Origin: Ruminococcus flavefaciens
GTDB lineage: Bacteria; Bacillota; Clostridia; Oscillospirales; Ruminococcaceae
DNA: 42,822 bases
Assembly: GCA_902766595.1 (NCBI GenBank)
Contig: CACXEJ010000088.1
Location: forward strand, 1 to 42,822
Direction: 5' to 3'
Shown here one piece after another: positions 1 to 42,822 of the stretch. The notes below the pieces were generated by a model, which did no database searches, was not told the DNA's origin, and saw only the letters and a list, made by a program, of their open reading frames with translations. The translations under genes were made by a program, and so were the position numbers. Every line of letters begins with the position of its first letter. The first letter of the stretch is position 1.

Positions 1-21
1 GCTCTGCATATAGCATTCTCT

Positions 22-153
22 GCAAATCAAAGATTTGCGAGACTGCTTATCTTCAAAAACAGTCCACCGGACTGTTTTTGAATTCACCTTTTGCGGAGTG
101 CCTGAACGCTTTGCAGGAAGCTGCCCTGCACCCGCCAGAGGCGCTGCCTCTGG
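22..153. repeat. Cluster of four short inverted repeats
   Basis: Four perfect stems lie close together in the non-coding start of the window: 22-28 with 32-38 (7 bp, loop AAA), 54-65 with 69-80 (12 bp, loop ACC), 112-117 with 125-130 (6 bp) and 135-142 with 146-153 (8 bp, loop GCT). Three of the four loops are exactly three bases. The stems lack a T tract and so do not look like a classical terminator. They look like a palindrome-rich intergenic repeat, but only one copy is in view. Confidence 0.6.
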
Positions 154-198
154 ACTCTGCCAAAGGGATAACATTAAAGTATTTTATTATTGCAATTC

Positions 199-227
199 TT
201 GACAATAAAGCCCTAATGTGGTAAGAT
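199..227 (+). promoter_or_regulatory. Sigma-A type promoter for the zinc-ribbon operon
   Basis: TTGACA at 199-204 and TAAGAT at 222-227 are separated by 17 bp. The -35 box is a perfect consensus match. The first gene begins 33 bp downstream, at 261. Confidence 0.75.
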
Positions 228-260
228 TATTAATGACAATATTGCTTTGGAGGTATTGAT

Positions 261-1034
261 ATGCCATTTTGCAGATACTGCGGAAAAGAGCTCGCTGAGG
301 GAGAGCAGTGCAGCTGTACTACTCCTGTCGCCGTGAACGCTCCTGCCGCTCAGGAGAGAAGCGCTTCCGGATACGATCCTGCGTTCGGCGGTGATAAGCC
401 GTTCAGCGTTAAAAAGGAAGTGAGCATTCGCAACAAGCTGCTGATTATCGGCGGAGCTGCACTGACGCTCGTTATGCTGATACTCCTGATAGTCTTCATC
501 ATAAACCATACAGGTGCAAGAGGAGCAGCACGCGACTTCTCAAAATGCCTTTACAGCGCTGACGGCGGCAGCGACTACTACTCTATGACTCTGCCGGACA
601 AGCTGTACAGCTCCCTCAAGGGCAACAAGCTCGACGCTATGGTAGACGAGTTCAACGACACTAACGACGAGGTCAACGATGACTATAAGGTCAAGCTGAA
701 AAAAGTCAAGAAGGGCAGCAAGCTCAGCAGCAAGGAGCTCGACGGAGCGGAGGCGTATTTCGCAGAAAACGCCGGAGACTATGACCGCTCTTACAGGAAA
801 GAGGAGTACAAGGCGAAAAAAGGCTGCATATTCAAGCTGACATACAAGATAAAGGACAAACAGACCAAGAAAACAAAGAGTTACACCAGAGAGATCGCAC
901 TCGTCTACTTCAAGGGCGAGGAATGGAAGGTCCTATGCCCGGACCTCGGTGATGAGGAGTCGCTGAAGAGCTTCCTGAAAGCAAAGGGCGGCGGAACTTC
1001 AAGCAGCGAGATCGCATCTGAATTCGGATTTTGA
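261..1034 (+). CDS. Zinc-ribbon membrane-anchored protein, function unknown
   Basis: The 257-residue protein opens with a short zinc ribbon: C4-x2-C7, then C17-x-C19. A proline and alanine linker follows, then one membrane segment at about residues 59-82 and a hydrophilic, lysine-rich outer domain of about 170 residues. The zinc ribbon would be cytoplasmic. Proteins of this layout (zinc ribbon, linker, one helix, outer domain) are common in Clostridia and mostly uncharacterised. The ATG follows a TTTGGAGG ribosome site. Its stop lies 11 bases before the start of the next zinc-ribbon gene, so the two are probably co-transcribed. I do not recognise the outer domain and do not assign a function. 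Confidence 0.85.
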   Translation: MPFCRYCGKELAEGEQCSCTTPVAVNAPAAQERSASGYDPAFGGDKPFSVKKEVSIRNKLLIIGGAALTLVMLILLIVFIINHTGARGAARDFSKCLYSADGGSDYYSMTLPDKLYSSLKGNKLDAMVDEFNDTNDEVNDDYKVKLKKVKKGSKLSSKELDGAEAYFAENAGDYDRSYRKEEYKAKKGCIFKLTYKIKDKQTKKTKSYTREIALVYFKGEEWKVLCPDLGDEESLKSFLKAKGGGTSSSEIASEFGF

Positions 1035-1045
1035 GGAGGTACACT

Positions 1046-1309
1046 ATGGCTTACTGTATAGTCTGCGGAAAAGAAACTGACAATGGAACTACCTGTCCGG
1101 AGTGTGCGGCAAAGGCTGCTGAGGCTCAGCAGGAGGCTGCACCGGCTGAAACAGCGATCCAGCCCGAAATGATACAGCCGGAAGCAGTTCAGGCTGTTGC
1201 TGCTGTACCGAAAGTGAAGAAAAAGGTAAATAAGGCGATCGTTGCACTGCTCTCACTGCTGGGAGTATTTGCGGTTATGACTGCTGTGGTGATAGGAATT
1301 TTCATCTGA
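1046..1309 (+). CDS. Small zinc-ribbon, tail-anchored membrane protein
   Basis: The 87-residue protein has a two-knuckle zinc ribbon (C4-x2-C7 and C17-x2-C20), an Ala/Gln/Pro/Glu-rich linker, a short basic stretch (residues 56-63), and a hydrophobic C-terminal helix (64-86) that ends the protein. I chose the ATG at 1046 because GAGGAGGT at 1033-1040 sits at the right distance. An in-frame TTG at 1031 would place that ribosome site inside the gene. The ribosome site overlaps the stop of the previous gene, and this stop overlaps the next start as TGATG, so the three genes look translationally coupled. The layout resembles the inner half of the preceding protein. Function unknown. Confidence 0.8.
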   Translation: MAYCIVCGKETDNGTTCPECAAKAAEAQQEAAPAETAIQPEMIQPEAVQAVAAVPKVKKKVNKAIVALLSLLGVFAVMTAVVIGIFI

Positions 1310-2247
1310 TGGCTGAAACTATACTCAGACAGACCATTATCATGCTTATGCTGATAATGGTCGGTGTTTTATGTTCAAAAACAAAACTCATAAGCAAGGA
1401 CTCAAACAGGGAGCTTTCCGGATTTGTGCTTCAGGTGGTCAATCCGGCGATGATATTTATGTCATACCAGACCGATTACCGCTCAGAGCTCGTGGAAAAC
1501 CTCCTGATGACATTTATTCTGTCAGTGGCAGCTTTTGTGGTAATGGCTGCCGCGGCGTACCTGTTTATCCGCCGCAGAGAGGGCAGGGAAACGGAGATAG
1601 AACGCTTCTCGGCTATATACTCAAACTGCGGTTTTATGGGAATACCGCTTGTGAACGCCCTTTTCGGTATGGAGGGCGTTTTTTATCTGACCGCTTTTAT
1701 AACGGTGTTCAATATCAGCGTGTGGACGCAGGGAATAGTGCTCATATCCGGCGAAAGGGATATGAAGAAGGTAGTAAAGGTGTTTTATTCACCGACAATG
1801 ATAGCCATTGTTCTCGGAATGATCTCATTCTTTCTCAGGCTCAGGCTGCCGTCAGTACCGGCAAAGGCTGTGGACTACATCGCAGAACTCAACACTCCGC
1901 TTGCGATGATTGTATCCGGAGTGACCATTGCTGATACAAACGTCCCGAAGCTTCTGAAGAAACCGGCAGTCTACCTTGTGGTCTTTATGAAGCTTCTCCT
2001 GCTTCCTCTGATAGTGACACTGGCAGTTACTCCGCTGCCGGTAGATGAGAAGGTGCAGATGACAGTCATAGTCGCAGCGGCTGCTCCGCCGGCAGCAATG
2101 TGTACGCTCCAATGTATCAGATATAGGCGAAATTCGCTTTATGCGTCAGAGATATTTGCGTTCGGAACGATACTCTCAGTTGCTACGCTTCCGTTGATAG
2201 TTCGTCTCGCAGAGAATTTAACAAAATTGATAGACGGACTTTGTTAA
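1309..2247 (+). CDS. AEC-family transporter (auxin efflux carrier superfamily)
   Basis: The 312-residue protein is hydrophobic throughout, with about eight to ten membrane segments and no large soluble domain, the usual size for the AEC family. Typical features include an N-terminal helix pair with an N-P-A-M motif (VNPAMIF, about residue 45), a Y-S-N-C-G-F-M-G-I-P stretch after the middle loop and an A-A-P-P-A-A-M motif near residue 260. Family members move organic acids or other metabolites across the cytoplasmic membrane, often in malonate or malate contexts, but the substrate here cannot be read from sequence. The ATG overlaps the preceding stop (TGATG). No clear terminator follows before the next promoter at 2283. 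Confidence 0.85.
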   Translation: MAETILRQTIIMLMLIMVGVLCSKTKLISKDSNRELSGFVLQVVNPAMIFMSYQTDYRSELVENLLMTFILSVAAFVVMAAAAYLFIRRREGRETEIERFSAIYSNCGFMGIPLVNALFGMEGVFYLTAFITVFNISVWTQGIVLISGERDMKKVVKVFYSPTMIAIVLGMISFFLRLRLPSVPAKAVDYIAELNTPLAMIVSGVTIADTNVPKLLKKPAVYLVVFMKLLLLPLIVTLAVTPLPVDEKVQMTVIVAAAAPPAAMCTLQCIRYRRNSLYASEIFAFGTILSVATLPLIVRLAENLTKLIDGLC

Positions 2248-2282
2248 AAATGCTGATTTTAATAAATTTTGCTCTGTAATGT

Positions 2283-2310
2283 TTGAATTTTATCAGAAAT
2301 GTGTTATAAT
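2283..2310 (+). promoter_or_regulatory. Sigma-A type promoter for the ROK-like regulator
   Basis: TTGAAT at 2283-2288 and TATAAT at 2305-2310 are 16 bp apart. The -10 is a perfect consensus. The start codon is more than 180 bases downstream, which implies a long leader. Confidence 0.65.
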
Positions 2311-2493
2311 ATATATGTGTACTGAAGATATAAATTCAGGTTCAGGCTTAACCGTATAGGCAGCTTAGCCGAATTGCGCAGCACTTAGGCATTTTGGTGA
2401 AAAATATCGGGTACAGCTTCGTTTCACATCATTGGATACTTTGTTATCCGAAGGGCTGACAGCGCCCAATCTATAAGAATAGGAGTGTATTTC
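2311..2493 (+). promoter_or_regulatory. Long 5' leader of the ROK-like gene, possibly structured
   Basis: About 175 transcribed bases precede the start codon. GGATA at 2434-2438 can pair with TATCC at 2445-2449. ATTGG at 2431-2435 can alternatively pair with CCAAT at 2466-2470, close to the ribosome site at 2481-2485. The CTTA core recurs at 2347, 2364 and 2384. I do not recognise a known riboswitch class. Confidence 0.3.
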
Positions 2494-3714
2494 ATGGAAA
2501 AAAGAGGAATTAGTAAGCTCGACCTTAAACGCCGCAACAGAATGCAGATTCTCCGTGTGATCCGCGAGTCCGGACCGATCTCAAGAGTCGACGTGGCGAG
2601 CGCCCTTGAGATCACCAGAGCCGCTGTGACCATTATTACCAATGAGATGATCGAGGAGGGAGTTCTTGTCGAAATAGGCGAAGCTCCTGTAAACACCGAA
2701 AAGTTACAAAAGGGCAGACGCAAGATCCTCATCGACATCAATGTAAACAGCCGCTTTGCGCTCGGCGCTACCGTGGACGAGAAAGAGGTAAGTGTAGGCC
2801 TTACCAATCTCAACTCGGAAATACTCGATAAGGCGAGTATGATCATTGACGAAAGAACTACAAGTAAGGACATTATCAATTACATAATCAGGACCAGCAA
2901 CGAAATGGTTGACAACAGCTGTCTCACCAAGGATAAGATCCTCGGTCTGGGAGTCGGAATTGTTCCCTCAATGTGGGGCAAGCTGAAGATCTTCTATAAG
3001 GATGGAGTTCTGGATTTCACAAACTTTATCGACAAGCTCTCAAGCGGACTCAGCTTTGATATCTGCTGCGGAAACGCTATCGGTCTTATGGCTCTCGCAA
3101 GCAACGACTTCCGTTCACAGAACGGCTATCAGACCAATCAGGCGTTTATCCACAACGGCAATCAGGTGAACCTCGCTATCATCAACAAGAATGAGCTCTC
3201 CAGCGACTACATCTCATATACCTCGATGATCGAGAAGTATATCGTAGCTCTCAACGGAAAGCAGTATGAGGGTTATCCGAACGGCTCCGTTAAGGCTGAG
3301 CTCTCCAGAACTGCTATGCTCAACGCCTTCTACGAGATCTATTCAAAGGAAAAGACTCCCGTGCTCTATGAGCTCACAGAGGGCGATAAGTCCAAGATCA
3401 ATACCGATAACGTGTTTATGGCTCTCCTGCGCGGTGAAGAGCCTGTCAAGAATGTTGTTGACGACATCATCGCAAAGTATACAGTCCTCATAAACAACCT
3501 CGCTATCAGCCACTTTGCTAAGAAGATCGTGCTTCATAACTTCAAGCTCAACGATAAGCAGTTTGACTACGTTAAGCGCGAAATGATACGTCTCGTCAGC
3601 GAGGAGATCGCAGACAGAGTCGTGCTCAGTAAGCTCGACGGCAAGAATAACTTCCTCGGCGGCTGCGCACTCATCATTCAGGATAACTTCTATACAAGAG
3701 GCGGTATGCAGTAA
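2494..3714 (+). CDS. ROK-family-like transcriptional regulator with degenerate kinase domain
   Basis: The 406-residue protein begins with a winged helix-turn-helix (about residues 16-62) of the type found in NagC/XylR ROK repressors. It carries the usual sequence of 'RNRMQILRVIRESGPISR' followed by a recognition helix with 'ITRAAVT'. The rest has the length of a ROK sugar-kinase fold. I cannot find an intact D-x-G-x-T ATP motif or the zinc-binding C-x-C-G-x2-G-C motif, so it probably senses rather than phosphorylates. The ATG at 2494 is chosen because AGGAG at 2481-2485 is 8 bases upstream. A GTG at 2485 overlaps that ribosome site. The gene stands alone behind its own promoter and long leader. 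Ligand and targets unknown. Confidence 0.8.
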   Translation: MEKRGISKLDLKRRNRMQILRVIRESGPISRVDVASALEITRAAVTIITNEMIEEGVLVEIGEAPVNTEKLQKGRRKILIDINVNSRFALGATVDEKEVSVGLTNLNSEILDKASMIIDERTTSKDIINYIIRTSNEMVDNSCLTKDKILGLGVGIVPSMWGKLKIFYKDGVLDFTNFIDKLSSGLSFDICCGNAIGLMALASNDFRSQNGYQTNQAFIHNGNQVNLAIINKNELSSDYISYTSMIEKYIVALNGKQYEGYPNGSVKAELSRTAMLNAFYEIYSKEKTPVLYELTEGDKSKINTDNVFMALLRGEEPVKNVVDDIIAKYTVLINNLAISHFAKKIVLHNFKLNDKQFDYVKREMIRLVSEEIADRVVLSKLDGKNNFLGGCALIIQDNFYTRGGMQ

Positions 3715-3721
3715 TAACCGT

Positions 3722-3760
3722 AAATCCCCACGGATATATGTCCGCGGGGATTTTTGTTTT
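3722..3760 (+). terminator. Rho-independent terminator after the ROK-like gene
   Basis: AAATCCCC at 3722-3729 pairs with GGGGATTT at 3746-3753, with an inner CGG/CCG, followed by TTTTTGTTTT. The leading A run means it may also stop the convergent gene whose stop codon abuts it. Confidence 0.85.
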
Positions 3761-4259
3761 ATTCAGTTTCAGACGGTCTGGCGATTTTTCCAATAATGAA
3801 CATCAGCAGCATTGATACGAGCATACCGGTAACTGCACCGCCGGTGTCGATGAGGACGTCCGTGAACATACCCGACCGTCCGGGCACGAATAACTGGTGT
3901 ATCTCGTCCGAACAGGCGTACAGGAAGCAGAAAACTATCACGCCGAGGCTCTTCCTGCTGAAAAGCCTGCGTCTGCCGACCGTAAATGAGGCAAGAAAGC
4001 CGAGCAGAGTATATATCGAGAAGTGAGCGAGCTTGCGGACGATATGTTCAGCCTTGTCGAGAACAGACTGCTGTTTTTCGGGAGACATCTCATCGTAGTC
4101 CTTTACTAAGGTCTCAACGGCTGCCTTTGTGATCTTGCTGCTCTTGTGCGAGGAAGCATCGGCGTTGTCGCCTGAAAATAAGAAGATAGTGACCATACAG
4201 GCGATCGTGAGCACTGCGAAGACCACCCGGGCAGGGTATATCCTTATCGTTGAAAACAC
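3759..4259 (-). CDS. VanZ-like membrane protein
   Basis: The 166-residue protein has about four membrane segments. It carries the two VanZ-family signatures: 'RKLAHFSIYTLLGFL' (about residues 75-89) and 'DEIHQLFVPGRSG' followed by 'DVLIDTGGAVTG' (about 118-145). VanZ itself gives low-level teicoplanin resistance in enterococci. Chromosomal VanZ-like proteins are widespread and mostly of unknown role, so resistance should not be inferred. The GTG at 4259 is chosen because AAAGGAGA lies 6 bases upstream. A TTG at 4283 would put the ribosome site inside the gene. It is monocistronic, divergent from the gene at 4543 and convergent with the ROK-like gene. Confidence 0.85.
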   Translation of the reverse strand: MFSTIRIYPARVVFAVLTIACMVTIFLFSGDNADASSHKSSKITKAAVETLVKDYDEMSPEKQQSVLDKAEHIVRKLAHFSIYTLLGFLASFTVGRRRLFSRKSLGVIVFCFLYACSDEIHQLFVPGRSGMFTDVLIDTGGAVTGMLVSMLLMFIIGKIARPSETE

Positions 4260-4304
4260 AAAAAGTCTCCTTTCTGAAGTCAATTACTGCTGTATCTTAC
4301 GTCT

Positions 4305-4333
4305 ATTATACACGTTATGCGGTGTTAAGTAAA
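4305..4333 (-). promoter_or_regulatory. Promoter for the VanZ-like gene
   Basis: On the minus strand TTTACT (4328-4333) and TATAAT (4305-4310) are separated by 17 bp. The start codon is about 46 bases downstream. Confidence 0.6.
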
Positions 4334-4417
4334 GGCATACCGCCGGAAATTGTGATAAATAGCCGAAAGTAAGCGTTTTTTGAGGACTTTTTTGGAGAAA
4401 AAATTTCTGAAAATATC

Positions 4418-4446
4418 TTGTAAGTTGTTTAAGGAAATGGTATAAT
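4418..4446 (+). promoter_or_regulatory. Promoter for the unknown membrane protein gene
   Basis: TTGTAA at 4418-4423 and TATAAT at 4441-4446 are 17 bp apart. The start codon is at 4543, leaving a leader of about 90 bases. Confidence 0.65.
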
Positions 4447-4463
4447 ATAAATTGACGATTAAT

Positions 4464-4493
4464 GCTCCGCGGCAGAAAGCCTTTCTGCGGAGC
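4464..4493 (+). other. Leader hairpin upstream of the unknown membrane protein
   Basis: GCTCCG at 4464-4469 pairs with CGGAGC at 4488-4493, and inside it CAGAA at 4473-4477 pairs with TTCTG at 4483-4487. A second small palindrome, CAGGC-tga-GCCTG, sits just before the ribosome site. There is no T tract, so this is a leader structure rather than a terminator. Confidence 0.45.
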
Positions 4494-4542
4494 CGTTGCA
4501 ATAACTCTTGACAGGCTGAGCCTGCCGATCTCGGAGGTTTAA

Positions 4543-5745
4543 ATGAAGAAATTTTTCGCTAACGTCTGGACGAAAAGGGTATTCGCAGTCGTAAGTGCGC
4601 TGTATGCCCTCGGAGCGTGGCGTTTATGCTATTTTTCGCTTTTCTACGATATACATATCAACGACAGACTTTCACAGTGTCTGATACTCACTGCAATTTC
4701 GATAATCGCTCTCGTAGTGATGCTCTACACACGAAAACAGATACTCACGCGAATATGCAGCTTCCTGATACTTCCGCCGATGCTGCCAGTCGTACTGCTC
4801 TACTTCGGCGAATGGGGTATGATAATACCAATAATCGCCACGGGCGTCGTCATACTGCTGCTGTCCGGTGCAGGAGAGGGAATTAAGACCGCCCTCGGTA
4901 CAGTCACGCTGCTGCTGTATGTATTCGGTGCGCTGGGCTACTTCCTGTTCACCTCGTTCTTTGTAACACAGGCTAAGGAAACGATAGTTGACGAGGGCAT
5001 TTCTCCGTCGGGCAGATACCGTTACAGGATAGTCAATACCGAGAGCAATTCAAAGGAAAATGCAAACGGCAGTACCGCTGTTTATGTTGAACCCAATTAC
5101 GCCGATAAGAGATTTCTCTTCGCAACGTTTACGCTCAAGAACGTTGACAGAGTGGTTGACCTCAAGAGACCTATCGCTGAGGAAGCTAAGGTCGAGTGGG
5201 TAACACAGTCAAGAAAAGAGATCACAGAACAGCTCAATGCAAAGTCTGACAAGATCGTGCTCCATCTTTCCGAGGACGCTCTCGAAAAGATCGGCTATAA
5301 GAAAACAGAGCACTATACTCTCTTCGGTATCTCGGCAGACCAGAAGAAGGCTCTCGGCAAGGATATCTCGGACTTCAATGATGTTCTTCTGTCTGATGTT
5401 CCTGATGACAAGCTCGGCGTTTTCAACCTCGCAAAGGACGAACAGGGCAGCTATTACGTTGTAAAGCCCTCCGAGGAATTCCTCAAGATAAGCGGCTTCG
5501 ACGGAAACTCGAGGATATATCTCAGAGATCTCGACGATAACCTCCTCAGAGCTTTCCATATTATGATAGACGACTCTATCTACCTCAATACACTTACCGA
5601 TGAACAGCTCAATAAGCTGGGCGTTCCGGAGACCGGTGACGTTATGATGTTCAACGGCGAGATATGCTTCAGGTACTATGTAGCAGAGATCGAGGAATAC
5701 TTTGACGTTGAGTCAAGACACTTCTCCCTCGACCTTCTCGGCTGA
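4543..5745 (+). CDS. Membrane protein of unknown function with a repeated outer motif
   Basis: The 400-residue protein has about five hydrophobic segments (residues 12-34, 43-61, 70-88, 91-109, 117-140) and then a soluble region from about 145 to the end. The soluble half contains three copies of a short motif: SEDALEKIG (243-251), SEEFLKISG (310-318) and TDEQLNKLG (352-360). Each follows a beta-like stretch, which suggests a small repeated structural unit. I do not recognise the family. The ATG follows TCGGAGG at a normal distance. The gene has its own promoter and a structured leader, and is followed by repeats and a hairpin, so it is probably monocistronic. Confidence 0.8.
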   Translation: MKKFFANVWTKRVFAVVSALYALGAWRLCYFSLFYDIHINDRLSQCLILTAISIIALVVMLYTRKQILTRICSFLILPPMLPVVLLYFGEWGMIIPIIATGVVILLLSGAGEGIKTALGTVTLLLYVFGALGYFLFTSFFVTQAKETIVDEGISPSGRYRYRIVNTESNSKENANGSTAVYVEPNYADKRFLFATFTLKNVDRVVDLKRPIAEEAKVEWVTQSRKEITEQLNAKSDKIVLHLSEDALEKIGYKKTEHYTLFGISADQKKALGKDISDFNDVLLSDVPDDKLGVFNLAKDEQGSYYVVKPSEEFLKISGFDGNSRIYLRDLDDNLLRAFHIMIDDSIYLNTLTDEQLNKLGVPETGDVMMFNGEICFRYYVAEIEEYFDVESRHFSLDLLG

Positions 5746-5770
5746 TATAATTATAATAAACCGTAATAGT

Positions 5771-5842
5771 GGGCGCCGGAACGGCGCCCCTACATTTTAT
5801 GAGAATAATGCTGCGTTTTGTATGGGCGCATTCCGTGCGCCC
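5771..5842. repeat. Pair of GC-rich intergenic inverted repeats
   Basis: GGGCGCCG at 5771-5778 pairs with CGGCGCCC at 5782-5789 (loop GAA). GGGCGCA at 5824-5830 pairs with TGCGCCC at 5836-5842 (loop TTCCG). Read on the minus strand, the first has TGTAGGGGCGCC followed by GTTCC. This matches a style of intergenic repeat common in Firmicutes, and a related sequence lies at 20856-20968. Confidence 0.55.
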
Positions 5843-5881
5843 GGTAATAATGAAATTAAAATGAGGTTTATTCACAAACTG

Positions 5882-5907
5882 AAAGGGACTCGTTGCGAGT
5901 CCCTTTT
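5882..5907. terminator. Hairpin terminator between convergent genes
   Basis: AAAGGGACTCG (5882-5892) pairs perfectly with CGAGTCCCTTT (5896-5906) around a TTG loop. T-rich sequence follows on plus, and A-rich becomes T-rich on minus. It sits between the plus gene ending at 5745 and the minus gene whose stop is at 5909, so it probably serves both. Confidence 0.75.
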
Positions 5908-5908
5908 G

Positions 5909-6715
5909 TCATTTCAATACACTGAGCGGATCAATATACTTCTTGTTATGAACCATTTCGATGTGCAGATGCGGCTCCTTGGTGCTTTCAATGTCAGCTG
6001 TATTGCCGACTGCGCCGATAGTTGAACCGCCGGCGACTGTGTCGCCCTGCTGGACTGACAGGTCAGTTCCGAGACCGCAATACTTAGTTACATAGCCGTT
6101 GTGGTGGTCAAGTGTGACCGTTACGCCCCACAGAGCATTGTTCTCGATCTTCGTTATTTCTCCCGAGGATACCGCATAGACCTCCGCACCTACCTCGGCT
6201 TTGATGTCTGTACCATTGTGCGTCTGCCATGCGCCGGTAGCTTCATTCCTTACGAGCTCACCATTGCTGAAGGGTTCGATGATATTGCTCATATCAGCGA
6301 GCGGCGGTTTCGGGTTTTCGAGCGTATTGGCGCTGACCGGAGTTGCCTGAGTAGTCGGTTCGGTGACAGCTGGTTCTGTCTTGACCGGCGGTGCGTCTAT
6401 CTTTATATCAGCAGCCGGGATAGTTACGCTTTCCTTTCTCGGAGCAGTCTGTTTCGCCGGACGTGTCGTAACGACAGCCGTCGTGGTGGGGGGAGCGGTC
6501 GTAATGGTGTAATAGTAGCCTGTCGTCCGGGGGACGTCATTGCTTTTTCTGTCAACTGCGGTCTCCTGCGGAATAGTTTTCTTGTCGGGTTTGCCGTTCT
6601 GTCCGTAGGCAAAAAAGCAAGCCGAGCCTATCATAACGGCACTTATAGCGAGTGCGGCGTAAAAGCTCTTTGCACCTTTATTCTTGTTTTTATCGGATAA
6701 GGATTTTTTGTTCAT
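5909..6715 (-). CDS. M23 (LytM) family peptidase, SpoIIQ-like
   Basis: The 268-residue protein has a short basic N-terminus, one membrane helix (about 18-38), a Thr/Pro-rich linker (about 65-130) and a C-terminal M23 domain (about 145-268). The zinc-binding residues are intact: H166-x3-D170 (in HNGTD) and H249-x-H251 (HLH). It could therefore be an active zinc endopeptidase cutting peptidoglycan cross-links outside the membrane. One helix plus a LytM domain is the layout of SpoIIQ, but also of other cell-wall M23 proteins. The ATG at 6715 is chosen because GGAGGTG at 6722-6728 lies 6 bases upstream. A GTG at 6724 falls inside that ribosome site. It lies directly downstream of the PBP2 terminator and needs its own promoter or read-through. 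Confidence 0.85.
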   Translation of the reverse strand: MNKKSLSDKNKNKGAKSFYAALAISAVMIGSACFFAYGQNGKPDKKTIPQETAVDRKSNDVPRTTGYYYTITTAPPTTTAVVTTRPAKQTAPRKESVTIPAADIKIDAPPVKTEPAVTEPTTQATPVSANTLENPKPPLADMSNIIEPFSNGELVRNEATGAWQTHNGTDIKAEVGAEVYAVSSGEITKIENNALWGVTVTLDHHNGYVTKYCGLGTDLSVQQGDTVAGGSTIGAVGNTADIESTKEPHLHIEMVHNKKYIDPLSVLK

Positions 6716-6772
6716 GTATAACACCTCCGTCAGTATTATTGACAGAGTTTGTATGATTATACGTTTTGTTAC

Positions 6773-6802
6773 AAAAAAGCTCTGAACGCTGATGTTCAGA
6801 GC
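6773..6802 (-). terminator. Rho-independent terminator after PBP2
   Basis: On the minus strand, GCTCTGAAC (6794-6802) pairs with GTTCAGAGC (6779-6787), followed by six T (6773-6778). It closes the long minus-strand shape operon. Confidence 0.9.
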
Positions 6803-6811
6803 CGTTTTGCT

Positions 6812-9268
6812 TTATTCAGGCACCGGCGGATCGCCTGCCGGTGGTTTATTCTGCTGCGGCTGTTCCTGAGCCTGCTGTTGGTCGGGAGGAACTTGCTGCT
6901 GCTGTTGTTCAGGCTGCTGACCGGGTGGTTGTTCCGGAGACTGCTGCTGCTCGGGCGGAACCTGCTGTTGCTGCTGTTCCGGCTGCTGAGCCTGTTGGTC
7001 GGGGTTCTGTTGCTGAGGCTGCTGTTGCTCAGGCGGAACCTGCTGCTGCTGTTGTTCAGGCTGCTGTGCCTGCTGTTCGGGGATCTGCTGCTGAGGCTGC
7101 TGCTGTTCAGGCGGAACCTGCTGCTGGTTGTTATTGTAGTTGTTGTTATCGGGTATCTGGACTGCCGGAACTTCCTCAGCCGGCTGAGTTGTAGTTGTGG
7201 AAGTGGTAGTGGTAGTGGTCGTATTCTTTACAAGGGGCTTTCTGTTCTCGGCAGGGAGCTTCGCTGTGGGCTTTTTGCCGTTGAGACCGTAGCACTCCTG
7301 ATATGCGAGAATGATGTCGCGAATCATATACTTTGAATATTCACCGCCCTCGATAACGCCTGCAAAAGCAACTTCGGGGTTGTCTGCCGGAGCAAAGCCG
7401 ATGAAGAAGGAGTTCTGCTCCTCGAGGTCCTTACCGGTCTGAGGAGTACCGGTCTTGATAGCAACGTCGAAGCCGAGGTCTGAGAGCGAATACTTCGGGG
7501 GCATATTGTTGTGCGAAGCGTCGATCATACCGCCGATGATGAGGTCGTACATATCCTTGTTCTTAACGTCGATGGTCTGAGCAACGGTGGGTTCGGTCTG
7601 TGAAACGAGCTTTCCGGAGCCGTAGTCGTAGAGGCCGTCAACGATGTACGGCTTGTAGCGGACGCCGCGGTTTGCGATAGTATTGGCAACGACTGCCATC
7701 TGGAGCGGAGTCATACCTGCGTCCTGGTTTCCGATAGCAGCCTGAAGAACGTAACCGATGTACCATACAAGACCGTGCTCGGCGAAGGTCTCGGGGTTGC
7801 AGAGGTAGCCGGCAGAGTCGCCGGTCTCGAGACCTGTGTGCTGTCCGAGTCCGTAGAGCTTTGCGTACTCGGTTATCTTGTCGATGCCGAGACGGTCTGC
7901 GAGCTCATAGAAGTAAACGTTGCAGGAAACCTCTATCGCACGGCGTATAGCCACATTTCCGTGGAAGCCTGCACACTGGAAGTCTCCGCCGTGGTACTTG
8001 AAATACTTGTGGCAGTTGAAGGTCGTGTTCGCGTCAACGATGCCCTCGTTCAGACCTGCGGTCGCTGTTATCGTCTTGAAGGTCGAGCCGGGACGGTAAA
8101 GACCGTTCGTACAGCGATTGAGGAGGGGGGAGTTCTCCTCGGTAAGGAAGAAATCGTAGTTTTCGGTATAGTCCTTGAGGTTATAGGTCGGAGCGTTCGC
8201 AAAGCCCTTGACAGCTCCTGTCTTGGCGTCAAGAACTGCGATAGCGCCGCACTTGACGTTCTTGAGCTTGGGGTTGGTATTTATCGAGGGGAAGTTGGTT
8301 ATGAAGTCGTCGAGTATCTTCTGGAGCTTGAGCTGATAAGCGCCGTCAACAGTCAGACGGGCGGTCTTGCCGGATTCGGTCTCGACGATTGTACGGACGT
8401 CAACGACCGAGCCGTTATCGACTGTTATCTCCTCCTCGCCGTTGTGACCGCGGAGAGTCGATTCGAGAGCCGCTTCGATACCGCTCTTGCCGACGATGTC
8501 GTCGAGAGCGTAGCCCTGATTTTTGAGTTCGGCGTACTCCTCGGCGTAGATAGGACCGACTGTTCCGAGCTCGTGGGGGAGAATATCTCCGCGGACGATT
8601 CGTCTTTCCGAGGACTCTATCGCGTCAACACCGGGGTAGAAGTTGCTGAGCTCCTTCATATCAATGACGGTCTGCTGGTCAACGCCTTCAGCGAGCACGA
8701 GGTCGATGTTGTAGGCAAAGTCCTTGACTATCATATCGTAGCGTAGTCCTGCAAGGATACGCTTTTCCTCATCTGTGTAGGAGTCGTCTATCTTGTAGTC
8801 GGAAATTAGCTTGTCTATGCAGTTGTCAGCGGTCGCGTAGACGTTAAGGCTGAGCTTTTCGATGACCTCTGCACTCTTTTTATTGTCAGTGAACACATAG
8901 GGCTTGTCCGCTGAGATTGGCAGACTGTCCTTGTAGGGGTGACCGTGCTCCTTGAGGGCTTTGCAGAGAACAAGGAGAGTATCGTTGCCCTTTCTGAGGT
9001 CAGTGGGGAAGAGAGCCTTGCAGAGGATTATGTCGTTTCTTGCGTCGTTGGTTATGAGGGTGTTGCCGCTGTAATCAACTATGCCTCCGCGTGTTGCCTT
9101 GACCTGTCTGGTGTACTTGACAGCGGTCTCGCTGAATTTGACAGGGGTGGTGATGTCCTTGTCACCCACGACCTGTATCTTCATAAGCCTGAGGGCGCTG
9201 AGGACGCTGAGCATTATTACCAGCAGGACGATAATTATCGACTTTATATTATCTGTAATGCTTTTCAA
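6812..9268 (-). CDS. mrdA: Penicillin-binding protein 2 (elongation transpeptidase) with a Gln-rich C-terminal tail
   Basis: The 818-residue class B PBP has a membrane anchor (residues 8-27), a PBP dimerisation domain (about 55-300) and a transpeptidase domain (about 338-655). The active-site motifs are S395-T-F-K398, S448-C-N450 and K605-T-G607. It cross-links peptidoglycan of the side wall with the Mre complex, as the mreBCD context indicates. After the catalytic domain come a Thr run (682-694) and a Gln/Pro/Glu-rich tail to residue 818, about 135 residues that canonical PBP2 lacks. The tail holds four imperfect repeats. The start is a TTG: GGAGGAT lies 6 bases upstream and no nearby ATG has a ribosome site. 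It ends the murC-to-PBP2 run at a strong terminator. Confidence 0.93.
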   Translation of the reverse strand: MKSITDNIKSIIIVLLVIMLSVLSALRLMKIQVVGDKDITTPVKFSETAVKYTRQVKATRGGIVDYSGNTLITNDARNDIILCKALFPTDLRKGNDTLLVLCKALKEHGHPYKDSLPISADKPYVFTDNKKSAEVIEKLSLNVYATADNCIDKLISDYKIDDSYTDEEKRILAGLRYDMIVKDFAYNIDLVLAEGVDQQTVIDMKELSNFYPGVDAIESSERRIVRGDILPHELGTVGPIYAEEYAELKNQGYALDDIVGKSGIEAALESTLRGHNGEEEITVDNGSVVDVRTIVETESGKTARLTVDGAYQLKLQKILDDFITNFPSINTNPKLKNVKCGAIAVLDAKTGAVKGFANAPTYNLKDYTENYDFFLTEENSPLLNRCTNGLYRPGSTFKTITATAGLNEGIVDANTTFNCHKYFKYHGGDFQCAGFHGNVAIRRAIEVSCNVYFYELADRLGIDKITEYAKLYGLGQHTGLETGDSAGYLCNPETFAEHGLVWYIGYVLQAAIGNQDAGMTPLQMAVVANTIANRGVRYKPYIVDGLYDYGSGKLVSQTEPTVAQTIDVKNKDMYDLIIGGMIDASHNNMPPKYSLSDLGFDVAIKTGTPQTGKDLEEQNSFFIGFAPADNPEVAFAGVIEGGEYSKYMIRDIILAYQECYGLNGKKPTAKLPAENRKPLVKNTTTTTTTSTTTTQPAEEVPAVQIPDNNNYNNNQQQVPPEQQQPQQQIPEQQAQQPEQQQQQVPPEQQQPQQQNPDQQAQQPEQQQQQVPPEQQQSPEQPPGQQPEQQQQQVPPDQQQAQEQPQQNKPPAGDPPVPE
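6851..7126 (-). repeat. In-frame 78-bp tandem repeats coding the PBP2 Gln-rich tail
   Basis: Residues 715-740 and 741-766 are two nearly identical 26-residue units that begin QQQVPPEQQQPQQQ. Residues 767-789 are a 23-residue variant and 790-806 a partial unit. The repeat length in DNA is about 78 bp, so the copy number could change by slippage or recombination. Confidence 0.85.
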
Positions 9269-9325
9269 TTATATCCTCCGTTCATTTCAGATAAAAACAT
9301 CATCGCCGTACATAAGGTACGGCGG

Positions 9326-9895
9326 TCATTGCTGTTGATTTCTTGTAGTGATCGCTTCCTCGAGAGTGAGGTGCTGTTTGGGCATAAGGAAGCGGTTTAT
9401 GAGCTTCATAACGAGGTATACGAATACCGATGAGATCACGGTATACAGCCATACTCTCAGTGAGACTCTCCGGAATACCCTGCCTACGTCCTCGTATTCC
9501 CACATCTCGTAGTAGAACTTGTAGTCCAGCCAGCACTGTATGAAGGCTGCTGCCGCCGAGATGAGGAGGAAGTTGAAGAACTTGTTTTTCAGGTAAAGCT
9601 CAAAGAGCACAGAGGTCGCTATGCAGAATATCGTCAGCAGCACAGCGTTGTAGCCGAAGAGCTTGCCGCAGCTTATGTCGATGAGAAAACCGCACAGCGC
9701 TCCGGTGAATACAGAGCCGTACTGGTCGTTGTCGATAGATATGAATATCGGGATAGGTATGAGCAGAAGAGGCTTCAGCCATGTTCCCGAGGTCATAAAT
9801 ACAAAGCTGAGGAATATCAGAACGTAATACAGAAACCAGCGAAGAATGGTCTTTATGCGGAGTATCCGCTGTTCGCGGGTAGTTCTGAGTCTCAT
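9326..9895 (-). CDS. mreD: Rod-shape determining protein MreD
   Basis: The 189-residue protein is a run of about five to six membrane segments without a soluble domain, the size and pattern of MreD. It holds the mid-protein 'GALCGFLIDISCG' stretch typical of the family. MreD joins MreC, MreB, RodA and PBP2 in the elongation complex. Its ATG overlaps the mreC stop (ATGA), which indicates translational coupling. PBP2 follows after 57 bases. Confidence 0.85.
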   Translation of the reverse strand: MRLRTTREQRILRIKTILRWFLYYVLIFLSFVFMTSGTWLKPLLLIPIPIFISIDNDQYGSVFTGALCGFLIDISCGKLFGYNAVLLTIFCIATSVLFELYLKNKFFNFLLISAAAAFIQCWLDYKFYYEMWEYEDVGRVFRRVSLRVWLYTVISSVFVYLVMKLINRFLMPKQHLTLEEAITTRNQQQ

Positions 9896-10749
9896 TTCTT
9901 ATCCTCCCTTTTGCCGCTGAAGTCGGTGATGACGATAACGGAGGTAAGACGGGTTATGTCGGTACAGGGCTTGATCCTTGCAGTCACGGAGAGACCGTTT
10001 GAGTCGTAGCCTATGCTTTCGACAGTGCCTATGGGGTAGTCCTTGGGGAACATACCGCTCGTACCCGAGGTTATCATAAGGTCGCCGCTCTTGAGCTTGT
10101 GGGAGGGGCTGACGTGTATGAGCTGAGTCATATTTTCCTCTGCCGGAACTACTCCGCCCTCGATGATACCGGAGTCGGCGTTCGATGACGAGCATACAGC
10201 CGCTATGGAGAGGTCAGGGGAGAGGATAGTCCTTACCGTAGAGACGTGCTTTGAGACTTCTATGGTTATGCCCACGAGTCCCTCTGCCGTAACGACGGGA
10301 CAGTTCGGGAGGATACCGTCCTCGGAGCCCTTGTCGATAGTGAAGGAATGGAATGGATCGTTTGTGACGAAGCCCATAACATCGCAGGGAACTGAGAGAA
10401 CGTAGTCCGAGTGCTCTTCCTTTATGCTGACGAATTTTTTCAGCTCCTCGTTTTCGGCAACGAGAGCATCGTAGTTGGTCAGCTTCTTGTTCATCTCGCC
10501 GAGCTGGGATTTCAGCTGCTGGTTCTCCTCATAGTATTCGTCGGCGTTGCGGAATTTATCCAGTCCGCGCTCAAAACGCATACTGATGCTGTTGGAGAAC
10601 TTTCTTGCGGGCTTTGTGAGGGTGTTGATGAATGACACGCCCGACACCGAGTAGCCGCCCTTTGTGACGGCGTATATCATTATGCCCACGAGAAAAGCGA
10701 GAAAGGACATCAGGACCTTGAATCTTGTGCTTTTCAGGAATTCACGCAT
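9892..10749 (-). CDS. mreC: Rod-shape determining protein MreC
   Basis: The 285-residue protein has an N-terminal membrane helix (about 11-28), a coiled coil (about 60-110) and an outer beta-barrel region typical of MreC. That region contains 'NCPVVTAEGLVGITIEVSKH' and a later 'DLMITSGTSGMFPKDYPIG'. It links cytoplasmic MreB with PBP2 on the outer face. The ATG at 10749 is preceded by AGGAGGAGC. Only 10 bases separate it from the mreB stop, and its own stop overlaps mreD. Confidence 0.92.
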   Translation of the reverse strand: MREFLKSTRFKVLMSFLAFLVGIMIYAVTKGGYSVSGVSFINTLTKPARKFSNSISMRFERGLDKFRNADEYYEENQQLKSQLGEMNKKLTNYDALVAENEELKKFVSIKEEHSDYVLSVPCDVMGFVTNDPFHSFTIDKGSEDGILPNCPVVTAEGLVGITIEVSKHVSTVRTILSPDLSIAAVCSSSNADSGIIEGGVVPAEENMTQLIHVSPSHKLKSGDLMITSGTSGMFPKDYPIGTVESIGYDSNGLSVTARIKPCTDITRLTSVIVITDFSGKREDKK

Positions 10750-10759
10750 TTGCTCCTCC

Positions 10760-11776
10760 TTAATAGTACTTGACGTTTTCGGTAAGAGCGTCCTGATAGT
10801 CGTTTATGTTTTCGAGTATCTTTCCTGTACCCTCTGCAACGCAGTCGAGCGGGTATTCAGCGATATATACGGGCATACCGGTCTCGCGGTTGATGAGACG
10901 GTCGAGACCTCTGAGGAGTGCGCCGCCGCCTGAGAGAGTGATACCGTGGTCGATGATGTCTGCGGAGAGCTCGGGGGGAGTCTTTTCGAGTGTGGACTTT
11001 ATAGCGTCGATGACTCTCGAAAGGGGTTCAACGAGCGCATCTCGTATCTCTGCGGAGCTGACGGTGATATTTTCCGGCAGACCGTTGAGGAGATTTCGTC
11101 CCTTTATCTCCATAGTCTCCTCTTTTTCGCTCGGGAAAGCGTTGCCGATCTCGAGCTTGACGTTTTCGGCAGTGCGCTCGCCTATGAGGAGGCTGTACTT
11201 CTTCTTGATGTAGTTGATGATAGACCTGTCGAATTCGTCTCCGGCACATCTTATCGAACGTGCGGCTACGATACCGCCGAGGGAGATGACGGCAACTTCG
11301 CTCGTACCGCCTCCGATGTCAACTATCATACAGCCGGCAGGATCATTTGTTGGGAGACCTGCGCCGATAGCAGCAGCCATAGGCTCCTCGATGATGAGGA
11401 CGTTGTTGGCGCCTGCCTTTTTGCAGGACTCGCGGACAGCACGTCTTTCAACGGCTGTAACTCCTGACGGGATACAGATTATAACGTTGGCTTTGGTGAA
11501 GAGAGTACCCTTGAGAGCCTTTCTGATGAACTCCTGAAGCATAGTGGTGGCAATATCAAAATCAGCGATAACGCCGTCCTTCAGAGGTCTTACGGCAACG
11601 ATAGAGCCGGGGGTGCGTCCGATGACGTCCTTGGCTTCCTTGCCGACATAGCGGCATTTGTCCGTTCTTGTGTTGACGGCAACTACTGATGGTTCTCTTA
11701 TTATGATACCCTTTCCTCTCATATATACAAGGGTGTTTGCGGTACCAAGATCAATACCTATGTCTTTAGTAAACAT
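10760..11776 (-). CDS. mreB: Actin-like rod-shape protein MreB
   Basis: The 338-residue protein starts with the phosphate-1 motif of the actin fold, '[13 protein letters not shown]' (about 7-19). It carries '[17 protein letters not shown]' (phosphate 2) and '[15 protein letters not shown]' (adenosine motif). It polymerises below the membrane and guides cell-wall insertion. The ATG follows AAGGAGC at a normal distance. It is the first gene of the tight mreBCD-PBP2 group, 53 bases after the DUF4321 gene. Confidence 0.96.
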
Positions 11777-11829
11777 TAATGAAGCTCCTTAAAAATATGT
11801 ATGCGTTTCAGTGCCTTACGGCTTGCTCA

Positions 11830-12090
11830 TCAGCTTGTGAAGAGCTTGGGGGCAGTCTTGTAGAAAACGAAGATAGCAGTCAGTACGAGAAGCACCTGAC
11901 AAACGTTGAAACACAGGAAAAATCCGAATGCGAGCTTGAAAGTATCGGTATTGATGAAAGTGCCGGGATCGAATTTAAGCGTTTTGGTGTAGCCGAGCCA
12001 TGAAAGGGAGCCGTCAGCGTAATCGCCTATAAGGTCTCCGAGGAAGGTAGCTGCTATAATGAGCAGCATCATATAAAGCGTTCTTTTCAT
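11830..12090 (-). CDS. DUF4321 family small membrane protein
   Basis: The 86-residue protein has two membrane helices (about 4-22 and 53-79) separated by a short loop. The layout and small size match DUF4321, whose members lie near mreB in other Clostridia, so a role near the shape machinery is plausible but not shown. The ATG at 12090 is preceded by AAGGAGATC. A longer reading from 12207 would overlap the end of dut in another frame and is not supported. Family assignment is by memory of the pattern. Confidence 0.75.
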   Translation of the reverse strand: MKRTLYMMLLIIAATFLGDLIGDYADGSLSWLGYTKTLKFDPGTFINTDTFKLAFGFFLCFNVCQVLLVLTAIFVFYKTAPKLFTS

Positions 12091-12145
12091 TTTCAGATCT
12101 CCTTCTGCCGCAGTGGGCGTTTTTTGTTCATATATGACTGAAATT

Positions 12146-12586
12146 TCAGTCCATACCCGACGAACCGAAGCCGCCCTCTCCTCTTTGTGTCTCAGAGAGG
12201 GAGTCACTGACCTCTATCTCGGGTATTATTATGCGTGTTGGAATGAGCTGGGCTATCCGCATAGCCGGCTCGACTGTGAAGGGACTTTTGCTGTGATTGA
12301 TGAGCGGTATGAACCACTCGCCGCGGTAGTCGCTGTCAACGACGCCGACGCAGTTTGCAAGGGATACACCGTACTTTGCGGAGAGTCCCGAGCGCGGATA
12401 TATAAGCAAGGCGATGTCTGCTTCATCGGGCTCAGCCGTGAGACCGGTGGGTATCATTTTTATCTCGCCCGGAGCGAGAGTTACAGCTTCACTGAGACAG
12501 GCGCAGATGTCGAGACCGGCACTGCCGGAAGTTGCTCGTGTCGGAATGACCGCCTTTGGATCGAGCTTTTTGAATGTGATCTTCAT
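12146..12586 (-). CDS. dut: dUTP diphosphatase (dUTPase)
   Basis: The 146-residue protein shows all five trimeric dUTPase motifs in order: AGLDI (23-27), PRSG (64-67), GVVDSDYRGE (81-90), RIAQLI (110-115) and the C-terminal RGEGGFGSSG (135-144). It hydrolyses dUTP to dUMP, which keeps uracil out of DNA and feeds thymidylate synthesis. The C-terminal glycine-rich arm that closes over the active site is intact. The ATG lies one base after the stop of the U32 gene, so the two are probably co-translated. Confidence 0.95.
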   Translation of the reverse strand: MKITFKKLDPKAVIPTRATSGSAGLDICACLSEAVTLAPGEIKMIPTGLTAEPDEADIALLIYPRSGLSAKYGVSLANCVGVVDSDYRGEWFIPLINHSKSPFTVEPAMRIAQLIPTRIIIPEIEVSDSLSETQRGEGGFGSSGMD

Positions 12587-12587
12587 T

Positions 12588-14618
12588 TTATATACCTCTG
12601 TAATAGAGTCCGCGGGTAATGCTGCCGGAGGGCTTTTCGCCGCTGAGGGCAGCGACCGTTTGCTCAGCGTCCTCGTCGTTCAGGAGGAGCGTTCCGAAAG
12701 CGATATTCCTGAATTCACCGAGCCTGTCCGTCATACAGAGACAGTCAGGATTGAGTATCTCGACGTACTCCTTCGAGCAGGCAATGGAAAGTTTTCTGCC
12801 GGTGCGGTCGATGAGCTGACCGGTGCAGTTCTCGCAGCCGACCTCGTTTCTGACGGGACAGTTACGGGTGAGCATCAGCGGCAGCCTGCCGTAGATGACA
12901 GCTCCGAGCGGAAGTCCGGTGCTGATGGCATTTATCTGATTAACTGTGGACTCGACTGAGACTATGCAGTCCTCAAGACCGAGTCCGCGCAGATATTCTG
13001 CGCTGAATGAGTTGTAAACATTGAGGGTGAAGCTGCCGTGCAGCCTGAAGCCGAGCTCCCTGCCGAGAGCGATATGGTCGGGGGTGTGGCAGAGAAGTCT
13101 GCTGAGCCCTGACTCTTTCAGTGCGGAAAGCCTTTCCGTGAGCTTGTCCTCATCGGTCACGAAACGCGGCGGCAATACGATGATCTTTTCCGCCGGAACT
13201 GCGTTCAGCAGGCTTTCATCTATGAGCTTTTCAGGCACCGCTGCATATTCCGCGAACCTTGCTGCGGTCACTGCCTGTTCTTTTGTACGGCAGTGTACAC
13301 GGAGCGGCAGCCTGCCGGGCGCTTCCCGGAGGGAAGCCGCCGCGAGCTCCGGAACATATCCGGTAACTGTATATGCGGGGGTGTTGTTATGTATAACGAG
13401 TCCGGAGAGTTTGTCAGCCAGCTCGCGGCGAAGCTCGTTGAGCTTCCCGGCAGGCACAAACAGACCGTCGTCGATGTCAGCGGTTATATTTCCGGGTGAA
13501 AATACCGTGTCTCCGAGCTTTGAGAGCTGTTTTGCGACAGCCTCGGGATCAGTCGGACGGTTGAGCGCTGGCGAGGGAACGTCTCCGGAAACAGTCACGG
13601 AGATCTCACCGCACGAAGCCGTAATAGTGAGCGGCTCGCCGTTTCGCATAATGACGTGGAAATCTACGCTGTGAACAGGACGTTCAGAGCGGTAGAGCTG
13701 ATGTATCTGAGGAATAAGCGTCTGAGCGGCAGTAACGTCGTTCTTTTCGCGGACACCGAACATATCCTGCCTTTTCCCTGTGAAGTAGCCGTCCGTGAAG
13801 CCGCTCCGCGAGAAGATACCGCGCAGGAGCTGCATATCGGGAGCTTTTCCCGAAAGAGCACCGCATAGCTCGTTCACCGCCGAGGCAACGTACTCCGGAC
13901 GCTTCATCCTGCCCTCGATCTTCAGCGAATTTACACCTATCTCAGCAAGTTCAGCTGCACGGGGGATAAGCGAAAGATCCTTCAGTGAGAGCGCAGCTCG
14001 TTCTTTTTTGCCGACAGCGGAAAAAGGGAGTCTGCAAGCCTGTCCGCAGCAACCGCGGTTAGCGGAGCGCGAACCCATAACTGCCGACATATAGCACTGT
14101 CCCGAGACTGACATACACAGCGCACCGTGCACGAATATCTCGGTCTCGATATTTTCATCGCATATCTTTTTAATAGTGCCCCTGTCAAGCTCACGCGCCG
14201 GAACTACTCTTGCATAGCCGAGCTCTGCGAGCATACGCGCACCTGCTGCTGTATGCACTGACATCTGCGTAGAAGCGTGGAGAACGGCGTTCGGAACGCA
14301 GCGGCGGATAAGCTCCGCACAGCCCCAGTCCTGAACGATGAAGGCGTCCACACCGGCAGAAGCGGCGTACTTTATAAATGAGCAGAACTCGTCTGCTTCG
14401 CCGTCGGAAATGACGGTATTCACAGCGAGGTCGAGCTTGGCACCGTACAGGTGACAGAGCCTTGCGGCTTCCGCTATCTCTTCGTCATCAAAGTTGGAAG
14501 CGCTGCTTCTTGCTGAAAAGCGCTTTCCGCCGATGTATACGGCGTCCGCACCTGATCTCAGGGCAGCGCGGAGAGTCTCCATACTGCCGGCAGGAGCGAG
14601 CACCTCCGGTCTTTTCAT
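12588..14618 (-). CDS. U32 family peptidase-type protein (RlhA-like)
   Basis: The 676-residue protein has an N-terminal TIM-barrel-like U32 domain. It contains the U32 signature 'EIFVHGALCMSVSGQC' at residues 160-175, with further cysteines at 190, 191 and 195 that suit an iron-sulfur site. The C-terminal part (about 330-676) is the DUF3656-type extension seen in long U32 proteins. Named relatives include the E. coli RlhA, which hydroxylates a 23S rRNA cytidine, and collagenase-like PrtC. RNA modification is the more likely role, but I cannot fix it from sequence. The ATG overlaps the zapA stop (TGATG). This zapA-U32 pairing is also common in other Firmicutes. Confidence 0.9.
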   Translation of the reverse strand: MKRPEVLAPAGSMETLRAALRSGADAVYIGGKRFSARSSASNFDDEEIAEAARLCHLYGAKLDLAVNTVISDGEADEFCSFIKYAASAGVDAFIVQDWGCAELIRRCVPNAVLHASTQMSVHTAAGARMLAELGYARVVPARELDRGTIKKICDENIETEIFVHGALCMSVSGQCYMSAVMGSRSANRGCCGQACRLPFSAVGKKERAALSLKDLSLIPRAAELAEIGVNSLKIEGRMKRPEYVASAVNELCGALSGKAPDMQLLRGIFSRSGFTDGYFTGKRQDMFGVREKNDVTAAQTLIPQIHQLYRSERPVHSVDFHVIMRNGEPLTITASCGEISVTVSGDVPSPALNRPTDPEAVAKQLSKLGDTVFSPGNITADIDDGLFVPAGKLNELRRELADKLSGLVIHNNTPAYTVTGYVPELAAASLREAPGRLPLRVHCRTKEQAVTAARFAEYAAVPEKLIDESLLNAVPAEKIIVLPPRFVTDEDKLTERLSALKESGLSRLLCHTPDHIALGRELGFRLHGSFTLNVYNSFSAEYLRGLGLEDCIVSVESTVNQINAISTGLPLGAVIYGRLPLMLTRNCPVRNEVGCENCTGQLIDRTGRKLSIACSKEYVEILNPDCLCMTDRLGEFRNIAFGTLLLNDEDAEQTVAALSGEKPSGSITRGLYYRGI

Positions 14619-14983
14619 CAGATGCTGTCCTTTAACTGACGGAGCTTGACCATATTTTCAAGCTGTACTATCTTGGATTTGAGCACATCTATCTCCTTGA
14701 GTGCAGCGTCACGCTCGATGCGTGTTCTGCCAGCCTCGTCCACATATTCCTTTGTCTGTGAGCGGATATTGTCAAGGCGCTGATTGGACTTGTTGAGGTC
14801 GTCGAGGAGACTGAGTGCGACCATTATAGAGGCGCCGTAAGGGGAAGAACCGCTTCCCGAATTCATTATCTCGTTTATTTTTGATTCGAGAGCTCTTGCA
14901 AGCGCAAAAACGTAATTGGGTGATTCTGAGGTCTTGAGCTTATACTCCTTGCCGCAGATCACAACTTTAACATCGTTAAGCAT
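14618..14983 (-). CDS. zapA: Cell division protein ZapA
   Basis: The 121-residue protein has the ZapA pattern: an N-terminal beta hairpin ('VKVVICGKEYKLKTS', about 5-19), a short helix, then a long C-terminal coiled coil (about 60-116). It would bind FtsZ polymers and bundle them, matching ftsZ elsewhere in the window. It lies downstream of lexA, with a 134-bp gap that may hold its own promoter, and overlaps the next gene. Confidence 0.88.
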   Translation of the reverse strand: MLNDVKVVICGKEYKLKTSESPNYVFALARALESKINEIMNSGSGSSPYGASIMVALSLLDDLNKSNQRLDNIRSQTKEYVDEAGRTRIERDAALKEIDVLKSKIVQLENMVKLRQLKDSI

Positions 14984-15035
14984 TTTGTTTCTTTCCTTTC
15001 GATTAATTATTCAAGTGAATAAAACTCCACTCTAC

Positions 15036-15064
15036 ATTATACTACATTTTTTTACATATTGGAA
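15036..15064 (-). promoter_or_regulatory. Possible promoter for zapA
   Basis: On the minus strand a perfect TATAAT (15036-15041) lies 17 bp after TTCCAA (15059-15064), a poor -35. The spacing to zapA ATG is about 50 bases. Confidence 0.4.
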
Positions 15065-15117
15065 GAGAATTTTAAAAATTAAATAATAAATCTAATTCAA
15101 GGCGCTTCCCGCGAGCA

Positions 15118-15702
15118 TTAATAGTAGCGTTTCAGACCGATGACCTTGCCGAGTATCTCCACCTCGTCGAAGATCATAGGCTCCATAGTATCGTTCTCAG
15201 GCTGGAGACGGTAGTGCCCTCTTTCCTTATAGAAACGTTTTACGGTAGCCTCCTCGCCGTCGATGAAGGCAACGACTATATCGCCGTTTTCAGCGTAATC
15301 GGTGCTGCGGACTATAACTATGTCGCCGTCGAGGATACCTGCGTTTATCATACTCTCTCCGCGTATCCTCAGCGCAAAGAGCTCTGCCGGATCAATGCCT
15401 TCGGTCTCAAAGCCGATGTAGCCGGTTATATCTTCAACTGCCGTTATGGGCTGACCTGCTGTGACCGTGCCTATGACCGGTACGGAAGCCGTCGAGCTGT
15501 TGGGCAGACGGAGAGTCCTGTTGAGGTTGTCGGTCTTTTCGAGGAGACCGTCAGAGACAAGCATTTCTATATACCTGTGGGCTGTGGAGGTAGAATGGAA
15601 GTCCATAGCGTCCATAATTTCCCTTACAGACGGGGAAGTTCCCTCGTTAAGGCGGCTTTTGATATAGTTGAAGACCTGTATCTTTTTATCCTTGGTAGAC
15701 AT
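15118..15702 (-). CDS. lexA: LexA repressor
   Basis: The 194-residue protein has an N-terminal winged helix (about 1-65) and a C-terminal S24 self-cleavage domain. The cleavage site is A82-G83, the serine is S117 (in RGESM) and the lysine K155 (in ATVKRF). It would repress the SOS response until RecA filaments trigger self-cleavage. Its start codon lies just after the murC stop, with a ribosome site overlapping the end of murC, so it is likely expressed from the murC promoter. I see no LexA box directly upstream. Confidence 0.95.
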   Translation of the reverse strand: MSTKDKKIQVFNYIKSRLNEGTSPSVREIMDAMDFHSTSTAHRYIEMLVSDGLLEKTDNLNRTLRLPNSSTASVPVIGTVTAGQPITAVEDITGYIGFETEGIDPAELFALRIRGESMINAGILDGDIVIVRSTDYAENGDIVVAFIDGEEATVKRFYKERGHYRLQPENDTMEPMIFDEVEILGKVIGLKRYY

Positions 15703-15703
15703 A

Positions 15704-17119
15704 TTATACCTCCTCTGAGAGCTTTTTCAGTATCATTTTTGCAATCTTGTAGGCGTCTCCGCAGCCGAGAGTTATAACGAGGTCGCCCTCCTCAGCGTGT
15801 TCGCATACATAGTCGCATATCTGCTGGAAATTGGCGTATTTGCGCTCGTCAGTCCACTCTGCCGACTCGTCCTGCGGGAACCATATGCAGCCCGGGAGCT
15901 TTTCAGCGAGGTGGCGTGTGAAAATGCCGTAGGTATTCTTCTCGCGGCTGCCCATAATGTCCGTAAGGACTGCATAGTCTGGTATTCTGAGGACTCTTGC
16001 GAATTCGTCAAGGAGCAGCTTTGTGCGTGAGAATGTGAAGGGCTGGAATATCGCCCAGACGTGCTTGAAATCCATTTCCATAGCCGCTGTGAGGGTGGCT
16101 TCGAGCTCTGTCGGGTGGTGAGCGTAGTCGTCAACGACCGTGATGCCCTTTTCAAAGCCGAGCTTCTCGAAACGGCGCTTAGCTCCGCGGAATTCCGAGA
16201 GTCCCTTGCTTACGGCTGCGAAGTCCGTGCCGAGGTAGTCTGCGACCGCAACAGCTGCGAGTGCATTGAGAACGTTGTGGATACCGGCAACGTGGAGCGT
16301 TATCTCGCCGAGCTTTTCACCGCGCTTCATAGCATCAAAAGTGGTGAGGAGACCGTTTTCGCGGCGGATATTCTCCGGGTAGAAGTCGCAGGAGCTGTCC
16401 TTGCCGAAGGTGATCATCGTCTTGTCTATGCCCTCAACAGCCTTCATCGTGTTGGCGTCAGAGCCGTTCACAACGAGGAGCTTGGAGGTGTTTCCGGCAA
16501 ATTTGCGGAACGAAGCGATGATGTTCTCAAGAGTTCCGAAGTAGTCGAGGTGGTCGGCGTCGATGTTCAGGATAACAGAGATGTCGGGGAAGAGTTTGAG
16601 GTAGTGATCCTCGAATTCACACGACTCACAGACGAGAATATCACTCTTGCCGGCAATGCCGCTTCCGCCTATGCAGGGGAGCTTTCCGCCGATATAAGCG
16701 GAGAGGTCGGTACCTGCGGTGTAGAGTATCTGGGTTATCATAGAGGTAGCGGTGGTCTTGCCGTGAGTACCGGAGACGCAGACCGCATTATTGTAGCGGC
16801 TGGTGATTATACCGAGGAGGTCGGCGCGTTCGAGCACCGGGACGCCGCTTGCTCTTGCAGCCATAAGCTCGGGATTATCCTCCATTATAGCGGCTGTGTG
16901 GACGATGAGGTCTGCACCCTTGATGTTCTCGGCGCGCTGACCGATGAAAACTTCGATGCCCATTTTGCGGACAGCCTCAAGAGTCTCGGTCTCATTGTTG
17001 TCGGAGCCCGTGAGGAAGAAGCCCTGCGAGTGGAGTATCTGCGCGAGCGGGTACATTCCCGAACCGCCTATGCCTATGAAATGAATGTGCTTTTTGCCGT
17101 TTAAGATGTTGGTATCCAA
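15704..17119 (-). CDS. murC: UDP-N-acetylmuramate-L-alanine ligase (MurC)
   Basis: The 471-residue protein has the Mur-ligase layout: an N-terminal UMAG-binding Rossmann domain with 'HFIGIGGSGM' near the start, the ATP loop GTHGKTT at about 117-123 and the C-terminal domain. It adds L-Ala to UDP-MurNAc. The start is uncertain. AAGGTGAT suits the TTG at 17119, which I use. A GTG at 17128 would lie inside the ribosome site and add three residues. It is separate from the division cluster and begins the minus-strand run murC-lexA-zapA. A short 5-bp hairpin (ACGGC/GCCGT, about 17154-17167) lies in its leader. Confidence 0.93.
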   Translation of the reverse strand: MDTNILNGKKHIHFIGIGGSGMYPLAQILHSQGFFLTGSDNNETETLEAVRKMGIEVFIGQRAENIKGADLIVHTAAIMEDNPELMAARASGVPVLERADLLGIITSRYNNAVCVSGTHGKTTATSMITQILYTAGTDLSAYIGGKLPCIGGSGIAGKSDILVCESCEFEDHYLKLFPDISVILNIDADHLDYFGTLENIIASFRKFAGNTSKLLVVNGSDANTMKAVEGIDKTMITFGKDSSCDFYPENIRRENGLLTTFDAMKRGEKLGEITLHVAGIHNVLNALAAVAVADYLGTDFAAVSKGLSEFRGAKRRFEKLGFEKGITVVDDYAHHPTELEATLTAAMEMDFKHVWAIFQPFTFSRTKLLLDEFARVLRIPDYAVLTDIMGSREKNTYGIFTRHLAEKLPGCIWFPQDESAEWTDERKYANFQQICDYVCEHAEEGDLVITLGCGDAYKIAKMILKKLSEEV

Positions 17120-17245
17120 AATAATCACCTTTCTTTGAATTGAATGTATGGGAACGGCTTATGCCGTCAGACTACTTTGTTAATTGATTTACACAATAAA
17201 AATATGGTCGGGTTATAATATTTTTCTAATAACTTAAAAAATAGC

Positions 17246-17274
17246 TTGCTTTTTTACAAAATATAAGTTATAAT
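17246..17274 (+). promoter_or_regulatory. Promoter for spoVG
   Basis: TTGCTT at 17246-17251 and TATAAT at 17269-17274 are 17 bp apart. GTTATAATATT at 17267-17277 also occurs at 17212-17222. I see no clear SigH consensus, unlike the Bacillus spoVG promoter. Confidence 0.6.
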
Positions 17275-17368
17275 ATTGTTGGTCGGATAACTTTATCAAT
17301 TTACTCTAATACAGTAAAGTGTTCGGGTGCATATGACCGCGATTCTTTGAAGAAGGAGGTCAGACTAC

Positions 17369-17692
17369 ATGGAGATCACAGATGTAAAGATCAGAAAGAT
17401 CATATCTGAGGGCAGGCTCAGAGCCGTCGTTTCGGTAACGATCGACGATATGCTTGCCGTTCACGATATAAAGATCGTACAGGGCGATGAAAGGCTTTTC
17501 GTGGCTATGCCGAGCAGAAAAGACGAAAACGGTACATTCCGCGACATAGTTCACCCTATATCGCCGTCAGCAAGAAAACTTTTTGAGGAAAAAATCCTTG
17601 AAGCATATGAGCGTGAGCTTGCGGTCATAGAAGCCGAAGCTGGGAAAGAAGCTCAGAATGCCGGATCCGACGTTGAAGAAGTGACATTATGA
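17369..17692 (+). CDS. spoVG: SpoVG RNA/DNA-binding regulator
   Basis: The 107-residue protein matches SpoVG along most of its length: 'MEITDVKIRKI' at the start, then 'DDMLAVHDIKIVQG' and 'VAMPSRKDENGTFRDIVHPI' in the middle. SpoVG is a small nucleic-acid binding regulator of sporulation, virulence and envelope genes. The ATG follows AAGGAGGT with good spacing. It has its own promoter and terminator. Confidence 0.96.
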   Translation: MEITDVKIRKIISEGRLRAVVSVTIDDMLAVHDIKIVQGDERLFVAMPSRKDENGTFRDIVHPISPSARKLFEEKILEAYERELAVIEAEAGKEAQNAGSDVEEVTL

Positions 17693-17700
17693 AAGAACTG

Positions 17701-17731
17701 ATGACCTGTCTGGAAAGGCAGGTCATTTTTT
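17701..17731 (+). terminator. Rho-independent terminator after spoVG
   Basis: TGACCTG pairs with CAGGTCA, with further CT/AG pairs around a GGAA loop, followed by TTTTTT. It lies between spoVG and the convergent Nudix gene. Confidence 0.88.
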
Positions 17732-17741
17732 GTGCCTGCTT

Positions 17742-18278
17742 TCAGATCCCGAGGATACGGGCAGCTTTCAGAATGGCTATCTGAGTCTTGCCGTCACGGA
17801 TAGTGCCGTCCATAACGAGCTTTACGGCTTCGCTGAGCGGTACCTTTTCCACATCGAGAAATTCATCCGGATCGAGGGACTGCTTCGAGAAGCTGAGTCC
17901 GCGCGCAAGGTACATATATGTTATCTCGGAGTTGTAAGCCGGTGTGGGGAGCATCTCGCCGAGGTAGGTGTACTCGGTGCAGGTGCAGCCGGTCTCTTCA
18001 AGGAGCTCGCGTCTGCCGCATTCAGCGTGATCCTCGCCCTTTTCGAGCTTGCCGGCAGGGACTTCGCGCGTAACAGCTGCAAACGGGTATCTGAACTGCT
18101 TTACGAGGTATATCTCGTTGTTTTCGGTGACCGGTATCACGCAGACGCCGCCGTTGTGGTGGAGGACGTCGCGGACGGCTGTGCCGCCGTTTTCAAGCTC
18201 AGCAACATCGTGAGTGATAGTGAAGATAGGTCCCTTGTAGACCTGATCGCTGGAAAGAGTTTTTTCCTGTAAGTGCAT
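17742..18278 (-). CDS. Nudix hydrolase, probable ADP-ribose pyrophosphatase
   Basis: The 178-residue protein carries a perfect Nudix box at residues 76-98: G76, E82, R90-E91, E94-E95 and G97. Together with the length and the P-A-G-K-L-E sequence that opens the box, this points to the ADP-ribose pyrophosphatase (NudF) group, which splits ADP-ribose into AMP and ribose 5-phosphate. Related sugar-nucleotide substrates cannot be excluded. AAGGAG lies 7 bases before the ATG. It follows the YfhO-type gene by 25 bases and may share its transcript. Confidence 0.88.
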   Translation of the reverse strand: MHLQEKTLSSDQVYKGPIFTITHDVAELENGGTAVRDVLHHNGGVCVIPVTENNEIYLVKQFRYPFAAVTREVPAGKLEKGEDHAECGRRELLEETGCTCTEYTYLGEMLPTPAYNSEITYMYLARGLSFSKQSLDPDEFLDVEKVPLSEAVKLVMDGTIRDGKTQIAILKAARILGI

Positions 18279-18290
18279 AATATTCTCCTT

Positions 18291-18311
18291 AAAACAGGCA
18301 TATTCAGCCTG
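18291..18311 (-). terminator. Weak hairpin between YfhO-type and Nudix genes
   Basis: On the minus strand, CAGGC (18307-18311) pairs with GCCTG (18295-18299), followed by TTTT. The stem is only 5 bp and overlaps the stop codon, so it is at best a partial terminator. Confidence 0.35.
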
Positions 18312-20769
18312 ATATAGTCTTGAACTGGTCGTAGCCGTAGAAGTGCTTGTGAGGGTAATCCTCGTCCTCTCTGCGGAAGCGCTTTGAGATGAGGAGGTAG
18401 AGCGCGAGGAGCATAATTCCTGTGCCGCTCATAAGGAGACCGGCTGTGAGACCGGGAGTCCTGTAACGGAAAACTATCGTATTATCACCCTTTTCGGCTC
18501 TTACAGCCATAAAGCCGCCGGAGACCTTTTCGACATCGGCTTTTTCGCCGTTGACCTCAGCCGTCCAGCCTTCGCTGTAAGGTACGCTGAAAAATACGAG
18601 CTGTGGCTTGTCGAGGGTTATCTCGGAGCGGAAGCTCTTTGAGTCGAAGCTGAACTCCCTTGAAGCATTTCGCTGTTTGCTGCGGCAGAACTGCTCGTAC
18701 TCCTTCTTTGTCGGAGTATCGGCAGTCTTGTCCTCGGTGAGTATATCGGAGTATTTCTCCGCCTGTTCGTCCGAGAGAATGAGCGACTTTATGAGCGATT
18801 TTTCGCGGTCGGACTTGCTCAGCTTGCCGGAGGTCTCCTCAGTGATGAAGCTGTCGTAGGCGAAGCCCATCGGGATATAGAGCTCGTTTTCGTACACCTC
18901 GAAGTCGCCGTTCGTGGTGACGTAGGTGAAGCCCGGCAGATATTCGGTGATATTGGCGTTTTTGTAGTCCTTTTCCTTTTTGGAGAGGCTCTTGCTGTCC
19001 GGCGAGACTGTCGGCGAGAGCTGGTCGTAGGACTTGGTCTTTCCCGAAATATCGCGGTAGAAATACTTCACGGAGAAGAGTCCGCGGAGAGTGTAGTGGG
19101 TGAGGTCGGCGCGCGAAGCGACGTCCCTGTCAACGCCGACGGACTCGTAAAAGTCCATAATAGAAGTCGAAACGACGCTCTGGAAAGCTCGCATACAGGG
19201 GAGCTCCCAGTACATCGGGTAGTTGTCATCGTCCTCGGAGATGTCAACGCGGAAGAAGTTGTCCTCCGAGACCTTTTCGTAAACTATGCTGTCCCTGCCG
19301 TTTATGACGTCCCTGATGTAGGTCTTTGCTCCGGAAATGCTCACGGCTTCGTAGAATATCGTCGTGAATATGCAGATTATCGAAGCAAATGCGGTCATAA
19401 CTGCGGCGAGCTCGCGGAAACTTTTGCCTTTCTGACGGCGCTTTATCAGTATCAGGCAGGCGATGAGGTTTGCCGCAGCGACTCCTGCAACTATCCAGAA
19501 ATAACCAATGTCTTCAGGCATATGGAAGAAGCGGACTTTGTCTCCGGACTTTGTGGGGAAAAGTCCTATAACTGCGAAGATACCGAGTGCAGCCGCCGAG
19601 AATTTCCAGCCAGCCATAAGGTCGGCGTCCGCATCGTCGAGGGACTGCGCGGTCATCATTGCGAAAATGAGTATCGGCATATAGAACCAGCGCGCGTAGT
19701 AGTAGCCGTTGAACGCCTGAAATGCGCAGTTCAGGCACGGAACGAACGCGCAGACTATCAGGAAGAGCGACAGTCTCGAAGCCCAGTGCTTGCGCTTGCC
19801 CTTGATGAAAGCATAGAAGCCGGTCATCGAGAAGAGCGGCAGATAACCGCCGATAGAAGCCCATTTGGCGTATCCCGAATGGAAGAGGTTGGGGTTCGCA
19901 GGCGGATCGGGCGGCATAAAGAAGCTCTGAATGACGCGCGGTATTATCGTATCGTCGGTATACAGGAGCATATCCCTTCCGTAGAGACGCTCGTTGAGAC
20001 GGTCGTTGCCGAAGATCGCGAGTGCGGACGGCAGGAGTATCGCAGAAGCGATGAGTCCGCCTGCAACTGCCTCAAATGCGAGCGACGCGAACTTTTTCCG
20101 GTTAGTGTGGAAATCCTGTGCCGGCATACGGAAGAGGTAGTAGAGTATCAGGAAGATGACCTGACCGGCAAAGAAGTAGTAGTTCAGGAGTGCCATAAGT
20201 GCGACGCTGAGGGCGAAAACTCCCTTTCTGCCGCGGTTTATGTGTTCCTCCATAGCGATGAGCGTCAGAGGGAAGAATGCCGTAACGTCCTGAAAATGGT
20301 TGAAGAAGATGTTATAGACCTGAAATCCGGAGAATGCATAGAGCAGTCCGCCTGTGAGAGCGGCTTCCTTGCTGCGGACGAACCTGCGGATATAGGCGTA
20401 GGCGGTCAGTGTTGCGAGACCGTGCTTGAGTGCCAGCAGGAAGGGCATAGCGTAGGTCACGGCACCTGCCGGGAGTATGGTGGACAGCCAGAAGAACGGG
20501 CTGCCGAACAGATAGAACGAGTAAGAGGTCATAAAGTCCGAGCCGAGGTCGGTGAACCAGTGCCAGCCGAACTGACCGTTTCTCACTGCGGTATTAGCGG
20601 TGTGGTAGAAGTTTATCTGCTGTGCGTTGTAGTCGCCGGAGTAGATGAAGTAGCCCTTTTCGACTACCATTACCGGCAGCAGCGACAGCAGAAGGCATAC
20701 GAAGCCGGCAGCAAAAGCCTTGAAGTATAGCTCTCCGGAACGGCTGCGCAGGTTGAGTTTAGTTTGCAT
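18304..20769 (-). CDS. YfhO family membrane protein
   Basis: The 821-residue protein has many membrane segments in its first 520 residues, then a large outer domain (about 530-780) and one final helix. It matches the YfhO family: the N-terminal 'GDYNAQQINFYH' loop, the G-S-D-F motif, and near the end 'PYSEGWTAEVNGEKADV'. YfhO-type proteins are implicated in glycosylating lipoteichoic acid or other envelope polymers. The GT-C-like layout fits such a role, but the substrate is unknown. The ATG at 20769 is chosen because AGGAGGGC lies just before it. An extension to 20985 would run through an intergenic repeat and a promoter. Confidence 0.88.
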   Translation of the reverse strand: MQTKLNLRSRSGELYFKAFAAGFVCLLLSLLPVMVVEKGYFIYSGDYNAQQINFYHTANTAVRNGQFGWHWFTDLGSDFMTSYSFYLFGSPFFWLSTILPAGAVTYAMPFLLALKHGLATLTAYAYIRRFVRSKEAALTGGLLYAFSGFQVYNIFFNHFQDVTAFFPLTLIAMEEHINRGRKGVFALSVALMALLNYYFFAGQVIFLILYYLFRMPAQDFHTNRKKFASLAFEAVAGGLIASAILLPSALAIFGNDRLNERLYGRDMLLYTDDTIIPRVIQSFFMPPDPPANPNLFHSGYAKWASIGGYLPLFSMTGFYAFIKGKRKHWASRLSLFLIVCAFVPCLNCAFQAFNGYYYARWFYMPILIFAMMTAQSLDDADADLMAGWKFSAAALGIFAVIGLFPTKSGDKVRFFHMPEDIGYFWIVAGVAAANLIACLILIKRRQKGKSFRELAAVMTAFASIICIFTTIFYEAVSISGAKTYIRDVINGRDSIVYEKVSEDNFFRVDISEDDDNYPMYWELPCMRAFQSVVSTSIMDFYESVGVDRDVASRADLTHYTLRGLFSVKYFYRDISGKTKSYDQLSPTVSPDSKSLSKKEKDYKNANITEYLPGFTYVTTNGDFEVYENELYIPMGFAYDSFITEETSGKLSKSDREKSLIKSLILSDEQAEKYSDILTEDKTADTPTKKEYEQFCRSKQRNASREFSFDSKSFRSEITLDKPQLVFFSVPYSEGWTAEVNGEKADVEKVSGGFMAVRAEKGDNTIVFRYRTPGLTAGLLMSGTGIMLLALYLLISKRFRREDEDYPHKHFYGYDQFKTISG

Positions 20770-20805
20770 TTTGCCCTCCTGTGGCATAGGATATACATAT
20801 TTATT

Positions 20806-20834
20806 ATTATAGCACAAACTTTCGGAAATAGCAA
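20806..20834 (-). promoter_or_regulatory. Promoter for the YfhO-type gene
   Basis: On the minus strand TTGCTA (20829-20834) and TATAAT (20806-20811) are 17 bp apart. The start codon is about 37 bases downstream. The -35 is identical to that of the divergent desulfurase promoter. Confidence 0.75.
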
Positions 20835-20855
20835 TAACTTTGTGAATATTTGTAT

Positions 20856-20968
20856 GGAACGGCGTTCCCGGAGGTACATAACCCACTGATGTAGGGGCTG
20901 GCGTCCCCGACAGCCCGCAGTCGGAGTATTGCAAAGACCGGCGTCCACGACAGCCGCAGCCCGGGCTG
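20856..20968. repeat. Intergenic direct and inverted repeat element
   Basis: The 308-bp divergent gap (20770-21077) holds two promoters and this repeat. GGCGTCC-CGACAGCC-GCAG occurs twice (20900-20920 and 20940-20959), 40 bp apart. GGAAC-ggc-GTTCC (20856-20868) and CAGCCCGGGCTG (20957-20968) are palindromes. TGTAGGGGC at 20890 resembles the repeat at 5771-5842. Nothing suggests a gene here. Confidence 0.5.
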
Positions 20969-20990
20969 AGAAAACGGCGAAACAAAGGTG

Positions 20991-21019
20991 TTGCTATTTT
21001 TGCTGGAATATGTTATAAT
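20991..21019 (+). promoter_or_regulatory. Promoter for the desulfurase-thiI operon
   Basis: TTGCTA at 20991-20996 and TATAAT at 21014-21019 are 17 bp apart. It probably drives the run of six plus-strand genes to 28248. Confidence 0.75.
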
Positions 21020-21077
21020 ATAATGTATGCGAAATTTTGCGGACGTTAGATCGTCCGCAGCGGAAAGGTCTGAAAAG

Positions 21078-22208
21078 ATGTCAGTTTATCTTGATAATGC
21101 TGCTACAACAAAGCCCTGTAAAGCGGCGGTTGAGGCTGCTGTTGCGGCAATGACTGAGAATTACGGCAACCCCTCGTCCCTGCACCGTGCAGGTCTCGAT
21201 GCGCAGCTTGCGGTCGATAAGGCGAGAAAGATCATCGCTGATACGCTCGGCGCGGACAGCGTATGTATATATTTTACCTCCGGAGCAACCGAGAGCAACA
21301 ACCTCGCTCTCCGCGGAATTACCGGAGCTTACGGCAGAAACCGCAAAAAGATAGTCGTTTCGGCTGTGGAACACGCTTCGGTCGCTGAGACAGCCTCCGA
21401 CCTCGAAAAGAAAGGCTTTGAGGTGGTAAGGGTTTCTCCGCGTGAAGACGGGAAATTCTATGCGGCTGACTTCGCGGCAGCCTGTGACAGCTCGACCTGC
21501 CTTGTGAGTATGATGCTCGTGAACAACGAAACAGGCTATATACTGCCGGTCAGAGAGACTTTTGCGGCAGTGAAGAGACGCTTTCCGGAGACAGTGACTC
21601 ACTGCGACTGCGTTCAGGGCTATATGAAGCTCCCTGTGAAAGCCGGTGCGCTCGGCGCAGACCTCATCTCGCTCAGCGGACACAAGATACACGGAGTCAA
21701 GGGAGTCGGCGCGATATACATAAAAAAGGGCATCAGAGTAACCCCAGTCGTGACCGGCGGAAAGCAGGAAAAGGGCATACGCTCCGGAACCGAGAGCGTT
21801 CCGCTGATAGCTGCGTTCGGAGCGGCTGCTGAGGAGCTTTTCCCGACTGTTGCCGCAAGGTACGAAAGAGTCTCGGTGCTGAAAAAACACCTGCTTGACA
21901 GGCTTTCCGGTATGGATAATGTACTGGTGAATTCGCCGGAGGACGGTTCGCCTTACATAATCAACATCTCGGTGGTCGGAAGACGTTCCGAGATAATGCT
22001 GCACTTCCTCGAGAGCAAGGGCATCTATGTTTCGAGCGGCTCAGCTTGCTCAAAGGGGCAGCAGAGCGGCGTTCTTGAGCAGTTCGGCATAAAGGACAAG
22101 CGCGCGGACGGTGCGCTGCGCATAAGCATCACCGCTGAGACCACAGAAGCGGAGCTCGATGAGTTCGCAGAAGCTCTCAGCGAGGGCATCGGAAAGGTGA
22201 GAGGATAA
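21078..22208 (+). CDS. Cysteine desulfurase (IscS/NifS family)
   Basis: The 376-residue PLP enzyme starts with the family hallmark 'YLDNAATTKP'. It has the PLP lysine K203 (in SGHKIHG) and the catalytic cysteine C324 (in SGSACS). It takes sulfur from cysteine as a bound persulfide. The partner is very likely the ThiI encoded next, as in Bacillus NifZ-ThiI, which makes 4-thiouridine in tRNA. Supplying Fe-S assembly is a less likely alternative. The ATG at 21078 begins MSVYLDNAATT, the usual start of this family. An ATG at 21027 lies only 8 bases after the -10 box. ThiI begins 87 bases downstream. Confidence 0.93.
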   Translation: MSVYLDNAATTKPCKAAVEAAVAAMTENYGNPSSLHRAGLDAQLAVDKARKIIADTLGADSVCIYFTSGATESNNLALRGITGAYGRNRKKIVVSAVEHASVAETASDLEKKGFEVVRVSPREDGKFYAADFAAACDSSTCLVSMMLVNNETGYILPVRETFAAVKRRFPETVTHCDCVQGYMKLPVKAGALGADLISLSGHKIHGVKGVGAIYIKKGIRVTPVVTGGKQEKGIRSGTESVPLIAAFGAAAEELFPTVAARYERVSVLKKHLLDRLSGMDNVLVNSPEDGSPYIINISVVGRRSEIMLHFLESKGIYVSSGSACSKGQQSGVLEQFGIKDKRADGALRISITAETTEAELDEFAEALSEGIGKVRG

Positions 22209-22295
22209 ATAAAGGCGTAAGAAATAGTTCTTCAAAAGGCTTGGAATGGCTGCCGACAAAAAACTTAATGAGAAAATCAGTTTAGGAGAATGAAT

Positions 22296-23474
22296 ATGAA
22301 AGAAGTAATACTTGTAAAATACGGCGAAATGGCGCTGAAAGGTCTGAACAAAAAGACCTTCGAGGATATGCTCACAAAGAACATCAAGCGCCGCATAAAG
22401 GGACTCGGACACTTTGTCTGCACAAGCGCACAGTCCACCCTCTACATTGATCCGCAGGACGATGACATTGACCTTTCCGAGGTAGTTGACAGAGTGGGGA
22501 AGATATTCGGTATCGCAGCCCTCTGCCGCGCAGGAGTCTGCGAGAAGGACTTCGGCGATATTACTGAGAAGAGCGTCGAATATCTCAGCGATATCCTCAG
22601 CTGTGCAAGGACTTTCAAGGTCAATGCGAAGCGCTCCGACAAGGCTTTCCCGATGAAGTCGCCGGAGATCTGCCGCGAGCTCGGCGGCATACTCCTTGAC
22701 AAGTTCCCGAACCTCTCGGTTGACGTAAATAACCCTGAGGTCATCGTAACAGTCGAGGTGCGTGACACGAACGCCTATATCCACGCCGAGAACATCAAGG
22801 GCGCAGGCGGACTCCCGGTCGGAAGCAGCGGAAAGGCTATGCTCCTGCTTTCCGGCGGTATAGACAGTCCGGTCGCAGGCTGGATGATGGCGAAAAGAGG
22901 CGTACACATCGCGGCTATTCACTATGTGAGCCCTCCCTACACCTCCGACCGCGCTCAGCTCAAGGTCGAGCAGCTCTGTGAAAAGCTCACTGACTGGTGC
23001 GGCGGCATAGCCTTCTACTGTGTGCCGTTCACGGAGCTTCAGGAGGCTATCAAGGACCACTGTCCCGAGGAGTTCTTTACTATTATAATGAGAAGACTTA
23101 TGATGGAGATCGCACAGCGCATCGCGGCTAAGGACGGCTGCCTTGCACTCATCACCGGCGAGAGTGTCGGTCAGGTAGCGAGTCAGACTATGGCTGCTAT
23201 CGCCTGCACGGACGCTGTTTGCAGGATACCGGTATTCCGTCCCTGCGTTGGTATGGACAAGACCGAGATCATCGAGATCGCGCGTAAGATAGACACATTC
23301 GACATCTCAACGCTCCCGTATGAGGACTGCTGCACGGTATTCACCCCCCGTCACCCCAAGGTAAGACCTCAGCTCAGCGACATCGAAAAGGCTCAGAACA
23401 GCTTTGATTTCGAGCCGCTCATACAGAAAGCCGTTGAGAATACCGAGCTCAAGACCTTCAACTACGAGGGCTGA
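22296..23474 (+). CDS. thiI: tRNA 4-thiouridine synthase ThiI
   Basis: The 392-residue protein has the ferredoxin-like and THUMP region (about 1-165) that binds tRNA, then a PP-loop ATP-binding domain with SGGIDSP at 186-192. A conserved cysteine pair lies in 'YEDCCTVF'. There is no C-terminal rhodanese domain, as in the short Bacillus type, so sulfur would come from the adjacent desulfurase. It adenylates U8 of tRNA and inserts sulfur. I chose the ATG at 22296, 7 bases after AGGAG. Another ATG at 22290 is too close. Confidence 0.95.
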   Translation: MKEVILVKYGEMALKGLNKKTFEDMLTKNIKRRIKGLGHFVCTSAQSTLYIDPQDDDIDLSEVVDRVGKIFGIAALCRAGVCEKDFGDITEKSVEYLSDILSCARTFKVNAKRSDKAFPMKSPEICRELGGILLDKFPNLSVDVNNPEVIVTVEVRDTNAYIHAENIKGAGGLPVGSSGKAMLLLSGGIDSPVAGWMMAKRGVHIAAIHYVSPPYTSDRAQLKVEQLCEKLTDWCGGIAFYCVPFTELQEAIKDHCPEEFFTIIMRRLMMEIAQRIAAKDGCLALITGESVGQVASQTMAAIACTDAVCRIPVFRPCVGMDKTEIIEIARKIDTFDISTLPYEDCCTVFTPRHPKVRPQLSDIEKAQNSFDFEPLIQKAVENTELKTFNYEG

Positions 23475-23542
23475 TCTGTTTATTTCACAAAAAATACACA
23501 TAATAATTGTGCAGAACCTACAAAAACGATAGGAGCGATATT

Positions 23543-24082
23543 GTGAGCAGCAGTTATAATAATGAATGTGTATCCGGAAATCTTGACAAAACGGTTACAA
23601 ATGTTGTAAAATTATTGAAGCAGAATGGGTGGACTATATCCACAGCCGAAAGCTGTACGGGCGGTCTGCTCTCAGAGCTGATAACCTCGGTCGCAGGTGC
23701 GTCGGAGGTGTTCGAGCTCGGTATCTGCTCCTATTCCGAAAGGATAAAGAATGAATTGCTGGGAGTGCCCCTTGCGGACATCGCTGAACACGGCGTTGTC
23801 AGCGAACAGGTTGCTCTCGCTATGGTAAAAGGACTGAAACAGCGCTCCGGCGCGGAGGTTTGCGTGTCTGTCACCGGTATAGCCGGTCCGTCGGGCGGCA
23901 CTCCGGAACAGCCGGTTGGCACAGTCTATATTGGCTTTGACATCAACGGTAAGCAGTTCGTAAGGCTCCCGGAGCTGTGGGAGCTGCCGGATACGAGCAG
24001 GGAGAACATCCGCCGTGCCGCCGCTGCTTACGCATTTGAAACGATAGAGAGAATACTCACGGAGGAGATTTCCGTAAGATGA
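23543..24082 (+). CDS. cinA: CinA C-terminal-type NMN deamidase
   Basis: The 179-residue protein is the stand-alone CinA C-terminal domain (PncC type). It carries 'STAESCTGGLLS' (about 33-44), 'GICSYSERIKNELLGV' and 'VSVTGIAGPSGGTPEQPVGTV'. It would convert nicotinamide mononucleotide to nicotinic acid mononucleotide in NAD recycling. The N-terminal MoCF domain of full CinA is absent. The GTG at 23543 is preceded by TAGGAG at a 7-base distance. An in-frame ATG at 23507 lacks a ribosome site. The stop overlaps the next ATG (ATGA). Confidence 0.88.
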   Translation: MSSSYNNECVSGNLDKTVTNVVKLLKQNGWTISTAESCTGGLLSELITSVAGASEVFELGICSYSERIKNELLGVPLADIAEHGVVSEQVALAMVKGLKQRSGAEVCVSVTGIAGPSGGTPEQPVGTVYIGFDINGKQFVRLPELWELPDTSRENIRRAAAAYAFETIERILTEEISVR

Positions 24083-25686
24083 GCGATAATTTCAATGAAG
24101 TGTCCGACGCTGAGGCTAAGCGCCGTGCAGAGAGGATAAATGCGATAAAGAAGTCTGTCCGCGCGGCTTCTGAGGAAAAGCCTGACAGCTCCGAAAGCGC
24201 AGCTCTTGCGGCTCTTGCAGCCCTCGGAGATGTGACCGCAGGAAGAGCTCCGGCTCCTGAACGCAGACCTGCACCCAAGCCGGTCAGCCGGAAGCCTATG
24301 GATGTCAACGATATCCTGCGCGAGCTCGACAGCCGTAATTCCTCTGCCGACACATCTGAAACAAAGGTCGGTGCAGAGGACATAATACGCAGTATGGACG
24401 AGAGCGTTCCCGAAGCTGCTCCGGAAGAGCCTGTGTACAGACAGGCACCGGTCATCAGCCACGAAGCTCCGCCGCCGGCAGTGAAAAGAGCTCCGGTACA
24501 CAGCGAAGAAGAGGACACAAAGCTGTTCAGAGTGAACGAGCCGGCAGACAGACCGGCAGAGGCTCACGAAACAGAGCCGGAACAGCCTGAAGTATCCCAC
24601 AAGAAAAAGAAGAAAAAAAAGAAGAGAACTATAAAACAGCGTTTGCGCGGTCTGTTCCCGCAGAAGGGCGACAGCATTTTTGAACGCATAAGAAAACTGC
24701 TTTTCCTCGGCGCGCTGGTCGTTATCGTTGTATGCGGCTATATCGTTGCCGACTATTATATAGACCTCTGGCGCAGTAAGCGCGAAAACCAGCAGACTAT
24801 GAGCAATTACTGGGACGAGATCAAAGAGGACAGCACACGTCCTACAAAGGTCGATGCGGATAACCGCAAGGTCTACACTATGCTCACCGGTGCGAAGGAG
24901 CTGCTCGAGAAGAACAGCGACGTCGTGGGCATTATCCGTATCGAGGATACTGCCATAAACAACCCTGTTATGCAGGCTGAGGACAACAAAAAGTACCTCA
25001 ATAAGAAGCTGAGCGGAAGAGAGTCCAGAGCAGGAGAGCTCTTCCTCGATTACAGGAACCACTTTGATGAGGTGGACGATGAAGGGCATCTTATCTGCGA
25101 AAATTCCGACAATCTCGTTATCTACGGTCACGAAATGGGCGACGGACAGATGTTCGGAAGCCTCAACAACTACCGCAGCTACGATTACTACTACGGAGAA
25201 CACCCGATCATTGAGCTCAATTCCAACTACGAACAGTACAAATACAAGATATTCTCGTTCTTCGTTCTCGACGCAGAGGACGATACCGAGACAAAGTTCG
25301 ACTGCTGGAACACCCTTGATTTTGATGACGAGGAGGAGTTCTACGAGTTCGTCAACGAGGCTAAGCGCAGAACCATACGCCTCAACGACGTCGATATGAA
25401 GTACGGCGACCAGATACTGACTCTCTCGACCTGCAACGGTCTGCTCGGAGACAGGAGCCGTCTCATAATTATGGCAAGAATGGTCAGGGAAGGCGAGGAT
25501 CCGCTCGCAGGAACACAGAACAGCGTTCCCAATCCCAATATCAAATGGCCTACACTATATTATAAAACAAGAACAAATGAAAAGTACGATCCTGATGCTG
25601 AATTCGTTCCTTACGGTCCGGAGAGCAACACGACCGCTGCAAAAGAAGCGTCAACAGAGACACAGACAGCTTCTCAGGAGAAATAA
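24079..25686 (+). CDS. srtB: Class B sortase with a long cytoplasmic N-terminal region
   Basis: The 535-residue protein has about 205 cytoplasmic residues rich in Ala, Pro, Arg and Glu, then a polylysine stretch (175-182), one membrane helix (about 206-225) and a class B sortase domain (about 275-470). The catalytic residues are H351 (in IYGHEM), C452 (in LSTC) and R461. Sortase B enzymes join surface proteins or other partners to peptidoglycan, or build covalent links. The N-terminal cytoplasmic region is unusually long for a sortase. It overlaps the CinA-type gene by 4 bases and abuts a second sortase with no gap. No LPXTG-type substrate is evident in the window. Confidence 0.9.
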   Translation: MSDNFNEVSDAEAKRRAERINAIKKSVRAASEEKPDSSESAALAALAALGDVTAGRAPAPERRPAPKPVSRKPMDVNDILRELDSRNSSADTSETKVGAEDIIRSMDESVPEAAPEEPVYRQAPVISHEAPPPAVKRAPVHSEEEDTKLFRVNEPADRPAEAHETEPEQPEVSHKKKKKKKKRTIKQRLRGLFPQKGDSIFERIRKLLFLGALVVIVVCGYIVADYYIDLWRSKRENQQTMSNYWDEIKEDSTRPTKVDADNRKVYTMLTGAKELLEKNSDVVGIIRIEDTAINNPVMQAEDNKKYLNKKLSGRESRAGELFLDYRNHFDEVDDEGHLICENSDNLVIYGHEMGDGQMFGSLNNYRSYDYYYGEHPIIELNSNYEQYKYKIFSFFVLDAEDDTETKFDCWNTLDFDDEEEFYEFVNEAKRRTIRLNDVDMKYGDQILTLSTCNGLLGDRSRLIIMARMVREGEDPLAGTQNSVPNPNIKWPTLYYKTRTNEKYDPDAEFVPYGPESNTTAAKEASTETQTASQEK

Positions 25687-26655
25687 ATGGACAAAAAGAA
25701 AAAAATCATCGTTTCGGGCGCAGCAGGTGCTGCTGCACTCGTGCTGGCGATCGTCAGCGTAACGACTCTTAAAAAAGATAAAGAAACAGTCCCGACAGTC
25801 ACCGATACTACGACGGCTGTCACGACGACCGAGCCCGTGGGGCTCCCGGCTGGCTGGGAGAACGACATAGCGTATTCTCCGGAGGTCAGCGGTCTCAGCG
25901 GCAGAGCAAGATCGCTTCTGAGACTCAATCCCGACATCTGCGGCTGGATAAGGATCCACGGTACACAGGTGGATTACCCTATCACCAAGGATCCCGGCGA
26001 GATAAGCAAGGACAACAAGTTTTACGGCGGCGAGGATTTCAAGCCCAACTGGTTCTACCTCGACCACGATCTCGACAGGAGCTACAAGGAATCGGGTACT
26101 ATTTATATGGATTACCGCGACGACTTCGGTTCTGATGAATCGAAGCAGTCGGAAAATCTTCTGCTTTACGGTCACGATATGCTGAACGGTTCGATGATGG
26201 GTTCGCTCAGGAACTACCGTCTTGACTACGACTTCTACAACGGAAGCCCGTTCATTGAGCTGAGTTCAAACTACCGTGATTATGACTATGTTATATTCGC
26301 CTTCCTCGTTACGAGCGGAAGCTACAACGATACAGACTTCCACTACTGGAATATGGAGGAGCTCGACGACAAGGAGACGTTCGACGGCTACGTTGAACAC
26401 TGCGTGAAGAATTGTCCGCTGGATATGGGCATAGATGTCCAGTACGGCGACAAGCTCGTCACACTTTCCACCTGCTACGGTGCGGAGGGAAATTACCGCT
26501 TCATCGTTGTCGGACGCAGACTCCGCGAAGGCGAGGTCGCCGGCGACCTTTCCTCGGTAAAGCACACCGAGGAGTACATAAAGGCTCATCAGCCGGAAAC
26601 TACTGAGGCTTCGGCAGACGCTTCAGCAACATCAACAGAGGCTGCGGCACAGTAA
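25687..26655 (+). CDS. srtB: Class B sortase, second copy
   Basis: The 322-residue protein has a basic start, one membrane helix (about 7-27), a Thr-rich linker (33-50) and a class B sortase domain (about 70-282). The catalytic triad is H163 (in YGHDM), C263 (in LSTC) and R271. It starts at once after the stop of the first sortase (TAAATG) with no gap, so the two are likely co-translated. The two differ in their N-terminal parts, and so perhaps in position or substrate. The C-terminus is Thr/Ala-rich. Confidence 0.92.
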   Translation: MDKKKKIIVSGAAGAAALVLAIVSVTTLKKDKETVPTVTDTTTAVTTTEPVGLPAGWENDIAYSPEVSGLSGRARSLLRLNPDICGWIRIHGTQVDYPITKDPGEISKDNKFYGGEDFKPNWFYLDHDLDRSYKESGTIYMDYRDDFGSDESKQSENLLLYGHDMLNGSMMGSLRNYRLDYDFYNGSPFIELSSNYRDYDYVIFAFLVTSGSYNDTDFHYWNMEELDDKETFDGYVEHCVKNCPLDMGIDVQYGDKLVTLSTCYGAEGNYRFIVVGRRLREGEVAGDLSSVKHTEEYIKAHQPETTEASADASATSTEAAAQ

Positions 26656-26685
26656 GGTGCGGCGGTTTCTTACAAGGAGTAAAAT

Positions 26686-28248
26686 ATGGATACCAAAAGT
26701 TCATTGAAAGCTGCTGCGGCTGTTGTCGCTGCCGTTCTGACGATATCAACGTCAGCCGGTATGAAAGCGTATGACGATGCAGTGGCTATCGAGGATACTT
26801 CAGCATCTGAGACCGGTACTCAGCCCGGTGAGGAGATCGTTCCTGAGGAGCAGATCGAATGGCACAAGGCTGATGTTTCGGCGTATGACGACAGCTTGTC
26901 GATGATAAGCTATGCGCGTACCACACCGGATATGTTCAAGCTCGGAGACGGGCTCGTGAACGCGCAGCCGGACAGTGATGCTTCAAAGGCACTCTCAGAG
27001 GAACAGCAGGCTATGCTGCTCCTTATCAGAAAAAAGATCAGAAACGCTACGCCGGTACTCGGCAAGAAGAAAAAAGGCGCTACACCTACTGCCGTTGAGG
27101 TATACACCTCGGGCGGCGAGCTCAAGAATGTACCTGAGCCGCAGCACGGACAGGTAGTTCAGAGCAATCCCGGCGAATTCGCTATCCAGACCTACGGCTG
27201 GGGACACGGCGTCGGACTCAGTCAGAACGGCGCTAACTTCTATGCAAAGTACGCAGGCTGGACATATCAGGACATTCTCTATCACTACTATCCGGGCACT
27301 CATCTTATGAATACCGGTACAACTGATACGGAAGTCCTCACGGTAGAGCACGTTCCGGCGGGCAAGACTCTCGATATCATCGCCGGTATCGTTTACCACG
27401 AAATGGGAAGCTCGATGGCTCCCGAAGCTATGAAGGCGCAGGCTGTTGCAGCATACACCTTCCTCAAGTACAACAACGACGACTCGTTCGATATGCGAAT
27501 GAAGGCTGATCCTCCGCAGAATGTCATCGACTGCTGCAAGGAGGTACTCGGAGAAGCCCTCTATTATAATGATGATTTCGCGCTCACGATGTTCTATGCT
27601 TCATCGGGCGGAACTACTTCAAACTGCAACGAGATATTCTGTCAGGATCTCCCGTATCTCAGAACGGTCTCCGGAGACTACGACGAGGCTTACGATCCCC
27701 ACTACGGAACAGTTACCTATATGACTGCCGCAACTATGAGGAACAAGATAGAGTCTCTCTACAACATCTCGCTCTCCGATGATCCCAACAACTGGATAAA
27801 GCCCACATATTCTTCGACAAGCGGATACATCAACAGCGTGAACATCGACGATCAGATAAGTGTTCAGGGCTATTCGTTCTCGCTTGCAATGGGCTTCAAG
27901 TCCTGCAAATTCAACATCACTTATACAGACTACGTCAAGGGCGATGACAACGGCGAAAAGAAGGAGGGAGCTACTATCCCTGTACTTTCACCGAAGGACA
28001 AGAACATCGCACCGCCTTCCGAGAAGAAGGAGGTACCCACAAAGGTACACCCGACTGAGGCTGCAACTGAGGAACCCACTACGGTAACAGCCGTTACAAC
28101 GGCTAAGGCGGCAACAACTACTGCAACTGTAACTACTGTAACAACAACTACCGCTGCTGCAACAACAGTTGCTGCAACTACTGCTGAAAAGGTGACAGAA
28201 CCTGAAACAACAGTTATATTTGAAGCAACAGAAGCAGCTACTGAATAA
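26686..28248 (+). CDS. spoIID: SpoIID-family protein with permuted domain order
   Basis: The 520-residue protein has a signal-type N-terminus (about 8-25), a charged low-complexity stretch and a SpoIID domain (about 165-413), then a Thr/Ala-rich tail (about 455-520). SpoIID proteins cut peptidoglycan glycan strands in engulfment, with a catalytic Glu in the 'EMPxxFxxEALKAQAVAARTY' block. Here the order is unusual: 'GWGHGVGLSQNGA' (171-183) and 'HYYPGT' (200-205), normally the C-terminal end, come before the catalytic block at 238-258 (E239). The PYLRTV segment (323-328) follows, and the strand before the GHG motif (400-413) ends the domain. AAGGAG precedes the ATG. The upstream neighbours are the two sortases. 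Confidence 0.85.
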   Translation: MDTKSSLKAAAAVVAAVLTISTSAGMKAYDDAVAIEDTSASETGTQPGEEIVPEEQIEWHKADVSAYDDSLSMISYARTTPDMFKLGDGLVNAQPDSDASKALSEEQQAMLLLIRKKIRNATPVLGKKKKGATPTAVEVYTSGGELKNVPEPQHGQVVQSNPGEFAIQTYGWGHGVGLSQNGANFYAKYAGWTYQDILYHYYPGTHLMNTGTTDTEVLTVEHVPAGKTLDIIAGIVYHEMGSSMAPEAMKAQAVAAYTFLKYNNDDSFDMRMKADPPQNVIDCCKEVLGEALYYNDDFALTMFYASSGGTTSNCNEIFCQDLPYLRTVSGDYDEAYDPHYGTVTYMTAATMRNKIESLYNISLSDDPNNWIKPTYSSTSGYINSVNIDDQISVQGYSFSLAMGFKSCKFNITYTDYVKGDDNGEKKEGATIPVLSPKDKNIAPPSEKKEVPTKVHPTEAATEEPTTVTAVTTAKAATTTATVTTVTTTTAAATTVAATTAEKVTEPETTVIFEATEAATE

Positions 28249-28259
28249 ACACTGTATGA

Positions 28260-28307
28260 AATAAGTCTTCCTGCACTGATCATCGTGCCGGAGACTTATT
28301 TTGTTTT
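28260..28307 (+). terminator. Rho-independent terminator after the SpoIID-family gene
   Basis: AATAAGTCT (28260-28268) pairs with AGACTTATT (28292-28300), with an inner GCAC/GTGC, then TTGTTTT. It ends the desulfurase-to-SpoIID run and separates it from the division cluster. Confidence 0.85.
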
Positions 28308-28333
28308 ATCAGAGGTGAGCAGTGGTGGTGAAG

Positions 28334-28366
28334 CAGGGGGTGATTTTTACCTTAAATTACCCCCTG
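28334..28366 (+). other. Strong 13-bp inverted repeat upstream of mraZ
   Basis: Bases 28334-28346 pair with 28354-28366: CAGGGGGT with ACCCCCTG, then GATTT with AAATT including one G-T pair, around a 7-base loop. No T tract follows. It may be a binding site or a processing signal. Confidence 0.5.
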
Positions 28367-28391
28367 TGGGTGAAATAAGGTGAAAATTTTA

Positions 28392-28405
28392 AAAACGTTC
28401 GTTCG
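28392..28405 (-). promoter_or_regulatory. Near-consensus LexA box
   Basis: On the minus strand, CGAACGAACGTTTT matches the Bacillus-type LexA site CGAACRNRYGTTYG at all but the last base. It lies 76 bp before the -35 of the mraZ promoter. The lexA gene is in this window. Confidence 0.4.
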
Positions 28406-28480
28406 CAAATATGCGCAGCGAGGTTATTGTAACTAAATATTTGATTGCACTCACTTGTCAATCTTGTGAAAAATTACTAA

Positions 28481-28509
28481 TTGCATATTACTCTATAAAG
28501 TGGTAAAAT
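28481..28509 (+). promoter_or_regulatory. Promoter for mraZ and the division cluster
   Basis: TTGCAT at 28481-28486 and TAAAAT at 28504-28509 are 17 bp apart. The leader is about 90 bases. The MraZ-type repeats start 9 bases after the -10. Confidence 0.7.
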
Positions 28510-28518
28510 AGATTATAG

Positions 28519-28548
28519 GGTGAATAAAGGTGTTCAGAAGTGATTTAT
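28519..28548 (+). promoter_or_regulatory. MraZ-box: three direct repeats at 10-bp spacing
   Basis: GGTGAATAAA, GGTGTTCAGA and AGTGATTTAT begin at 28519, 28529 and 28539. MraZ proteins bind three short direct repeats at a 10-bp period near their own promoter, so this is a likely autoregulatory operator. Further copies lie at 28369, 28379, 28560 and 28592. Confidence 0.65.
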
Positions 28549-28602
28549 TCCACAATTGAGGTGAAATATTCCACAAGCTGTTGAAAAGTGAGGTGAAAGT
28601 TC

Positions 28603-29034
28603 ATGGCAGAACCGTTATGCGGTACTTATTATCCAAGTATAGATCAGAAGGGACGTATGAGCTTTCCCAATAAGCTGAGGGAGATCCTCGGCGTGGAGTT
28701 TTACCTTTGTGCAGGTTACGATGACAAATATATCGCCGTTTATTCAACTGAGGAATTTGAAAAGTACAGACAGAAGCTCGAAACTATCCCCGGCAAGACC
28801 GGTAGCGAGATAAGAAGACGCTTCCTCGCCTGTGCAGACAAGCAGGTCCCCGACAAGCAGGGAAGAATTTTCATCACCCAGCATCTCAGGGATCACGCCC
28901 AGATCAGCGATGAGGTAGTCGTTATAGGCGCTTCAAACAAGGCTGAGATCTGGAACAAACAACTCTGGGAAGAGTTCAACAGCAATGTTTCTCAGGAGGA
29001 TATAAACGCTGCTCTTGCCGATCTCGTACTCTGA
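28603..29034 (+). CDS. mraZ: Transcriptional regulator MraZ
   Basis: The 143-residue protein has two tandem MraZ/AbrB-type DNA-binding halves: 'DQKGRMSFPNKLRE' near residue 14 and 'DKQGRIFITQHLRD' near residue 85. It would repress or tune its own operon. The ATG lies after GAGGTGA, and the GGTG repeats extend to this ribosome site. It heads the division and cell wall cluster, 48 bases before rsmH. Confidence 0.95.
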   Translation: MAEPLCGTYYPSIDQKGRMSFPNKLREILGVEFYLCAGYDDKYIAVYSTEEFEKYRQKLETIPGKTGSEIRRRFLACADKQVPDKQGRIFITQHLRDHAQISDEVVVIGASNKAEIWNKQLWEEFNSNVSQEDINAALADLVL

Positions 29035-29082
29035 TCGCCGGCAGCCGCATATTGAACGGCTTTTCGGCTAAGGAGAGATCTT

Positions 29083-30018
29083 ATGGAATTCAGTCATATA
29101 CCCGTTTTGCTTGATGAATGTATGGAAGGTCTGGACATACGTCCGGACGGTATCTACGTTGACGGTACTGCCGGCGGCGCAGGTCATTCTTCAGCTATCG
29201 CAGCCCGTCTCGGTGAGAACGGCAGGCTCATTGCCCTCGACCGCGATCCCGACGCAGTAAAGACGGCTTCGGAAAGACTGTCTGTCTACCCTAACGCTCA
29301 GGTCATACACAGCAACTATTCGCAGATGCGTGATGTGCTCGACGACCTCGGCATAGACAAGGTGGACGGTATCCTGATGGATCTCGGCGTTTCGTCGTAT
29401 CAGCTCGATGAAGAGAGCAGAGGCTTTTCCTACCACTCGGACGCTCCTCTCGATATGAGAATGAGCAAGGAGGGTATGAGCGCCGCAGACGTTGTGAATA
29501 CTTATTCGGAAAGTGAGCTCGCAAGGATACTGTTTGAGTACGGCGAGGAGAAATTCTCCCGCAGGATAGCTTCAAACATCGTCCGTAAGCGTGAGGAGGC
29601 TCCTATCGAGACTACTCTCCAGCTTGCCGATATAGTAAGGGACAGCGTTCCGCAGAAGGCACGCCGCGATAAGAACCCGTGCAAGAAGACCTTTCAGGCA
29701 ATACGCATCGCCGTCAACGGTGAGTTCGACCACCTCTCAAGAGGACTCGAAGAAGCGTTTTTCAGTCTGAAACCCGGCGGCAGGCTCGCTGTCATAACAT
29801 TCCATTCGCTTGAGGACAGGATAGTCAAGCAGAAATTTGCAGGCTGGTGCAAGGGCTGTATATGCCCGCCTGATTTTCCTCAGTGCGTTTGCGGACATAA
29901 ACCCAAGGGAACACTTGTAAACAGAAAACCCATCGAAGCAGAGGAAAAGGAAGTAGAAAGAAACAACAGAAGCAGAAGCGCTAAGCTCAGGATCATTGAA
30001 AGGAGCGCGGATAATTAA
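29083..30018 (+). CDS. rsmH: 16S rRNA m4C1402 methyltransferase RsmH (MraW)
   Basis: The 311-residue protein has the SAM-binding motif GTAGGAGHS (28-36). It also carries the RsmH signature 'DLGVSSYQLDEESRGFSY', followed by 'LDMRMS', and later 'AIRIAVNGE'. It methylates the N4 of C1402 in 16S rRNA in the decoding centre. It is full-length. The ATG follows AAGGAGAG, and the stop overlaps the ftsL start (TAATG). Confidence 0.96.
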   Translation: MEFSHIPVLLDECMEGLDIRPDGIYVDGTAGGAGHSSAIAARLGENGRLIALDRDPDAVKTASERLSVYPNAQVIHSNYSQMRDVLDDLGIDKVDGILMDLGVSSYQLDEESRGFSYHSDAPLDMRMSKEGMSAADVVNTYSESELARILFEYGEEKFSRRIASNIVRKREEAPIETTLQLADIVRDSVPQKARRDKNPCKKTFQAIRIAVNGEFDHLSRGLEEAFFSLKPGGRLAVITFHSLEDRIVKQKFAGWCKGCICPPDFPQCVCGHKPKGTLVNRKPIEAEEKEVERNNRSRSAKLRIIERSADN

Positions 30019-30530
30019 TGGCTGCATATGATTTTGCCTACATTTTTGAGGACGAAGATTATAACAGCTCAGGATCTGACAACGACCGCGATTCCGACAA
30101 CGATAAGGACAAGGAGAACGGAAGTGAAGAAGAATCGCAGATAAGGGTAAGATATACAGAAGCCCGCAGCGGTTCGGTAATGACCATAATCCTTATGTCA
30201 GCTATCGCAGCTATCGTGCTCGGACTCGTTATATATTCGCTCGACAAGCGCAATACGATGTATAACAGAGTCGCTGACAAAAACCACGAGCTGAGTCTTG
30301 TGGAGGCGGATAACGTCAGACTCCAGTCAGAGCTTGAGAGCAAGGTCTCGGCAAAAAACGTCGAGGACTACGCTAAAAATGTGCTCAGTATGCAAAAAAT
30401 AGATTCATCGCAGATCAAATATATAAAAACACAGGAGAGCGATGAAGTTAAAATTCCCGAGAAGGAGAAGGGCATAAAGGCAAAGGTAAAGTCCTTCTTT
30501 GAGGATCTCGTGGAATATTTCAGAGGGTAG
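30018..30530 (+). CDS. ftsL: Cell division protein FtsL/DivIC type
   Basis: The 170-residue bitopic protein has an acidic, low-complexity cytoplasmic region (about 10-40, rich in Asp, Asn, Ser and Glu), one membrane helix (53-74) and a leucine-zipper-type coiled coil (about 78-112). The position between rsmH and the PBP gene is the standard ftsL place. It would join FtsQ and DivIC at the septum. The ATG overlaps the rsmH stop. Sequence in this family is weakly conserved, so the call rests on layout and position. Confidence 0.85.
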   Translation: MAAYDFAYIFEDEDYNSSGSDNDRDSDNDKDKENGSEEESQIRVRYTEARSGSVMTIILMSAIAAIVLGLVIYSLDKRNTMYNRVADKNHELSLVEADNVRLQSELESKVSAKNVEDYAKNVLSMQKIDSSQIKYIKTQESDEVKIPEKEKGIKAKVKSFFEDLVEYFRG

Positions 30531-30629
30531 TTCAAATATAATATACAAAGCTGCCCGATATTATCAATGAACACTATCGGCGAAAAAAACAAATATGCCG
30601 AAGTATAGTAGAACACGGAGATACAACGG

Positions 30630-30742
30630 GTGATCGGAATACCGGACCTGTGACTCGCGGACGTCTGAACGCAGGGCGTCCGCGGGGCTCAGTCCATCGC
30701 TTCAGGCGAAAATCCTTCGTCGTATCGGAAACAGGACATCAC
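30630..30742 (+). ncRNA. Candidate structured RNA in the ftsL-pbpB spacer
   Basis: Nested complementarities suggest a branched fold. GTGAT (30630-30634) pairs with ATCAC (30738-30742), and CCTGT (30647-30651) with ACAGG (30731-30735). CGCGGACG (30656-30663) pairs with CGTCCGCG (30677-30684), with an inner CTG-aacg-CAG. TCGC (30697-30700) pairs with GCGA (30706-30709), and a CGG-aata-CCG hairpin sits on the 5' side. I know no riboswitch class with this form. The 327-bp spacer (30531-30857) otherwise holds only a small hairpin and the pbpB ribosome site. I see no convincing small gene. Confidence 0.4.
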
Positions 30743-30764
30743 AAAAAAGAAATACGATGTTCAC

Positions 30765-30793
30765 AGGGCGGGGCAGCACAGTTACCCTGCCTT
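30765..30793 (+). other. Hairpin in the ftsL-pbpB spacer
   Basis: GGCGGGG (30767-30773) pairs with CCCTGCC (30785-30791), with one G-T pair, around an 11-base loop. TTATTCTATTT follows, so it may act as a weak attenuator before pbpB. Confidence 0.35.
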
Positions 30794-30857
30794 ATTCTAT
30801 TTACAGGAAAAAATCGTCGCAAAGACTTACATATAGTGCCTTGTAAAGGAGCAGACT

Positions 30858-33242
30858 ATGGCAAATGTAAACCCTACAAATTCAATGAGATTCAGAGCCA
30901 AGATAGTTATGACGGCTGTATTCGTGGTGCTCTTCGGAGCTGTTGCCGCGAATTTTTTCAGGATCTCGGTAATTGATAACAAGAAGTATCAGGCAATGGC
31001 TAATGACCGTCATTTCGGTTCGATAAGCATTTCCGCACACCGCGGTTCGATATTTGACTCAAAGGGTGCTGTAATTGCCAAGAGCGCTTCCGTATATAAG
31101 GTCATACTCGATCCGTCGTGCTTCCGCGATGAGCTCGTTGAGCTCAGAAAGCGCGTGGATAAGCGCAATGCCGATAAGCAGAACGGTTCATACAAGCCGA
31201 GATACGATGAGGAGGGCAACGAGATTGACGCTCTTCCGGAGTCTGTTGACGCTTTCGTGTCAGAGGTGAGCGCAAAGCTCTCTTCCAAGCTGAATATCAA
31301 GCCCGAGGACGTACAGAAGGCTATGGACGCCGATACACAGTACAGTATGCTTCAGGATCAGGTCGAGAAGCAGGTCGCTGATGAGCTCATCTCCTACTTC
31401 AACCAGTACAATATGATCTCTCTCTACGTTGAGGAGGACACCAAGAGATACTACCCCCAGAGCGAGCTTGCTGCGTCGATAGTCGGCTTCACGAATTCTG
31501 ACGGAAACGGACTCTACGGCATTGAGGCTTACTACGATGACTACCTTGCCGGTGTTGACGGAAAGACCGTCTCGGCGAAGGATTCCAACGGCAACGAGCT
31601 CCCCTACAAGTATTCAAAGACCTACGCCGCAAAGAACGGCGATGACATCTATCTCACTATCGACAGCAATATCCAGTTCATACTCGAAAAGCACCTTCAG
31701 GAAATGGTCAACAACTTCAAGGTCAAGAACCGCGGCTGTGCTATCCTTATGAACTGCAAGACCGGCGCTGTCTACGGTATGGCGCAGTACCCGTCGTTCG
31801 ACCTCAACCACCCCTACGAGATCTCAGACAAGGTGGTCGCTGAGGAGATAAAGCAGATAACTGACAAGACCGAGGCTGAAAAGCGCAGCAAGGAGGAGCG
31901 CGAGCTCCAGTGGAGAAACAAGGCTCTCACAGAACGTTACGAGCCGGGTTCGGTATTCAAGGTGCTCACCAGCGCTGCCGCTGCCGAGGAGAACCTCATA
32001 GACTTTGAGAAGCGCTACCTCTACTGTGACGGCGCAAAGATGATACCCGGAGTTCCCAATCCTATCCGTTGTCATCAGGAGGGCGGCCACGACTCACAGA
32101 CCTTCCAGGAGGCACTCACCAACTCCTGTAACCCTGCCTTTATCGATATCGGCTGGGCGCTCGGCGAGGATAAGTTCGTCTACTACTGTGACGCTTTCGG
32201 ACTCGCTGAGAAAACAGGCATCGACCTCCCTGCCGAGAGCAGAGGCGATCCCTTTACAAAGGAAACTATCAACAAGCTCAACCTTTCGACCGGTTCTATC
32301 GGACAGGGCGAAACTGTTACTCCTATCGAGATGATAACCGCATACTGTGCGGCTATCAACGGCGGCTACCTCCTCAAGCCCTATGTTGTTGAGAAGATAG
32401 TCGATCAGGAGGGCAATATCGTTCAGAAGAACGAGAGAACAGTACGCCGTCAGGTAATATCCGAGGACACATCAAAGAAGCTGAGGAGCTGTCTCGAACA
32501 GGTAGTAGTCAGCAAGCCTCAGAGCAATGTTGCTATAACGGGCTACTCTATCGGAGGCAAGTCCGGTACATCACAGCGTAAGATGATAACTGCCGAGAAC
32601 GAGGGCGGTGACTGGAGACAGGAGGAGGACGCTGCAAAGCAGGAATACTGTGCTTCGTATGTGTGCTTCACACCTGCCGAGGATCCCGAGCTCATACTTC
32701 TCGTTATGGCTGATATGCCTGACAAGAACATCGAATACTACGGAAGCAAGGTCGCAGTGCCTACTGCCCGCGACATACTCGAAGAGGTGCTCCCGTATAT
32801 GAATATGAGTCCTGAGTATTCAGATGAAGAGCTCCGCGATCTCGATGTAAAGATACCGATACTTGAGGGCTCGCTCGATGATGCAACTGCTACTCTCGAC
32901 GCTCTCGGACTCAGATACGAGAAGATCGGCAACGGCATCGACGTTGTTTCACAGTATCCGCTCACGGGTACGGCGATCTCGAAGGACGGAACGGTCTACC
33001 TCTATACCGAGAAGGTCAGCAATATAGAATATGTTGCTGTGCCGGACCTGAGATACAATGATCTGACAAGTGCAAATCAGCTCGCTGAGTCCTACGGCGT
33101 AAACATATCAACGTCCGGTGCGTCACCGTCTGCTGCCGGAGCGACAGTCGCGGAACAGAGCCTCGAACCGGGCACACGAGTCCCGAAGGGAACCGTTGTC
33201 AAGCTCGAATTCAAGCTGCCGGATGTAGCGTTCAATGATTAA
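30858..33242 (+). CDS. pbpB: Division-specific penicillin-binding protein with two PASTA domains
   Basis: The 794-residue class B PBP has a membrane helix (about 12-34), a PBP dimerisation domain (about 55-240), a transpeptidase domain (about 260-640) and two PASTA domains (about 664-718 and 725-786). The active-site motifs are S365-V-F-K368, S423-C-N425 and K568-S-G570. It cross-links septal peptidoglycan and would pair with FtsW, encoded downstream. A charged insert (about 100-160) within the dimerisation domain is longer than usual. SpoVD, the sporulation form, has a similar build, so either name is possible. AAAGGAG precedes the ATG. Confidence 0.95.
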   Translation: MANVNPTNSMRFRAKIVMTAVFVVLFGAVAANFFRISVIDNKKYQAMANDRHFGSISISAHRGSIFDSKGAVIAKSASVYKVILDPSCFRDELVELRKRVDKRNADKQNGSYKPRYDEEGNEIDALPESVDAFVSEVSAKLSSKLNIKPEDVQKAMDADTQYSMLQDQVEKQVADELISYFNQYNMISLYVEEDTKRYYPQSELAASIVGFTNSDGNGLYGIEAYYDDYLAGVDGKTVSAKDSNGNELPYKYSKTYAAKNGDDIYLTIDSNIQFILEKHLQEMVNNFKVKNRGCAILMNCKTGAVYGMAQYPSFDLNHPYEISDKVVAEEIKQITDKTEAEKRSKEERELQWRNKALTERYEPGSVFKVLTSAAAAEENLIDFEKRYLYCDGAKMIPGVPNPIRCHQEGGHDSQTFQEALTNSCNPAFIDIGWALGEDKFVYYCDAFGLAEKTGIDLPAESRGDPFTKETINKLNLSTGSIGQGETVTPIEMITAYCAAINGGYLLKPYVVEKIVDQEGNIVQKNERTVRRQVISEDTSKKLRSCLEQVVVSKPQSNVAITGYSIGGKSGTSQRKMITAENEGGDWRQEEDAAKQEYCASYVCFTPAEDPELILLVMADMPDKNIEYYGSKVAVPTARDILEEVLPYMNMSPEYSDEELRDLDVKIPILEGSLDDATATLDALGLRYEKIGNGIDVVSQYPLTGTAISKDGTVYLYTEKVSNIEYVAVPDLRYNDLTSANQLAESYGVNISTSGASPSAAGATVAEQSLEPGTRVPKGTVVKLEFKLPDVAFND

Positions 33243-33286
33243 CGCAGGAAACAACAAACAATAATAAAAATACAGGAGGCGTCGGA

Positions 33287-34723
33287 ATGAAATTATATGA
33301 ACTGCTTGAGAATAACGCTGAGACCGCTATCGGCGATACAGAGATAACTTCGGTTACGGATAATACGGCAGAAGTAAGTGAAGGCAGTCTTTTCGTGTGT
33401 GTCAAGGGACAGAAGTTTGACGGACACAGCGCTGCGGCTGAAATGCTCGAAAAGGGCGCGGCAGCGGTAGTCTGCGAGCACGATCTCGGACTCGGGGACA
33501 GACAGATAATCACCGATAACTCCCGTAACCTCTACGGAAAGCTCTGCGCTGCGTGGTTCGGACACCCGGAGCGCAAGATAAAGATGATAGGCGTTACCGG
33601 TACGAACGGAAAGACTACTATCACGAATGTTATAAAGCATATACTTATGAGTACAGGTCACAAGACCGGTCTCATTGGAACTATACAGAACGAGATAGGC
33701 GACGAGATAGTCCCGACCGAGAACACCACCCCCAAGACTCACGAGTTTATGGCACTGCTTGACAGAATGGTCCGTGAGGGCTGCGAGTATGTGGTAATGG
33801 AGGTATCATCGTTCGGACTCGTCCAGAACCGTATCGGTTCATCATGGTTCGGCATAGCCCTCTTCACGAATCTCACTCAGGATCACCTTGACTACCACAA
33901 GGATATGGAGGACTACTATCAGGCAAAGAAGATGCTCTTCGATATTTGCGACACCGCTATCTGTAACATCGACGACGACTACGGCAGAAGACTCTACGGT
34001 GAGATAGGCTGCGAGAAGCAGACCTTCAGCACAAAGGAGAACGCTACATTCTACGCTGACGGCATAAAGCTCAAAGCGAGCGGTTCGAGCTTCTGGTTCT
34101 GCAACGAGGGCAAGTCCCACTTCGTAAAGACGAGGATACCGGGAATGTTCAATGTCTCGAACCTCACTGCCGCAATGGCAGCCTGTCTCAAGGCAGGCAT
34201 ACCGCTCGACAAGATCATCGCTGCTGTCGAGAGCTACGGCGGAGTAAAGGGACGCTGCGAGGTCATTCCGACCGGCAGGGACTTTACCGTTATCTGCGAC
34301 TATGCTCATACACCCGATGCGCTCGAGAACGTTCTCAGGAGCGTCAAGGAGTACGTTTCCGGCAGACTCATCTGTCTCTTTGGCTGCGGCGGAGACCGTG
34401 ACGCGGCAAAGCGTCCTAAAATGGCTCAGGCAGCTGCAAAATACGCCGATCTTCTCATAGTAACGTCAGATAATCCGCGAAATGAGGAGCCGGAGGCTAT
34501 CATCAGCGAGATACTCACAGGTCTTGAGGGAAGCTCCGTAAAGTACGAAGTTGTCACGGACAGGCGCGAGGCTATATATTATGCCTTGAAAATTGCTGAA
34601 AAAGGTGATATAATAGTTCTTGCCGGAAAAGGTCACGAGGATTATCAGATCCTTGCCGGCGGAAAACACATACACTTTGATGAGCGCGAGGTAGTTGCAG
34701 AGGGCTTGAAGCTCCTTGACTGA
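33287..34723 (+). CDS. murE: UDP-MurNAc-tripeptide synthetase, meso-DAP type (MurE)
   Basis: The 478-residue Mur ligase has the ATP loop GTNGKTT (105-111), the H-T-P-D-A-L-E motif in 'YAHTPDALENVL' and the substrate-choice motif DNPRNEEP (395-402). The R in this motif marks meso-diaminopimelate rather than lysine ligation. The gene lies 44 bases after pbpB with GGAGG before the ATG. The stop is followed after 32 bases by mraY. Confidence 0.96.
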   Translation: MKLYELLENNAETAIGDTEITSVTDNTAEVSEGSLFVCVKGQKFDGHSAAAEMLEKGAAAVVCEHDLGLGDRQIITDNSRNLYGKLCAAWFGHPERKIKMIGVTGTNGKTTITNVIKHILMSTGHKTGLIGTIQNEIGDEIVPTENTTPKTHEFMALLDRMVREGCEYVVMEVSSFGLVQNRIGSSWFGIALFTNLTQDHLDYHKDMEDYYQAKKMLFDICDTAICNIDDDYGRRLYGEIGCEKQTFSTKENATFYADGIKLKASGSSFWFCNEGKSHFVKTRIPGMFNVSNLTAAMAACLKAGIPLDKIIAAVESYGGVKGRCEVIPTGRDFTVICDYAHTPDALENVLRSVKEYVSGRLICLFGCGGDRDAAKRPKMAQAAAKYADLLIVTSDNPRNEEPEAIISEILTGLEGSSVKYEVVTDRREAIYYALKIAEKGDIIVLAGKGHEDYQILAGGKHIHFDEREVVAEGLKLLD

Positions 34724-34755
34724 GCGCGAAAAATAAACGGGAGTTGTTGAATATA

Positions 34756-35793
34756 ATGTCATTCTGGGTAATAAATCTGATAGTGTCGCTGGTATCCTTT
34801 GCGCTGGCGGGAGTTTCGGGAATTTTTCTCGTACCGTTCCTGCACCGCCTGAAGTTCGGTCAGCCGATAAAGACCGAGGACGGTCCGCAATGGCACGCCA
34901 AGAAGCAGGGTACTCCGACAATGGGCGGATTTATGTTCATAATAGCCTCGGTGCTGACTGCGGTCGGCGGCTATTGGGTATACAGGATGCGCGGCGGTGT
35001 TGACACCACCGACAAGGAGGTACTCAACAGCTTTTACAGAATGATGAGCGTTGTGGCATTTTCGATGCTCTTCGGACTCATCGGCTTTATAGACGACTTC
35101 ATAAAGGTCGCAAGAAAGAACAACGACGGTCTTTCACCGCTCCAGAAAATGGCTTTCCAGCTCGTTGTGGCGATAGGCTTTCTGTTCGCACTGTGGAAGT
35201 TCGGCTGCGACTCCACACGCATCGACCTCGGATTTGTAAGGACTCCTTCTCTCGGTATCTTCTACTATCTGCTGATGATACCCGTTATCATATACCTCAC
35301 CAATGCGGTGAACCTCACTGACGGCGTTGACGGTCTCTGCGGCTCGGTAACATTTGTTGCGATGCTGATATTCACAGTCTGCTGCGCAATACTCAGGGAG
35401 ACTGAGCTGTCCCTATTCACAATGGCTCTTGCAGGAGGCTGTCTCGGCTTCCTCATCTGGAACCTCAATCCGGCTAAATGCTTTATGGGCGATACCGGTT
35501 CGATGTTCCTCGGAGCGGCTGTCACCGGAGTCGGTCTCGTGCTCCACAACCACCTGCTCATACTGCTCGTGTCGCTCGTTTACATAATCGAGGCTCTGTC
35601 GGTAGTGATACAGGTAAGCTACTTCAAGTACACCAAGAAGAAGTACGGCGAGGGCAGAAGGATATTCAAGATGACTCCTATCCACCATCACTTCGAGATG
35701 AGCGGCTTCAGCGAGTATAAGATAGTGATAACATTTTCTATGACTGGTATGATATTCGGCGTACTGGGAATAATCTCATTACTGGTATTCTGA
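34756..35793 (+). CDS. mraY: Phospho-MurNAc-pentapeptide transferase MraY
   Basis: The 345-residue protein has ten or so membrane segments and MraY motifs: 'TPTMGGFMF' (53-61), 'FIDDFIKV' with the magnesium-binding aspartates (113-114), 'NLTDGVDGL' near 190, and 'HHHFE' near the end. It makes lipid I at the membrane. The start is uncertain. The ATG at 34756 gives MSFWVINL, while TTG codons at 34744 or 34747 sit very close to GGGAG. No murF or murD gene lies beside it. Confidence 0.95.
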   Translation: MSFWVINLIVSLVSFALAGVSGIFLVPFLHRLKFGQPIKTEDGPQWHAKKQGTPTMGGFMFIIASVLTAVGGYWVYRMRGGVDTTDKEVLNSFYRMMSVVAFSMLFGLIGFIDDFIKVARKNNDGLSPLQKMAFQLVVAIGFLFALWKFGCDSTRIDLGFVRTPSLGIFYYLLMIPVIIYLTNAVNLTDGVDGLCGSVTFVAMLIFTVCCAILRETELSLFTMALAGGCLGFLIWNLNPAKCFMGDTGSMFLGAAVTGVGLVLHNHLLILLVSLVYIIEALSVVIQVSYFKYTKKKYGEGRRIFKMTPIHHHFEMSGFSEYKIVITFSMTGMIFGVLGIISLLVF

Positions 35794-35811
35794 GACCGGG
35801 GGCAGTATGCT

Positions 35812-35835
35812 CCGGCACTGCTCACGGCAGTGCGG
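35812..35835 (+). other. Intercistronic hairpin between mraY and ftsW
   Basis: GCACTGC (35815-35821) pairs with GCAGTGC (35827-35833) around a TCACG loop, plus CC/GG outside. No T tract follows. A role in mRNA stability or processing is possible. Confidence 0.45.
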
Positions 35836-35856
35836 AAAATCTGAACGGAGGACGCA

Positions 35857-37137
35857 ATGGCGGAACGCAAACAGAAAAAAACGGGTGCAGCTCGTACCCT
35901 GTGGAAGACCTTTGTCGGTGAAGGAAGAAACAGCGATATAAGTCTGTCGTTTTTTGCATATGTAATGATACTGCTGGTAGTGGGTATCGTAATGATGTCG
36001 TCCGCGAGCTATGCGTGGGCTTACAGCGAAAAGGACGGCGACGGTCTTTACTACGCGCGAAATCAGGCAAAAATGGCTGTAATAGGCTTCGGCGCGATGA
36101 TCTTCTTTATGAAGATGGACTACCACAATCTCAAAAACATCAAGATACCGGTGATAAAGAAATTCAACATCGCCGGACTTCTCTATGTATTCGCAGCATT
36201 GCTGCTGGTGCTGGTACTCGCTATCGGTAACGACGAGGGCGGTACTATGGGCGCTAAGCGCTGGCTGACGCTCGGACCTATCAACTTCCAGCCGTCAGAG
36301 TTCGCAAAGCTGGCGATAATCGTTTTCTTTGCCTATAATATGGAGCGCGACGGCAAAAAGATGAATACCTTCAAGACCGGTATTATGAAATATGCCGGAC
36401 TTATGGCGGTATATGCGCTGCTGCTCTATAAGGAGCCCCACCTTTCCGGTCTTATCCTCGTCGTAACTATCTCGATAGCAATGATACTCTGCGGCGGTGC
36501 GAACAAGAAGCAGTTCATACTGCTCGGCGCGGCTGCACTTGCACTTGCTGTCATAATCATTTCGTGGCAGGCGCAGGTCGAGGACAGCTACGTTTCAAAG
36601 CGTATCAAGTCGTGGAACGATCCCTTTGCGGACGTCCTCGATGATACATGGCAGACTGCCAACTCGATAATCGCCATAGGCTCAGGCGGAATGTTCGGTC
36701 TGGGACTCGGCAACTCAAGACAGAAATATATGTACCTCCCCGAAACGAAGAACGACTTCGTTTTCCCGATCGTATGCGAGGAGCTCGGATTTGTGGGAGC
36801 GTTTGCGATAATGATGGTATTCTTCCTCCTGATAGTCGAGGGCTTTTCGATAGCAGTTCGCTGCAAGGACCGCTTCGGTATGCTCATAGCAGTCGGTATA
36901 ACCACTCAGATAGGAATTCAGACCGTCCTCAACCTCGCCGTTGTAAGCAACCTAGTTCCGAATACCGGTATCAGCCTGCCGTTCTTCAGCTACGGCGGTA
37001 CGGCGCTGATAATGCAGCTGGCGGAAATGGGCATAATGCTCAACATCTCCCAGCAGAGGTACTACCCGTCGGATAAGCCGGCGAAAAAGAAAAAACGTGC
37101 GGCAGCTCCCGAAAGACCGGAGCTGAACAATGCGTAA
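35857..37137 (+). CDS. ftsW: Septal peptidoglycan polymerase FtsW
   Basis: The 426-residue SEDS protein has about ten membrane segments and family motifs such as 'GAKRWLTLGPINFQPSEFAK' and 'SYGGTALIMQLAEMGI'. It polymerises lipid II glycan strands at the septum with the PASTA-type PBP. The basic, lysine-rich tail (about 405-426) is cytoplasmic. FtsW rather than RodA is supported by its position between mraY and murG. Confidence 0.93.
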   Translation: MAERKQKKTGAARTLWKTFVGEGRNSDISLSFFAYVMILLVVGIVMMSSASYAWAYSEKDGDGLYYARNQAKMAVIGFGAMIFFMKMDYHNLKNIKIPVIKKFNIAGLLYVFAALLLVLVLAIGNDEGGTMGAKRWLTLGPINFQPSEFAKLAIIVFFAYNMERDGKKMNTFKTGIMKYAGLMAVYALLLYKEPHLSGLILVVTISIAMILCGGANKKQFILLGAAALALAVIIISWQAQVEDSYVSKRIKSWNDPFADVLDDTWQTANSIIAIGSGGMFGLGLGNSRQKYMYLPETKNDFVFPIVCEELGFVGAFAIMMVFFLLIVEGFSIAVRCKDRFGMLIAVGITTQIGIQTVLNLAVVSNLVPNTGISLPFFSYGGTALIMQLAEMGIMLNISQQRYYPSDKPAKKKKRAAAPERPELNNA

Positions 37138-37149
37138 AGGAGCCTTAAT

Positions 37150-38283
37150 ATGAGAGTTCTGATAGCCTGCGGCGGAACCGGCGGACATATCAATCCCGGT
37201 ATCGCTATCGCAGATATGATAAAGGAAAAATATCCCGATGCCGAGTTCCTCTTTGCCGGAACTCCCAAGGGTATGGAGTCGAAGCTCGTTCCGAAAGCCG
37301 GTTACAGGCTCGAGACTATCAAGGTCGCCGGCTTCCAGCGGAAGATATCGCTCGAGAACGTCGGCAGGAACGCTAAGGCTCTTGCCTACCTTGCGACCTC
37401 CGGAAAACGTGCGAAGCAGATAATAAAGGACTTCAAGCCCGATATTGCTATCGGAACAGGCGGCTATGCTGCCGGACCGGTCATAAGAAAGGCTGCGAAA
37501 ATGGGTATCCCGACGGCTATCCACGAGCAGAATGCCTACCCGGGAGTTACGAACAGACTTCTCTCCAAGGAAGTTGACTACGTTATGCTCACGGTCATCG
37601 AAGCGCTCGACTATATGGACAAGAGCAAGTTCGAGTACAGCGTTACCGGACTTCCCGTGCGCAGCAGCATAAATTCGATGACAAAGGCTGAGGCGCGGAA
37701 GAAGCTCGGCTTCAACGACGACCTCACGATACTCTCATTCGGCGGAAGTCTCGGTGCAGGCTGCATAAACGAGACTATGGCTGCCGCTATCAAGTGGCAC
37801 GTCAAGGAGGGACTCAGCATCAACCATATCCACGGCTACGGCGGTATGGGCAGAGACACCTTCCCTCAGGAGATGAAAGCAGCGGGTATCCCGATGAAGT
37901 CCGACAGACTCAGGATAACCGAATACATAAACGATATGGACGTATGCCTCGCAGCGGCTGACGTAGTTATCTGCCGCAGCGGTGCTTCGACACTCGCTGA
38001 GCTCGAGGCAGCCGGAAGGGCTTCTATACTGATACCCTCGCCGATAGTTGCCGGCAACCACCAGTACCACAATGCAATGGTGCTCGGAAAGGCAGGCGCG
38101 GCGATAGTCATCGAGCAGAAGGACGCTTCTCCGGAAAAGCTCATTGCGGAGATAAAGAGCTTTCTTGATAAGCCCGGCAAGGCTGACTCTATGGCGGACT
38201 GTGCGAAGAAGCTCTGCGTCACCGACACCAACGACCGTATTATGGCAGTCGTTGAAAAGCTGATAGCCAAGGGCAAAAAGTAA
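37150..38283 (+). CDS. murG: UDP-GlcNAc transferase MurG
   Basis: The 377-residue protein has the GT28 layout with the glycine-rich loop GGTGGH (8-13) near the start and 'HEQNAYPGVTNR' in the N-terminal half. A second nucleotide-binding stretch, 'ICRSGASTLAELEAAG', lies near residue 285. It adds GlcNAc to lipid I to make lipid II on the inner membrane face. AAGGAG is close to the ATG and only 12 bases separate it from ftsW. Confidence 0.96.
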   Translation: MRVLIACGGTGGHINPGIAIADMIKEKYPDAEFLFAGTPKGMESKLVPKAGYRLETIKVAGFQRKISLENVGRNAKALAYLATSGKRAKQIIKDFKPDIAIGTGGYAAGPVIRKAAKMGIPTAIHEQNAYPGVTNRLLSKEVDYVMLTVIEALDYMDKSKFEYSVTGLPVRSSINSMTKAEARKKLGFNDDLTILSFGGSLGAGCINETMAAAIKWHVKEGLSINHIHGYGGMGRDTFPQEMKAAGIPMKSDRLRITEYINDMDVCLAAADVVICRSGASTLAELEAAGRASILIPSPIVAGNHQYHNAMVLGKAGAAIVIEQKDASPEKLIAEIKSFLDKPGKADSMADCAKKLCVTDTNDRIMAVVEKLIAKGKK

Positions 38284-38333
38284 CACTTATACCACACACG
38301 GCATATTATACACAAAGGCTGTGAGGTGGTAAT

Positions 38334-39593
38334 ATGCAGAAATTGATAGTGGAAGGCGGCAGGAAGCTCCGCGGCGAGATAGCTCTTCAGGGGAGCAAGA
38401 ACAGTTCTCTGCCGATAATGGCGGCGGCTATTCTCTGCGGTGAGGAGTGTACGCTCCGCAACTGCCCTGCGCTGACCGATGTCTATGCGGCTTCACGCAT
38501 ACTCAACTGCGTGGGCTGCCGGTGTATGTTCTCGGGAAATACTGCGGCGGTGGACTCGTCTTCGCTGAGCGGTACTGAGATACCCGAGGAGCTTATGCAC
38601 GAAATGCGCTCGTCCATAATCTTTATGGGAGCAATGCTCGGACGCACCGGCGAATGTACGGTGAGCGTCCCCGGCGGCTGTGAGCTCGGACCTCGTCCGA
38701 TAGATATGCACCTTGCCGCTATGAAGAAAATGGGCGTTGATATACGCGACAGCGGCGGACAGATAGTCTGCCGTGCGAAAAACGGACGCGCGAAGGGAAC
38801 TAAGCTGTCCCTGAGCTTTCCCTCGGTAGGCGCTACCGAAAACATTATCCTCTGCGCAGTCACGGCAGAGGGCGAAACAGTGATAAACAATGCCGCACGG
38901 GAGCCTGAGATATGCGATCTGTGCGGATTTCTGCGGGCTTGCGGAGCCGAGATAAAGGGTGACGGAGGCAGCAGGATAGTCATAAACGGCAGGGAGCGTC
39001 TTCACGGCTGCGACTATGCCATAATGCCGGACAGGATAGCCGGCGCGACGTACCTCTCTATGACGGCGGCTGCCGGCGGGGAGATAATACTTACAGATGC
39101 CTGCGTCCCGGAAATGGAGCCGTTCCTGAACGTGCTCGAGCAGACGGGGTGCAGCATATATGCCAGCGGAAACAGGATATACCTGCGGAGCGGTTCGCGT
39201 CTGAGGGCGGTGAGCGGCAGGATTAGAACTATGCCGCACCCGGGTTTCCCGACGGACGCACAGGCTGTGCTTATGGCGGCACTTGCGGCTGCTGACGGCA
39301 CGAGCGTTTTTGAGGAGAATATATTCGACTGCCGCTACCGGCACACTGACGCTCTTGTCAAAATGGGGGCTGATATACAGGTGCTCGGCAAGGTGGCGAT
39401 AGTCCGGGGAGTCCAGCGGCTCCACGGAGCGAACGTCGAAGCGACTGACCTCAGAGGCGGTGCAGCGATGGTATGCGCAGCGCTTGCAGCCGAGGGAGTC
39501 AGCGAGATAAGCAGGATAGAGCATATTGACAGAGGATATGAAAAAATAGAGAACGCGGCCGCGGCCCTGGGCGGAAATATCCGCAGGGTGTGA
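38334..39593 (+). CDS. murA: UDP-GlcNAc 1-carboxyvinyltransferase (MurA)
   Basis: The 419-residue protein has 'GSKNSSLPIMAA' (20-31) and the catalytic cysteine C116 within 'GGCELGPRPID'. A later 'PHPGFPTDAQ' stretch matches the conserved active-site loop. It makes the first committed precursor from phosphoenolpyruvate, and the cysteine predicts fosfomycin binding. The GAGGTGG ribosome site can partly pair with ACCACACA upstream, leaving part of it in a stem. Placing murA after murG is unusual compared with Bacillus. Confidence 0.96.
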   Translation: MQKLIVEGGRKLRGEIALQGSKNSSLPIMAAAILCGEECTLRNCPALTDVYAASRILNCVGCRCMFSGNTAAVDSSSLSGTEIPEELMHEMRSSIIFMGAMLGRTGECTVSVPGGCELGPRPIDMHLAAMKKMGVDIRDSGGQIVCRAKNGRAKGTKLSLSFPSVGATENIILCAVTAEGETVINNAAREPEICDLCGFLRACGAEIKGDGGSRIVINGRERLHGCDYAIMPDRIAGATYLSMTAAAGGEIILTDACVPEMEPFLNVLEQTGCSIYASGNRIYLRSGSRLRAVSGRIRTMPHPGFPTDAQAVLMAALAAADGTSVFEENIFDCRYRHTDALVKMGADIQVLGKVAIVRGVQRLHGANVEATDLRGGAAMVCAALAAEGVSEISRIEHIDRGYEKIENAAAALGGNIRRV

Positions 39594-39611
39594 CCGGGAG
39601 ATGGAGAAGTT

Positions 39612-40823
39612 ATGAAGGACGTTGAAAAAACCGAAGTCGAAAGACAGAACAGCAGCAAGCGGCTCAGAAGACGCAAGCGCAATTTCAATATCTATGCGGT
39701 GGTAGTCGTTCTGCTCGCTGTGACTGTTGGTATGACGATAAGCTACACGTTCCTGTTCAACATAAACGAGATCAAGGTCTCGGGTGAGTCGGATATGTAT
39801 ACGGCTGAGGAGATAGTTGACGCTTCCGGCATCAAGGAGGGCGACAATCTGCTCAGACTCAATCCGAAAAAGAGCGAACAGGAAATTCTGGACAAGCTGC
39901 TCTATGTGGAGACAGCCGAGGTGGACAGGGACTTCCCATCATCGCTTGAAATAACGGTGACACGCTGTGTTCCGGCTTATAACATAAGCTACGACAACGG
40001 AGTTCTTCTCGTCAGCAAAAAGGGAAAGATACTCGCGGACAACGGCTTTATCACAGACGGGCTCCCGGTAATATACGGCTATGAGCCCTCGGTGAAGTTT
40101 GCAGGAAAGCCGGTTAATTCCGGCAATCAGCACAAGGCGGACGCTTTTGCCGAGCTGATGGAGAGCCTCAGCGGTGACCGCTCTGAGGAGATAGCGTCAG
40201 TGGATATGACGAACGAATTCTCGATAGTTGTCAATTACAAGAACGGTATGGTGTTCAAGATGGGCAACTGGAACGACGTGAACTATAAGCTCGGACTTGC
40301 TTCAAATGTTATGGAGGACGAGAGCGTCAAGGGCAAAAAGGGCTATCTTACGATGATCGGCTCGAACCAGTGCAGCTTCAGGATAAACAAGACCGGCGAC
40401 AAGATACTCACTCCCGAGCAGAGCTCGACCGAGCCTGTTACCGATGCTAACGGCAAGCCTATCGGCGGCGAGTCAAACCCCGAACAGGACGCTATCTTCG
40501 AGCACTACAACCAGAACCGCCCTGCCGATCAGCAGCAACAGCAGCAGGATCAGCAGCAGAACCAGCAGAACCAGCAGAACCAACAGGATCAGCAGCAACA
40601 GCAGCAGATCCCGCAGCAGCCGGATTACAACAACGGCGGCAATGACTACAACAACGGCTACAACGATTATAATAACGATTATAACAATGGCTACGGAAAT
40701 GACGGCGGAAACGATTACGGCAACAACGGCGGATATGATAACGGCGGATATGACAACGGAGGTGCTGACTACGGCAACGGTGCCGACTACAATGCTTACG
40801 GCGGTGACGGTCAGGACTACTGA
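39612..40823 (+). CDS. ftsQ: Cell division protein FtsQ/DivIB with a Gln/Asn/Tyr-rich tail
   Basis: The 403-residue protein has a basic cytoplasmic start, one membrane helix (about 26-49), a POTRA domain (about 51-118) and a beta domain (about 119-265). It would bind FtsL and DivIC at the septum. After residue 290 comes a tail that canonical FtsQ lacks: a Gln-rich run (307-335, mostly Gln with Asn and Asp) and a Tyr/Asn/Gly/Asp-rich run (338-403). This tail lies outside the membrane and should be disordered. PBP2 in this window has a comparable Gln-rich tail. The gene follows murA by 18 bases. Confidence 0.92.
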   Translation: MKDVEKTEVERQNSSKRLRRRKRNFNIYAVVVVLLAVTVGMTISYTFLFNINEIKVSGESDMYTAEEIVDASGIKEGDNLLRLNPKKSEQEILDKLLYVETAEVDRDFPSSLEITVTRCVPAYNISYDNGVLLVSKKGKILADNGFITDGLPVIYGYEPSVKFAGKPVNSGNQHKADAFAELMESLSGDRSEEIASVDMTNEFSIVVNYKNGMVFKMGNWNDVNYKLGLASNVMEDESVKGKKGYLTMIGSNQCSFRINKTGDKILTPEQSSTEPVTDANGKPIGGESNPEQDAIFEHYNQNRPADQQQQQQDQQQNQQNQQNQQDQQQQQQIPQQPDYNNGGNDYNNGYNDYNNDYNNGYGNDGGNDYGNNGGYDNGGYDNGGADYGNGADYNAYGGDGQDY

Positions 40824-40826
40824 TAG

Positions 40827-40845
40827 CAAATTTGGCGAAAATTTG
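40827..40845 (+). other. AT-rich hairpin after ftsQ
   Basis: CAAATTT (40827-40833) pairs with AAATTTG (40839-40845) around GGCGA, just after the ftsQ stop. There is no T tract, so termination is doubtful. Confidence 0.35.
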
Positions 40846-40915
40846 TACAAAATGCCGCATAAGAACGCTCTGTAATTGTAAAATGCGCTGAAATTCAAAA
40901 AAATTAATTTCAGAC

Positions 40916-40944
40916 TTGAAATAAGTAAGAGATTATGATAAAAT
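40916..40944 (+). promoter_or_regulatory. Promoter for ftsZ
   Basis: TTGAAA at 40916-40921 and TAAAAT at 40939-40944 are 17 bp apart. The ftsZ ATG is about 75 bases downstream. A separate ftsZ promoter fits the 196-bp gap from ftsQ. Confidence 0.7.
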
Positions 40945-41019
40945 ATAAAGTGTATTTATAGAGTTTTGATAATATCTTAAAGGATAAAATACAGGATAAA
41001 TATTTAGGAGGAGTTAAAA

Positions 41020-42153
41020 ATGTCAGATTTCAACTATGAGGAAGCTCTGGAACCCGATGTTAACATAAAAGTCATCGGCGTCGGCGGCGGCGGTGGAAAC
41101 GCTGTCAATTGTATGGTGGAGTCCGGAGTGAACAATATTGAATATATTGCTATCAATACTGACGCAAAGGCTCTCAATAAGTCAAAGGCTACTACAAGAA
41201 TACCGATCGGCACTAAGCTCACAAAGGGCAGAGGTGCAGGCAACAAGCCTGAGATCGGTCAGAAGAGCGCTGAGGAGAACAGAGACGAGATCGAAACTCA
41301 TCTCAAGGGCGCTGATATGATCTTCATCACAGCAGGCATGGGCGGCGGTACCGGCACGGGAGCAGCACCTGTTGTCGCTAAGATCGCTAAGGAAATGGAT
41401 ATTCTTACAGTCGCAGTCGTTACTAAGCCCTTCCTCTTCGAGAGAGAGCAGAAAATGGCTCAGGCTGAAAGAGGTATCGAGGAACTCAGAAAGTATGTTG
41501 ACTCTCTTATCGTTATCCCTAACGAAAAGCTCCTCGTTGGTCTCGACAAGCCCCTTACAATGATCCAGTCCTTCGCACTTTCAGACGATGTTCTCAAGAC
41601 AGGTGTTAAGAGTATTTCCGACCTCATCGTAGAGGAAGGCTACATAAACCTCGATTTCGCAGACGTTTCGACAATTATGAAGGGCGCAGGCTACGCTCAT
41701 ATGGCTATCGGTCACGGTTCAGGCAAGGACAAGGCAAAGGAAGCTGCAAACGCTGTTATTTCCAGCCCGCTGCTTGAGACTTCTATCTCCGGTGCTAAGC
41801 GCCTCCTCATCAATATCGCTATGTCCGAGGACGTTCTTTCTTCCGATGTGGATCAGGCTACAAAGATGATCACAGATACTGCTGCTGATAACGTAGAGTT
41901 TATCTTCGGTACAGCATTCAAGGAGGATATGCAGGACGAGATGACTATCACAGTTATCGCTGCTGGTTTCGGCGAGGACGACGACGCTGTTGCTGATGAC
42001 GACCTTGGTCTTTCAGCTCCGACTGATGACGTTATCCAGATCGACAATCCTCTTATCGACGGTCTTGGTCTTGGCGGAAGCACTGCTGCAAAGGCTCCTG
42101 CTTCAAATCAGGATTACGACCTCGACGACATCTTCAAGATGCTCGGCAACTGA
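41020..42153 (+). CDS. ftsZ: Cell division GTPase FtsZ
   Basis: The 377-residue tubulin-like GTPase has a nucleotide-binding [11 protein letters not shown] (20-30) and the signature GGGTGTG (108-114). The T7-loop aspartates and the C-terminal linker (about 320-360) are followed by a C-terminal peptide, [12 protein letters not shown], which is acidic and unlike the usual DIPAFLR-type end. It polymerises into the Z ring, with ZapA, FtsQ and FtsL encoded in the same window. TAGGAGGAG precedes the ATG, and a strong terminator follows. Confidence 0.97.
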
Positions 42154-42166
42154 AAATAGCTATATA

Positions 42167-42194
42167 AGCGGTCCGTATGGACCGCTTTTGTTTT
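42167..42194 (+). terminator. Rho-independent terminator after ftsZ
   Basis: AGCGGTCC (42167-42174) pairs with GGACCGCT (42179-42186) around GTAT, followed by TTTGTTTT. It ends the division cluster. Confidence 0.92.
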
Positions 42195-42300
42195 ACCCGA
42201 ATACCGATTTTGTCGATTTTCTTATCAACTAACAGTATAATTCTATTTGTCAATTAGTAAAATGCACTAAAATGAACAAAAATTTTCTACATATCAATAG

Positions 42301-42329
42301 TTGAAATATTATATTGAATATGATATAAT
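42301..42329 (+). promoter_or_regulatory. Promoter for the coiled-coil gene
   Basis: TTGAAA at 42301-42306 and TATAAT at 42324-42329 are 17 bp apart. The start codon is about 70 bases downstream. Confidence 0.7.
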
Positions 42330-42366
42330 TGATTAAAGGCAATTTTATTCCTTGAATTTATGTTTG

Positions 42367-42382
42367 CCGCAGGCGTCTGCGG
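42367..42382 (+). other. Leader hairpin before the coiled-coil gene
   Basis: CCGCAG (42367-42372) pairs with CTGCGG (42377-42382) around GCGT, ending 4 bases before AGGAG (42387-42391). It might shield or expose the ribosome site. Confidence 0.4.
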
Positions 42383-42399
42383 GGATAGGAGTGTACACA

Positions 42400-42822
42400 A
42401 TGGAAGAACCAACCGTATTACGAACTGCCAGAATGGGCGGTTTTGTTAAGGAAGACGTTATGACATACCTCGATGAGCTGAACTCTAAGATAGTTTCACT
42501 CGAAGAGGATCTTAAAAGAGCCAAGGAAACTGGTCCCGCAGATTCACAGGAACTCACTAAGGCACGCAATCAGGTAGACAGCCTTCAGGAAAAGCTCAAT
42601 GCTTCAAATAATGCACTCAGAGCTGCCAAGAAGGAGAACGATGACCTCAAGAAGCAGATCGAGGAAGATCAGAAGGTCATCACACAGCTCAAGTCCGGTG
42701 CTGGCGCAGGTGCGAACAACCAGCAGGCTACTGCTGCACTCGAGGCTGCTAAGCGTGAGATAGACAATCTCAGAGCTAAGCTCAAGGCTGCCGAAGAAAA
42801 GGCTGCCGCTGCTCCTCAGGCA
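42400..42822 (+). CDS. DivIVA-like coiled-coil protein, partial
   Basis: The first 141 residues are in the window and the gene continues past its end. The N-terminus 'RMGGFVKEDVMTYLDELNSK' (about 11-30) resembles the membrane-binding and dimer region of DivIVA/GpsB proteins. Almost all the rest is a heptad-rich coiled coil with high Lys, Glu, Ala and Asn content, interrupted by a Gly/Ala linker (about 104-108). DivIVA-type proteins mark curved membranes and poles and often lie downstream of ftsZ, which fits. The ATG is 8 bases after AGGAG. The 3' end is missing, so length and C-terminal domain are unknown. Confidence 0.8.
   Translation, partial: MEEPTVLRTARMGGFVKEDVMTYLDELNSKIVSLEEDLKRAKETGPADSQELTKARNQVDSLQEKLNASNNALRAAKKENDDLKKQIEEDQKVITQLKSGAGAGANNQQATAALEAAKREIDNLRAKLKAAEEKAAAAPQA

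What the first reader, a model, noticed from the sequence alone, without database searches (positions are those of the whole stretch)
27196..27925. Apparent circular permutation of the SpoIID domain
In SpoIID proteins the catalytic block (EMPxxFxxEALKAQAVAARTY) comes first and the GHGVGxSQ...HYYPGT block comes last. Here GWGHGVGLSQNGA (residues 171-183) and HYYPGT (200-205) precede the catalytic block with E239. The segment that normally leads into GHG (LAMGFKSCKFNITY, 400-413) instead ends the domain. This is a clean rotation of a single-copy domain, not a duplication. A permuted glycan hydrolase next to two sortases could be a distinct subfamily.
Basis: partly seen in the sequence, partly recalled or inferred. 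Interest (0 to 1): 0.75.

Follow-up and report, generated by a model that had tools for sequence, protein, structure and literature searches.

The report
Circularly permuted SpoIID wall enzyme domain
A cell-wall enzyme encoded next to two protein-anchoring sortases has its catalytic domain cut and rejoined in a different order from its relatives; the change is real, is shared by many related bacteria, and may have arisen more than once at the same spot.

Summary
The 520-aa protein at 26686-28248(+) carries one SpoIID domain in rotated order: GHG block (164-208), catalytic block with E239, middle block, closing strand (to 414). PDB SpoIID chains match it in three pieces, rotated. A profile of unpermuted relatives scores the native order 192 bits and the re-rotated order 267 bits over 245 of 264 positions. 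The 80 nearest loci kept from a genome collection (74 titled Ruminococcus) are all permuted. Other genera keep canonical order at the same syntenic site, thiI-cinA-srtB-SpoIID. I verified permuted copies in 32 genera of three families, cut in the same beta-turn. The rotated-domain tree places the two main permuted clades apart, but one clade is not rejected (p 0.15-0.16); the ThiI neighbour tree rejects it (p 0.001). Best reading: an exported SpoIID-type glycan-strand-cleaving enzyme that works with class B sortases. The active-site Glu is kept in all 160 loci read (12 by eye), and 14 of 39 canonical homologues are fused to a sortase. Activity and the sortase partnership are inferred. Paper searches for permuted SpoIID found nothing.

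The parts
26686..28248 (+). Gene of the permuted SpoIID protein (520 aa, P0001)
   Evidence: PF08486 30 bits (cut-off 23); TIGR02669 110.9 bits (cut-off 83.3)
26686..26763 (+). Probable N-terminal signal peptide (residues 1-26, judged by eye)
   Evidence: sequence; not tested with a predictor
27175..27309 (+). Block A: strand F-A-I-Q-T-Y plus GWGHGVGLSQ...HYYPGT (residues 164-208), C-terminal in canonical SpoIID
   Evidence: 168-207 aligns to 5i1t 288-326
27310..27366 (+). New junction (residues 209-227) joining the old C-terminus to the old N-terminus
   Evidence: score plateau for cuts at 206-226; 17-18 residues between blocks A and B in most relatives measured (range 10-26)
27367..27483 (+). 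Block B, catalytic block (residues 228-266), N-terminal in canonical SpoIID
   Evidence: PF08486 match 230-271
27400..27402 (+). Codon of E239, aligned with C. difficile SpoIID E101
   Evidence: 5txu chain numbering; E101A inactive, PMC6221140 passages; invariant in A1, A3, A4
27517..27927 (+). Blocks C1 and C2 (residues 278-414); ends with strand F-N-I-T-Y-T, the other side of the cut
   Evidence: 280-413 aligns to 5i1t 147-280; last strand = residues 409-414
27943..28245 (+). Thr-rich low-complexity tail (residues 420-520), absent in many relatives
   Evidence: in the 80 nearest loci tails are 0-2 residues in 36 and 29-146 in 44
24079..25686 (+). Sortase 1, class B, with N-terminal region and membrane segment (segment judged by eye)
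   Evidence: TIGR03064 157.2 bits (cut-off 153.75); PF04203 44.8 bits
25687..26655 (+). Sortase 2, class B-like; ends 30 bp before the SpoIID start
   Evidence: PF04203 28.2 bits (cut-off 26.6); TIGR03064 114.2 bits, below cut-off
23507..24082 (+). cinA-type gene (PF02464 domain), overlaps sortase 1 by 4 bp
   Evidence: PF02464 173.4 bits
22290..23474 (+). thiI; conserved syntenic neighbour used as locus marker
   Evidence: PF02568 219.3 bits
28603..29034 (+). mraZ, first gene of the division and cell-wall cluster downstream
   Evidence: PF02381 94 bits

Best explanation
The gene encodes an exported SpoIID-family peptidoglycan enzyme whose catalytic domain is circularly permuted. The old termini are joined by a linker of about 17 residues. 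New termini were opened in the short beta-turn between the strand ending F-x-[IV]-x-Y and the strand leading into G-[WY]-G-H-G. Shown by computation: the rotation, its presence in every near relative read, unpermuted homologues at the same locus in sister genera, retention of the catalytic Glu, and the operon-like string with two sortases. Inferred: it folds like SpoIID, cleaves (probably peptide-denuded) glycan strands through E239, and works with the class B sortases beside it, opening or trimming wall where they attach surface proteins. The cut probably was tolerated because it lies in a surface turn; its effect is to attach the N-terminal tether to the GHG block instead of the catalytic block. 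Most likely route: duplication of the domain followed by loss of the outer halves (inferred, no intermediate seen).
For: Rotated three-piece match to PDB SpoIID. Rotation test: native 192.2 bits, best re-rotation 266.6 bits over profile 19-263 of 264. 80 of 80 nearest loci permuted; of 20 high-scoring homologues from other genera 18 are canonical, 15 of these 18 with thiI upstream. 160 loci read: 121 permuted, 39 canonical. Catalytic E invariant in 24/24, 44/44 and 72/72 aligned permuted rows. Sortase-SpoIID fusion in 14 of 39 canonical homologues (phmmer); the three of these 14 scanned with Pfam (L160, L161, L251) all show a Sortase domain above cut-off. Dockerin modules on permuted L192, L205, L216, and PASTA repeats on canonical L215. 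AlphaFold2 core pLDDT 80.6, pTM 0.71, with SpoIID 5i1t the only PDB hit at E<=0.001.
Against: No activity, localisation or structure has been measured. The stretch that holds the zinc ligands in C. difficile SpoIID (5txu 130-170) is only 12 residues here; C140A and H145A abolish activity there in vitro, although the paper says that motif is found only in C. difficile SpoIID. Foldseek TM-scores are modest (0.43-0.52) and rmsd high (5.1, 7.2), as expected for an order-bound aligner, so they do not prove the closed fold. No permuted copy is fused to a sortase (0 of 121), so the fusion evidence comes only from canonical relatives. Permuted copies with no sortase found beside them exist (L252-L255; L192, L193).
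Confidence: 0.75

Rival explanations
1. The protein is an ordinary SpoIID used in spore engulfment, and the rotation has no further meaning.
For: TIGR02870 (stage II sporulation protein D) matches at E 4e-35.
Against: The score is 121 bits against an equivalog cut-off of 234.75. The genome has a separate canonical SpoIID (L001). The gene sits with sortases and, in 71 of 73 testable near loci, within 2.5 kb upstream of rsmH of the division cluster.
Confidence: 0.08
2. The domain is a peptidoglycan-binding localiser that has lost catalysis; it positions the sortases at the wall.
For: Fusion of canonical relatives to sortase, and PASTA or dockerin modules, suit a targeting role. The zinc-site stretch is missing. 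AAYT replaces the AART seen in SpoIID chains.
Against: The catalytic Glu and much of its surroundings are invariant or nearly so in permuted members, and the Glu is present in canonical ones too.
Confidence: 0.2
3. The permuted order arose once and spread: one rotation, then transfer of the gene between families or differential loss of an ancestral permuted paralogue.
For: AU tests on the rotated-domain tree do not reject one permuted clade (p 0.162 and 0.148). The cut is in the same turn. On the rooted tree several permuted rows (L244, L192/L193, the f24 clade) branch before the canonical ones.
Against: The free tree is 22-25 log units better and 0 of 200 bootstrap trees unite the permuted rows. 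The f1 permuted clade (100/100) lies inside canonical f1 sequences. The ThiI neighbour tree rejects one permuted clade (p 0.00086; only 6 of its 25 permuted rows lie outside the main f1 group).
Confidence: 0.4
4. Artefact: assembly error, frameshift or chance motif matches make the order look rotated.
For: The window genome is a fragmented draft (145 contigs, 82% complete).
Against: The same order occurs in 80 of 80 loci, including records of named R. flavefaciens strains (YL228, MA2007, ATCC 19208, ND2009, 007c), in single open frames.
Confidence: 0.01

Closest known systems
SpoIID of Clostridioides difficile and Bacillus (PDB 5i1t, 5txu, 4rwr; TIGR02870)
   Same: All three sequence blocks, catalytic Glu (E101 in C. 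difficile = E239 here), GHG and HYY motifs
   Different: Block order rotated; zinc stretch shortened to 12 residues; gene beside sortases; below the equivalog cut-off
SpoIID/LytB domain proteins (PF08486, TIGR02669), including the chlamydial septal SpoIID (PMC6635528, passages)
   Same: Domain models met above cut-off; the chlamydial protein is a precedent for a non-sporulation, septal role
   Different: Rotated order here; block order and sortase partners of the chlamydial protein are not stated in the passages read
Unpermuted sortase-linked SpoIID of sister genera (e.g. L146, L148, L153; CinA-sortase-SpoIID fusions L160, L251)
   Same: Same kind of locus, same blocks, same catalytic Glu
   Different: Canonical order; 14 of 39 fused to the sortase, against 0 of 121 permuted copies
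SpoIID-like predicted sortase substrate of Clostridium acetobutylicum (PMC4877998, passage)
   Same: A SpoIID-like protein tied to a sortase
   Different: There the SpoIID-like protein is a proposed substrate with LPXTG motifs; by eye the window protein ends without LPXTG and membrane anchor; the passage does not speak of order

Membership tests
SpoIID domain (PF08486 / TIGR02669) | Score above the curated cut-off | tested here: met
   PF08486 30 vs 23 bits; TIGR02669 110.9 vs 83.3 bits in two stretches
SpoIID domain (PF08486 / TIGR02669) | Catalytic Glu in the E-M-x...EALKAQ block | tested here: met
   E239 aligned with E101, invariant
SpoIID domain (PF08486 / TIGR02669) | Canonical order: catalytic block first, GHG block last | tested here: not met
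   Rotated
SpoIID domain (PF08486 / TIGR02669) | Glycan-strand cleavage | not testable with these tools
   needs enzyme assay
Stage II sporulation protein D (TIGR02870 equivalog) | Score above equivalog cut-off | tested here: not met
   121.4 vs 234.75 bits
Natural circular permutant | Single copy of every block, order rotated, not shuffled | tested here: met
Natural circular permutant | Re-rotation restores one continuous alignment | tested here: met
   192.2 -> 266.6 bits, 19-263 of 264
Natural circular permutant | Unpermuted homologue at the same locus | tested here: met
   canonical copies beside thiI-cinA-srtB in sister genera
Natural circular permutant | Old and new termini adjacent in the fold | tested here: inconclusive
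   New termini flank a short turn in canonical sequences; AlphaFold2 core fairly confident but distances not measured
Class B sortase (neighbour srtB1) | TIGR03064 above cut-off | tested here: met
   157.2 vs 153.75 bits
Class B sortase (neighbour srtB2) | TIGR03064 above cut-off | tested here: not met
   114.2 vs 153.75 bits; PF04203 is met

The most novel reading that the evidence does not exclude
The SpoIID domain has been circularly permuted at least twice at the same beta-turn, each time at the same sortase locus. That would be a recurrent natural circular permutation that re-tethers a wall-cleaving enzyme by its GHG block, within an unrecognised module in which sortases and a SpoIID enzyme jointly anchor surface proteins (in R. 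flavefaciens possibly the sortase-anchored cellulosome scaffoldin).
Probability: 0.4. Interest if true: 0.82.

Novelty: new variant of a known kind. Interest (0 to 1): 0.68.

Why it matters
A natural circular permutation with unpermuted relatives still at the same locus is a natural experiment: cut site, likely direction and consequence can all be read. This one affects a peptidoglycan enzyme in rumen and gut bacteria. TIGR02669 and TIGR02870 match it only in pieces, so its order is easily overlooked under a SpoIID/LytB label (my inference). The repeated link to class B sortases (same locus in permuted and unpermuted forms, fused in some unpermuted ones) suggests that wall cleavage and covalent protein anchoring are coupled, which can be tested directly.

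Tried and rejected
Chance or unrelated halves: rejected. Tandem duplication: the order strings show each block once per protein; no two-copy intermediate was seen among the loci read. Single origin of the permutation: not rejected by the domain tree, rejected by the ThiI tree, so left open; on the rooted tree a permuted ancestor, one return to canonical order and a second permutation needs as few changes (3) as any other account, so the number and direction of events are not settled. Rows dropped: that tree left out 10 of the 19 rows taken from the 80 nearest loci and the four rows L224, L225, L230, L250 (long branches); the unrooted tree kept them. Those 19 rows were labelled genus g1 by assumption. 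In one search only 45 of 85 non-outgroup rows had a usable ThiI. The catalytic-Glu regex fitted 148 of 160; in the 12 misses an E stands at the same place by eye. Loci outside the genus were chosen by score and partly because their hits looked permuted, so 121 against 39 is not a frequency. Promoter and terminator scan: promoters as expected by chance; not used. Papers: SpoIID with circular permutation 0, with circularly permuted 0; lytic transglycosylase with circular permutation 6, none on SpoIID by title; SpoIID with sortase 3; SpoIID with Ruminococcus 6. Passages (not whole texts) were seen of PMC6221140, PMC4877998, PMC7924749, PMC4081043, PMC6635528; other papers were seen only as listings.

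Full report
What was checked. The open frame 26686-28248(+) encodes 520 residues. Pfam and NCBIfam agree: PF08486 30 bits over 230-271 and TIGR02669 110.9 bits in two stretches, against one stretch in the unpermuted homologue L146.

Formal test of rotation. I built a profile from 39 canonical homologues and scored all 261 rotations of residues 156-416. The native order gives a best stretch of 192.2 bits (profile 19-216). Cutting at residue 209 gives 266.6 bits (profile 19-263 of 264), with a plateau for cuts at about 206-226; of the cuts printed at every tenth residue the lowest is 125.3 at 336. So residues 209-227 are the joint between the old C- and N-termini. The new termini lie in the turn between C2 (ends F-N-I-T-Y) and A (starts F-A-I-Q-T-Y-G).

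Where the cut is. In canonical homologues this is a short turn, for example FTVSY-SNG-VFTFTTYGYGH. Of 39 canonical proteins 35 had a GHG motif readable by the regex; 33 of these end 37-43 residues after its start, the other two after 44 and 153. Of 28 permuted f24 proteins 26 were measured, and 21 of them end 0-4 residues after the C2 strand. Of the 80 nearest loci 36 end 0-2 residues after it and 44 carry tails of 29-146 residues. The same turn is therefore opened in both main permuted groups.

How widespread. Relatives search: 35 of 35 same-genus genomes match at E<=1e-72; the 30 loci extracted (own genome and 29 others) have the GHG motif at residues 134-200, ahead of the catalytic block in the alignment. 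All 80 are permuted. Of 20 high-scoring homologues from other genera taken from the order search, 18 are canonical. Further loci from two families bring the total read to 160: 121 permuted, 39 canonical. Ten more, picked because they looked permuted, were permuted, one of them short (L257, blocks A and B only). Permuted copies were thus verified in 11 genera of the window's family (f1), 20 of family f24 and one of f43 (G1261, a 77% complete genome with 5% contamination, so unsure). In a class-wide sample of 391 genomes only the window genome and G1261 show a full-span permuted hit among the matches printed (list truncated); in 398 genomes of the phylum, 13 have a match at E<=1e-30 and only the window genome's is full-span.

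Same locus, other order. In the 80 nearest loci the usual string is thiI-(cinA)-srtB1-srtB2-permuted SpoIID, with rsmH within 2.5 kb downstream in 71 of 73 loci with enough flank. Two sortases upstream passed a strict distance rule in 68 of 74; the six misses do list both sortases. In sister genera thiI-cinA-srtB(s)-SpoIID occurs with canonical SpoIID: 15 of the 18 canonical loci of the first set have thiI upstream.

How many origins. On a rooted tree of rotated domains (94 rows, outgroup nine ordinary SpoIIDs) the f1 permuted clade (21 rows) has support 100/100 and lies inside canonical rows (forks 96/86, 99/94, 99/93). The f24 permuted clade (24 rows, 97/93) lies apart, L192/L193 and L244 branch separately near the base, and 0 of 200 bootstrap trees unite all permuted rows. 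Against this, the AU test does not reject one permuted clade (p 0.162 with three unsure rows left free, 0.148 with all), and because permuted rows branch first on the rooted tree, a permuted ancestor with one return and a second permutation is as short as any other account. The tree of the neighbour ThiI (45 rows) rejects one permuted clade (p 0.00086; 0.001 without L244). At least two rotations at one hinge is my preferred reading; one rotation followed by transfer or differential loss remains possible.

Function. E239 aligns with E101 of C. difficile SpoIID, whose alanine mutant is inactive. It is invariant in the alignments of permuted rows (24, 44 and 72 rows), and an E is present at the place in all 160 loci, 12 of them judged by eye. 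The zinc stretch of C. difficile has no counterpart; the paper says that motif is found only in C. difficile SpoIID. The chlamydial SpoIID is a precedent for a septal, non-sporulation role (passages). Link to sortase: the locus is shared by permuted and canonical forms, and 14 of 39 canonical genes are fused to a sortase, 0 of 121 permuted ones. L160 and L251 read CinA-membrane segment (by eye)-sortase-SpoIID and L161 sortase-SpoIID; canonical L215, which is not among the 14 fusions, has three PASTA repeats. A profile of the N-terminal regions of 15 f24 permuted proteins matches the CinA part of L160 at 7e-16, and other permuted proteins carry dockerin modules (L192, L205, L216 above cut-off; L202 below). 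R. flavefaciens anchors its scaffoldin ScaE by a sortase (PMC4081043 passages), so a role in surface-protein display is plausible; nothing here shows that these two sortases do it.

Structure. AlphaFold2 on the core with a 72-row alignment: mean pLDDT 80.6, pTM 0.71; first strand residues 164-169, last strand 409-414. The longer construct gave 70.4 and 0.64. Foldseek returns SpoIID 5i1t as the only hit at E<=0.001 for both models (E 2e-6 and 1.4e-4), with TM-scores 0.43-0.52; an order-bound aligner can cover only the unrotated part. I could not measure distances between termini.

Verdict. A real natural circular permutation of the SpoIID domain, found in every near relative read, within a sortase-linked family; new variant of a known kind. 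Group codes (f1, f24, g1...) are the tool's anonymous codes. SpoIID motif knowledge and the names of unscanned neighbour genes are recalled.

Noticed in passing
L192:5393-6475(-), L205:5133-6434(+), L216:5058-6404(-): Permuted SpoIID proteins carrying an N-terminal type I dockerin (Pfam above cut-off), which suggests docking onto a cohesin-bearing surface protein.
   Followed up: partly
L160:8897-12247(-), L251:2641-6600(+): Single open frames joining CinA domains, a membrane segment (by eye), a sortase and a canonical SpoIID domain (1117 and 1320 aa).
   Followed up: partly
L215:2714-6604(+): 1297-aa protein with three PASTA repeats before a canonical SpoIID domain; it lies beside a sortase gene but is not itself counted as a fusion.
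   Followed up: partly
L252, L253, L254, L255: Short permuted SpoIID proteins (326-370 aa) with no sortase found in the stretch fetched; genome G512 has one of these (L253) as well as a sortase-linked permuted copy (L207).
   Followed up: partly
L003:379-1776(-): A third, divergent SpoIID-like protein of the window genome (PF08486 26.3 bits) with a degenerate GHG motif (CEGLSQWG), followed by what look like peptidoglycan-binding repeats (by eye).
   Followed up: no
window 6812-11776(-) and 28603-42153(+): The operon lies between mreB, mreC and a PBP2-like gene on one strand and the mraZ-to-ftsZ division cluster on the other, a dense cell-wall neighbourhood.
   Followed up: partly
L068, L107: Two records titled Alistipes in the collection carry the Ruminococcus-type locus, so those bins or titles look wrong.
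   Followed up: no
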